Origin: Brachycybe producta
Taxonomy: Eukaryota > Arthropoda > Diplopoda > Playtdesmida > Andrognathidae
Direction of reading: 5' to 3'
DNA length: 64,000 bases
Assembly: GCA_036925085.1 (NCBI GenBank)
Contig: JAUPFP010000041.1
Location: 318,001-382,000 of the forward strand
The position numbers and the translations under genes are program-made. Positions 1 through 64,000 of the stretch are shown piece by piece. Below the pieces are notes generated by a model that saw nothing but the letters and a program-made list of their open reading frames with translations, was not told the DNA's origin and ran no database searches. Numbering within the stretch: position 1 is the stretch's first letter; every line of letters starts with the position of its first letter.

Positions 1-531
1 TCACCATAAAACTATTTGGGGTATCCACCTGACGCGTACCTAGGAGCACGATTTATAATTAAAAACATAATTGTCACATTATCAAATATTTCATGACGCA
101 AAATGCTAAATATGAAATTTTCATAGGCCATTGCACAACCCCAACAAGTAATTCATGGCATACAGTTTCAGAAACACTGACAGAGACGTTACGGCCTAAT
201 AGTGCACTTGAAACGCTAAACGGGGCCTAAAGCCATTCATAAATTGCCTCCTTTAATACTGCTCATGCTCAATAGCAAAAAACCTTTGAAACATGTTTTT
301 GTTTTCGAACAAAAACACAACACAATTGAAACAACTTTTTGTAAAAAAAAAACAGGTCAACTGGTTTTCTATAAATTGGGAAAAAGTTTTTCACAAAAAG
401 TTGGCAGTAGAAACGCAAAGTAACCCAACAAAAATAAAAATAAGGCTGTTTTAATCACCATTCTTCACAACTCCAACAGTAAGAAAATAACTTAGTTATC
501 ACAGAAACAATTATAGAAAGCATGAACAAAC

Positions 532-1566
532 CTATGAATGTCAGTCGCTGAGGGCAACGACCGAGAAACGGGTGGAGGAACCGCTCGAAGTGTTTGTAAT
601 GCAGGATTACGAGCCTATTGAAAAACCACCAAATAATTACAAAATATCAAAAATAAAAACGACCAAAACATCCAACCTGCAGAGAAGTGTGAGCACTTGA
701 CTGTAAGCCCGACTGGTAAATCTGAGTTGTGCGTGGAATTGGAGTCGCAACGGCCGACTTCAATGTCGTTATACACGCGACGGCAGCAGCTCCTGAAAAC
801 ACCAGCAACCAGACAACAATAAAGATTTTAACCGAGACACTTGGTTCTGTTTAAAAACGAACCTCTTGGAACGTGAGATGAATATGCGGCTTGAACTGCA
901 GGATGCGAAAGATGAGATGACGAAATCTGTTGTATGTGAGACGTACCACGAATGATTGAAGCCATCGGTGCAGCTGAAGAAGGATTAGTATTAGAAGGGG
1001 TGGAAGAAGAACCACCACCACTACCACACGAAGTCACGGCCAATTCGGCCACGATCGTCCGCGGAACTTGAAACGAATCCATCGGTAATCGTTTCGGAAT
1101 CAATTTTCTTTCGAGATCATCCTGTAACTTACTTCCTTTCGTGACAACCGGTTGTGAGACGGCAGGAGTAGACGAAGGTAGTTGTCCAATGGCAGAAGCA
1201 GAGAATGGAGAAGCGATCGTATTCTGTTGGACGGACGAAGAACTAGAAACTGGTCCACGAGCGGGAAACGGCGAACGAACAGGAGAACCCTTGAATGAGA
1301 GAAACAACAGAATGAAACAACACTTGTTACAAAGTTACTATCGGTTTAAAATTAACTGAAAACACAGTGAATGCTGATTTCGATCCTTCATGCAATGTTG
1401 AAGGCGGCTGCGACGGAGCCAGTGGACGATGAGGAGCTGTAGACGGTACTACGACGTTTGGTAAAGTAGTTGTCATTGATAGAGGAGGCGCCTTAGAAAC
1501 CACATCGGAACCACTGTCAAGCTTATTTTCGGCCGTTAAAGCCGGTTTCGAAGAATCGGCGCTCAT
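532..1566 (-). CDS. SAP130: SAP130-like Sin3 complex subunit, 5' exons (partial gene)
   Basis: Four exons on the minus strand: 1566-about 1357, 1289-863, 792-677, 614-532. All junctions keep frame (donor alternatives near 1357/1366 both give phase 0). The protein is low-complexity, rich in Ser, Pro, Thr and Ala. Diagnostic matches to the N-terminal half of SAP130 are RPLAPSQPPSTL, and ASIIR followed by SHVPRG that splices in phase 1 into AAAVACITTLKS, as SAP130 has SIIR...HLPRGAAAAAV. SAP130 is a nuclear Sin3A-HDAC corepressor subunit. The ATG at 1566 directly follows an AG acceptor, so an upstream non-coding exon is likely. The C-terminal exons lie beyond the left edge. The family assignment rests on recalled short motifs in a low-complexity protein, so it is moderately sure. 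Confidence 0.6.
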
Positions 1567-1599
1567 CTGAGCAAACAATAAAAACCGCAAAAAACAACA

Positions 1600-2521
1600 T
1601 TAAGCGGGTACTAAAGGTACGGCTACTGAGTTATTACATACGATGCGCCAAAGACGCACATTACAACAAAAGAGCAGTACAAGAGGCTAAGCGGTTCTTA
1701 GAGGCTTTGTAGTTCTTATTCAAAAGAATTTACGAGTAGGCCTACACAAATAAAAGTACAAGTTTGAACAAACAGTATAGATAGTCGCTCCACTATCGAT
1801 AATTTTTTGAAATAAAATATAAAATCTATAGTCTTAACACTGAAACTAGTGCTGCCTCGAATAGTTCGATATAATCTTTAACAAAATATACGAGTCCCGT
1901 TCTGTTGTACATGGTGAACGACCGAATGAATAGCACCTACCCATAAATAACGGAATTAATTAATTTGGTAATCCTTTGTATTACAACTTAACCAAGCAAG
2001 CGTTGAAATGTTCAAGTTAAGAGCCAAACATTCCACTAAAACATTTGCTAAAAAAATTTAAGTAATTAAAATTAAAAGAATGGGCAAAACAAAAAAAAAA
2101 AATCCAAAAGCTATAGGAAAACAAAAAATCCGACGCTTTTTAATAGATGTGAACACGTCATAACTGTATTTCCGTAGATTTACATCTGTATTCTATAGGG
2201 TACGGAATTTAAGTCTTTTATACCAACCCAGACTGAACAGCTTTTTCGCCTTATTTCGCGCCTTTGGCGCAAAATATAGAACAACTCTGCAGCGTTACCT
2301 TGGAGGCTAGACGGCTGCTAATCAAAATAATATACCCAAATAAAAATACGAAGGAATATTTAAAAATGCGTGCCTCTGTATGTAATGTTTTGTGTCTATG
2401 AACCTTCATAAAAACAGCAAAAAAAAACATCTGTAAAATCTACATGGAAATTTTCATACTTTAAACTTTTTAAATTTTAAATTTTCATACTCGTCTGCGT
2501 ACCTCTGAGCACCTCATACCA
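1600..2521. other. Intergenic, no gene seen
   Basis: AT-rich sequence upstream of the SAP130-like gene. I see no spliced coding exon, RNA gene or clear transposon end. Confidence 0.5.
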
Positions 2522-2711
2522 CAGGCATCTGTAGACAGCTTCAGAATTTTTTTTGGCTCGCCCTTCTATGAGCGTCAGACCAAATATCAACCAATTAGAA
2601 ATAAAAAGGCCGGGCATGCGACGTCAGAACCAGTAACAAACCAATTAAAAACTGATGACGCTTATAAAAGGGCGGATCCAAAGAAATTTTGAAGCTGTCT
2701 ACAGATGCCTG
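2522..2711. repeat. 190-bp foldback MITE, copy 1
   Basis: Starts CAGGCATCTGTAGACAGC and ends with its reverse complement. The arms pair over most of the length, including an inner arm with GCCCTT(C/T)TATGA and TATAAAAGGGCGGA. No convincing target-site duplication. A sister copy lies at 3254-3444. Confidence 0.85.
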
Positions 2712-3253
2712 TCCTCTTAGCTGCTTGGTCTATTGCTATTAGAGCTTGTTTTCACTTTTATGATAAATTGTTTTCACTGTATGTACATTATTGTATTGAT
2801 ATGTATTCTGAGTCGCTAGTCGGCTAGTCACATTGGTGACCAGAGAGCAATAAATGCTATTCTTCTTCTTGTAGCCCACCCTGTATTATATCCTCGTCTT
2901 AGTGACGTCATCTCCATCCGTTTGGAGTGGAAGCACAACACAAGTCACAATAAAAACATTCATTTACTAAACTTACCCTTTCAGTTCCGTTCACTTTCTA
3001 CAATACAAATCGTTGCTAATGTACTCAAAATGTCGTCGTGTTCAGAAGATCCTTTTAAACATAATAATATCACGAATAAGATTATTTTGTATTCAACGAA
3101 AGAGAAAACAAATCCTACCATAACAGAACATCGGCATCGTTGTCCGAAAATTGCACTGCGCATGCGCGAACCACGAACTACAAGCCGATATCGATCTCTA
3201 TATCGATCCGATATTCTGTACGGAAGCATCGCTGGGCCCAAGAATACTATTTA

Positions 3254-3444
3254 CAGGCATCTGTAGACAGCTTCAGAATTTTTTTGGCTCCACCCTTTTA
3301 TGAGCGTCAGACCAAATATCAACTAATTAGAAGTAAAAAGGGCGGAGAATGTGACATCAGACCCATTAACAAATTAATAAGAAATTGATGACGCTCATAA
3401 AAGGGCACAGCCAAAGAAATTCTTAAGCTGTCTACAGATGCCTG
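3254..3444. repeat. 191-bp foldback MITE, copy 2
   Basis: Same termini (CAGGCATCTGTAGACAGC and its reverse complement) and same internal arms as the copy at 2522-2711, about 0.5 kb away. The intervening short ORFs are shadows of the repeat. Confidence 0.85.
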
Positions 3445-4440
3445 TTTTTTTGAGCTAACCAATGAGGTACAGGGAATAGAAAGTAGAGGCATGTATTTTC
3501 AGCGCCTTCAAACTGCTTGACACTGAACTAGCCGTCGCCATGACAACGAGGGGCAAAACAACAATTGTTATCATAGTTTCATTATGTGGGGAAAATTATA
3601 TAGTTAATTAACAACTTAACTAAAGTGAACAAAATTTGGTAATTTCACACACCATATCTTTCTGCACGTAATATACAACATTTCATCACTATCATATACC
3701 ACGGTTGCCAGACACTAATTTTCAAACATCATTATTAATATGCATATAATTAAAGTTATCTTAAGTATTAAAATAAAACGATCGCTTCAACCAAAGTGAA
3801 TAAATGAAATGTGGTACCATAATGAATCTCGGCCTCATGAATCGGTTGCAGTACATCACAACATTGGTGAATGAACCATTATGAGATTAGCTTTAAATGC
3901 ATATATAATACTTATTATATTAATTATGACATTGAATTTGAATTCATATTTAAAAAAAAAATTACTCTGCAAGCTGTCAAGAAGACAAAAGTGCAATTGC
4001 AACATGCGAAATACATCGTCAAAATGCAAAGATATAAACCAAGTAACAATTGCAATGTGTCTGTTGTGGTTGAAATAATGCATTGTCAAAAAATTAAAAG
4101 AACCTTAATACAAATTTATTTGCTCGCATAAGATCCTCTGCAAGAAAGTTCCATTGCCTTACCGTCAATAGGAACCATGCAAAAATCTCTTTTAATTTTA
4201 TTAAGAGTCGTAACTCCTACCCAAATACGCTCGTATAATGTCCTACACAGTTTACATGAAATCCGTCCTCGTTGCGTTTTAATCATTAAAATGAACACCA
4301 AAAAAATAAATAAATAAAATAAAATGTCTATCAATGTTAGGGCATAGCAGAAATAAATAAAGGCAAGTACACACAGGGATACTTTGCAGTGATGAAACAA
4401 TGTCGCACGGCTGTCCCCATATATTGTTGCGGGACAGAAT
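3445..4440. other. Intergenic AT-rich sequence
   Basis: No gene. The stretch around 4390-4440 (AATGTCGCACGGCTGTC, then TTGTTGCGGGACAGAAT) recurs at 7840-7880, so part of it belongs to an unnamed dispersed repeat. Confidence 0.5.
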
Positions 4441-5004
4441 TATATATATATTAAGCCAGGTCTGTGTGTGTGTGTGTGTGTGTGTGAGTGAATAATGCTG
4501 TACAATTTATATAAATTTAAATGAATAAATGAACCACTTTTTTTCTCAAAGTCAACTATATGTTGCACACTCCCCATCCAAGAACCCGATGATATCAACT
4601 TGGAGAGGGGAAAAGGTTGGAAAGTGTAGAGGGGGGGGGGGGAGAGAAACGTGGAGGGGGAAAAGTGGGAGGGGGTGACTGAAATTGAAATGAAAGGAGT
4701 AAAAAAAGGAACAAACGACGCGCATGCGCACACCAGAGAAGATGAAAAACTCATTTTCTCTTTCAAATATAAAAAGGGGAGGGGATAATAGTAGCAAAAT
4801 TAAACCAGAGTTTAACATGGGCAACTGTGCCCAGCATTAGAATTTCTTTTCCTCCGCCCAAAAAATTTTATGAACGTCATCAATTTCTAATTGGTTTGTT
4901 ACGTGGTCTGACGTCATAAAAGGGCGGAGGAACAGAAATTCTAATGCTGGGCACAATTGCCTGTGAATTTTGCTCCCGTCATTTATGACGGGTTACCCCA
5001 CTAG
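4441..5004 (+). mobile_element. Non-autonomous Helitron, copy H1
   Basis: The 3' end is diagnostic: hairpin CCCGTCA-TTTA-TGACGGG, 8 bases, then CTAG followed by a host T, as in canonical Helitrons (hairpin about 10 nt from CTRR, insertion at A|T). The 5' end is the AT-rich TATATATATTAAGCC(A)GGTCTGTG rather than a clean TC. A purine-rich middle is followed by an embedded foldback with termini close to CAGGCAATTGTGCCCAGC. No RepHel coding. Confidence 0.8.
4818..4963. repeat. Foldback element carried inside Helitron H1
   Basis: Near-palindrome with arms GCCCAGCATTAGAATTTC and TCCGCCC...AAAGGGCGGAGG, ending GGGCACAATTGCCTG. Equivalent foldbacks occur at 7536-7674 and 21687-21826 in other Helitron copies. 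The inner arm resembles that of the free MITEs at 2.5 and 3.3 kb. Confidence 0.75.
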
Positions 5005-6733
5005 TCGTCAAATATAATACATTCCCGACAGGGGTGGCCACAGGGGGGAGGGTAGTATGGCGCGTAACTCGCCGTGATTGAAATTTTGTATCAAAATACT
5101 TTTATTTTTATAATAATTAGCATGGGCGGCCGCAGATACTAGCAAAGCCAAAAGCCAAAATCCAAATTTCTTATTTTATTATTTAATTTGTAAGTTAAAA
5201 GAAAGTAGTGTGTTTTAGCCACTGTTATATCATCATATATGTCATACTATAAGTGCTGCTATTTTTACGGCTCGCTATGCGGAATTGATGGCAAGCGGCA
5301 ACTGTAACATGATTGTTCGCTCACTACACTTGCGGAACCGGGAGAATGTTCATTTATTCCAAAGTTTAAAGACTATTTCAAACACATAATAATTGAAAAT
5401 AGTTTATTCAACATTGTTGCAAAACGATATAATTTATTTTTACTAATAACCTAATAGTATTTGACAATATCTTTAAAAATATATTTCTTATGGCCAATTG
5501 AAACTCATTCACAAAACGTTTATGCAAACAATGTGAAATTCGATCATTTTAAAAGTGATAAAAATTATATTTTAAAAGTTATGAAAAACGCTTTCAGCAT
5601 GTTTGCATACTCTTCCAATTTAGAATAAGTCCCGGGGGGGGGGGAGATTCTCAATTGGCTGGGGGGGGGGGGATTCGGCACCAGAGTCCCGAAAATGCAA
5701 GTAAGAATGCAGTAAAATTAAATGTCGTTCAACGTAAAAGACTTTGTTAAGATTATACCTTGAGCATTCTTGGGGCATTGTCCAGCTTTTTTTCTTTTGG
5801 AACAAAAAATTTTCCTCTTCAATTTTTTTTTACTATAATTGGAACGGCATATTTTATTGAGACATGTATTGATACAGTGTGGACGTAAAATAACTACTTA
5901 TTCCAATCCTTGTATGAGCATATCATCATTAGTCTCTACAGTTGGTTCTCCTTTTGCTCTAATGTGTAATTAAACAAAACGTAAAATAACTAATGTAAGA
6001 CAATGTAAATACCTACCCAGCTCTCAAACTAACTAAAGCTAACCGTAGTTAAAAATGGTTATCCTGGAAAATGGATTTTGTGACGGTTACAGACCAGTAA
6101 AAAAAACCAAAGTGAACAACCCTGCCACAACAGCAATCAGCGAAATATCAAAGGGCATTATGTGAGCACTTTGCATTATGTTTGGAAAATGTTCCACACA
6201 CATACAGACGCTGCCTTAAGAGACAAACATAAACACACTGCTAGCTCAAGGTGCACTAAACGGAAACTAAACCTGGATGTTCTCAGTACTACTTATCGGG
6301 ATTCGCAGTTCTGTTGCACTGATCTGTAGACGAGCCTTAACAGTTTACGTACAGTACTACTGTGTGAATAACACAAAACGACATACAAGAAATTCTAAAC
6401 ATTGTTTTATTTTTTGTCAAATCAGTAATTATCTCACTAAATTACTTAACAATTGTAATTAAAACACACTTCAACTTAAAATAAGAAGTTAAAGAACTTT
6501 TCAAACACTCATTGAGGTGATATAAAATGAAACTTGAGTCATGCCATTCTATTCTTCAATGCATGTACGCTTTACTAAATAATAAAATAATAGCGACTAA
6601 ACAATGTTCAACATTTTGATATGCAGCCTTGTCCTACACAATTTTACACACACACACGCATTCTTGAAATACAATTGAAAGAGATACTTATACTATTATA
6701 CACTATGTAACACTTACAAAATGACAAACGCTA
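5005..6733. other. Intergenic, downstream of PABIR-like gene
   Basis: AT-rich, no gene seen. Two poly-G tracts lie at about 5634-5643 and 5660-5671. The region past 6733 toward lower coordinates is the 3' side of the PABIR-like gene. Confidence 0.5.
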
Positions 6734-9700
6734 TTAAAGACTGTTTTCCTGAGAAATGGCCTCTGACGTCGGTGTTGCGGGTTCACTATCTTGCATTGCC
6801 ATGTCATGATCAACTGGTTTAAAAATACTACACGGCGATCCACTACTACAGATTGACTCTGGTGTGTTGGCAGTACTAATAGGAACTGCTTGATCGGGAC
6901 TTGATGAATCATCCAAACTTCCGGATGACAAACTGGAAATGAATAGAAAAATTCTTAAATAGAACAAATCACAAGACTTCTATAATTTTTTTTTCATATT
7001 TCTAGGAAAAATCTAATTATTTGCAACGCATAAGCAAAGTTACTGTGAATTGTCCAGAAACCCTTTTTGTTCTTTTGTTAATAACTCCACACAAATCCAA
7101 AATAAACTAATTTACAGGAATTTCTTTTCGGACCTTCCCGTCTATCCTTCGATGTTTAATCCTTCTTTCTTTCTTTGAGTAACGCTGTACAAACAAGGAC
7201 AAAAACCTTAAACCACGTAGGAATTTATATAAATTTAAAGGAATAAATGAACCGCTTTTTTTCTCAAGGTGAACTATATGTTGCACTCTCCCCATCCAAG
7301 AACCAAATGATATTAAATTGGCGAGGGGAAAAGGTTGGAAAGGGTAGAGGGAGAGAGAAAGAAACGTGGAGGGAGAAAAAAGGGGGAGGGGGGAAACTGA
7401 AATTGAAATGAAAGGAGTAAAAAAAGGAACAAACGACGCGCATGCGCACACCAGAGAAAATGAACCGCTCATTTTCTCTTTCAAATATAAAAAGGGGAGG
7501 AAGTAATAGTAGCAAAATTAAACCAGAATTTATCACAGGCAACTGTGCCCAGCATTAGATTTCTTTTGCTCCGCCCTTTTATGAACGTCATCAATTTCTA
7601 ATTGGTTTGTTACTTGGTCTAACGTCATAAAAGGGCGGAGGAAAAAAAATTCTCATGCTGGGCACAATTGCCTGTGAATTTTGCTATCGTCATTTATGAC
7701 GGGTTACCATACTAGTTTTAAATAAAATAAAAAAATATTAATAACCATCAAAACATGGACAAACAATGACACTTAACATAAAGTATATATTTCATAAATT
7801 ATACCATGTGCTAGTGCACACTGGGCTACCTTGTGGCGAAACAATGTCGCACGGCTGTCGTAATATTGTTGCGGGACAGAATCGAGAAACATAATACAGT
7901 ATCGAAACATTCGTTATTTGTCCACACCTAAGCTAAAAATCCTCCATAAGATTTAAAGTTGTTTTCCCCGTGGTCCACATCTTGGATCCTACTCTTTTCA
8001 AAGTTAAAACGCAACTGAAGTCTTTGTTTATGTTTCTGAGCTAATCCTTATTTCCAAATGTATTCCTACAGATAATTCTATTTTGGAACGATTTCAATTT
8101 GATGATAATGTCTGAACTTTGTCTGAATGCCCCCTGCCAAATGGCTACCAAGCCGATTGCAGGTATACAATGCAGGTATATGAATTGAAAAAGAAAAGAA
8201 AAAATGGCTGGACATGGCAGCCATTAATTTACACCGCCATGTTGTTCTTTTAAGATCTTGAATTCCTTGTTCGTTTTAGTTCTTGAATCCCTTTTTCTCT
8301 GTTTCAGTTAAGCAGGCAGAGCCACTGTCACACGATAACACTCGGATTTTATGTACTATGTACATAAAACACACAAAAAAAATGAAACTAACCTGTGTGC
8401 TAATGGATGAGTATTTGATGCTCGATCGAGTGCGAAAACGTTCCCATGAAAGCGTTTCTGGGGGCTAGCATAGTAGTCCATTTTTTCTCCACAGTCATCT
8501 AACAGCAAATATGTTATGTGAAATTTAGTATACTATGTTGTAAATTGATCATATACATGCGGACAAATATAATATCTGAAAACAAACACACGAACGAATG
8601 CAAAACATGTTTCTAAATAAACACACAGCTATAATTAAAAAAACATACTGCTAGCAAAACAAACACAAGAATGTAAATGTTATGTCATAAACGAGTGTAC
8701 CCACACTAAATATAAAAACTCGTCTATAAATTAATTTATAAATAAGTCTGCAAAGCAACCAACTTTGCACAAAACTAGGTAGAAAAAGGTTTAGCAGCAT
8801 GCTGTAAAACGAAAGCACAATTTTATTCTTCATGCTGAATAGAAAACGTGACATCAACATTTCATCAAGTTGGCCTTGGATGAATGATTTGAAATAATAA
8901 GCATGTCATAGTTTCCTATTCAGCAGAAAAAAGGAGTTTTTGCTCTCACTTAAAGAAGGCTTCATGCATATATAATAGAGAAACGTCTAAAATCACAGTT
9001 GGACTCAATATAATTATTGAAGAATTCTACTAACTATAACCCTGAAAAATTCGAGGCGTTTTTACTGAGGGATTCACAATCTTGTTTAATCCCATGTACA
9101 AGAATACCAGTGATAAATTTCAGTGACAAATACAGGACACGCAATCAGGTCTACATTACGCCCGTCCAAACCCGTGTAACAGTGTGCTGTACTATGTATG
9201 TGTATTGTCTTTAATATGTCGTACAATAACCGACTAGTGATGCTGAACCACGCTGCGTAACAAGCATTTTATACAACGATACTGTGCGACGTCGCTAGCA
9301 GGCACATCCCCAGTGTGGCGACTGTGTTAGAAAACGTGGCTATGATATGAGAAAATGAACAAGAATGTACAGTATCAGTGCCGTCGACTTTAACCTATGT
9401 GATGCCCAGGGAAAGACCTGGAAACTGCCCCTTTCCCAAAAAACTACTATTATGTATCCTTACGATTGTTGGAGATGTAGTGTTTGCAGTACTGTGTTTC
9501 TCACAACAGTTATTACTGTTTGCAAATTTATCACTGTTCGTTATTAAAACCATGGGTGGTCACGCCTACCACTTAAAACGGCCCTTGATCAATAAAAAAT
9601 GTGTATACTTCATCGACATTCATATGTCACAATAAAAAACATGGTTGATGATTGATTGAAGAAAAAATACATAAAAAAAAGCTACAAAATGAATGTGGTG

Positions 9701-12700
9701 GCAACATTTTCCAAACTTTTAACTTTCTTCAATTTACAAACTTTTAAAGCTTTTTGGAACTTTTGGTGCCAGTTGAGTGCTCCCGTGGCATTCTAGGGCT
9801 TTTTACAGCAATACAAAGATTTCTGACTTTTATCCATGTTTACATACATGTATATTGGGATATAAGTTACCGGTTTAATTGGCAACTGGATTAGAGAGAT
9901 CCACTGTTCTCAGTGGACTACTGGACTTGTGAGGACATTGTGTTCCGTGAGTAACTGGGCTGAGTGGACCACTAAGATTAGTAAACAACTGAGCCCAGTG
10001 ACCAAATAGGCTCGGAGAAAAAATTGCCCGATATAATCACTGGGCTAAAGGAATCATTCGGTGCACAGATTATTGTTGTTAACCAGGTTAGAGTTTATTC
10101 AGTTTGGCAGCTATTCAGATTGACATTTGTTCCATTTGGCACTTAATCAATGTTTCGCTTGTTCCATTTGGAGCTTATTCAGCATCACTCAATAAATACA
10201 TACATTATCTCCATAAAAAATCAGCTCCATGATCCTCATGAATATCAAGGGTTTTTCTCTAGTAGTTCAATAATTATAAGCAAATGAAGAGTCTCTTTTG
10301 GAGAATAATCTCGATCACTACAATAACATAGCAGAACATGCACTGACAGCCTAAACATACACATACACACACACTCACTCACACACCCACACTATTATTA
10401 GACAATGTTACAATAAAAGAAGGCCGATGATATTCTTCAAATTGATACATCATAAACGTTTTCAGTGTTTTCATGTGTAACCCTAAGTCATTGGTTCCAC
10501 TCAAGACTCATGAGTCTGTAACCATTCATGAAAATACACGTGTTTATTTCCACTGCAACATGTTGCAACCATAAACAACTGAATATTTGAACGAACTCCT
10601 CAAGAACAATCGAGCTTTTTCACTTACCGGTATGCACACAAACTCGTTTTTACCTTTTTGGCACATGTTTATGAAAAAAAAAATTTTTTTTTGCTCTTTA
10701 ATCGTTTTTGCAACATTTTCAAGTTCAAAAAAAAAATATCTGTCACAGTCACGTTGCAGACTCGTGAGTCTGAGTAGAAGTGCACCATTACAATGTATTA
10801 GGAAAGAATACTTACATTTACGCTTCACTGGGAATTGACTGGGCCTAAGAGCAATGGGACTCAGGCTTCGCCTAATGTTAAATTAATTCAAAAGGGTACA
10901 ATTAAAACGAAACCTGAGAAATTGAATCTAAGCACATTACAATGTTGTCAGGGATAAGTAAAATGGTACTCTATACGTAGATTTTTACAAGGGAAGAAGA
11001 ACTTTGCCCATGTATAAAATATACCGTCATTATAACAAGAAATAACAACAGAAATTTGAATACAAATACGAATCTAAAATGAACCTCTTACCTTATGACT
11101 GACTTACGAGTAGGACTTGGAATAGGACTTGTACAAAACGACGTATTGCGTACAGGCTGCTGCATAGACGGCGAAAAGCATTGCTGTAAATCAGAATATA
11201 ATTCTAAGTTCAAAAACATATGTAAAATAACTCACAGACGTAAACAAAAACCTCCATCTGCCACAGGCCCTCTTGCGCTGCTTGCAGAGTAATTATTCAA
11301 AATACAAACCTTTCCGAGACGAGTTGGGGAAGGAGAACTCGACAGAGGGTAAGCAGATGGGAATATGTGTAACGGTTCCGTAAAACACCGAGGCCGCTTT
11401 GACGTCTCTCCACCAAATGACTCCGTCTTCAGAAATGAACGAAGAAGTACATTTAATAACAAAATAAAAGACTTAAAAAGTAAATAAGTGAAGTACACGC
11501 ACGAGACTGATGAGTGTCAAATCTTCACAGGACTGTGACATTTGAAGAGTTGACCGAACTTCTCTGTTTATAAATACAAATTATTAATTTAATACATATT
11601 GGAAACAGGCACAATATTGAAATTTAATAAAAGTTCATATAAGCAACCAGGGAATACAAATCCGGAGGTTTTTTATTACCGAATTTTTGGGTCTGAATTT
11701 GAAAAAAAAATTAAAAGACAAAAACAATGTTTCTCAATCATATATAGACCTTTGTTGCATGACGTAAGAGAAGGCTCTTGTCCTAAACTAACTTCAAGTA
11801 AACTGTGCATTCAGAGAATCATAATTGGGTAACGGTGAATACTCTAACAAAATTAAGATTTTTGCACGGGCAGATTCATAATACAGTAAAACCTTGGATC
11901 GCGAGCATAATTCGTTCCAGGAACGTGTTTCTAATCCAAAGCACTTGTATCGAACCATCGGCTCAGTTGTGATCAGGTGACGCTCGGCAGACAAAGCGTA
12001 TACGTACTAGTCGTACTGCAAGACCACGCTCGTTTTCCAAGTTAAAATTTATTAAAAAATTTTGCTCGTCTTGCAAAACACTCGCGGACAACGTTACTTG
12101 CAATCCAAGGATTTACCTGTACTGGTCAATTGTTATTAGGTTGGCAAGAAAATTCAACTCTGAGGATTTTATGCATGAAAATAAAATTGCATTTCGGGGC
12201 TCTTCATTTTCTGACAGTGCATTATTTCAGCTGCAACAGAACACATTGCAGTTGTTATCAGATTTATATCTTTGGGTTTTGACAACAATGCATTTTGCAC
12301 ATCCTGCAATTGAACCCCTTTGTTGAATCCCTCTGGCATAGGCCTTCTTGGCTGCTTGCGCAGTAATTTTTAAAATTCAATTTCAAATTGTTTTGAATAT
12401 GTCTTTCAAAAAAAAAATTTTAAAATTATTGTCTACGCCCAACAAATACAACAAAGGTCTGTAAAGAATAGAGAAAAAAAGGTCGATTTTGTATGAATGG
12501 ACGCAAGACAAACCGTTCTGAACTCGTATAGTACACTGTTATTTTACAATTACCCAATCGCTTAAACAACTAAGTTTTGTAAGAAGGACGTGATGTTACG
12601 TGGGTTTAGCAGAAAATTAGCAGAACGTTGCAAGTTACAATATGTGATGTCACGTTGAAATGGGGAATAATTATGTAAAAAAAATGTAATAGAATTTGCA

Positions 12701-15700
12701 GTGAATATTTTTACACTCGTGAATGCACAGTTTAAGTTAAAAGCAAAATGTTTTTGTAAAAAATTGAATGAGGAAGCGTCATAAGTTTTTGAATCGATTC
12801 GTTCGATTAAACGAAAGGCTGAAATTTAATCAATCCATACTGTAATTAATCGGAACTAAAACAAATCGATTCTCTAATTAACTGAATGGAAACTTTCCAG
12901 CCCAAGATAGAAGACAATAAAAAATGTATAACTACTAAATGTTATTTATATTTCCTACAAAACATCGAAATCAAGCCGTTTGTGTTAATTTATTTTTGAT
13001 ACCGTTCGTGTGCTGCTTCCCTATTGGCAACGTCCATCCCCTCTTCTTGCTTTATTTGACAAATTCTTGAAGGAGCCTTCAAGTGAAAAGGAGACTTTCA
13101 AAAAAGAAAAGACAAAGACAAAGACGAAAAACGAACGATAAACAAAAACAAGAAGATAGAAATAACAAGCCATCTAATGAAACTTACGGAAGGAGAACCT
13201 GCAGATCCGAAACCACCACTGCTAAATCGTCTTGCTCTTGGCTGAGTTTCAAATAATGGTTGGATAAGAATTTCCTCTCTATAAAAACGCAAATTTCGAA
13301 TACAATTAAACATTTTTATCTTGTCCATTCTAATTACGTTTAGTGATGCCAACGATGGTTCATTTTACTATCCGAAACTTAAAAAAATCGACATGAAAAA
13401 TCAACGAATTTAAATCACCCATACTTTCTTTGAATGCCTACCAAATAAAGTGAAAACGTCAAAATCGAAAGGAATGCCATTTAAGGTGGCTTTATAGATA
13501 TTTATTTTGTTCTCGTCCCCTCGGATGGCGCCACTGCAGTGAGTAAGTACAGTGTATTATGTTCTAACAGTACAAAAAACTCAAAATGTTTTAGAAACTA
13601 GTGGTCGGAGGACATTTCCTCCGAATGGAGGACTGTACTCCACAAAGGAGGAAAGGTGGCAAGTCTAATGACATGTCAACGAAAAAAACTAAAAACGGTG
13701 CCATTTTCAAACTGAAGTATAAAATGTTTACTTTTGAAGAAAATGGAAAAACTTTTAACATAATTATTTACAATTCTAGTTTTAAAAACAATTTTACGTT
13801 TGTAAAAAACGTTCGCTTGACGTTTTTGCTTCCAAAATTTACAAAAACGTCTATGAAGCATAGCATTAGCCACTGCACTGGCGCCATAATATATGGACAG
13901 AGCCTTAGATCCAATATGTTGAAAAACTATCCGATATCTGTCTGCGGCGTCTCTAATTACGTCTGTTCACAAACATAACACTAACTTCAATAAATATTTA
14001 CTTAAAAAGAGCAACGTAACAATATGACAATAACAAATATATAAAGCATATAAAGCAATAAACTAGCAGAGCAAACAATTACTGACATTCTTTAACGAAG
14101 ATTTCACAGAGGCAATCAATCAATATAATTCCTACACTGTATATTGCATTGGCATTTTAGAAGAGTCTTTATAAAGAAATAACAGTTTATTTGAATAATT
14201 TTAGGCCATTGCTATTTTCAGGACAATAGACAGTACATAGACATTGAAAATGAAACTTTTTTAGGGCAATTTAACATAAAAAAATATGCTTCTAATAATT
14301 TGTTTAGGAAAATGCGTTATAAAAATATCGATAACATCACTCTTCTCACATTCACCTGCTTGGAACCTTGATTTACTATCATGAAATGCATAGAAATAGA
14401 AATGATTGTTGCAGTTTGTTTGCATGTGAGCAGCACGCACGTGTATGCAACTTTGTGCAGCATCATTCAGTTACTATTTTTAATGAATTTCATAACATGA
14501 AATCACCCTTCTGAAATGTCAAATCATCTGCCTCTTTAAAGGTGGGCATATACGGTCCGATTTATTGGAATCAACAGGGTTGAAACCAACATATATGGAT
14601 CATGTATGCCTGAATAATACTGTGCTTGTTCCAACATACGACATAGCCAACAAAAGTAGGACCTGCTCTATTTCAATCCAGCAAAATAAAGTGTTAGAAG
14701 GCTTCTAGCCAATTAGGAGCAAATATAAATGACAATATCTAAAGTCAAGGTTAAATTCATAATTTTGTTGTTGTTGATATTTTGTACGGCTGTTAATGAT
14801 AAATTCATTGTTGGCTGTACGCACGTAGGCCCGTGTACGTGGACATGTTGAACGTCTTTTCTTCTGGGTTTAAACACTGTTGATACCAATAAATCGGACC
14901 GTGTATGTCCACCTTTAGATTCAAATTTTTGAAATATGAGTTAAAGTATCTTAAACTTACTTTACTGAATCCATCCGTCATCAGTAATTGCTGAATTATC
15001 TAAAACAGTGGGCTTATAAAATTCCAAATGCAAGTACATGGCTCATAAAACCCAAATCACTACTAAATTATTAATACATACAATACCTGTACATACCCTG
15101 CAATGCAATATATCATTATAGCAATGTAATATAACACTTGACAGTATACAGTTAAACACCTGGTAATTAACAATTCTCTACAAACAATAACCAAGTCTTA
15201 CAGTCGTTTTATTTTTCGAGAAGTAAAAAAAAAAAAAAAAAATGATATACCTAGCTAAAAATAATAAGTAGTGGAGCCTACCTTCTACTAATTTATGCCG
15301 ATCTAACACAAAACTGTGGACACATGTGGAAACATGTTTTAGTTGAGAGATAAATTAGGGCTCAACCGATATGCCGATTATTCAAGAAAAATAATTGGCC
15401 AATGCTGACACTTAATATTACTCCAAAACGTAATATTTAATAATTTTAGTAAGCATTGAAGTGCGTCGCAAGTTCGCAACACTCTCTGGCCTTATAACGT
15501 CGTTTCTATTGTTAATTTGAAGCAACAAAGAAAAATGAAAAAAAAAAAAAATAGTAAAACATGAAAGTATGAATTTGAAGTTTTTAAAAGAAAATACTTC
15601 CAACTCAAATCTTGTAATTTCAGAGATGACACTATCATAAAGATTACTATACTGCTGGATAAATTCGATTTATTGCGAACAAAAATAATAGTTCAAGGCT

Positions 15701-16506
15701 TGACCGTCAATTAATCCAGAGTTCTACAAGATTTGCGTCTCTAACTACTCTTGCAAGTTGAAGCAGGGAATAATTTTTTCGCCTTTACCTGCAACAAGCT
15801 AATTTAGCAAAACCAAACCTAGGTTAAGTTAGAAAAGGCAGGAGAAAACAATGGTAATAACTAAATATGCTAAAATACAGTCCTATTGAATCAACGGGAT
15901 TAATAAAATACATTAAACTACACTTTTACCGACTTATTTACTAAAGTTATTAAACAATACTTTTCTCGGGAAAAATTTAAAATGTCAGCATTACATATAT
16001 GGCATCGGACGTTTATTTTTTCTTCTGAATAACCAGTAAAATAATCGACAACGGCATATCAATCCCCCACAAACGCGTAAAACAAAATATCGTTGAGTGG
16101 CATTAATCGGTCAGGAGTTTTCGAATGTATTCATATAACCTTCCCCTTATTCCGATTTTAGTTCCAAGCTTTCTTTCAACTCCAAACATATCTCCAAACA
16201 ATAAACAAGAGCCATTTTTTCCCCCAAAGTTTCAGTTTTTGAAATTGAAAACGTGTTTTGGTGGATGAAAATACTAAACAGCGACTGAAAGATTAAACCA
16301 AAATTGAGTTACCCATTTTCAAGATGCTAAAGAACTTACCTTGAACTTAGATTCTGAACGTTGATCATTGGCGCTGAGTTGGATCTTTTTAAGTTGCTCC
16401 CTCCTCCTGGTCCTCCTCCCTTGTTGCTAAAACTACCAGAAAACGGCGAGAAATCCACATCCATATTAAGTCCTTCCATTTCAGTACTGTTCTCATCGTT
16501 TGACAT
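6734..16506 (-). CDS. PABIR: PABIR/FAM122-like PP2A inhibitor (spliced; one exon not located)
   Basis: Exons on the minus strand: 16506-16340, 13278-13188, [one exon not found, expected within 11.6-13.2 kb], 11563-11503, 11426-11310, 11183-11092, 10871-10816, 8498-8393, 6932-6734 (TAA). Phases match at every junction I could join. Family signatures in order: KRSNSAPMI near the N-terminus (FAM122 has RRSNSAPLI); EVRSTLQMSQSCEDL, equivalent to the HEREV...MQIS helix that docks PP2A-B55 in PABIR1; SSPSPTRLGKQCFSPSMQ; CTSPIPSPTR; RRSLSPIALRPS with KRK; PQKRF; and a Ser-rich C-terminus. The conserved Trp after MQIS is Cys here. PABIR proteins bind and inhibit the PP2A-B55 phosphatase. The unlocated exon should carry the QIK-EE segment; its phases are fixed (starts phase 0, ends with two spare bases). 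The gene is head to head with GAS8. Confidence 0.8.
7165..7715 (+). mobile_element. Non-autonomous Helitron, copy H2
   Basis: Lies in the last intron of the PABIR-like gene. It has the family body (AACGCTGTACAAACAAGG, purine-rich block, GCATGCGCACACCAGAG), an embedded foldback at 7536-7674, then hairpin (A/G)TCGTCA-TTTA-TGACGGG and end ...ACTAG|T. The 5' terminus is blurred, perhaps truncated. Confidence 0.75.
9880..10040. repeat. Degenerate ACTGGGC/GTGGACCA repeat patch
   Basis: Loose recurrence of AACTGG, GTGGACCACT and CTGGGC words over about 150 bp. Similar patches occur at about 20380-20610 and 42450-42560. Function unknown; too degenerate for a consensus by eye. Confidence 0.35.
14539..14915. 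mobile_element. MITE with about 40-bp TIRs and TA target duplication
   Basis: Lies in intron 1 of the PABIR-like gene. Left end AAGGTGGGCATATACGGTCC, right end its near reverse complement GGACCGTGTATGTCCACCTT. Arms continue as GATTTATTGG(A/T)ATCAACAG. TA flanks both sides, consistent with a Tc1/mariner-type target. Internal sequence is non-coding. Confidence 0.75.
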
Positions 16507-17424
16507 CTTGTTTGTTCTGTTGCGATCGACACAAAAGAAAGCAAATCCAATCTGACGACGTTTCGGTCTTTCGCAAACAAATTCACTTCGGATAATTTAA
16601 CAAATAAATTCGCTGAACGAACAAAAGAATAGGCCGAATTCGTTGCTATTTACATTGCTATTGTTTCGTCTTCTGAACGAAAGAATGAACAAATCTCTGG
16701 TCTAAGAAGGAATGAATGAAAATAAATGGTGTCAAAAAAACAAACCGGAAAAACAAAACAAAAAAATGTGAGACTCACCATAGGGACATCACTTTAAAAT
16801 AAAACCACGACAAACTGAAAACTCTGCTAAACACAGCAAATTATAAAAACTATCAACAACATAAAAATAGTCACTTCTTCCTTGTTATTCACGAAATTTA
16901 CACACAAAAAAAGATCGGAATTTACACTAATCTATCCTTTTTTTTTGTTAAATCAACAACAACGAAATACAATAGACAGTGTTGCCAGCTTCAAGAAATA
17001 CAAAATCTTTGTTTTGCATTACATTGTGAGAATTATATTTTCAATGAAAACTTTATCAAACTGTAACAGCTTACAAATTAATTTAAAATGTATTAAATAA
17101 ATTTTAATATATATTTGTTTTCTATAAATATATTTGACAAATAAAATATTAATTATTATGCCTTTTTCACTGTTTCGTTTATCGAATCAGGCAACACTGA
17201 TAAACAAAAGTTCAAGACGTTTTACGCCATCTAGTGGAGAACATGCTAACGAGCAGACGACAAACTGCAATTTCATTTACGCGGTTTCCATGGCAACGCC
17301 AGTAAACAACATGGTGGTCTACAAACGTCAATGACAGTCTAAACACAAATGTTTTCGTCGTATTTTCGCCATTTCTTCTGATTTTGTTACGTTTTCTTTA
17401 TCAGTTTAATAGTATAATCTTATA
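16507..17424. promoter_or_regulatory. Shared upstream region of PABIR-like gene and GAS8
   Basis: Divergent start codons 918 bp apart. A good splice donor (ATG|GTGAGT on the minus strand, at about 16780) points to a non-coding first exon for the PABIR-like gene. No TATA or CpG-rich block stands out. Shared promoter activity is an inference from geometry. Confidence 0.45.
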
Positions 17425-20400
17425 ATGGTAATTTAATTAATAATTTACTATAATGTTTTGTTTGCTTATAACGATAATTCGTTTTTTTTGTAGCCGCCAA
17501 AGACGAAAGATAATGTTAAAACCCCTAAAAAGGGAAAGAAATCTGGAAAAGAGAAAGTATCTGCCGTCATAATTGATGGCATACCTGTGTCTGATATGAC
17601 AAAGGAACAGGTAAAACTTCAGTTGGTTGGAGAGTTGTTTTGGGGCCCATATGTAGGCCTGCACGTTAATTAAATTTTGTTCATGAAAAACATTATGTAC
17701 AATGAAATTTTAAATTGTTTACAAAACTAGAATGATGGAAGATTATGCCAAAAGTTTTTCAGTGGCAATGTCGTAAAGAATAAACATTTTATAGTGGTTT
17801 AGAAATGATCCGTTTTTAGGTTTTTTTAGTCAATGTTTCGCGAAAATATTTTTTCGCCGTTTTCGGGCTAAATTCTGTAATAAACGTTTAGCAGTGTATC
17901 TCTTATTCTACAGAAACTTCAATAAGAATCATTAGCAGAGCTCTAGAAGAAATGATTAAAGCCTTGCCCTTTTCAGACATTTGCTGACTGATGATAACAT
18001 TGCCCTGCTTAGGTAGACAAGGGCAAATATTATTAGACTATGGAATTCTCTTGTAGTAGATATTCTTTGTTAGAAAGATTTCAATTTAATAATGATGTCT
18101 TATTTTGTCTAAGGGACAATCATTTATGATTGGGAATTATCCCCACTGTCACTTATGTGGCTTTTGAGCTAATTGCAGGCACATTATCATCAACTATTCT
18201 AGTTTCTAAAACACATAAGAAATTCTTGAAATGTATTTTTTTTTCTGAAAAAAGTTTGACTAGGTGAAACCCCTAACTTTAAGACAGATCGCGCAGCAAA
18301 GGGGGGGGGAGGGATTCATCTACTATTTTAAACCTACCTCAATTTTGAGTCTGTATAAGTTATTTGAGATGTTTTTATTTTTGTGGTGTTTCGTTCAGTT
18401 GGAAGGACACGTTGTGCGATTAAAAGATGAACTAGACAAAGAAAGAGACGAGAGGAATTTCTTTCAATTGGAAAGAGACAAGATGCAGACGTTTTGGGAT
18501 GTGACAAAACAGAAATTGGAAGAGACGATATCGGAACTAAGAAACAGAGATCGGGATGTAGAAGAAGCTGAAGAAAGGCACTTGGATGAAATACAGGTAT
18601 TCTTTTTTGTTCTTGCACATCCCTTAAAGTGTTTGGCGGCGTGTCATGGTTTAGGATGTGTCATGGTTTAGGATCTTGTCGAACGTTTTCCTTACAAATT
18701 TAAGAAGATCTTGAAATTATTTAAACGAGCCTGTACTTTATCAATCGAAGACTCACGCCTGAATCTGAACCCTTCCTATATAAAACGCAGGTGTACAAAC
18801 AAAAAGTGAAGCACATCATGTACGAACACCAGTGTAAATTAACAGAAGCAAAAACTGAAGGATTGGTGACACTTAAACAAGCACAAGATGAACATAAAAA
18901 GAAGGAAAATGATTTTAACGAAGAAAAACGACAATTGAAAAAACAAATCAGAGATCAAGAAATGAAACAACTTGATGCTGTTCAGACACTGAAACTTGTA
19001 AGACATCAAATTTCACTATTCCATTTAAAAATGTTTCTTTTGAGGAATAAGTCTAATAAAAATATCTTTTTTCAGAAAAACAGCGAAGAATTAAATCGAA
19101 AACTCATCGCATTCCACAAAGAAATGTCAGAATTAGAAGCTAAATATGAAATGAAATTAAAAACTATTTCGAACGACTTAGAATCACGTAAAAAGTTGGA
19201 GCTTACCGAACTTGAGGAACGAAAGAAACAGCAGATACAAACTTTAACAAAGAATCATGAGAAAGCTTTTGTCGATATTAAAAATTATTACAACGACATA
19301 ACTATTAACAATCTAGCCCTCATTACAACCTTGAAAGTATCTCACAATAATTAATTCAGAAAGACGAAGAAAGCAAATTAAAAGCTTCTTTTTATCATTA
19401 TAGGAACAGATAAATGCAAGCAAAAAGAAAGAAGATAGATTAGAAAGGAAATTAAATGATGTTTTAGCGGAAAATAAACGTCTGATCGAACCTCTTGAAA
19501 AGGCACAATCAGAACTTACGGAGATGAAGAAACAGATGGTTAAAAAAGAACGAGAGAAAGCTGTACTCACTGTAAGCTTTTTGCACCTTAAAATGATTTG
19601 AAAAGTATGTTTTGAAAAGTATCCGTGTGTGCAACATTTTTTTTTTTCGAAGTTTACAAATGTAAATCTAAACTAGGTTACTTTTGCTTGAGAAGTAGTA
19701 ACTTATTGTTGTTTATCATTTTTTAGAACTCGAAACGCCGTTTGAAAGCAGCTACGGAAGAAATAAGTAATCTGAAATGGGAACTGGAAGTTATGGAACA
19801 AAAGTTTAAGCAAGTTCGTTATTACTAAAAATTCCATACTCTTCATATGCACCGATCGACTTTTATGTAATTTTTTTTTGTTCATCCTTTAGCTGCAAGT
19901 TGAACGAGACGACCTTCATAATAAATTTGTTTCAGCCATTCAAGAAGTGCAACAAAAAAGCAGTTTGAAAAACGTCCTTCTCGAACATAAACTTCAAACT
20001 CTAGAAGAAATTGTCGAACAAAAAGATGCCCAATTACACGAAGTTCTAAACTCGTGCAATATTGACCCTTATATTGTGACCAGTCCAAGCAAGAAGTTGG
20101 AAGTAAATTGTTTTTTTTATAGATACCGTAAACGTAAGTGTTGTTTGATCCGTATATGAATTTTATATTTTCAGGATGTTCTGCATTCGAAAGATGCAAC
20201 AATACAGAACCTGCAGCTCGAAATAAATAATCTTAAAAAGGTGATTGCACAGTTTAGCGATGTTGTTCGTTGAATTTGTTGAGAAAGTGGAAGACAGCTT
20301 TTCATTAACCTGTTTTATAAGTTCAAAGTGACGCTATTGAAGTTGGAAGGTTAATTAATGCTTATCAAGTTATCAGCATGAGAGCTACCAGGCTAAAGGG

Positions 20401-21250
20401 ACAACTGGGCTGCAAGGCAGTATTACGAAGGGGGTCAGTGAACCCAAAGGGACTAAAACAAAAATTAGAAAATCTTGGCTTTTGTTAGACACGTACATGT
20501 ATAGGCTAAGTGGGTCACTTGGGTAAGAGGCCACTGATCTGAGTTGGCTAACTTAATTTGCATATGGGCCCACAGTCTGTTTACAAGGGTTTAGTCATTA
20601 TCGCACCACTCGGCTAACGGGTGTCATATGTTTTGGCAAGCTGAGTACAGCCCCACATGGAAATCCATGCATACGTCCGTAGGTACGCTACTGCTAGTTT
20701 TTAACTCCAAATTGTTAAAACATGCTGTGTACCAGCATCCAAGTAATTTCTAAAGATAATATTTTTAAAGATACAAAATTTATTTACTTTCAAACACCTT
20801 TCAAACTTTTTTTAACCTAAATATGTCTCCGCTTTTAGTATTGGAGATTCCGGGTTCGAATCCTGGCATGGGCGTGGATATTTGTGTTGTGACTGTCGTT
20901 CTGACTTGCTTGCTGGACTTGTGCATAGATTGATTGACTTGTGAATTGAGTGCAGTTGGTTTGTGAATTGGTGCATTTGATTAGGCTTGTGACTTGATTG
21001 GACTGGTTGTGAATTGACTTGTATGTCCCTCAATGACCTTGATGTTGAAGGGGTTGTTAAATAAGTTACTAACAACAACAACTTAAAAAATAACCCTGAC
21101 GTAGTGGAAGTCACGAACGATTTTTTGGATTCTGCAAACTAATTAAATGTGTTATTATTTTAGTTGGTTCAAACTAATTCAGTGGGAAGGACATCAGCAA
21201 TTGATTTCAGTGGTGGAATAACAACACTTCCAAGAGTGGCAATATCGTAA
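17425..21250 (+). CDS. GAS8: GAS8/DRC4, nexin-dynein regulatory complex subunit 4
   Basis: Ten exons on the plus strand: 17425-17427, 17494-17610, 18399-18596, 18791-18997, 19076-19336, 19404-19571, 19727-19813, 19893-20102, 20175-20240, 21164-21250 (TAA). Every exon is a multiple of three, so all introns are phase 0. Deduced length is 467 aa, close to human GAS8 (478). Exon 1 is the ATG alone. Diagnostic segments: DMTKEQ, ERNFFQLERDKMQTFWDVT, VYKQKVKHIMYEHQ, DIKNYYNDITINNLALI, SAIQEVQQKSSLKN. The protein is nearly all coiled coil with a basic N-terminus. DRC4 holds the N-DRC to outer-doublet microtubules in motile cilia. The last junction (weak GTGATT donor at 20241, acceptor at 21163) is the least certain; reading through would give a 10-residue tail ending at 20274. 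AATAAA at 21272 supports the distal exon. Confidence 0.93.
20815..21083 (+). repeat. tRNA-derived SINE-like element in GAS8 last intron
   Basis: Contains a perfect pol III B box (GGTTCGAATCC at 20853-20863), a degenerate TTGTGA-rich body, and an (AAC)n tail at about 21069-21081. No clear A box, so the head may be truncated or diverged. Confidence 0.55.
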
Positions 21251-21303
21251 CTTTTAAAAGAATGTATTCTTAATAAATAAATGGATGTTTTTTTTTCTTA
21301 TAA

Positions 21304-21867
21304 TTTATATATATATATATTAAGCCCGTCTAACTTTCTTTGTCTCCTTACTTCCCTGGTCAGTAACGCAGTGCAAACAAGGACAAAAACACGTAAGCAC
21401 ATCGGAATTTAAATAAATGAACGGCTTTTTTTTCTCAAGGTCAACATTACGTTGCGTTCTCCCCATCCAAGAACCCCATGATATTAAATTGGCGAGGGGG
21501 GAAGGTTGGAAAGAGTAGGGAGGGAGAAACGTGGAGGGGAAAAAAGGGGGAGGGGGAAACTGTAATTGAAATGAAAGGAACAAACGACGTGCATGCGCAC
21601 ACCAGAGAAAATGAAAAGCTCATTTTCTCTTTCAAATATAAAAAGGGGAGGGGATAAAAGTATCAAAATTAAACTAGAATTTATCACAGGCAATTGTGCA
21701 AAGCATTAGAATTTCTTTTGCTCAGCCCTTTTATGAACGTCATCAATTTCTAATTGGTTTGTTACTTGGTCTGACGTCATAAAAGGGCAGAGGAAAAGAA
21801 ATTCTAAAGCAGGGCACGATTGCCTGTGAATTTGGCTCCCGTCATTTATGACGGGTTACCCCACTAG
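21304..21867 (+). mobile_element. Non-autonomous Helitron, copy H3
   Basis: Just 3' of GAS8. 5' end TATATATATTAAGCCCGTC; purine-rich block; embedded foldback at 21687-21826; hairpin CCCGTCA-TTTA-TGACGGG; end CCCCACTAG|T. Confidence 0.8.
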
Positions 21868-22389
21868 TACTATTATATCTACTGTAAATAAATAATTTGA
21901 AAGGAGAGGGAAATGTAAAATAGCCAAATATGTATATTTTAGTTCATGCGTCATAATTATTGTACTGTTGAACGTATTTAAAGCTCAGATTCTGGAAGAA
22001 AACTTGGCAGTCCTAATTTCAACTGGAACCCTTAGAACAAATTTCTAACATAGAAAAACCCTGTTCAAGGGTACTGAGTAAAACTTGATTTTCTTATGTT
22101 CAGAGTTGTGTTTGTATGTTGAGAGGGTTCAAGTTAAAGTTCAAAGTGCCAAGTTTCTTTATTGATCATCTCCAATTCAAAATAGCACGGTTTGGTTTCC
22201 GTTTTAAAAATACATTATATTTTTTCATCAACATAGTGTTACAGTTTCCTATCAAAATTAAAATGTAGGATTGTGACTATATGTTCAATTATTTTATAAT
22301 AAACGAAGTTAGTTGGATTAAAAAAATAACTATTATTAATTTGTTGGTCATGGTAAACCTATTGGGAACTATGTCAGAGCATAAAATAT
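21868..22389. other. Convergent 3' intergenic region
   Basis: Lies between the 3' ends of GAS8 (+) and the prenyl-synthase gene (-). AT-rich; nothing else seen. Confidence 0.5.
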
Positions 22390-25300
22390 TTAAGTTTTTC
22401 TTTGATAAATTTGGTCCAGAAAAATATGGAAAATACTTTTAGGAAATAGTGACACTGTTCTCTCTATGAGTGTATTAATTTGTTTATACGTGTTTTCTTC
22501 ATAAATGGCGTAAAGCTTAGGAATTTCCAGCTCCAGGTACACATTTTTTACTCTTTGAACACATTTAGCATCTGTCTTTCCGTAGTTATCCTATAAGCAA
22601 ATTTTAAAATAAGGAAAGCAATGTGTGTTCAAATTTAACTTTGTCTCGACTTTTTACCTTCATAACTTGCGTCTGTCTGTTGTCGGCATGTTTCAACGCT
22701 GTGACAGCAAGCCACGAACATTTCCCATCTTCGACATCAGTTCCCAATTTACCTGTGATAGCTGGCTGACCGTAACAGTCGAGATAGTCATCCTAAACAA
22801 AACAAAAAACCAACTACAGTCAGTTTATTGAAAATCTCCTAGATGTACTCTGAATTTTTACTTGAATTTGAAACAAATGACCAATTTGCAGAAGAATTTC
22901 TTCAACTTGTGTGTAGAGGGATGGGTTTACTAGGTTATGCTAAAAAAAATACAAAAATGTATTAAAATGACTATGTTTAATGTCAAAGTTCACGTGTGAA
23001 CAATCTGGAAAGAAAATAGAACAAAATGAAAAGCAACTTTTGAAAGAACTTAAATTTTTTCGCCATAACTTGTTTTGGCCACAACTTTTTTAATTTTGAA
23101 TATTTTTCATATTTTTTGCTTGAAATCTGAAAGTCAGCGAATTTTTCCCCCCTAATAAATGATGCAATAACTACTTTATTTATAATTTAATGATTTTCTC
23201 AACAATTTCAACGACAAATAAATTAAAAGCTGAAGCTGTAAAATTTCAAAAGTTACGCATTGTATTCTTGTTCCTTTCAATAAATTGGCGATAGAAGTCG
23301 TAGTCAAATTTCGACTCAGAATTAGACAAGTTATCGCTGTTAGCGTTTTGCTAAGTATAAATCCGCCTGGCAAATTAAAACAATTCCACCGGTTTTACAT
23401 TCAGCCAGATTAAACAGAAGAAAATTATTCAACTTAGATAAATTATTTTTTCAATTTAATTTATTTGTGTATGTGTGAACCATCTACAAGTTCCTGTAAC
23501 TGTCACATGTGACTCTGTTGTAGACTTATAGTATGTGCGTAAAGTTATAGTGAATAAGATGACGATTCAAGAATAATATTATATAGAAAATAAGTTACCA
23601 ACTGCATTGCCAATGCGACAGGAAAGTAAAATGTATACCATGATGTTTTATATTTGACAATCATAGAATAGTTCTCTATCGTAAACCGTTTGAAATCCAT
23701 CGAGTTTGGTCGATAACACGAATGCATATCTATGCTTTGTCCTGTGGCCGTATACCAGTACATCTAAGAAAAGCAAATTGATTAAAAATTGTTTAAGCTG
23801 AACCACTGAGTGTTACTTTGACCGTCAGTACATTGGTAAAAAGGTTGAGTACGTGGTTGTAATATGGTTGATCAGAAAAATACTCCCTCAAAATCTTAAA
23901 TATCCCGTATTCGATTAAGACGGCATCGTTGAAGGCTGACAGTCCAATGTTTTCCTTCAAAAGTCAAATTATATTATTGAAACATAAAAAAATACAACCA
24001 ACTTGAAGCCAGCTATGACCTGGATCCCACATGCACTGTTAAAAGTTAAAACAGAAGGTGCCATATATGACTTAAAGGTGTCTAAAATTCAAGGAAATAA
24101 TTTCACCCAAACAGCAACATGATGGGTAATGGCACCTCCAACATCTAAAATAACTCAAATTCACTGTAGTTCGAGTAAGGTGGCTGAATAGATATTTAGT
24201 TGGTTTTAGTGGCTATTATTATTAGTGACTATTATTCTATACCAAGCATGTCAAACTCAAAGGCTAACACGGGCCAAATAAACAATGTCTTTAATATTGT
24301 CTTAAGTTTATGTGGGCCGCAAAAAAATAAAAACTCCAATTTTTATAGAATTGTAGGTTTATTTCGAAAAGTACAGTAGAAAAAAGAACAGGGACAACGG
24401 TAAAATTAATAATTTCTTCCTGACACTTGGCATCTCTTCTCTGCTACAATCTTTCCTATTTCGGGGAGAAATCTTGTTCGCAGTGATTACTTTGAAAAGT
24501 GACCCAAGGTGAATGTCAAGTAATCCAGGATCTGGCAGGGGCTGGGCCACAAAGATATTCCTTGTGGGCCGCATGCGGCCCGCGGGTTGCGAGTTTGACG
24601 TGCTTGTTCTATACGGTTTCGGCTGATCACCCGAGGTTTTCAGAAAATATATGTTTTTCAAAAGAACGTTTTTTAAGAGAAACTTTGCGGGAAAAAAATT
24701 CGAAATGTTTTATACAGTTTGAAAAAGGGGAAAATATTATTTCATGAAATGTCGAAGGAAAAACTTAAATTTCAAACTACTATAAAACGTTAATTTTTAA
24801 AGATATTGCAAAGAAAACCCTTTTAGCATAATCCTTCTACCATTATAGTTTTGAAAACAGATTCAATTTTGGCATAATATTGTTTCTAAGAAAAGTTCGC
24901 TTGACTTTTTTGCGTCTAAATTTTCAAAAATCATAATTGGGACAAAAGCAAAATAAATATCTATTCAGCCACCTGATGCCAAAGCCAAATATATTAATAC
25001 TAGTGTAAATTTTACACTACAATAATAGCATCCCTTAAAATAAACATTCAACCAGAAAATATTAATTTAATTCATAAAATGTATTTTGATACTATTTACT
25101 GTGCAACTGCAACACGTGTGTATATAGCAGTGTAATTTACTTTTATGTTCATCCTGTTTATTTTCTACCAAGGATCTTAATCCTTAATTATTCTAATTTC
25201 TATTATTATTATGCCTCTTATTATTATAATACATAATAATCCGTAATTAAATAATAAGGATATATTACCAACTACAAATTATGTATAATGTATAGAATTT

Positions 25301-28300
25301 TATCAATTAGACTAATTCTATTTTCAATCGCAGTTTCAATTTCTTTTTTTTTTTTCTGCGTGTGTGACCTTAGCCTTATTATTTTAAATTAGCAATTAAT
25401 ATTAGCCATTAGAAAGTTGTTCAAAAGAGTTTTTCTTTTTTTTAAAAAAATATCTACCTTTCTAAACCAACATGGTTGTCCACGTCTTGTCTTAGATTGA
25501 TCCATTAGATCATCTGCTATTAGCAAAAAAGCTTGAACCTACACGTAAATAAACAAATTGTCAATAATTATGATTATTAAAATTTGTTGTTGCAAAAGTT
25601 GTTGTAATAAAGAAGCATGTACCAATCAGAAATGTTATACTGTACTGGGCGAGTATTCATTTTTAATGATTTCTAGTAGGTTGTACTGGTTTTAGTTTAT
25701 TTTAAGTTAACATTTAAAAAAAAGTGTTTTGGATTGTTTCGGTCGACTCATTTGCATCCTTATCATTATTATTGCTTCACCATACAAGTTGATAAAACAT
25801 TACAAAATACATTTTTAAAATGTTTTTTTACAATAAACATGTGGCTGGTTCCTTTCATTTTGTGTTCAACGGTTTCCACTGTACTTTCTTGAATTTATTA
25901 ATTTTTGTAAATAAATTGTAAATAATTTGTTGTATTTTATTTGCGCCAGATTACAACTTATTTTACCCCACGTGGTGAGAACACATATTTTTAATCGACT
26001 ATAAATTTTATCAGGGCCATAACAAGGGTACACAAGGCCCTTGTCCTTAGTATAAATTTGGTAAGGCTCCTTCAATGTCTTCCTGTTTCCTCATGATTTG
26101 ACACTCGTCACACTTTAACAATACAGATAACACCACAAAAAAAATTAAAAACCTCAATTGTTTGTGTCATTTGTGACGTTATATAATTTAAATATGAAAT
26201 ATCTAACTTTTAAGAAATAGATAATTACGTGATAGAAAAATGGCTTAGAAAATTAATCTTAAATACCACAAAACATTTACAGTCATTTGTAAATTATAAA
26301 ATGTTTAAGGAACTTTGTAATTTTTGGTAACCCTTGACGAAAGGACCAGTAAACCCCACTATAGTTACCGCCATGAATTATGCAAATATATCACACTATA
26401 GCAACTTTTCATGAAACTTCCATGCGATATTAGAAAGCAACTCAAAGAGTTTTTAGTGTAATTTGACATACAACTTGATGAAACTTTCTTTCAATTTATT
26501 GAATGCAATTTGAAGTTTGCATAACAAGTTTTTTTAAAAATTCCATCCTGTTAATTTGGATTATTTCCTTTGTTGTTTTCAATAAATAACTAGTTTCTTG
26601 TGTGATATGGAAGTTTATTAAAAAGTTGTAGTCGTAAGTCATCATTGCAAGTTGAATCACATGTGTTGCATCAAAAGTTGCAATATATATAATAGTTTGC
26701 TTTGTGAGAAGATTCTAATTTTGCGTTTTCAACCCATTGGGATTTTGGGAGCATGGGTTTGCCAAAGCCCAAAAGTTTGATCGGTAACGCGTTTATATCT
26801 GTAAAGGCCTCTATAGGCGCTGTAATATTTCGGTACCTCTAAAACGTAGGGGTTAGGGTGGTCCAAAAAATTAAGACTCATTTTTTTTATAAGCTTGTGT
26901 TTTTTTTAGTAATCTCGACTCATCTGTTTTAAAAAACTACAGGAAAAAATTTTCACTACAATTTGAGCATATTTCCTGGTCGCTCAACTCTTATTAAACT
27001 TTCAATATGTATTACAATGCTATTACATACTATAACAATTAATGTACACTGTATGAAATAATCAGAACAGTTTGTATTTGTGTTTTCAGTCTGTAAGGCC
27101 CATTAACATTAGTGGTGTCTGTTTTACAATGTTCAACAATGCAGTTATTTTAGGGGATGATGATGACAGTGCTTCTCCACCACCTGGAGTAGGGCCTTTT
27201 TAGTCTCTTCATTCTTAATCAGGGGGTCATTGAAAGCTGTTATCATGCCAACTCCTCTCTCCACCCCATCATTAATAAAACAAAAACGTAATAAAAATGG
27301 AATTAAAATAAGCAGTAGGTGAACACATTGGCAAAAAGGCCCAGATATCTCTGCCCCAGTCTAATGTAAATGTTTCATAATCATGACTCATGAGCTTCCC
27401 TAAATATTATAATTCCTACCTGAAATTCCACACAGAACGTTTTTAGACCAAAAGGAACTAAATTACCAACATGCCTCCTTCATTTTTTAAAAATAAATTT
27501 TTACATGGTAAAATGGACCACCCTAGTTGGGGTCCTATGCGCGCCCTTAGGGTAAAAATCGCCACTGAATTTGATTCGTACATGCTGTCCACACCCTTTT
27601 ATTACCAGGATCCTGAAAGTGGTTCGCCACAATATAAATCATACCATTTCGACACACCAACCCATAATTTGCAAACGGAAAAGTTCCTCGTTTGAAAGTG
27701 AATTTGGATTTGCATGAAGCATCTTATAAGCAGCCATCATCGTCTTTCCTCGAATTTTTTTTCCATGTGGCACATTATAATCCAGTACCTATATGAAAAT
27801 AAAATCTATATAAATATTTGCAAGTATAATTGAAATAAATATGTAGATTTACCTCTTTGAAATGTTTATAAAATATTTTTAAATCATTGTAATTATTGTT
27901 CTTTATGGTTAAAGATTGAACGACTGTGTCAAATGTGTCATCAAATATTGAAAGTTCTTTTTCACGTGATACTGAAGGGGTAATGCTCGAAAGCAGCCTG
28001 TATAAAACATGTAAGGTGCAAGTGTTTATTACATTTGGCTTGAGACTAACGATGTGGCCCTTGAGACAGGGCCATATCAATGCGAGGCATTTGTAACTGC
28101 AATTTTTTTTAGACTAAAAATTTTTGTTTAGTTTTAAGCATATTTTTTAAAACTATTTTGCGGTGTGTTGTGCGTGTATAACCGCTTCAAAATACCACTT
28201 GTTGTTTCTCATTCAGGAATCACAGGCTGACTGAGAGAACAAAAACAGCCCAGGAAAGCCAAGGAAAGCCCAAGGAAAGCCCAAGGAAAAGCCAACCGCC

Positions 28301-28843
28301 TTAGTTTTATTTTCATTTTTGCTTGAGATAAATGTGTCATGTTTTGTTATTTTGTACTAGCAATTCGTAGAGATAAAAATTAATTATTTTTCTGTTTGAA
28401 ATATTTTTCTAATTTATTATCTTTTCTTCAACAAACGTGTTTTCATTTTACTTTCTTCATATTTTCCACTGCTAAAAACATTAATTTTCCATTGATTTCT
28501 TGTCAATTTTTAAATTTTCATTGCGATCCATTACTGTCGTCCGACCCCAACAGTAACATACACTAAACAATTTACTTGTTCAAAAACACAAACTTTGCCT
28601 TTTATAAAACATAATCATTAGTCTGATAAAATTGCTATTATACTATTATTAGTCTAAAAGTATAAAATCATTAATAAAACTGTCAACATTTTTGAAAATA
28701 TCAGTAAGTAATGATCAACCAAAATTATGCACTGACCTGAATGATTCGAAATGCAAGTACGGAAATTTTGGACGATGACATATAGACATTTTCAGTCCCG
28801 ACTGCAGTTTGAAGCCGTTAAACAGAACTCCAAATCTTGCCAT
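22390..28843 (-). CDS. FDPS: Farnesyl/isoprenyl diphosphate synthase, intact catalytic motifs
   Basis: Nine exons on the minus strand: 28843-28737, 27997-27853, 27788-27645, 25538-25458, 23954-23823, 23763-23599, 22939-22862, 22792-22658, 22590-22390 (TAA). All junctions are GT-AG and in frame; 395 aa deduced. Catalytic set by residue: VPHGKKIRG with K94 and R97 (IPP binding); first Asp-rich motif DDLMD at 141-145 followed by TRRG (R150, R151); GQSIDM; KYKT at 240-243; second Asp-rich motif DDYLD at 285-289; [15 protein letters not shown]. It makes FPP (possibly GGPP) from IPP and allylic diphosphates in the mevalonate-derived isoprenoid pathway. The positions 5 and 4 before the first motif are F-L, where vertebrate FPPS has F-F, so product length could differ. 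The N-terminus ([18 protein letters not shown]) has no acidic residue in the first 32, suggesting mitochondrial import. Downstream tandem paralogue of the gene at 45.2-52.1 kb. Confidence 0.93.
24178..24974. mobile_element. TIR element (AGGTGGCTGAATAGATATTTA ends) in FDPS intron
   Basis: About 21-bp perfect terminal inverted repeats, beginning AGGTGGCTGAATAGATAT on the left with the reverse complement ending at 24974. No clear target duplication. A related, one-ended fragment begins at about 13484 (AAGGTGGCTTTATAGATATTTA) and shares the TTCGCTTGACKTTTTTGC segment. A younger hAT element sits inside it. Confidence 0.75.
24243..24606. mobile_element. Non-autonomous hAT element nested in the TIR element
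   Basis: Ends CAAGCATGTCAAACTC and GAGTTTGACGTGCTTG, flanked by a perfect 8-bp duplication TTCTATAC (24235-24242 and 24607-24614). The GGCCGCATGCGGCCCGCGG segment near the right end is typical of Charlie-like hAT ends. 364 bp, non-coding. Confidence 0.85.
28245..28300. repeat. Short CCAAGGAAAG minisatellite
   Basis: About four imperfect copies of a CCAAGGAAAG(C) unit in intron 1 of the FDPS gene. Confidence 0.6.
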
Positions 28844-28969
28844 TTCAAGATTAGAATTTTTAGAGCTTGACAAAGAAAAAGGATGAAATATTATTAAACA
28901 CAGATTAATATCAAACCATTATAAATAAAGGCAACAAGATTAATTGGTCATAAAACCAGAACTTAAAAA

Positions 28970-29339
28970 TTATATATATAATATCCCAGGTCTGTGTATC
29001 TATCTATATATCTGTCTCTGAAGTAACACTGTACAACCATTGAAGCATGTCGGAATTTATATAAATTTGAATAAATTAACGGCTTTTTTTTTCTCAAGGT
29101 CAACTATATGTTGCAAGGTTGGAAAGTTTTGGGGGTGGGGGGAGAAAGAGAGAGAAACGTGGAAGGGGAAAAGATTAGAAAGTGTAGAGGGGGGGGGGAG
29201 AGAAACGTGGAGGGAGGAAAAAAGAGGGAGGGGGTGACTGAAATTGAAATGAAAGGAGTAAAAAAGGAACAAACGACGTGCATGCGCACAATTGCCTGTG
29301 AAGTTTGCTCCCGTAATTTATGACGGGTTACCCCACTAG
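28970..29339 (+). mobile_element. Short-form Helitron, copy H4
   Basis: 5' TATATATATAATATCCCAGG; purine block; direct junction GCATGCGCACAATTGCCTG; hairpin with one arm mismatch (CCCGTAA...TGACGGG); CCCCACTAG. It lacks the foldback and the flanking 150-250 bp. H5 follows with no spacer. Confidence 0.78.
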
Positions 29340-30008
29340 TTATATATATATTAAGCCCCGTCTTTCTGTCTTTCTGGACCTAACGCTGTACAAACAAGGA
29401 TGTCGGAATTTATATAAATTTAAATGAATAAATGAACCGCTTTTTTCTCAAGGTCAACTACTGTATATGTTGCACACTCCCCCCATCCAAGAACCACATG
29501 ATATTAAATTGGAGAGGGGAAAAGGTTGAAGGTAGAAGGGGGGAGAGAGAGAAACGTGGTGGGTCAAAAAAGGAGGAAACTGAATTTGATATGAAAGGAG
29601 TAAAAAAAGGAAAAAATGACGCGCATGCGCACACCAGAGAAAATCTCATTTTCACTTTCAAATATAAAAAAGGGGCGGGGATAGAATTTCTTTTGCTTCG
29701 CCCTTTTATGAACGTCATCAATTTCTAATTCGTTTGTTACTTGGTCTGACGTCATAAAAGGGCGGAGGAAAAGAAATTCTAATGCCGCTCTTTCAAATAT
29801 AAAAAGGAGAGTGGAGGGGATAATAGTAGCAAAATTAAACTACAGTTTATCACAGGCAATTGTGCCCAGCATTGAATTTCTTTTGCTCAGCCCTTTTATG
29901 ATCAGACGTCATCAATTTCTAATTGGTTTGTTACTTGGTCTGACGCCATAAAAGGACGGAGGAAAAGCAATTCTAATGCTGGGCACAATTGCCTGTGAAT
30001 TTTGCTCC

Positions 30009-32060
30009 TGTCATTTATTATTATTATTATTATAAGATTTATTCCATAATGCATATACAGTTACCAAGGAGAACAAGCTCATCTTACAGGTCCCCTAAAT
30101 ATATAAAAATACCACAATAAAGCAAATACATAAAAATATACAAAAATACAACATAACAGCAAAGAAAATGTAAATAAATAAACAAACTATTACATATTAA
30201 TTAATTAACTAGCCCTAATCGCTGAACCCTGCATGTATATTGAGAGATGAACTTCTTTTAACCTCAAAGAAAATATTTCTGGGGATGGGGAAAGAACTAC
30301 TTTTTCTGGGAGAGCATTTCATATTGGTATAACCCTGTAGAAAAATGAGAACTTTGAGGTATCCACAGTCTTGCCATCTTAGATGATAATCTTCTTGAAT
30401 GGCTACGTGTTTTTACTGGGACATAAACAAGAAACTGTGACCAGTGTTCACATTGTTCAGGTACAAACAGAAGACCAGATAGGATTTTATAGAGCCATAG
30501 TAAATCATTACGGAGTCGCCTTAACTCTAATGAACACTAATTTTAACATATGCAATCTTTCCCTGTATGATAAATGACTCATACCCAAGATCCTTTTGGT
30601 AAAATGCCTTTGGACCTCCTCAATATCCCGAACTAGAAATGGAGACCAAACTGGGGCTGCATATTCTAGAATGGGTAAGACATAGACCACAAAGGCCCTT
30701 GTCAAAACTATGGAGTTACTATGCACCAAAACCCTTAATAGCATGCCCCTCTTTGGTGACCTCTTGCTGCTAAACGAGCACAATGCAATGAAAAATTCAG
30801 AGAAAGATCAAAGATCACCCCTAGATCTTTAATGGCATTGTCCACCAGAATCAAATTTCCATAGCACTGGTATCTCACCAAATCATCAGACCGTCCATAT
30901 CTGACTATTTTGCACTTAGGGACTGCTAAAGACATCTTGTTTTTATTGGCCCAAACTGTTATTTTATCCAAAGTAGCTTGTAAAAGCAATGGATTTGTAC
31001 CAACACATTTTACATCATCTGCAAACAGCAGAGTGGACACTTCATTACCATTAGGAAAATCATTTACAAATACACAAAATAAAATTGGTCCTAATACACT
31101 TCCTTGGGGGACACCACTAGAAACACTCACAGCATGCGAAAATGAGCCCCTAAGTTGCACTCTCTACGATCTACTAGATAAAAAATCTCTTATCCAAGAC
31201 AGTAGCCTACTGGATCACCCAATCCCCATTTGACTAGTTTTTGAACTAATATTTGATGGCTAACACAATCAAAAGCCCTTGCAAAGTCCAGATAAATAAT
31301 ATCCACACTAGATCTAGCTTCCAAAGCTTTGGTAATGGAATCAACACATTCTAATAACTGTGTTGTCCCAGTCCTATTTGGTAGAAAACCATCTTGCTTA
31401 GATGACAGCAATGAACACGACTGAAAGTAGTCAATAACATATTTTCCCACAGCTTTCTCAAATACCTTACACAAAACACATGTCAAAGAAATTGGCCTGT
31501 AATTTCCAGGTGATCTAGGATCCCCAGATTTGTGTACTGGAACCACAAAAGCCATTTTCCAGTCTAATGGAACACTGCCCGCATGTAGAGAAAACTTAAA
31601 TAACCAACTCACTGGAACCATTAATTCTCTAGCACAGTTGTGTAAAACAGAAGCCGGTATGTCATCCGGCCCTGCAGAACAACTGGGCTTTAATTTTGAC
31701 AAAGCTTGAAATACAAAACTCTTACTAATGATGTTCTGAGCACCCAAATCAAGAAACGTAGTTTCAGATAGTACCCCATCATTATCGCCATGGGTAAAAG
31801 CTGACCCAAAATTTTCACTCAATAGCTGAGCTTCATTTTCATCTTTAATAGCTAGGTCCCCATCTGGTTTATACAGAGGTGTGATAAAGAGATGACAAGT
31901 CTCTATTACTAACAATTAGAGACTCTTCTTCAGACAGACGTTTGGAAACCAATTCGCGACACGATTCGGAAACATCTTTATACAATAAAAGATCAGTAAC
32001 CATTCCTGATTTTTTTCCACTTTTTCCAAAGATGCAATTTTTGCTGATAGGCTAATTTAA
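30009..32060 (-). mobile_element. Jockey/CR1-type LINE, 5'-truncated, inserted in Helitron H5 hairpin
   Basis: Minus-strand non-LTR element. Its 3' end is the (TTA/TAA)n tail at about 30014-30033, as expected for 3' simple-repeat tails; its 5' end is truncated at about 32060. Flanks are the two halves of the Helitron 3' hairpin, with an ATTTATT/ATTTCTT near-repeat as possible target duplication. Coding content is given separately. Confidence 0.8.
30508..32015 (-). pseudogene. LINE reverse transcriptase, frameshifted
   Basis: Minus-strand remnants in order: 32015-31915 (ELVSKRLSEEE), 31915-31190, 31160-30735 and 30783-30508. RT signatures: SAGPDDIPASVL, NYRPISLTCVLCKVFEK, IIYLDFARAFDCVSH (first catalytic Asp), GVPQGSVLGPILF, and LLFADDVKC (the FADD catalytic pair). 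The C-terminal domain has VLPILEYAAPVWSP. Between the second and third pieces the frame changes near 31195 and a stop follows, and further shifts occur at both outer junctions, so it cannot make a working enzyme. No endonuclease domain remains. Confidence 0.85.
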
Positions 32061-32559
32061 TTTCTTATGACGAGTTACCCCACTAGTATGTAAATAAAAA
32101 GAAACATTAAAGCAAGTAATCATTTATTTTGCCCGTGTAGCCCCCCTCATAGAAATGTACTGACACTCTTCAACCCTTGATTCACCTTCCTTTTTTATAT
32201 GGCAAACTTTTAATTGCAGGTTGCTATTTCTACACGTGCTCTCTTCATTTATACATTCTGGGTAAGCTTGTCATGTGCTGATAATTAAAGTTGTTTTGGA
32301 CGTAGCTTTTAGAGCTAAAAGGCATTCTATTTCAAATAATTGGCGAGTGTCGTTGGCCACCTATGGAGGTTGGCACAATCAATCTACCTTGCATTGGCAC
32401 AAGTGTTTCTCTATGGAGCCCTCTTCCTTGACATTTGAGAAGCAACGTCAATAGGTTATCTGGAGTTTACCATGCAGGCTATTTTCAAAACTCTTGTCAA
32501 AATAAAAGAAATTATAATTTCATCATGCAAAAGTGCTAAGCCTACGGTAGGTCGGCATA

Positions 32560-33060
32560 AGTGAAGACATGCTCGTGAGGTATTATGTGACAGGAGGATG
32601 CCAATAAAACTAAAGGGCAAGTTTTATAGGACAGTGGTTAGACCGGCTTGGTTGTATAGATCTGCATGTTGGGCAGCCAAGAAGAGGCAACAGGATAAAC
32701 TGTAAGTGGCTGAAATGCGAATGCTAAAGTTTATATGTGGGGTAACAAGAGAGAATATGATCAGAAACATATTTATCAGAGAAAAAGAGTGTGTAGGGGT
32801 GCAAGCATAGTAGAAAAGATGCGGGAAAATAGACTGAGGTGGTTTGGGCATGTAACTAGGAGTGGGGAGGATGAGCTGCTTAAACACTTGATGAGTTTGG
32901 ACCTGGGGGTTAAAATGGGTAAAAAGGAAGACTCAAACAAGCTTATAACATGGGATATGGGGGCTAGGAGTTTGGCACAAAATCAGAAGAAGTGCAGAGA
33001 TCGAACCCCTAAGGCTAACCCTGTGCATTGCCAAAAAAAAAGGTGCAAGAAATGATTACT
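32560..33060 (+). pseudogene. RTE-like LINE C-terminal fragment
   Basis: Plus-strand relic of the region after the reverse transcriptase: KLKGKFYRTVVRPAWLY, VAEMRMLKFICGVTREN, VEKMRENRLRWFGHVTR. These motifs are shared by a widespread LINE family (RTE/CR1-like). Stops and frameshifts occur after about 32700. No catalytic RT core is present. Confidence 0.7.
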
Positions 33061-34068
33061 CGAAATTAGCACAGTAACTATGATGAAGATGAATCAACTG
33101 TTGCAGTGACTAGTGAAAAATACAATCAACAATTTTGATTTACTGTTCCATTGTATTTTGTATTCGAAAAAAAAAACACTTTCAGTTGTATTTTGTTTTT
33201 TGAAACATAAATTACATAAATTCAGTCAAGTTATTTATAATCATACAGTTCATTGTGCACAGGCAACACATTGCTGAGTATGCCCTAGGAGCATGTCCCC
33301 ACTGTTACTAATGATGTATTTGAAAATGACAAAATTAGCGTAATTTGTTTTTTGATGTTTGGTAGTTAAGAATATGGTTAAACATTACTGGTAGAACATT
33401 GTATGTCTTCTAATTGACACCATTAAAAATGGAATTGAAATCAAACTACAAGTGTTATTTTCCTTCATTTAAAAAATGAACACATGATAAACTAGTGATT
33501 ATTTGCATTTGGTTTGTTAAGACATCCTTCAAGCATAAAAAGCTTCAACTAGATTGACAATATTTGCTATGCGTCCAAGAAAAAACTACATGTACAATTG
33601 CCAATGTATTCAATTCACTTGCAATGCTTGCAAGCGTTTGTTGCATACTATTATATTTTCAAGATCACTGTGCCAGTTTCCCGTCATATTTTTCTCTAAA
33701 TCTTGCAAAAAAAAATTAGCCAGTGTGTTCGCCACTTTATTGCGCAATCGAATCTATAATATTTACAGCGGAATTCTTTGCAATATTTTTCATTATGTTT
33801 TTATTACACGAAATTTTTCAGAAATATAACTAGTGATATTTTTTGCCTTCATATACGAGCGTAACATTTTATAAGGAAAACTTAAAATGTGTTGTTGGTG
33901 TTCACTAAGGCTTGGCTTCATATAGTGAAAACCAAATGCTAATTGCTAAGTGGCCATACAAATTAACCGTTTTTAGCGGGCCGTTTAAAATGAGCCTAAA
34001 GTTCAGACTTATGAACGTTAATAAAGACAATATAAAATCAAATTTAACAATGAATACATGATGAATAT
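33061..34068. other. AT-rich gap, no gene
   Basis: No spliced exon, no recognisable transposon end. Confidence 0.45.
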
Positions 34069-34719
34069 TTGGCGCAATAATTCATATAAAATTTATTTTA
34101 TATATGGTTATCAAACTAAAAATTCCATCACAAGGGTTAAAACTACCTTCATTTGAAATTGCTTACCGACTAAATTTAGTATGATGAGAGCCACAAGAGA
34201 GTTGACTGAACGTTTAACAGCTGCTAAACAATATACTGTACATGTACATTACATAAGATAAAATAAAATAAAATGCAATGTTTTCTAAAATATTCCAAAG
34301 TGACACAAAATACGTCACATTATCCAAATACAAGCTCTGAACTATGAACTTTGTACTAAATCAAAATGAAATTCAATAAATTCTAAAACAAATGCAAATA
34401 TATTTATCTTTCTTTCGTATAGATATCATATAGATCTAATCTATTCACTTTCTAAATGCAGCCTATTTTTCAACATTGTTATTTTCTAAGAGCACCAAAA
34501 TACAATTCATAGGTAGGCGCCAAAAAGTGTACTAATAAATCGCATCATAATGTGTAATTATAATTATAAATACTATTAAAAACACTGTAATTGTTTTTAT
34601 TGCAACACACATTCAATGATGTGTATAATTAACCTGCTATATGTTCTTATGTTGTTTTGTGACACAGCAACTTTTCTTGTTTTTGTGGCCAATATACACT
34701 GTATACCATTTCCTCACAG

Positions 34720-35028
34720 ATGAGTGACCACGACAACCCTTTAACAGTAAGATGTTCAGAGGTTTTGCAATCAAAACGAGTGATAACAAAAATAAAAGTG
34801 TCAAATCAATACTAAAGTCAAAAGAAAGAGAGAGAGAGAGAGCTATCACATGCTGGACCTGTCCTTTTATTCCCTTTCTAGTCTCCAAACATTGATGTAC
34901 CACATGATCTAATATCCCGGAAAGGATATATCACCCATGACAAGGAGGACAAGTGTGTTGTCCATGGACAACACCCCAACCTCCTCCTGCAAGTGGTACA
35001 AAAATGGATAATACCAGAAGGTGAATAA
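34720..35028 (+). CDS. Possible small two-exon ORF in duplicated segment A
   Basis: Exon 34720-34746 (MSDHDNPLT) lies between a good acceptor (TTTCCTCACAG) and donor (GTAAGA). A second exon at 34882-35028 follows a CTTTCTAG acceptor, in phase, and ends TAA (58 aa total). Key segments: DVPHDLISRKGYITHD and HGQHPNLLLQVVQKW. I do not recognise it. It could be a captured gene fragment. The same pair of exons exists in copy B with changes that keep the frame open. Confidence 0.3.
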
Positions 35029-35447
35029 AAGCGACATTCCTGGAATTGTCTTTTACCAGGTGATTAAAATAGTTTATAGAATTTTATATTATTATGAAAT
35101 TATTAAAGAAACCAGTTCCCAATAGTTAATTACTTATTAAAGATCAATTATCAATTTTCCATAGTTAAAAAAATATTACTAGATTGCAGAATACATTCTG
35201 CGAGTGCAGCGAGCGACCAACATTTCATAATTTCTTCTAAGGTTCCCATTTATTTTTATTTCATGCGTTTTAGGCTGACCCTTCTACAATCCCGACAGGG
35301 AAAAAAAAACTTTTCTTTTCGTTGGTGCCACCCCCCAAAAACTGCTGCTCTCCTGGGCGGACCGCCCCCTCGCTATGCCACTGCAGCCCATCACCGTTAA
35401 TGAAAAACTTCCTTACAATAAAATGCAACAGTAAAATAAAAAAGTAC

Positions 35448-35557
35448 CAATTCGTTAAAATTTTAGTTGTTGAATACCATAGTACTGAGAGTCGCAACGA
35501 ACCACTAAAGTAGTGAAGTGCAATGGTACGACTCAAGACTCCAGCTACGGTCATCAT
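35448..35557 (-). pseudogene. Extra copy of the presequence exon (exon 1) of the prenyl-synthase paralogue
   Basis: 110 bp, the same length and donor (AATTG|GTAC) as exon 1 at 52127-52018. It encodes a basic, hydroxylated, acid-free leader ending WYSTTKILTN (the gene has HYSTTKLLRN). No exon 2 follows; a hAT-like GGCGGTCCGCCC-bearing sequence does. Probably a captured exon fragment. Confidence 0.7.
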
Positions 35558-36044
35558 TTTCTATTCCGATTTACAGATTAACTTTTAAGAAACTTCAACG
35601 AGGTTTAAAACACAAACCCTTCAGAATTCACCATTAGATACAAAATGACGTTTAAAAATCTTGTCGAGAAGCATTAACGTCTTAACAGATAATATTTTTA
35701 AACATATAATACATAATAATGAATCACTGTGTCAAAAATCTTTGTCTAGCCGTATTTCTTGTCATAGGTCTAGCCAAAAGTTAAAATAATAATTTAATAA
35801 ACCGTACGGTGTGTGTGTATGTGTTCATAAAACATGACTCATAATTGAAAGGTACGCGGACGACCCAACTACTTTTTAAATTGGCTTTGTGAGTGTTGCA
35901 GGGGGTGGTTGGAATATTTTAGTTATCTCACCGTGTCTCAAATGGGTTGACAAATATTAAGCTTGTGTCATTTTGTCTGATAAAAAAGGGATAATAAAAG
36001 AATACAAGAACAATTTTGTTTGAACTGTTGAGAAAGTTTGCAAG

Positions 36045-36190
36045 GGGAAAAAGAAACGTGGAGGGAGGAAAAAAGAGGGAGGGGGTGACTGAAATTGAAA
36101 TGAAAGGAGTAAAACCAGAAGAAACGACGCGCATGCGCACAATTGCCTGTTAATTTCGCTCCCGTCATTTATGACGGGTTACCCCACTAG
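36045..36190 (+). mobile_element. Helitron 3' fragment, copy H6
   Basis: Only the last 146 bp: purine block, short-form junction GCATGCGCACAATTGCCTG, hairpin CCCGTCA-TTTA-TGACGGG, CCCCACTAG|T. Its left edge is the right edge of duplicated segment A. Confidence 0.8.
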
Positions 36191-36381
36191 TTTTTAATTA
36201 ATAACTCATTATTTAAATTGCAATTTGTATTTATGTTTGATGTTTTCGTGATAATAAAACTCATTTATGAATGCTACAGTTTATTGTACCTTTTGTTGAG
36301 TTGTTTACTGATAAACAAGAAATTGATTTAATTCAATTTTCGTAATTTAAATACTAATGCTAAAGCTAAATCTAATGTTAC

Positions 36382-36427
<46 letters not shown>

Positions 36428-36430
<3 letters not shown>

Positions 36431-36796
36431 AACGAACCACATTCAGGGGCCTAATAGAATTATCAAAAATTATCAACATGATTGACCAGTGGTCACTAAA
36501 ATATAGACAAGTGATTCATCGTAATCAAAACAAAATTACAAAAGAAAGTTTTCACCCCATAGACCCGGTGCTGAGGCTTATCAAGTCGATCTCTTTGTAT
36601 TAAGGGGTGGGACTGGGAGGAAAAAGGGACCCAAGACCCAAGACAGGATATTGGCATCGTCATCAGCTGATGGAACTGGGTCAATCCTCTGTACGTGAGT
36701 ACAGAGGGTTGACAAAGTTCCAGGCCACTCTAAAAATAAACAAACGATCCAAAAATAACTAAACGAGCCAGGATCGCTCCTGGACGTATCGTTTCA
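36428..36796 (-). repeat. 3' LTR with internal deletion
   Basis: Shares the first 42 bp (TGTAACGAACCACATTCAGG on the plus strand) and the last about 330 bp with the other LTR, but about 530 bp between are missing. Ends TG...CA. Confidence 0.85.
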
Positions 36797-36804
36797 CCCC
36801 CCCC
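36797..36804 (-). promoter_or_regulatory. Polypurine tract of the LTR element
   Basis: GGGGGGGG on the minus strand directly before the 3' LTR, the expected site of plus-strand DNA priming. Confidence 0.7.
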
Positions 36805-37431
36805 AACTAAGATGGAAGTTCACCCTGAACTTACGTCAAATAACTTAGGGGACCTCGATAAGCCACCGCAAAAAGGTTGTCTACAAAACCCAAAAACAAA
36901 ATACTGTATCACAATTTGCATACAAAAAAAAAAACGATAAAAAATTTTCGAATTTGAAAATAAAATATCACAATAAAAATCACAGGTTTTCATTATTCGA
37001 TTTGATCACAACAGGATGACAAACCCCCAACCCTCAAATTTCCGTTTTACTCAATTACTATTTTAATTTATTCGACTAGAATATTCCACCCAAAATTTGT
37101 AATTAATCTCAGTACTCTTCATAAAATAACGAAAACTTCCCCAAAATAAAAACAAGGAGTTAAATAAAAATTTCTTTAAAATAAACATTTAAAAAGGAAT
37201 CACAACCCCCCCTTTCCCAAGCTTGACCTAGCTATCACATCTCTGCCCACAGAGACAACAATTTTAAAAGAAAAACCCCCCTCTTTAATCTTTAAGGCAG
37301 ATCTGACTAAATAATAAAAAAAACGCTTAAAAGAGAAATAATGTTGTTCATTAAATTAACCCTTTTTTGACCACAATTTTGACTAAAATACCCAAGTTAA
37401 AAACCCTTTTTAACCCTCAAGAAAACGAAAA

Positions 37432-37677
37432 TTAAAAATATTTATCAATAAATGAAATGATACGCTTCCTCGCTGCATCCCGTTCCTCCGGTTTCTTCGG
37501 CGTGGGTCGGAACTGGTCCACGTCAATCCGTTGTCGGTCCTGGTCGTTTCTAATGATCCGGTTCCAGATGGCCCTGTTGGTCCCTGGCTCCTGGTTCTGC
37601 TGTCTCCTCACTTCCAGATACTCCTTGATCGGCAGACTCGGCCATCCTCTTTTCGAATTTATCCAATTTAGAGGTTG
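37432..37677 (-). CDS. ORF3, overlaps the ORF2 end in the +1 frame
   Basis: About 81 codons with no ATG, opening after a TGA at 37680-37678. It overlaps the last 128 bp of ORF2 and runs to TAA at 37434-37432. It contains WPSLPIKEYLEVRRQQ and RAIWNRIIRNDQDRQ, which read more like real protein than the tail of ORF2. Either ORF2 carries a frameshift lesion near 37.65 kb or a second frameshift is programmed. No homology recognised. Confidence 0.4.
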   Translation of the reverse strand, partial: QPLNWINSKRGWPSLPIKEYLEVRRQQNQEPGTNRAIWNRIIRNDQDRQRIDVDQFRPTPKKPEERDAARKRIISFIDKYF

Positions 37678-39136
37678 TCACTTTCTTTTTCTTAAAGAAT
37701 TGACGATCGCGTCTATTCTTCGCAGAATGAAGATTCGAAGTGGCATCAAAAATGGCGGTCGTCTTCTCACGTGATCCTGTGGGGCTCTCACTTTCAATTT
37801 CCGGCCGGAAGTGGGAGGAGCTTTTCTCCTTAGAAAATTCTCTCTCCTCTTTTTTCCTCACTAGGCGGCGCTCCGTATAGCGGCAAATTTGAATTTTTGC
37901 CGTTTCTACATCCAATTCAGACGTTAATTCATCTTTTAAGATGGTTTTAGCGCTGGATTTCTTTTTCCCCACTCCTGAATGATGCTTTCTATCATCTATT
38001 GCAGGTCCTACACGTGTTTGCACACGGGAAGCTGTAGATGTCTCTTTCTTAGAGACATTTTTGGCCATCCCATGTGTTTCCTCTCTTTCCTTTTTCACTG
38101 AAGTTTCTTCCGAAATTTCACTGGATTGTTTGTCGACAGTGATTTCAGCTAGGCCTTCTTTACTCTCATCTTCATGAGGATTATTTCGGTCAATCCTGAC
38201 CGAGATTAGTCCTCTCCCTCGAAGATTCACAGTTTCTTCTTGAAACTCTTTTTTCTCAATGGCGGTTACTCCAAATTTCACCGTCATCTCATTTCCAATT
38301 TTCACAGGGGTGGTTACTCCAGATTTCACCGCCACCTGCTCCACAGGGATGGGTACTCCAAATTTCGCCGTCACCTGATCATGTTCCACAGGGATGGGTA
38401 CTCCAAATTTCGCCATCACCTGATCATTTTCCACAGGGATGGGTACTCCAAATTTCGCCATCACCTGATCATTTTCCACAGGGATGGGTACTCCAAATTT
38501 CGCCATCACCTGATCATTTTCCACAGGGATGGGTACTCCAAATTTCGCCATCACCTGATCATCACCGAGCTTTGGTACGATATCCGTTTTGGATGTCATA
38601 GTAAACTCACTTTGCAGTGGCACTGTTTGCTGACCTTTCCCAGAAATGGTCTGAAACCCTTCACTCACAAAGTTACCCTTTACAGGTGAAGTTACTCCGA
38701 ATTTCGCTTCAACCTGCATTTTTTTCACCATGGGTTTAACCTCGAAATCCATCTTGGCTTTCCCACTTTGCAGTGGTTTCTTTAGTTGACCTTCCCCTCG
38801 GATGGTTTGACTTCGGATTCCAACTGCAACTCTCCCAGATGTCAGCCTTGTTGATTCTTCTTGTTCTGCTGTGCCCCAACTCCTTTGTATCGTTGCTTCC
38901 GCCGTATGTCGATCATCTTGGCACAGGGCTGTGGATTTTTCGGACGTCTCTAGCTGTCGTTTCCATTGACACAGACCTTTGGACTCCGCCTTGTTTCCTC
39001 CCTGTCGGACCTTGATGCACATAACCCTTGGTTGCTCAGAAATTTCCTCTTGTTGATCAGCAGCCTGAACCTCTTGAAGTCTCTCCAAAATGACATCGTT
39101 TTCTTCTTCCTTATTCACAACTACTTCGGGCGTCAC
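37550..39136 (-). CDS. ORF2: novel 528-codon protein in the pol position
   Basis: Open from a GTG at 39136, and further back in the same frame to the slippery site at 39172-39166, so it is best read as a gag fusion extension. Highly charged, Lys/Glu/Gln-rich, no membrane segment. Centre: tandem 15-residue units DQVMAKFGVPIPVEN, with degenerate outliers (AKFGVTSPVK, VKSGVTTPVK, VKFGVTAIEK) on both sides. No retropepsin DTG/DSG, no YxDD, no integrase HHCC or DDE was seen. Function unknown; it could be structural, or bind nucleic acid or a helper element's enzymes. Confidence 0.7.
   Translation of the reverse strand: MTPEVVVNKEEENDVILERLQEVQAADQQEEISEQPRVMCIKVRQGGNKAESKGLCQWKRQLETSEKSTALCQDDRHTAEATIQRSWGTAEQEESTRLTSGRVAVGIRSQTIRGEGQLKKPLQSGKAKMDFEVKPMVKKMQVEAKFGVTSPVKGNFVSEGFQTISGKGQQTVPLQSEFTMTSKTDIVPKLGDDQVMAKFGVPIPVENDQVMAKFGVPIPVENDQVMAKFGVPIPVENDQVMAKFGVPIPVEHDQVTAKFGVPIPVEQVAVKSGVTTPVKIGNEMTVKFGVTAIEKKEFQEETVNLRGRGLISVRIDRNNPHEDESKEGLAEITVDKQSSEISEETSVKKEREETHGMAKNVSKKETSTASRVQTRVGPAIDDRKHHSGVGKKKSSAKTILKDELTSELDVETAKIQICRYTERRLVRKKEEREFSKEKSSSHFRPEIESESPTGSREKTTAIFDATSNLHSAKNRRDRQFFKKKKVTTSKLDKFEKRMAESADQGVSGSEETAEPGARDQQGHLEPDH
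38335..38570 (-). repeat. 45-bp tandem repeat array within ORF2
   Basis: About five near-identical in-frame 45-bp units encoding DQVMAKFGVPIPVEN (one with T for M and one H for N). The high identity indicates recent expansion. Confidence 0.9.
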
Positions 39137-39159
39137 TACTTTGGGGCTGAGTGGCGCCC

Positions 39160-40581
39160 TTAGCAGTTTAAAGCCTCTTCTGTTAGATTTTCCTCATGAA
39201 AATAGTGTGTCACTCCATTGATATCGACAGGCACCATTCTCATACCATTCGGCAGGACGTGAGTTTCATAAACCTCAACAGTATTTGAGAACTTCGTCGC
39301 CGTCGTTGCCAACGGTTTGTCGATCCTGCTTACAGTGGTCGATGTGGCCGTTGGAACGTTCCTTTGTTCAGTCTTTGGTTTTCCGGGGTTTGGGCAAGCA
39401 CGTGCAATGTGGCCCGCCTCCCCACATCGGTAACAGGTGAGCGGCCCTTGGTATTGATTTCGCCAAGGAGCCCTCTGCTTGTTTTGATGCTCATTTGTCT
39501 GTTTCGATACCTGGTCAGCCTTTTCAGGCGGGTTCGACATCTTGTCTTGTCCGCTTGAAGTTCTAGGTTGACTCTGCTGTTTTGGTTGACTTCCTTGATT
39601 CGGCTGGCTTACGCCCGCTTTGGTTGTAGTCCCAGCCGATGTTTTGTAAACCAACTCTCTCTCATCCACCAGTTCCCCTTCAGTTTGAGTACTGAAGCGC
39701 ACAAACTCATGGTAATGATCTTTTGGTGCTCCATACAAATGTTTTCTTAGTGCTGGTAGCAGACTCTTTCGGAGCGTAGCTATCAGCAACGATTCATCGT
39801 CATGTGGATGAATTCTTCGATACATCTCGGCGTATTTTTCAGCATAGACTCTGAAAGTTTCATGGTCTTGCTGACGCCTTTCCACCAATTCTCGACTCAT
39901 GCGGACCTTCTGGTCAGGCAGGAGGAATTCAGCAATGATTCCCTCCTTCATGGCCTTCCACGTAATTTCTTGTCCCTCATAAGCAGAGCGGAAGTGTGCG
40001 AGCCATTTGATTGCACGCTTCCTCAAGAGCCCTGCAAAGTGCCTGCATCTCTGCAGGGAGTTCCAGTCGTGCGCCGTAGCGATGTCTTCAAATTCTTCTA
40101 TGTAGAGGAGGATGTTGTCATCACCGTCGTACTTCGAAAATCCCTGCAGAGGATGTAACGAATTTCTCTCAGAGTATGGCGTAGGTCCCAGGTCCGGTGT
40201 CCATTTGGTAGTTTCATCCGGACCGAGCTTTCGCCCGGGTTCAATCGATTCCAATTCAGTGTTGATTGAGCCCGCTCTGCTCCGTTCGTCGCCCATAATC
40301 TGACGAACCAACTCATCCTGTTTCTCTTTAGACAGTTTCCCAATGATGTCGGCAATGGCGGCGTGTTCTGGCGTCTTGCTTCCATCGTTGGACTGTACCT
40401 CAGGCTTGACAGCAACAGGAGTCGGTGGAAGTACATTAGCTTCGTCCTTGGCCTCCTCCAGTTGAGTACGTTGCCTCTTCACGATCTTCTTCAACGCGGC
40501 AGTCTTCTTCTTTCGACGTCTTTCTTCCCTCAGTCTCTCGAGATCCCTCAAGTCCTTGAGTAGTCTCTGTAGACTGGTCAT
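39160..40581 (-). CDS. gag: Retroelement Gag with one zinc knuckle
   Basis: 473 aa. Basic coiled-coil-like N-terminus (to about residue 45), linker, retrotransposon Gag (capsid-like) domain at about 150-300 with AIKWLAHFRSAYEGQEITW and VYAEKYAEMYRRI, Gln/Pro/Ser-rich linker, CCHC zinc knuckle CYRCGEAGHIARAC at residues 383-396, short C-terminus. It packages element RNA into particles in the cytoplasm. Ty3/gypsy-type organisation. The stop TAA at 39162-39160 lies one codon after a UUUAAAC slippery heptamer. Confidence 0.9.
   Translation of the reverse strand: MTSLQRLLKDLRDLERLREERRRKKKTAALKKIVKRQRTQLEEAKDEANVLPPTPVAVKPEVQSNDGSKTPEHAAIADIIGKLSKEKQDELVRQIMGDERSRAGSINTELESIEPGRKLGPDETTKWTPDLGPTPYSERNSLHPLQGFSKYDGDDNILLYIEEFEDIATAHDWNSLQRCRHFAGLLRKRAIKWLAHFRSAYEGQEITWKAMKEGIIAEFLLPDQKVRMSRELVERRQQDHETFRVYAEKYAEMYRRIHPHDDESLLIATLRKSLLPALRKHLYGAPKDHYHEFVRFSTQTEGELVDERELVYKTSAGTTTKAGVSQPNQGSQPKQQSQPRTSSGQDKMSNPPEKADQVSKQTNEHQNKQRAPWRNQYQGPLTCYRCGEAGHIARACPNPGKPKTEQRNVPTATSTTVSRIDKPLATTATKFSNTVEVYETHVLPNGMRMVPVDINGVTHYFHEENLTEEALNC
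39166..39172 (-). promoter_or_regulatory. Candidate -1 ribosomal frameshift site (U UUA AAC)
   Basis: In the gag frame the codons read GCT TTA AAC TGC TAA, so TTTAAAC is in the correct X XXY YYZ register. A -1 slip moves reading into CTG CTA AGG..., which is the ORF2 frame and is open into ORF2. A downstream stimulatory structure was not worked out. Confidence 0.7.
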
Positions 40582-40682
40582 TTCTGACGTCGATGTTTTC
40601 TTTCTGCCGCGTGCTTTTCAACACGATTTTCGTAGCTTATGGAGTAACAAGGTATTCAACTGCCCAGCTCCTCCACCAAATT

Positions 40683-41580
40683 TGTAACGAACCACATTCA
40701 GGGGCCTAATAGAATTATCAAAAAGTATCGTAGCGCTCTTTCGGGCGATCGGAAAGTGGTTGGCTAGGCCACTAATTCTATTATGGTTCGGGAGGAAGGG
40801 AACAAATTAGTCCCATACGTTTCCTCACAAGTTCCTCTTTCAAGAACCTTTACAGTTTTAAGGATCTTTTGTTGTCTGCTACTCCCCGGGCTTTCGCCCG
40901 TAAAAAGCTGGTTGATCGTGCTGTCTTCAGAAGTCTCATCTAGTACTGGAGAGCCAGGTTTACACCTGGGTTGACAGTGCTAGATGACAAAATGTTGAAG
41001 TCCTTCGTTTTGTTTTTAAAAGATAAAAATAACTTCAACAACTTTTTAACTATAATTTCCAGTTTATTTACATCTCATCATCTCTAGGCAAATTTGGGCA
41101 TAATGTCTGTGTCCAAAGAATGCTTTCAAGACTGCTTCTTCAAGTCTCTTTTACACAAAAATACATGGTTATTTATACCCAAAAAGAGGATACTGAGAAC
41201 ACTTTCTCAGTATTCTCTGATTGGGCAAAATCAAACTTAAAAACCAAACTGGCCAATCAACATGATTGACCAGTGGTCACTAAAATATAGACAAGTGATT
41301 CATCGTAATCAAAACAAAATTACAAAAGAAAGTTTTCACCCCATAGACCCGGTGCTGAGGCTTATCAAGTCGATCTCTTTGTATTAAGGGGTGGGACTGG
41401 GAGGAAAAAGGGACCCAAGACCCAAGACAGGATATTGGCATCGTCATCAGCTGATGGAACTGGGTCAATCCTCTGTACGTGAGTACAGATGGTTGACAAA
41501 GTTCCAGGCCACTCTAAAAATAAACAAACGATCCAAAAATAACTAAACGAGCCAGGATCGCTCCTGGACGTATCGTTTCA
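40683..41580 (-). repeat. 5' LTR, full length (898 bp)
   Basis: TG...CA ends. The last 330 bp on the plus strand match the left LTR almost base for base (one G/T difference noted near the GTACAGAGGG/GTACAGATGG site). Confidence 0.88.
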
Positions 41581-41981
41581 ATATATATATAATATCCCAG
41601 GTGTGTGTGTGTGTGTGGAGTAACAAAACCATTGAAGCACGTCGGAATTTATATAAATTTGAATAAATGAACCGTTTTTTTTCTCAAGGTCAACTTTATG
41701 TGGAACGCTTCCTTTGGACCGTGTAGAAGGGCGGGAAGAGAGAGAGAGAAAAGTGGGAGGGGTGAGGAGAAAAGGTTGGAAAGTGTAGAAGGGGGAGAGA
41801 AAGAAAAGTGGGAGGGGGTGAGGGGAAAAGGTTGGAAAGTGTAGAAGGGGAGAGAAAGAGAAAAGTGGGAGGGGGTGATTGAAATTGAAATGAAAGGAGT
41901 AAAAAGAGGAAAAAACGACGTGCATGCGCACAATTGCCTGTGAATTTTGCTCCCGTCATTTATGACGGGTTACCCCACTAG

Positions 41982-42584
41982 TGTATAATAATACCTTATC
42001 AATCAGACCACAACAATTACAATTAAGGTTCATTGAATCCTTTATTCAATGAACATTAAAGAGCTTTATTGCATTGTTTTGCAACTTGAAGTAAGCAAGT
42101 CATAATTTTGTCAGGGGTTTACTCCCCCGAGGCGTAACTCTTTTTACCGTTACCCAACCTATGGCACCCGTGGTCACTTTTGACCACGGTCGGTCCACAT
42201 ATGACTACGGTAGGTCACAAGTGGACCCGGGGTTGCCCATCCCCATGCCGGGTCCTAACCGACCGGGATCGGCCGATGCTTTTTCGACAGTAAAAAATGA
42301 TGATTGACGTTTTTAATTTAAGATAAGTTTACTGTATTTTTAAAAAAAAGATGCACACAAAAACCCCTTGATTGAGTTATATATAGTGAAACGATCAGTC
42401 TAGGAGCGATCCTAGTTCTTTCTTTTTGGGGAGTGGTGCGCAACTTCGTAATTCCCCTGTACAGTAATACAAGGACAGTTTACATAGTTTACGACTGGGC
42501 ATAGTGGACCAGTTGGATAAATTAAACACTGGGCATATTTTACTACTGGGAATAGTGGATCACTGTGCTTAAGCCTGAATTTTC
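41982..42584. other. Intergenic; degenerate repeats only
   Basis: No gene. Contains GGTCACTTTTGACCACGG-type inverted words at 42165-42190 and an ACTGGGC patch at 42490-42560. Confidence 0.4.
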
Positions 42585-42776
42585 TAAGATAGCGGTACCG
42601 TAATAAAACGAACATAATATGACGGTAAATGACGTCACAAAAAAGGTTTTCATAGATATAAATAGATGTGGCTTTCTCGAGAAAACCCCATCCATTTACA
42701 TCTATGAAAACGGTTTTTGTGACGTCATTTACCATAATATTATGGCCGTTAACCGTAATATGGTATCGCTATCTTA
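42585..42776. repeat. 192-bp palindromic foldback MITE
   Basis: Ends TAAGATAGCGGTACCGTAAT and ATGGTATCGCTATCTTA. Inner arms AATGACGTCAC...GTGACGTCATT and TTTTCATAGAT...ATCTATGAAAA pair almost to the centre. Confidence 0.8.
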
Positions 42777-42851
42777 GGAAACCCTAGCTTAACACAGCAG
42801 CTTATGTTACAACTTTTACTGCCGCAGAAAATAAACGCCTTGTTCAATAAT

Positions 42852-43276
42852 TTAAACTCCCTTGTAAATAAAACCCCAGAAGTAAATAAAGATGCCTAGT
42901 GGTAACTTAAAATCTGGAGTCTCAGCAATCTTAAGGATTCGTTCCTGCAAACGCTTAGTATGTTTCCTATAAACATCATCGAGTCGCAATTCTATAAACA
43001 AGTCATTGACTATTACGACACATTCTCTTTCAGGTCTGCCATAATTTTCCTAAACACATTTCAACATTTGTACAAAGTTTTTCTTATACTTTTTTTCAAA
43101 TCACTGAGTATGAATTTAAATCTTTATGAAGTCATCCATACCTGAAATATTTTCCTTTGTTCACTGTTACATATTTGCAGTGCCGTTAGAATAGGCCAGG
43201 CGCATTTTCCTTGCCGGATATCTGCCGGTCATATTCCCATTGCAAAAGAATTCCCGAAAACGTCCAAAATATCATT
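42852..43276 (-). pseudogene. Tandem duplicate of exons 8 and 9 of the prenyl-synthase paralogue
   Basis: Exon 8b (43276-43142, 135 bp) and exon 9b (43049-42852, 198 bp) match exons 8 and 9 of the gene at 45.2-52.1 kb in length and splice sites. 8b has NDILDVFG where the gene has GDVLDIFG, keeps the Lys of GKCAW, but has an in-frame TGA at codon 16 (43231-43229). Exon 9b is open to TAA. No other exons lie between the two sets, so this is a partial duplication or an unused alternative 3' end. Confidence 0.85.
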
Positions 43277-45232
43277 CTAACGATACAAAAAAAAGATTGA
43301 AGGAAATTGAACAGTAACAGACATATAATGCAAAGAACGAACAATACATTGAGTATGGCACATTATGCTAATAGTACAAACGTTTGTAGACAGGGCTGGC
43401 CCGTTCAATAGATGGTCACCTAGGGCGCAAAGGTCTTAAGTTCTAAAATCTAATTTTTAGTGTTTAAAAATAATTGTTTAAATCAAATAATTTTTTTTTA
43501 AATAAAAAATAATATTATATAAATATTTTATGTAATATCAAAAGTATATTTAAAAAAAATATGACAATCATTTGTCGGCACATTATGTGATATGAATGGG
43601 TGTAAATATGTAAGCTTGTTGTTTTTCTTCTCACTTTAAGTGAAATTTAACCACTTTGATGCCATTCCACTAAAATGGCGTATATTGCTTTTTAACTACT
43701 AATGATCCACAACATTTATAAATGTGTTTAAGACATACTAGCTTGTTTAAAATATCTGTTTCTATTGTGTTATAAATTTGAGTTTCACCTTCAAATTACA
43801 AATAAAATAAATGGCAGCTAATTTTCTTTTTCAATTCGAACACCATGGGCACTACCTATTGTAAATGCTTCATTAAGTGGCTATACTTCCCAAAATTACT
43901 TTGAAAAATCTCCACAAAGAAGAGATGACCCGATGTTAAAGAAAAAAAACGTTAATTTTTAAAATACACAGTCGCGGCAATATATGTTTATTTTTCATAT
44001 TTAAAGTTGTCCAATTCTGATGGGTCAAAGTGCAATATGCACGTGGAAGCATGTCATGATATAACAAGTAAAACACAACTAGGTATATCTGCTTTCCAAA
44101 CGTAAAGCTTCTTGGCAAACGAGATGTCATATAAAATTTGTCCTCTGCACGACTTAGCCAATCAGACAACAGGACATGCCATGAGTCCATGACAATGAGT
44201 TTGAACTGCTCCATGGATTTTCATTCCGTCTCCAACACCATCTTAAAAATTGAAACTGGTTGAAAATGTTGGATAAGCCCATTTTAAGCAGGATTCCCTT
44301 TTTCCATAAATCTTCAAAGTAGGCTCAACTACATGTATTTTCAAGACGAACTTCATTTGAGCCCAGCTTAGGCGATGATCTATGAAGAAAAACTATCAGT
44401 TGACTAGAACTATACCATCTATACAGAAACTGCAACGTCTTAAAACCGAAGTGTCACTTCTGTTTAAACTTACATGTTTTGTCTTATATGTATGATTGTA
44501 CTTAAGCACAATTCAGACACAATGATTAAGTAACGAAGAAACATCAATAATCACTTGGTACATTATTAAAAATGTATCTTGTCTTGTAGTATTTGTTCAA
44601 AGTAAACATTTCTACAGAGCAACCTTTGTTATAACTTAAAAGTTATAAGTATATACTACAATATAGAAATTTAACGCAAAAACTTGAACAATGTTTATGA
44701 ATGGGCGTGTAAACAACGAATTACTTTCCATAATAATTTGAAAAGTATTGCTTTTAAAGTACAGGCATAAAAAGCAAAAGGTGAAATATTGCAAAGTTTC
44801 AAATTTTAATAAAACGTTTAAATATTAAATACATCATAATAATGTGGCTTGAAATTCGCCCATATTCATTAACTAACACCAGTGTGGGTGGGGATGGGCT
44901 AATGTTCACCCACAAAATTGGAAATCATTTTTTTTACGGTGGTCTAAATTGGACCAAAACTTAAAGAAATTAGTGTAATAGAAGCTCTAAATTGTTGCAA
45001 AGAACATGCATTTCCCCATGTTTCTAACAATCTTTTGCATATTCATTCTATTTCTTCCATCTTTTAGCATCTTATGATTTTGTAGCCCCCCAGATTGAAA
45101 TCCTAGCTGCACCACCGACAAAGACACTTTCTTTGTAAAGAACTTTGTATAAGAACCAAATAACTTTGTAATATTATGTTTACGTTTTATTAGTAGGCCT
45201 ACTTGTGTTATAATTTTCACTTGTTCAATGAT
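43277..45232. other. Sequence between the duplicated 3' exon sets
   Basis: AT-rich, no exon seen. The stretch at about 44165-44275 (CAGGACATGCCATGA, ATTGAAACTGG(T/C)TGAAAATGTT) recurs at 60575-60670, marking an unnamed dispersed repeat. Confidence 0.45.
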
Positions 45233-48200
45233 TCAGTTTTTTTTGTAAATAAATTCCAAGATGTAAATAAAGATGCCTGGTGGTAACTTAAAATCCGGAG
45301 CCTCAACAATCTCAAGAATTCGTTCTTGCGAATTCTTAGCATGTTTCCTGTAAACATCATCGAGTCGCATTTCTAAAAACACGTCATTGACTTTCGCGAC
45401 ACATTCTCTTTCAGGTTTGCCATAATTCTCCTAAAACATTTCAACATTTGTACAAAGTTTTTCTTATACTTTTTTTCAAATAAATATTAATTTTAATCTC
45501 GAGGAAGTTAACCATACCTGCAATATTTTCTTTTGTTCACTGTTACATATCTGTAGTGCCATTACAATTGGCCAGGAGCAGTTTCCTTCTCGGCTATCTA
45601 CCGGCAATTTCCCAACTTCAGAAACACTCCCAAAAATGTCCAGCACATCGCCCTAATAATTAAGGGATGAGAAAAACTAAAACATTCAACTGCAAAGAAA
45701 AAAAATTAACAAACAATATTTGTAAAAAAATTTTAGAATTACGGTGGAAATACAAATTTGCTTTTTTCAATTACTAATTAAATCATGTTTTCATTTGAGT
45801 CTTATCTCTTGTATAGGTTTCAGTTTCAGCTTGTAATTATAAACAAAATACTATAAACATAAACGAGAAAATGGCCATTAGTTTTGGTTTTAAAGCTACA
45901 TTCCCATTGCAAAGCTACAACAGATACTGCACTTGTTGTTGCTGTGCAGGTGTTCCCATTCCACTGCTACACTGCTCTTATTCTTGCTGCTAGCCAATCA
46001 GGTGCAGATAAGAGGATGTGATGTCATAATAGTAAGCCACACCTCTTGTATGGGGTTTATCATTTCCTTTTGCCATAAAACACTTACAGAAAAAATGTGG
46101 TCACTTCTGTAATTGGCCCTCTTGAGGAAATAGAATATAGGGAGGGAATGTGTTTATTATTATTGGCTGTTTTACTACTGCTTTGTTACTTTTCTACTGA
46201 AATAACCAACATGTACGGTTCCCCTACTGAACTTTACAACTCTCATAAAAGTTGTCAGTAGGTCGTACTTTGTGACGTCATTGGGTCGTAAAGTAGCAAT
46301 AACGTAGCTTTAACTGGTGAGTGGGAATGTACCTTTAAATGTATCCCTCACTTCCACTGTTAACGTTTTTTCATTATATAAAAAAGTCACAAATTCAATA
46401 AGAACCTAACATTTCTTAAAGAGAACATTACAGAAATTCCTCCAGAAATTTCTTGTCAAAATATTGTCAAGACTTAACCAACGATTACCAAAATGATTTT
46501 TTAAATTAAAAATAAGTCATTCAAATCACAAAAGTGAGTCACCAAACAACGCCATTTTAAATTTCAAGAAACAAAAGTCTACTCGTCAAGTTAGTGGCAA
46601 AGGTTGTCACCATTTCCCTACTCATATTCAACATTTCAACTCAATACAGCCTTCCAATCAACACGAGAGCCACATGGGCTGGTGGGATAATTTAAATATT
46701 CAATCCATAGTACTTTGGCATATGGACTTTTATGTCCCTCTACCATAGGCCTACTTGGCTGCTAGCAGAGTACTAATTGTAATTGTAACTGTACTTTGAA
46801 ATGAATAGGGAATACATGTATTTGAATAGTGAATTAAAAGTAATGTGAGGTGACAACATCAAAATACAAGTAGAAAAGTATATTTATTTGGGGAGGGGGA
46901 GGGTTATTGCCAATGTCTGTTGTTTGGTGGCGCATCTATCCATCCATTTATGTGAAGTCAACTGATTTTTAATTTTTTAAAATTATATTAATGACTTATT
47001 TTTAATTTTAAAAATCGTTTTTTTAATCATTGGGCAAGTCTTGACAATATTATGACAAGAAATTTCTGAAGATAATGGCCTCTTTAAGAGGCTAGCGGCA
47101 TGAAGAAAATGATTATGTAACAATGTAGAGCTCTTGTTACGGGGCTCAAGTGTAGAATCTCTTAGTTCGAGCGGGTACCGCTTTTCGCTAAGAGATTAGC
47201 GTAATACAACCTGAGTCTAGACTGGTGCCAGGGTCGTTCTCCTAGATATTTTGTGGTATTGACGATGCTGGAAGAGAATGGTTAAGACAGGAAAGACGAA
47301 TGCAGATTGACGATATACTTATTTTATTACATTCAATCATTAAGATGTAATGAAACAGAGAAGAGTTGTTACATGCTTGTTACATGCTGTTGCAGCATGC
47401 TTTCGCCACTGGACCATTGAATGAGTTATAACTTCATGTTTCGATATCAGAGAATGGACCCAGAATATATAGAAACATGGTCTTTTATACCTAGGGCCTG
47501 TGTACACCTTTTCAGGTGTACCCATGCCCCAGGGACCATGCTTCGACAGGTTTCCATCCGCCGATACCAGAACCAGGATGTGTCTTGTAGCTTTGGGGTC
47601 TTCAAGAGGAAGGGATAGGGACTCCAGGGACCCCCAGGCTATGGGAAGAACAGAAAGGTAAAATACAGGGTGTTACAATTATGATGCAATATTTTATATA
47701 GGCATTTAAACTGGTGTGTTTTTGGTTAATATGCATGCAATCCGATATGAAACGTAATTTAAAGTGCAATAAGCACTCAAATATACTGTGAATCCATTGA
47801 TACTTTTGCGAAACCATGTTATGAATCCTTTTCTTTTTAAAGAAAGTTTGAAAATAGCCTACATGCAAACTCCCATAGAGAAAAACGATGCTAGCATTCT
47901 TTGTGGAGATTTTTTAAAGTAACTTTGCGATGTAGCCTCTAAAGGTTTAACATCTTTATTGGTATACTCTGTTTTGAGCACAATTATTTTTGAAAAGTAA
48001 CTTAATGTAAAATAAGCACTCAAATATTCAGTTCATCAGATGAACAGTGTGCACCAAAAACAAACGAATGTAAACGAAAAATGAACACACCATGTTAAAC
48101 TTACATATATAGGCCTATACTGTATATTAGGTATATGATCATACACAATCTCAGTATTTGTCGATAGACTCTTAAAATATCCTATATGATGGTTACAATT

Positions 48201-51200
48201 GTTTTTATGAAACAAGAAATATCAAATGTTACCAAATCAGCCTCCAACTTTGCTAGAAGCGATGAAACATGTTTCGCTTGTGTATATGCCACAGGATCCT
48301 TTATTCCAAGCTAGAAAATTTTAAATAAGAGAATTAGCTCACACTATATTTTGGTTCATGTCAGAACTCTCAAAACTCGCCATCAACATTGGAATTGCAA
48401 TGGATCCGTAAACAACAAGGCTCGTATTCAAATTAGCCACCTTTTCAAGGTTCTTAAAAGTAAAATTGGCAAAAGATCGTGTTTTGCAAAACTGTGATGT
48501 CAGCTGTAAGTCCAAACTTTGGCCTACACACGTTTCCCAGCAAATCTATCAAATTTTGTAAAGAAAATTTCTAGGCTTACATAGAGTGTTTTTACAATTA
48601 CGTACAATCACGTATTGCCCATACAAACTGCCGCTGCCACAAGGGCTTATAAAACTAAGCAATGCAAATATGCAAGAACATGCTTCACAGATATTCAATA
48701 CCTTGTTAATTATTTCAATCAATTGTAGATAATACGGTTTATCGTGGAAATATCTTTTTAGTAGTTCAAATAGTCTCGAATACAACAGAACTACATCCAC
48801 AACTGCACGCAATCCGATATCATTCTAAACAGTAAATAAAACACAAATTTAACTTAAATGCAGAAAAAAAAAGCAAAAAGGAGTTTTTTAAATGCTCTAA
48901 AAGCTCTAAAAATGTTGCAGGAGTGCTCAACTGGCCCTAGAAGTCCTAAAACCCTTGGAAAAGCACACAAATCCAAGAATTTTTAAAATTCAAAAAATTG
49001 GTCAAAAACCAAATCTACAGACTTGACTTTTTTAAAAAAATAAATGACCAAAAGTCGAAATTTTTTTATATTCTCTAAAGCATACATGTGCAATGTATGG
49101 CTCGTGTACCGCATCTGGCATGCCCTGATTTTATCCAGCCCGTGAGGACTTCTCCAAATTTCTCTTAATCTGGTCAGCCTGCATATTTCCATATTTCCAG
49201 AACCTACCCCATTTCAGCACTAGAACATATAAACCAATCACAGTGATCCTCTGCTCAAAATGACTGGTTTTTATTGCTCTTGTAGCTGATGTCTTAATTT
49301 TGTTCGTAAAGCGAACTTTAAAAAATGACATTCGTTACAATAAACATCATATGGTACTATGGCCCGCGGATATATTTAAAATTCGCTATGCCTGGTTAAA
49401 ACTTTTTTTTATTTCATTCGTAACTAAATACGACCCTTTCACAGAATAATATGAGTGCCTGTTTGGTGATATTTGCGATTACGAATATGCATATATTGCG
49501 AGAGTAGCCTACAACGGCAGTGATACAGGGTGCAGGCGCCACCATCAAGTTTTTCCCGGTAACAGTTTACAAGTCCAGTCCGGGATTGACGTAATTGTTA
49601 GCAGAAACCTTAATTAGCAGAGTGATTAGAAGTGCAGCAATCAACAGTTAAGTTTAGTTTAGTAAGTTTTGTTCTTTTATGCCAATACTGATTGCTTTGC
49701 CAGTGGTACTAATATAATGTTAACACTTTCCCAAAAGCCCAGATTGCAAATAAAAATGAGGTATTAGTTCTAGGACATACCATTTATGTGTATTACATGT
49801 AAATGGTATACCCCTCCTGGAAAAATCATGCAGAATTCTGTAAGGTTTTATTCCTTTTCTTACTGTGCATTGACTTTCTGCAGAACTTTTAAAATTCTTC
49901 ATATTTTTATTCTGTAGAATTTATCTGCACACTGTGTATAACATTTCACCTGGAAATTGTAATGCTATTATAATAGTTAAATCTGCAGAACAATTCTACA
50001 GGAAATATTGCACAGCATTAGCTGTGTACTCAAAACCCAACAGAGAAAAGCTGCAGAAACAATTGCCATTTTAATATGTTTATTCTGCAGAATTTATTTG
50101 CACACCATGCATAACATGTCATTTGGAAATTGTAATGTTGTTACATAGTTAAATTCTGCAGAACTATTCTGCAGAAAACATTGCACAGCATTAGCTGTGT
50201 ACTCAAAACCCAACAAAGAAAACCTGCAGAAATATTTGTGATTTTAATATTTTTATTCTGCAGAATTTCTCTGCTTACTGTGCATAAAATCTCATTTGAA
50301 AATCCTAATACATGGTTAAAAACATTTACAAATGTATTAGGGGATTTCCCCTTTTGAGTTCAGTTATTTCATTTTTTTGAGTGGGTGTTTATTTTGAGTT
50401 TGTTTAGTTTTGGAAGTGTGGGTGTATGACTTCAGTTTGTAACGGTCATTTCATTACATTGTTTAGCTTATTGTCTGTCTGTCTTGCTTCAGAAAAGATA
50501 AATTTTCTTAATTTTTGAAAATGGAAATGGTTTAATCCTATTCTTTCATTAAATGTTTCTTGGATTGATTAATAACATTTTTATTTTTTTATTTAAACTT
50601 TCCATTTTTAAGTGTAGGCATTGTTTTCACTGTGGCGAAATTAATTTGCAGGGTTAGAGTTTTGTGAAAAGGATGAGGGTATATACAGAAACATAGCTGC
50701 AGAAATATTCTACAAAATTCTGCAGAGATAGTCTGCATAGCTCTGCAGATATAGTCTGCATAACTCTGCTGAAAGATTCTACAACTACTCTGCAGAAAGA
50801 TTCTGCATAATATAATCAACATAAAAATTCCTGAAGAAACAGTGTTCCAATTTTAGTCAGAAGGCCTCTGTAGAAACATGTAGATAAAATTATACAGAAT
50901 CCTGATATAAAATTTCCAGGAGGGACATGTTTCTCAGGAACAACACAGTAGTTTCTATCTGCAAATGTAACCAGCATAATCATATTTTGAGGAAAATAAA
51001 TTTTAACTTAGATTAAACTAGTTAAAATGTGTCATATTGCTTGGTAAATACAAGTTTAAAAATAATCAGAAACGAATTACCTTACACATAAACAAAGTTT
51101 GTATAATGTAGAATGGTAAATTTCAAAATTTAACTAACATTTTTATACCAACACGGATACCCGTATCTGGCTTCAGAATTGTCTACAATGTCATCCACAA

Positions 51201-52127
51201 TAAGAATAAATCCACGAACCTAATGCAAAAAAGAAAACAATACAACAGACTCGAAATATCGCTTTTTTCGTTTTGCGTTGTGACTTACAATTTCAAATGC
51301 CCATCCTACTACTTGTGCAAGAAATATTTCTTCATCCGACATGAGATGTGGATTCTTGTGTAGTTCTCTGAACGAGTTGAAGGTCGTCACGCCATGCACT
51401 AATATTTCGTGTGGAAGATTATACTCCAACACCTAATTAAGCAAAAACAAACAATCTTCGAATAAACTTATAAACAAAAAACATTAATACTGAGTAGATA
51501 AATCTGCCTTTGTAAAATGCTGAAAAAAATCTTTTAAGTCATAATCATCATTTGTTGTTAAGTCACTAACAATACGTGGAAAGCTTTTCAAAAAATACAC
51601 CCGATCACATTTTGCTTTTGAGGTTGGACCACTTGCAGAAATGGTTTTACTGTAAAGGAAAAATACAAGTATTATTATTAGCAATATGGATAACAATTTT
51701 TCACAATCAGGCGTGAAAATCAATCGTTTTTAATGTTTTTACATTAAAAACGCATGAAATCCACTCATTTTTACTTTCTATCAGATATTGATTTTTTCTT
51801 TCTTTCAAAAAAGTTCTTTAAAAGATTTTATGAACTCAATCAGGTGCTGGGATTATAAATTTTAGTGATGAATTCTCCGTTTAGTGTAAAAAAAGCAAGA
51901 AACACATTATACACCTTATTAAAAAATTAAAAAATAATTACGTGTAATTAATACGGCGCTGGTTATTACAACTTACAACTATATTTATAGGGTATTAGGA
52001 AACAAAAATTACTGTACCAATTTCTTAAAAGTTTAGTCGTGCTGTAGTGCTGCATTGACAGCCACGACGAGCGACTAATGCGGTTAAGATCAATACTACG
52101 GCATACGACATGAGCTATGTTCATCAT
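45233..52127 (-). CDS. FPPS-derived, terpene synthase-like protein (diverged prenyl-synthase paralogue)
   Basis: Nine exons on the minus strand: 52127-52018, 51649-51508, 51432-51289, 51219-51139, 48824-48702, 48545-48381, 48310-48233, 45652-45518, 45430-45233 (TGA). They sum to 1176 bp and 391 aa with no stop; exon lengths nearly equal those of the FDPS gene at 22.4 kb. Two junctions (51508, 48381) need GC-AG donors. Kept: first Asp-rich motif DDIVD at 141-145. Changed against the paralogue: GKKIRG to EILVHG (K94 to I, R97 to H), Q134 to R, TRRG to ARYG, KYKT region to ANLN, second motif DDYLD to GDVLD (282-286), GKCSW to GNCSW. These are IPP- and diphosphate-binding positions. Inference: it no longer condenses IPP but may ionise an allylic diphosphate, as in insect FPPS-derived terpene synthases. 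Leader MMNIAHVVCRSIDLNRISRS has one acidic residue, ends HYSTTK and looks mitochondrial. AATAAA on the minus strand at 45191-45186. A catalytically dead paralogue is the alternative. Confidence 0.85.
45893..46335. mobile_element. TIR element with TA flanks, in intron 7 of the diverged synthase
   Basis: Ends AAGCTACATTCCCA and TGGGAATGTACCTT with TA on each side; 443 bp, non-coding. Confidence 0.55.
47135..47677 (-). repeat. Solo LTR-like element, family with TGTAACACCC start, copy C
   Basis: Minus strand: TGTAACACCCTG...; CATAGCCTGG; GGTGTACACAGGCCC; TATAAAAGACC (TATA box); AATAAAATAAG; end ...CCCCGTAACA. Its first half matches copies at 52680-53387 and 57796-58575; the second half is different, so it is a distinct subfamily. 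Confidence 0.6.
49080..49680. repeat. Dispersed repeat shared with 58800-59160
   Basis: Blocks such as TATGGCCCGCGG(A)TA, AAATTCGCTAT(G/C)C, TGCATATATTGCGA(G/A)AGTA and CATCAAGTTTTTCCC recur in the same order at 58.9-59.1 kb. Both are next to an ATTCGTTACAATAAAC block that ends the solo LTR at 58575. Family unknown. Confidence 0.55.
49811..50924. mobile_element. TIR element filled with CTGCAGAA tandem repeats
   Basis: Ends CCCCTCCTGGAAAAATCATG and, reversed, CCCTCCTGGAAATTTTATAT, followed inward on both sides by ATTCTGTA. Inside are about 2.5 copies of a 170-178-bp unit (starts about 49909, 50087, 50260), each with TTCTGCAGAATTT..TGCAC, GCACAGCATTAGCTGTGTAC and CAAAACCCAACA, then a run of short TCTGCA words at 50690-50815. 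Sits in intron 4 of the diverged synthase. Non-coding. Confidence 0.6.
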
Positions 52128-52679
52128 TTTTTTTGTCCAATTTACAAACTAAATACTAAATTTTAGCTAAGTTGAAAACACAACAGCTTCTGCTCATTAT
52201 TCCAGTGAAAACTAAGATTACAAAATGTTTCCCTCAATTAATAAGTTAACCAAGAAATCCGTGAAAATTGTCTCTCAGAGATTGGTCAAGTCAAACAAGT
52301 GCATGTACTTCTAATAGGATCACTGCACAAATTGCTAATCATTCTGATGCAAATCCGTGTAAAGGTTTATCACCTTTACACGGTTGTCATTAGAGGTCAA
52401 ATGACATCAACATTTTCCTCTGCAGTTAGTTCCCATTAAACTTCTGTATACACCTTTCCTCTCTCTACCAATAGGGGTGGAGGTGGACTCCCTCCCGTTG
52501 CCAACATAATAATTATCACAATCAAAAGGTTGGTCTGGGCGAATCACCTCCCCAATCACCTCACCCCCTACCAGATTGCAGAATAAGAAAAATACAAAGT
52601 AATTTATTAACCACAGTTTCAAAGAAAAGTTATAGAAACGAATAATTTATTTAAATTCATTCCAACGATTATTTGTAAA
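52128..52679. other. Upstream region of the diverged synthase gene
   Basis: Presumed promoter side of the minus-strand gene. The first about 80 bp (to about 52205) resemble the region 5' of the exon-1 copies at 35.6 and 62.5 kb. A 71-codon ORF at 52622-52407 has a hydrophobic start but no support as a gene. Confidence 0.45.
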
Positions 52680-53387
52680 TTATGTGAGCTTTTGACATCG
52701 ACTATTTTGTTTTACCAACATGTAGATGACATCTTCTGTATCTCGTTTCTTCTCTGCATCGCGCGGTGCCCGCACGGAAAAGATTCGAGCTGCAGAGAGA
52801 GAGTTGGATGGAGATGGATTGTGGTCACCCTTCTGCATGGGGGTGAAATCTATGCAGCAGAGTGGCGGCCATCCCTCTCTCTTCTGGTCGATGCTGATAT
52901 ACATCTTCCCCTTTCGGTATGCCGACAGGAGAAGATATAGCTGCTTAGGAATCGTATACCTCCTGCCTTATGTAGTCTCCGGCCTCTGAAGAGAAGTTGA
53001 TTACTTATACATAAAGACCACGCTGTTTCTTGTTATAACGCTTTTATTCATCTCTTGTATAGAAACACAGAATACAAAGATGAATTACAAATACTAACGG
53101 TGTGTCCTCATGCCCATTATGTGGTACGGATAAAAATCGACGTAATACAATTTTAGGCAAGGACAAGAACTAACTACAAAGAGGAGCATGGCCCTTTTAT
53201 ACCGTGGACCTGTGTACACCTGCGAGGTGTAACCAGGTCCAAGTGGCCATGGTCCTAAGTGTATTAATCCGCCACTCAAGTATGAGTCAGTTAAGTGAGT
53301 CAGAGGGGAGGGAGGGACGGTTGAGAGTTGTTTACCCCCTGGGCTATGGTTTTGGCGGGATCACAAATTACAGGGTGTTACAATTAA
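52680..53387 (-). repeat. Solo LTR-like element, copy A' (end-truncated)
   Basis: Minus strand starts TGTAACACCCTGTAATTTG, has AGGTGTACACAGGTCC, TATAAAAGGGCC, AATAAAAGCG, and a block that matches 58240-58420 of copy B, to about AAAAGCTCACA. The outer end is missing or diverged. Confidence 0.65.
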
Positions 53388-53508
53388 ATGATGTCTAGTT
53401 TGCATGTATATAACGACTGAATGTTAAATTACTTCCTCAAAGTTGCATAAAATTAGAACATGATTTGACACATTTTCTGTGCATTAACCTTCTGCGCATC
53501 TGCTAGAG

Positions 53509-53915
53509 CAGCAGTTGCCAACCTTTCGAACCTCACGGACCACTAAATTTTAAATTTTAAATCCCGCGGAAAACTAATATGAATTTTTTTAAAAAGATAA
53601 ATACGTTTGTCAAAATTATTAAAGTTAGTTTAATTATTAGAAAATAATTGAAGCTTAGGGGAAACTGAACTAAATGTAGATCTCGTGTGCCATATTTTAC
53701 GAGAACTGTACTAGACTCTAGTACATTTCATGAATTTTGTTCAATATAAAGGCGAAAATTGTCATTCAGAAAATATAAAAATTTATTAAAAATATTTTTT
53801 TGTTTTATTATTAATAAAACAAAAAAATGCAAATATTGTCCAGATTTTCCTGCGGACCACCAAAAATTTCTCGCGAACCACCAGTGGTCCATGGACCACC
53901 GGTTGGCGACCGCTG
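53509..53915. mobile_element. Non-autonomous hAT element
   Basis: Ends CAGCAGTTGCCAACC and GGTTGGCGACCGCTG, 8-bp target duplication TGCTAGAG/TGCTAAAG (one mismatch). Internal palindromic GGTCCATGGACC and CGGACCAC(C/T) words are typical of hAT-Charlie relatives. Confidence 0.8.
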
Positions 53916-54326
53916 TGCTAAAGCACATTGACAGATTCAGCATCATTTTTATGTACTTTGCAAAGCTACTTACGTTTTCAAAGAGCGATGGTCACTGCAA
54001 CTCTCCAAATCTCTTATTTTCAAGGTTAGATATACCATAAACTGTCACACTACGCATTGTTCTGCTCACATAATCTAAAAAAAATGTTCGAAATACTTTT
54101 ACATGTGTATAACCACCGATTGATTAATTTATACATTTTATTTACCAAATCATTGACGAAAAGCTTCATTTAATTTACACAAATATGCAAGTGAAAACTG
54201 TATGTATACAACCGGCTTAAGGGTGCTAAATTCTTGCAAGAATACTCAACCTCTACAACCCAATGTAAGAAAGAAAGAAACACTGAAAGTGCAAATGAGC
54301 CCAAAACATAAAAACATATGCAATAT

Positions 54327-55307
54327 TGTAACATGGCTGGCCCTTGACCAGCCAGGTTGGTTCTTTGATTGTCTCTTTGTTGGGTGGCTAGTCCCAGACC
54401 AGCCAATTTAGTTTGGGTGGTGCGACGCTCCACACTCTCCGAGCTCGGGTTTTTTGACCTGCCGGGTGATCCAGGTCTACTTGTTGACCTGGATGCGCAG
54501 CCCTTGGTCATGCCACCGCCCCTGATTAGAAGCGGACTCCCTGGCATTGTCCTGTTGTTGGGTTCTGTGTAGACGGGACTCCTAGTTCCCACAATTTAAA
54601 GAAACAATGATGATTTGACACGTCCCGGAGGTGTCTCCACGAACAAGAAAAAGACTTCTCTTGACGTTCAAACTGATATATTTTATAACGAATGTAATAC
54701 ATTGTGTGTGATACAAAATAACATAAGGGACTGATTTAAAGATATTCTGCATCTAGACTAACTTTTCTCGAAGTCCCAAATAGGACTTCACCTTCATAAC
54801 GTGACACAGAAAAATCAACTTTAGAAAATCAGCCTCGAGCTTGCCTTGTGCAAGTACTTTTATCCTTTCTGCACTTGGTCCGATTGACCAATGTAGAGTC
54901 ATGATTCCCAAATATATCCTTATTTATTATTATTATAAGGAAAATTTGCATAATTCCAGAGAAACTATTCTGGAATTAATGGCCATTTTCAATCGTGAGA
55001 AACTTCAAATTTTCTATTTGAAGTTTCTACTTATAGAAACTGTTTTCTCTCAAAAATTGTTTAAGTGTCAAAATTTGTGAGACACTTACAAAACTTTATT
55101 TAGAAGGTTCTAATTTTAGAAAGTCTGTTTTCTAAAATCATTTAAACTGTCAAAATTCGTGAGAATTCCGACTGAATTCTCAACGAATTTGATATCTTTT
55201 GAGACTGGTCAGTTTTGGACACCACAGGGTGCCATCCGGCAAAAGGAGTTTAGAAGTGAGCAGCCTCACTCACACATGTGCAGCTGGCACATATGTGGGT
55301 GGTGTCA
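54327..55307 (+). repeat. Solo LTR, 981 bp
   Basis: TGTAACATGG...GGTGGTGTCA with a perfect 6-bp target duplication CAATAT (54321-54326 and 55308-55313). TG...CA ends, no coding. The CTTGACCAGCCAGG start resembles the TTAACCAGCCAAG segment of the solo LTR at 59.2 kb. Orientation not certain. Confidence 0.8.
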
Positions 55308-55555
55308 CAATATTGAATTGTATATTAATGCAAAACTAAAAGTGAGGTTGTGTGAGGAACCTTAGAATAGACAGAAAGTAAAATTTTGTTTTTTAGGGTT
55401 AGGTTTAGGGCCACCTTAAAGCCCCCTTTACACCTACAATTTTTACTTACATATTTGTGTCAATTAAATGATGAATGTTTTCGTTAATGATTTGGTACAT
55501 AAAATATATAAATTAATTTATAAGTATCAATCAGTGGTTATACACTATGTAACAC

Positions 55556-57794
55556 TAGGGTGGTCCCTTGATATATATGGTAATTTTTAAATGCAAATAT
55601 TTCATGTTCTGACCCCCCAGAATTGTTCTCCCAACCAAAAAAATAGTCTACATAAAAGTTTATAAATTTTAATTGATATTTAGAGGTAGCTCAATGAATT
55701 CAAAGTTTTCGTAATAGCGTAATCATTATGTATTCTCCTAAAATGTATATACCATTGTTTATCTAGTGTCACTAATATTGAAATAATTAGAATGAACTAT
55801 TTTGTATACATAAGTTACAATTAAAACACAACAATGTAATTTATGCACATTTTATTAACATTGGACCAAACATGTAATGACTACAAAGTAGCTAATGTAG
55901 TCTTTTTGCAATCTGGATAACGACTAGAATGTTCTTTCACAACTTGAAGCAAATACTGTTTCTGATCTTCATTTTTTGTTAATATTGGATTGTACTCTTT
56001 CATCAATGCCACACCTCTTTCAGCATTGTCATTCACAACTTGTAAATGTTTTATGATATCCTTAGCTTGCTTGTAGTCTTCTCGCAGATGCCATATCTTT
56101 GGATCATGTTCTAAGAACCTTTTGGAAATGCCAAGATAGTCAAATAAGTGCATTGAGTTCTTCGATACAAAGTCTTCTATTCTCATATTAACGGAGCCAC
56201 TGGCATTTTTGGATTCTCTTCAGAGGCTGATCTGCACCTTCCTTTTCATAAAGATATTTTAGCATTGCCTGTTTTGATTTGATTGGCACACTGTCATCAA
56301 AAAATGCCAATCCAACTAGTTCCTCACTTAAGTACCAAAAATGTCCCTCAAATTTCTTGCAAGTAACATTGGATATTGAAGGATTGATTTTTTTATAATC
56401 TCTAAGCTTTTGCAGAAGCTGTTGATCATTGAAAGCTGCAGTAATGGGAAGTGGGGCAGTGAACCAAGCCTTGATGTAGACATAAACAAGAAAGACACAT
56501 ATGTTGCATAGTCCTTTTTTTTCTCTTGCAGTGAGAGTAAACTGGTTACGAAACAGCCACATTTTTAGTGAGTATATTGCTTTGGACATTCATCTTGCAT
56601 GATGTACAGCCCCAGGGGCTAAAAATCGCACACCTTGTGGTGTTGTACCTCCCAGAAAGATAATAGCTAATTCTAAACATTCTCTGTAATTATCTCTGAT
56701 TTTAGTGTCAGTTTGTTGAAGCTGGTTAGTACAGAATTCAATGACATTGTCTTTTTCATCTTTCATCACAAGCTGTACAGTTTCACTGCTGTCTAAAGAC
56801 ATGTAAGATGACTGATCTATTTTAACCCAGAATTGCGTGAATCGCTTGAATATGGTTACATCAGGGCCAGAAAAGGTACAACCCATGGCTTCATTAAATG
56901 CACTAGCAAGAACAAGTTCTAAGATATGGTGACGACATGAAAAGTACAGAAGATCCTTCTGCAATTTCTGCTCTAACAGAATACAAGTTCCATTTCTGTG
57001 ACCTGTGTTGCTAAATGTGGTATCGAAGCACATAGCTTTCACTTGATCGACAACATCCCATTCTTTAAGGAAATCTGCAACAGCAGTTGCCTGACACCCC
57101 CAGTGCCTGCCTGCAACTTAGGCACACCTAGAAGCTGGTTAACACCTAAAACCTGAAACAATCACAGGAAGCCGACCTTTTTCTCTCTGTGCAAGTAGAA
57201 AATACTTGTCTTCTAGAATAGTAATCATTGTGAGGGCATCCTTATGAGCAATGTCAAATAAATTATCGAGGTCATCTTTAAACTGACTCTCATGACTTTG
57301 CTGAACAGCACTTTTCCTATTACAATTTTTTTTCAGTTTGACCCACTTCTCATGAAGCTGTTCTGTCTTCTTAACACAATCCTGTTCATGTCTTATGGGA
57401 ATCCAGGCTTTTTCCAAAAATACTGCAGCTTCTTTTACAGCACTACGGGAACTTTCACGGATTGTCTTTTTTAAGGTTCGGTGGTGATAAAAAATACACT
57501 GAGCACTTGTTTATTAGAGGGTAACTTTGATCCCTTGATAGAGGTCTCTTCTGGCCCAATAAGCCATAAAGTATTGGTTTTTCTGGTTGCAGTAGCCATA
57601 ACTATTAATTTTTCACTTTACCTGCAATAATAGAGAAAAATCATAAAAAATAAAGAGTTTCATATTCATTGAGCTACCCCTAAATATTGCTTGACTGTAA
57701 TATAACTTTGCACAACATAATTTTATACATAATAGAACAACATGGGAGGGTCAGACAAAGACTTTTAAAAACTTAAAAAATAAGGACCACCCTA
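55556..57794 (-). mobile_element. DNA transposon with hAT-like transposase remnant
   Basis: Termini TAGGGTGGTCC and GGACCACCCTA, subterminal TCTGACCC on both sides, flanked by ATGTAACAC on each side (55547-55555, 57795-57803; 8 or 9 bp). The duplicated target is the very start of the solo LTR at 57796, so the insertion order is clear. 2239 bp. Confidence 0.85.
55881..57417 (-). pseudogene. Transposase, RNase H-like, broken by a few lesions
   Basis: Minus strand, four pieces: 57417-57139, about 57110-56590, 56589-56188, 56186-55881. KAMCFDTTFSNTG fits a first catalytic Asp strand; LLYFSCRHHILELVL recalls the C-x2-H motif of hAT-type transposases; AERGVALMKEYNPILTK lies near the C-terminus. 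A TGA after HHAR stands where a Trp codon would keep the frame to MSKAIYSLK; a one-base shift separates KRIQK from NMRIEDF; another break lies near 57.1 kb. The superfamily is tentative: hAT fits the fold and an 8-bp duplication, but a 9-bp duplication would suggest otherwise. Confidence 0.65.
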
Positions 57795-57795
57795 A

Positions 57796-58575
57796 TGTAA
57801 CACCCAGTAACTTGCAATCCCGCCAAAACCATAGCCTGGTGGTAAACAACTCATGCTTGTCCCTCCCTCTTCTCTTAAATACTATTCAAGTGGCAGATTG
57901 ATACTCTCAGGACCATGGTCACTTGGACCTGGTTACACCTCGTAGGTGTACACAGGTCCAAGGTATAAAAGGATCATGCTCCTGTTTGTTCTTTGTCTTT
58001 ACTCGTACAACTTTCATATTACGTTCGATTTCTATATCCGTACCACACCATGGGCCCGAGGATGCACCTTTAATATCAAACGTTCATTCTTGTAACAAAA
58101 ATGAATAAAGTGTTTATAATGAGAAACTGCATTGTCTATTCGTCTGGAAACTAACCCTTCTCTAGACAAGCCGGAGACACCACAAGACAAGGAGACATAC
58201 AGATCCTGGAGGAGCTACAACATCTTCCAACCATCAAGAAGGAAGATGTACATCAGTGACAACCAGGAGCGATGGTCACCATTCTTCTGTGAAGACTACA
58301 CCCCTGCACAGAAGGATGATCACAATCGATCACCATCCGACTACTTCTGTAGCTCGAATTTTCTTCGTGCGGTCACCGTGCAATCAGGAGAAGAAACAAG
58401 CTATAGAAATCATAATAAGTTATTAAAAAAAATATAAGGTCGTCGCCAAAAGCTCACAACAGTGACCCTCTGAGGAAAATGACTTGTGATTTTGTTACTG
58501 TTCTATCTGATCTTTCTTAAGCTTAACTTAATTTTGTTCCTTAAGCGAACACTAAAAACTTTATATTCGTTACAA
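57796..58575 (+). repeat. Solo LTR-like element, copy B
   Basis: TGTAACACCCAG...ATTCGTTACA. TATA box GGTATAAAAGG at about 57962 and AATAAA at 58104 fit a plus-strand LTR. Its start is duplicated by the neighbouring DNA transposon insertion. The open stretch at 58132-58437 matches the inner part of copy A' and is not a gene by itself. Confidence 0.65.
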
Positions 58576-59191
58576 TAAACTAAGTTAAAAAAATTCTATA
58601 AAATAATTTCTGCCAGACAAAAAAGTGTTTAGCCGACTGCTACATTGCATGACTTTTCCTTCTACATTTTCTTTCTAAAGGGTGGATTATACATGATGCT
58701 TCTTTTTACTAACTACTAGCAGGCAGCTATGGATTGCCTATGGGGCGATTTGGGTCAGTACAAGGATTCAAGAATTTTTAAATTATTCGAAAAAAAAAAC
58801 GGCCAAAAGTCGAAAAATATTTAAACGCCAGAAGTCCCCCTTTTTCTTGTCAAGGAGAGTTTGCACAATGGCGCCTTATACCCATGCAGTGGCGCTGATC
58901 ATATGATATGGCCCGTTAGATAAATTTAAAATTCGCTATCCGGCCGACACTCTTAATGAAGTTGCACATGCCTGGTTTAAACTTTTTTTCATTCGTACCT
59001 TTCATAGAATAATCTTTGCAAATAATGTTTACGATTTCTTATATGCATATATTGCGAAAGTAGGCCTACAATGGCAGTAGTACAGAGGGCATGTGCCACC
59101 CTCAAGTTTTTCCCTGTTACATTTTACAAGTCCTATCAGGGCCTGACATTAATGCATCCACTGTATGTACGAATAATAATAATAATAATAA
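58576..59191. repeat. Dispersed repeat (partner of 49080-49680) and flank
   Basis: Shares ordered blocks with 49.1-49.7 kb. An (AAT)n run at 59172-59191 precedes the next Helitron. No gene. Confidence 0.5.
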
Positions 59192-60321
59192 TTATATATA
59201 TAATATCCCAGGTCTGTGTGTGTGTGTGTATTGTAACGTCCCGCCGGACCGTTACAATACCCCAGTAAGTTCCACGTCAAAAAACACGAAAAACTTACCG
59301 CACAACCGGCTCCTCACGGGGACGGGACCGTACCCGTAGCCGTCTCCCACACGGTGTTCCTTGAGTTGTGCCGGCTCCTGGAGCCACCCACGACGGACAC
59401 GACGAAAAACCACACCGCCACGCCGAGAATATCGCGGTAGAACTCCGGTTCTACCGCGAGCCGACACGAAGACCGGCCGAAACAAGTCGGAAAGACGGTG
59501 GTGTTTCCCCAATACCAGAAACCCACCCTCCGCGGTACTTCCCCAAAGAAACAAACACAGACACAGTAAGTGACGATAAAAAGTGATATTTATTCACTTA
59601 CGATGAATGATGAAAATAAAATACGATGACAGTAATATTTACACAACCTGGCTGGTCTACTTTAACCAGCCAAGCCCCCATAAATATAAACACAGGCCTA
59701 ATGGCCAAGGCACAGTGGCACAACAAAAGATGAATCCAGAAGCTGGACAGTGGAGGTCTACCTTGACCTCCACCCACAGGTCTAGTCTCGATCAAGTCCT
59801 ACAACCAACTGCCCAGATCCTGTGGCTGACTAGGCCACAGGAAACCTCCAGGCAACTCCACCTGGAGGGGACAGAGGTCACATCTGACCTCTCACCCATA
59901 GACTTCATGGTGAGAGGTCTGCTGGCACCAAAATGGCGTCCGTCCCAACAGCCTACTGTAGCTGTCGGGCAGACCACCATAGGGAAATTCGTCTGCTCAA
60001 TCAAAATTAAAAATTGAGCAGACCAGGTTGCCACAGTGTGTGTGGAGTAACAACTGTACAAAACCATTGAAGCACGTCGGAATTTATATAAATTTGAATA
60101 AATGAACCGTTTTTTTCTCAAGGTCAACTATATGTTGAACTCTGCCTTTGGAAAGTGTAGAAGGGGAGAGAGAGAAAAGTGGGAGGGGGTGAGGAGAAAA
60201 GGTTGGAAAGTGTAGAAGGAGGGAGAGAGAGAGAGAGAGAAAAAAAAAGGAAAAAACGAAGCGCATGCGCACAATTGCCTGTGAATTTTGCTCCAGTCAT
60301 TTATGATGGGTTACCCCACTA

Positions 60322-60322
<1 letters not shown>
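59192..60322 (+). mobile_element. Short-form Helitron H8 split by a solo LTR
   Basis: 5' TATATATAATATCCCAGGTCTGTGTG, interrupted in its GT run at 59231, resumes at 60036 (GTGTGTGTGGAGTAACA). Short-form junction GCATGCGCACAATTGCCTG, hairpin with changes in both arms (CCAGTCA...TGATGGG), CCCCACTAG|T. Confidence 0.75.
59232..60035 (-). repeat. Solo LTR, 804 bp, inside Helitron H8
   Basis: Plus strand TGTAACGTCCCGCC...GGTTGCCACA, with Helitron GT-repeat sequence on both sides. On the minus strand a TTTATATTTATGGGG box is followed by AATAAATATCAC, so minus is the likely LTR sense. GC-rich compared with surroundings. Confidence 0.7.
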
Positions 60323-60377
<55 letters not shown>

Positions 60378-60580
60378 TTATTAAAGGTTTTACAGGATGT
60401 ACATTACAACAAAACTTCCGTCTAACCCTGGTCAATATAAAAGACAAAATAAAATAATAAACACAGAAATACATGGAGATATACAAGGAGGTGAAAATAA
60501 TCATTTCATTATCATTCATTTTTTTTAATTTCCCCTTTCAGCCTGTCCGCGCCATGATTAACTCCATCACACAACAGGAC
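60323..60580 (-). repeat. Possible LINE 3' tail fragment
   Basis: (AAT)n run at 60323-60378, then TTATTAAAGGTTTTACAGG and an A-rich stretch, similar in style to the 3' end of the LINE at 30.0 kb (ATTATAAGATTTATTCC). Weak evidence. Confidence 0.35.
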
Positions 60581-60887
60581 ATGCCATGACAATGAGTTTG
60601 AACAGCAACATAGATTTTCATTTCATCTTTGAGAACATCTGAAGGATTGAAACTGGCTGAAAATGTTCAAGTCCATCATTAGGGGGCGCCAAGTGTAAAT
60701 GGCAACATCATACATGTTATGATACATTATGATACACGTTATGATACACGATATTTTTTGCATTTTAAATAACAAATGCAATATATAAATGGCACACGTA
60801 TAAATGACAGAAGTGTGAAATATAAATGACAGAAATGTGAAATATAAATGACAGAAATGTGATTTACAAATAACTTGCAATTACATG

Positions 60888-60985
60888 TATATACTGTATA
60901 TATTTTGCCAGGTCTGTGTCTCTGTGTGTCTTTCTACATGTATATATCTTTCTTTCTTTCTGAGATAACGCTGTACAACCATTGC
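60888..60985 (+). mobile_element. Helitron 5' fragment, copy H9
   Basis: TATATATTTTGCCAGGTCTGTG ... GATAACGCTGTACAACCATTG matches the 5' 100 bp of the family, then stops exactly at the start of duplicated segment B. Confidence 0.7.
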
Positions 60986-62944
60986 TATTTGGCTCAATAA
61001 TTCATATAAAATTTATTTTATATATGGTTTTCAAACTAAAAATTCCATCACAAGTGTTAAAACTACCTTCATTTGAAATTGCTTACCAACTAAATTTAGT
61101 ATGATGAGAGCCACAAGAGAGTTGACAGAACGTTTAACAGCTGCTAAACAATATACTGTACATGTACATTACATAAGATAAAATAAAATAAAATGCAATG
61201 TTTTCTAAAATATTCCAAAGTGACACAAAATACGTCACATTATCCAAATACAAGCTCTGAACTGTGAACTTTGTACTAAATCAAAATGAAATTCAATAAA
61301 TTCTAAAACAAATGCAAATATATTTATCTTTCTTTCGTATAGATATCATATAGATCTAATCTATTCACTTTCTAAATGCAGCCTATTTTTCAACATTGTT
61401 ATTTTCTAAGAGCACCAAAATAAAATTCATAGGTAGGCGCCAAAAAGTGTACTAATAAATCACGTCATAATCTGTAATGATTAATTATAAATACTATTAA
61501 AAGCACTGTAATTGTTTTTATTGCAACACAAATTCAATTATGTGTATAATTAACCTGCTATATGTTCGTTCTTATGTTGTTTTGTGACACAGCAACTTTT
61601 CTTGTTTTTGTGGCCAATATACACTGTATACCATTTCCTCACAGATGAGTGACCACGACAACCCTTTAACAGTAAGATGTTCAGAGGTTTAACAAAGATA
61701 AAAGTGTCAAATCAATAGTAAAGTCAAAAGAAAGAGAGCTGGACCTGTCCTTTTATTCCCTTTCTAGTCTCCAAACATTGATGTACCACATGATCTAATA
61801 TCCCGGAAAGGATATATCACCCATGACAAGGAGGACAAGTGTGTTGTTCATGGACAACACCACCTCCTTCTCCTCCTGCAAGTGGTACAAAAATGGAAAA
61901 TACCAGAAGGTGAATAAAAGCGACATTCCTGGAATTGTCTTTTACCAGGTGATTGAAATAGTTTATAGAATTTTATATTATTATGAAATTATTAAAGAAA
62001 CCAGTTCCCAATAGTTAATTACTTATTAAAGATCAATTATCAATTTTCCATAGTTAAAAAAATATTACTAGATTGCAGAATACATTCTGCGAGTGCAGCG
62101 AGCGACCAACATTTCATAATTTCTTCTAAGGTTCCCATTTATTTTTATTTCATGCGTTTTAGGCTGACCCTTCTACAATCCCGACAGGGAAAAAAAAACT
62201 TTTCTTTTCGTTGGTGCCACCCCCCAAAAACTGCTGCTCTCCTGGGCGGACCGCCCCCTCGCTATGCCACTGCAGCCCATCACCGTTAATGAAAAACTAC
62301 CTTACAATAAAATGCAACAGTAAAATAAAAATGTACCAATTCGTTAAAATTTTAGTTGTTGAATACCATAGTACTGACAGCCGTAACGAGCCACTAATGT
62401 CATGAAGTGCGATGGTACGAACCGTACGACTCAAGACTCGAGCTACGGTCATCATTTTCTAGTCCGATTTACAGATTAACTTTTAAGAAACTTCAACAAG
62501 GTTTAAAACACAAACCCTTCAGAGTTCACCATTAGATACAAAATGACGTTTAAAAATCTTGTCGAGAAGCATTAACGTCTTAACAGATAATATTTTTAAA
62601 CATATAATACATAATAATGAATCACTGTGTCAAAAATCTTTGTCTAGCCGTATTTCTCGTCATAGGTCTAGCCAAAAGTTAAAATAATAATTTAATAAAC
62701 CGTTCGGTGTGTGTGTGTGTTCATAAAACATGACTCATAATTGAAAGGTACGCGGACGACCCAACTACTTTTTAAATTGGCTTTGTGAGTGTTGCAGGGG
62801 GTGGTTGGAATATTTTAGTTATCTCACCGTGTCTCAAATGGGTTGACAAATATTAAGCTTGTGTCATTTTGTCTGATAAAAAAGGGATAATAAAAGAATA
62901 CAAGAACAATTTTGTTTGAACTGTTGAGAAAGTTTGCAATCATT
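60986..62944. repeat. 2-kb duplicated segment, copy B
   Basis: Partner of 34069-36044, about 26.9 kb away, same orientation. Carries the plus-strand two-exon ORF region (61645-61920) and the minus-strand presequence exon copy at 62455-62337. Ends at AGTTTGCAA, where copy A runs into a Helitron 3' end. Confidence 0.85.
62337..62455 (-). pseudogene. Third copy of the presequence exon
   Basis: 119 bp; like 35448-35557 but with a 9-bp in-frame insertion (LSRTVRTIALH for LSRTIALH). Ends WYSTTKILTN at the same AATTG|GTAC donor. Not followed by exon 2. Confidence 0.7.
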
Positions 62945-63420
62945 TATACTATATTAAAGGGCGTAGGGGAATTTCAATGGAGCCTATGCAAAAACAAACT
63001 TCGTGTTAACATTAATACCAAATTAAAAGTTTCCAACTGATCTACCAGAAAACACTCCAGAAAATTTCTCGAAAAAAATCGAAAAAGTAAAAAATAATCA
63101 CATACCTCTAGAAAAAATAAAGTAACACATGCGCAAGGTGCAACGTGGGTTTACTATTCCACTTTATTTCAGACTACATGACACAATCAAAAACATTTTT
63201 TTATCAACCACTCTGACGTCACAATCTTCATCGTACTTTGAGACAGTCATTGTCCATACATGTCCCATATGTAACTGTTACAAATGCCTTTTGTCCTAAA
63301 CTAATTTTATGTAGACCTAAACTTTGCACCGCGATAAATATATTTCGCTAGAAGTTAAAATTAAAAGAAACTTTTGCAAAAACGTGCAACGAATTGCGTA
63401 TTCGTATTTTTAGATCACCC
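62945..63420. other. AT-rich gap, no gene
   Basis: No exon or transposon end recognised. Confidence 0.4.
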
Positions 63421-63424
63421 TGTA

Positions 63425-64000
63425 GTTTTAAGGTATTTTAATAGGTAGGTTTCACCTCATGCTTGAGGGTGGCTGGGAGGTCGTCAAGACGATACCTCCC
63501 TGTCCACCAGGATGAGAAACAAAAGGTAAGAGGCCTGCATCGTCGATTCTAAAAGGATAAATCCTGGAAGAATCGCCGATGCAGAACTCTTGGCCAGTGA
63601 AACTCCTATCAGGTGTGACGAAAAGGAGACAAAGTCCTTTTCGTTTGGATTCTTAATTTAATTCGTTTCTTTGGATCTTATAGATTCCATTGTCATATAT
63701 TTCTGTAATTTGTATTAGGTCCTGGTTGTGTCCAAGAAACTTGGATACACTTGGAGCCTTTGTATAACAATCATATGTTTGTATTGTTATTTTGCGTATA
63801 TAAACAGGACCGTGTGGATAGAGAATGAGTCTTGATAGTGACACGAACGTAGAATTACCTATCTGATACTCGCCTCTCAATCCACAGCGAGTCGCTGTCT
63901 TTGAATAAAGAGATTGTATTATATATTGAAATCTATGTGTGGACTCTGTTTATTTTCGGGACGTGGAACTCTGAATTTCAGCCGCTACTTGACCGAATGT
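63425..64000 (+). repeat. LTR-like sequence at window edge
   Basis: Starts about TGTAGTTTTAAGG; inverted GCATCGTCGATTCT/AGAATCGCCGATGC; TATATAAACAGGACC box at about 63798; GAATAAAGAG at 63902; then GTGTGGACTCTG at the right edge. This order suits a U3-R-U5, but the other end is outside the window. Confidence 0.35.

Follow-up and report, generated by a model that had tools for sequence, protein, structure and literature searches.

Beside a canonical farnesyl diphosphate synthase (FDPS) gene in the window, the 64,000-nucleotide stretch of DNA analyzed here, lies a second, FPPS-like gene that is probably best read from its sequence as a paralog under long constraint that no longer performs chain elongation. 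This non-elongating duplicate may act as an FPPS-derived (IDS-type) terpene synthase, a reading to which we give a probability of roughly 0.4.

The paralog comprises nine exons on the minus strand (52127..45233), which join into an open frame of 391 amino acids without a stop or frameshift. Exon 1 (52018..52127) encodes a leader, at a guess of mitochondrial type, in which 18 of 37 aligned residues are those of FDPS exon 1. The gene model continues with exons 2 (51508..51649), 3 (51289..51432), 4 (51139..51219), 5 (48702..48824), 6 (48381..48545), 7 (48233..48310), 8 (45518..45652), and 9 (45233..45430), the last ending in a TGA stop. The first base of an AATAAA (45186..45191, minus strand) falls 42 nt beyond this stop; the nearest one past the FDPS stop is 227 nt away. 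The predicted protein matches the Pfam trans-IDS family polyprenyl_synt (PF00348) with an E value of 6.3e-39 (134 bits, cutoff 27), and, homology apart, the chance that 391 random codons are stop-free at the composition of the window is ∼4e-13. The paralog is a real gene. Searched against prokaryote genomes, it returned 12 pattern matches with no relatives and no ortholog, and an FDPS query against viral contigs returned six, likewise with no relatives and no ortholog; Rfam at the gathering threshold gave zero matches. Intron 4 of the paralog contains tandem repeats of 173 bp (49901–50303) and 23 bp (50697–50810), each containing CTGCAGAA.

The canonical FDPS gene (22390..35557, minus strand) also has nine exons, and encodes 393 amino acids. 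Its exons 1–5 lie at 35557–35448, 27997–27853, 27788–27645, 25538–25458, and 23954–23832, and its exons 6–9 at 23763–23599, 22939–22862, 22792–22658, and 22590–22390. The protein matches PF00348 with an E value of 6.3e-70 and keeps all of the catalytic residues checked. Exon lengths in the paralog (110, 142, 144, 81, 123, 165, 78, 135, and 198 nt) depart from those of FDPS (110, 145, 144, 81, 123, 165, 78, 135, and 201 nt) by one codon in exons 2 and 9 only, and intron positions and phases are identical throughout. Half of the 16 introns across the two genes are 64–87 nt long. The proteins are identical at 136 of 388 aligned residues (35%) and differ at the remaining 252. Judged on this shared structure, the common origin of the two genes is by duplication, and the gene model is settled as a statement of ancestry. 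A tree of six sequences places the paralog beside the window FDPS on the longest branch (1.17), but with a support of only 64, which is not decisive.

A 95% identical copy of 34066–36043 is present at 60986..62939, so that FDPS exon 1 occurs again at 62455..62330 on the minus strand. This second exon 1 sits upstream of the paralog and is potentially a stray or alternative first exon. Elsewhere in the window are exons of dynein regulatory complex subunit 4 (18264–19354, plus strand; best PDB match of the joined query, E = 3.3e-68), two reverse transcriptase pieces (RVT_1; 30735–31915, minus strand), and a retrotransposon gag open reading frame of 485 amino acids (Retrotrans_gag, with a CCHC knuckle; 37550–40617, minus strand). 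Beside the gag frame, in the same interval and strand, a frame of 547 amino acids has no Pfam match and carries five 45-bp units with 98% matches.

The proposal that the paralog is a complete nine-exon, 391-residue FPPS relative is borne out by the nine exons that read through, the FDPS phases, and the PF00348 match. Its description as intact is correct in that there is no stop or frameshift, but it overlooked the donors of two of the eight introns, which are GC: those of intron 2 (AAG/GCAGAT, 51506..51507) and intron 6 (ATG/GCGAGT, 48379..48380). All eight acceptors are AG. In FDPS, by comparison, all eight donors are GT and none is GC. Both GC donors coincide exactly with FDPS exon junctions, and on a home-made nine-base consensus they score 6 and 7, within the 5 to 7 of the FDPS donors. 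Two substitutes were considered and rejected. Ending exon 6 at an alternative GT gives a protein of 403 amino acids with 12 extra residues that have no FDPS counterpart, where the GC is the exact FDPS junction; an in-frame GT 21 codons before the end of exon 2 would remove a stretch whose last 11 residues include 6 identical to FDPS, as counted by eye. The status of the predicted paralog as intact is conditional on these two GC-AG introns. They also bear on the unlikely reading of a gene that worked until recently and is now in decay, poorly spliced and lately stripped of some allylic residues. Such decay would fit the presence of GC donors in two of eight introns against none in FDPS and the stop in an adjoining partial copy. 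However, GC donors are capable of being spliced, those found here score as FDPS donors do, the frame is undamaged with every acceptor in place, and any neutral time is necessarily short.

The last point follows from a simulation of neutral change over the 1,173-base coding sequence, with 400 runs at each divergence, a transition/transversion weight of 2, and an assumed 0.1 indels per substitution. At 0.02, 0.05, and 0.08 substitutions per site, 33%, 5.5%, and 0.75% of the runs stayed free of stops; once frameshifts were counted as well, undamaged runs fell from 5.75% at 0.02 to 0.75% at 0.03 and 0 of 400 at 0.05. Since the divergence from FDPS is far beyond this simulated neutral survival, protein-level constraint acted on the paralog through most of its past, and a brief recent neutral phase may be compatible with the simulation. 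The hydrophobic core is retained. Of 98 columns in which all five reference FPPSs (listed below) carry a hydrophobic residue, the paralog does so in 90; with the columns defined by four references instead, the counts are 92 of 100 for the paralog and 98 of 100 for the window FDPS.

Downstream of the paralog, a partial copy (43276–42855, minus strand) consists of exon 8 (43142..43276), exon 9 (42855..43049), and the short intron between them, and nothing else. Its exon 8 encodes NDILD and GKCAW and has an in-frame TGA, and because of this stop we rejected the possibility that the paralog uses the 43-kb exons for an alternative 3′ end; its exon 9 shares 47 of 65 residues with the paralog. AATAAA is absent within 300 nt past the copy. 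Identical bases between copy and paralog number 103 of 135 in exon 8, 78 of 87 in the intron, and 167 of 198 in exon 9. When 42839–43266 is aligned with 45220–45642, the intron is more alike than exon 8 and its second half contains a long identical run, which hints at gene conversion.

The first residue of the second Asp motif is Gly (GGC) in the paralog, Asn (AAT) in the partial copy, and Asp (GAT) in FDPS. Because the partial copy and FDPS both carry the Lys of GKCSW (K266 in human numbering), its change to Asn in the paralog postdates the split from the partial copy, so the allylic side of the paralog was still changing late. Between paralog and partial copy, dN is 0.185 and dS is 0.318, giving a dN/dS of 0.58 (bootstrap 0.32–1.08; 110 codons, stop codon omitted), a value that does not demonstrate strong recent constraint on the paralog. 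Both this ratio and the derived Asn are what a gene in recent decay might display.

We compared the paralog with the window FDPS, human FPPS, the beetle PcIDS1 (8a6u), a moth enzyme (6b02), and Artemisia FPS2. These five references share 73 invariant columns, of which the paralog keeps 42 and changes 31. The IPP pocket was taken as K57, R60, Q96, R113, F239, and R351 (human numbering throughout), modeled on the PcIDS1 homoallylic site as given in PMC10396970. None of the six is kept, versus 42 of the 67 other invariant columns (Fisher p = 0.0043), a p value that is descriptive in that the six were picked from the literature once the losses listed in the first-pass annotation were known. With G56 and Y204 added, the counts are 0 of 8 versus 42 of 65 (p = 0.0006). 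The equivalents of K57 and R60 in exon 3 are now I94 and H97, and that of Q96 in exon 4 is R134, corresponding to K95, R98, and Q135 of FDPS. Further changes are F239 to Glu, Q240 to Ala, Q242 to Leu, Y204 to Val, and R351 to Lys, the last a mild one; E93, a network residue adjoining the pocket, is kept. All five FPPS motifs (GKxxRG, RRG, KYKT, FQxQDDxxD, and GKCSW) are altered: RRG becomes RYG in exon 4, KYKT becomes NLNT in exon 6, the FQIQ ahead of the second Asp motif becomes EADL in exon 7, and GKCSW becomes GNCSW in exon 8. Exon 7 is the least FDPS-like, with 5 of 26 residues identical and none of its four invariant residues kept. The alignment thus confirms every residue loss reported earlier, with K94, R97, and Q134 understood as paralog positions, and the loss of IPP binding drawn from them is well supported (p = 0.004).

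With the pocket emptied, it is very improbable that the paralog remains a prenyltransferase, regular or irregular, that forms a C–C bond through a second-substrate site built anew. The mealybug study has points on either side: transIDS11, with NDYYD, coupled regularly and the D308N variant of transIDS5 kept C10 coupling, but changes to transIDS5 K120, a lysine near the IPP diphosphate, reduced elongation to FPP (PMC10960109).

On the allylic and metal-binding side, the paralog keeps 8 of 12 residues (D103, D104, D107, R112, T201, D244, D247, and K257) and loses K200, Q240, D243, and K266, a proportion like that of the remaining invariant columns (34 of 55, p = 1.0). The allylic-side roles of K200, T201, Q240, and K266 are those known from work on human FPPS. 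Roles of the other residues follow PMC10396970. The first Asp motif, DDIVD in exon 4, is unchanged; the second, GDVLD in exon 8, has lost its first Asp and retains the second and third. Losses are therefore concentrated in the IPP pocket, and the allylic residues show no sign of having been specially spared. A preserved allylic-ionization site, as first claimed, is right for DDIVD and the other retained residues but overstated for the whole: the site is only partly preserved because three of the lost residues serve the allylic side, namely D243, which opens the second motif, and, as known for human FPPS, K200 (second lysine of KYKT) and K266 (lysine of GKCSW).

This partial preservation lends itself to another reading, possible though somewhat doubtful, in which the paralog would be catalytically silent, keeping the fold and neither elongating nor ionizing, perhaps as a binding or regulatory partner such as a heterodimer subunit of FDPS. 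The allylic set is no better kept than other columns, the Mg-B ligand is gone, and the hydrophobic core persists. Published work supplies parallels: the one blattodean FPPS-like protein tested, EneoA, is without IDS or TPS activity (PMC13143122), mealybug transIDS10 and transIDS12 are without coupling activity (PMC10960109), and noncatalytic small subunits exist in heteromeric prenyltransferases (PMC7839719). The intact first motif of the paralog sets it apart, since neither motif is intact in the blattodean clade and DDxxD is missing from the plant small subunit.

The mechanism that we favor is that a local FDPS duplicate was retained for a long time as a protein-coding gene and has probably lost chain elongation, a view supported by the gene model, by the constraint on it, and by the IPP-pocket losses. 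We infer that such a protein could bind a preformed allylic diphosphate, whether GPP, FPP, or GGPP, through DDIVD, the R112 and K257 equivalents, and Mg A and C, with the Mg-B side weakened or rearranged, and release diphosphate without IPP, as an IDS-type terpene synthase would. The FDPS intron plan, the open frame, the hydrophobic core, and the retention of DDIVD, R112, T201, D244, D247, and K257 argue for this reading, as do the fully replaced IPP pocket, the nearby AATAAA, and the LlTPS, PsTPS1, and mealybug precedents described below. Arguing against it are the loss of K200, Q240, D243, and K266 from an allylic set kept at the rate of other columns, the late K266-to-Asn erosion, the two GC donors, and a Mg-B ligand position occupied by Gly rather than by Asp or by the Asn found in NSD-type motifs; the PcIDS1 D319A variant loses Mg-B, and LlTPS2 retains both motifs. 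Terpene synthase and silent paralog stand almost level, with the former slightly favored. A more specific version is quite improbable: that an FPPS-derived terpene synthase, in a lineage outside those with demonstrated enzymes of this type, ionizes its substrate through a rebuilt metal site in which new acids E278 and D280, with D283 and D286, just before the lost first Asp of the second motif on the same helix, would take part.

If active, the paralog would be another animal case of a change from elongation to terpene synthesis, and its diverged second motif would test the need for the Mg-B site; if silent, it would show cleanly that losing the IPP pocket is not by itself enough to call a terpene synthase. 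A gene of this kind is expected in an insect and more interesting outside insects. The matches listed from open-licence literature include no account of the paralog or of FPPS-derived terpene synthases in animals other than insects.

Insects offer precedents for both active and silent FPPS copies. Replacement of IPP residues is a criterion for picking insect terpene synthases (PMC10962984, PMC12376265). The sandfly LlTPS1 keeps 3 of 15 IPP residues and the flea beetle PsTPS1 4 of 15, both being characterized terpene synthases, and flea beetle TPS and IDS genes have exon structure in common (PMC10962984). LlTPS2 has 9 of 15 IPP residues substituted, conserves both Asp motifs, and is active in vitro, with negligible transcription in the samples tested (PMC12376265). 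Phyllotreta PsTPS1–4 and Lutzomyia LlTPS1/2 resemble the paralog in FPPS-like origin and replaced IPP-contact residues, and those of Phyllotreta also in conserved exon structure. Unlike LlTPS2, the paralog has GDVLD and lacks two more lysines, a comparison made with the insect enzymes by their descriptions.

Seven FPPS-like proteins of the mealybug Planococcus citri, transIDS8–13 and 18, are described in PMC10960109 as having a canonical first motif and an altered second motif that starts with ND; coupling was assayed for three of them and observed in one. They share with the paralog the canonical first motif, the altered second motif, and low similarity to FPPS. By these descriptions, however, ND is found in all seven, where the full gene here has GD and only the stop-bearing partial copy has ND. 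In the mealybug FPPS transIDS5, replacing the first Asp of the second motif (D308N) left C10 coupling as strong as in the wild type, impaired the step that follows, and eliminated irregular coupling, and D309N abolished regular activity (PMC10960109). The paralog keeps the Asp equivalent to D309 and has Gly at the position of D308. D243, lost in the paralog, corresponds to D319 of PcIDS1, where the D319A variant prevented Mg-B coordination (PMC10396970).

Among silent relatives, the blattodean FPPS-like clade is present in all Blattodea with both motifs disrupted, and its termite member EneoA has neither IDS nor TPS activity (PMC13143122). The paralog is likewise a diverged FPPS duplicate kept as a gene, but its first motif is intact where the EneoA type has both disrupted. 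The Heliconius TPS-family enzyme HcydOS was wholly inactive (PMC7815096). Canonical FPPSs (human, Phaedon PcIDS1) resemble the paralog in fold family and length, and the neighboring FDPS in intron plan. In contrast to these enzymes, the paralog has 31 of the 73 invariant columns changed, all six IPP-pocket residues included.
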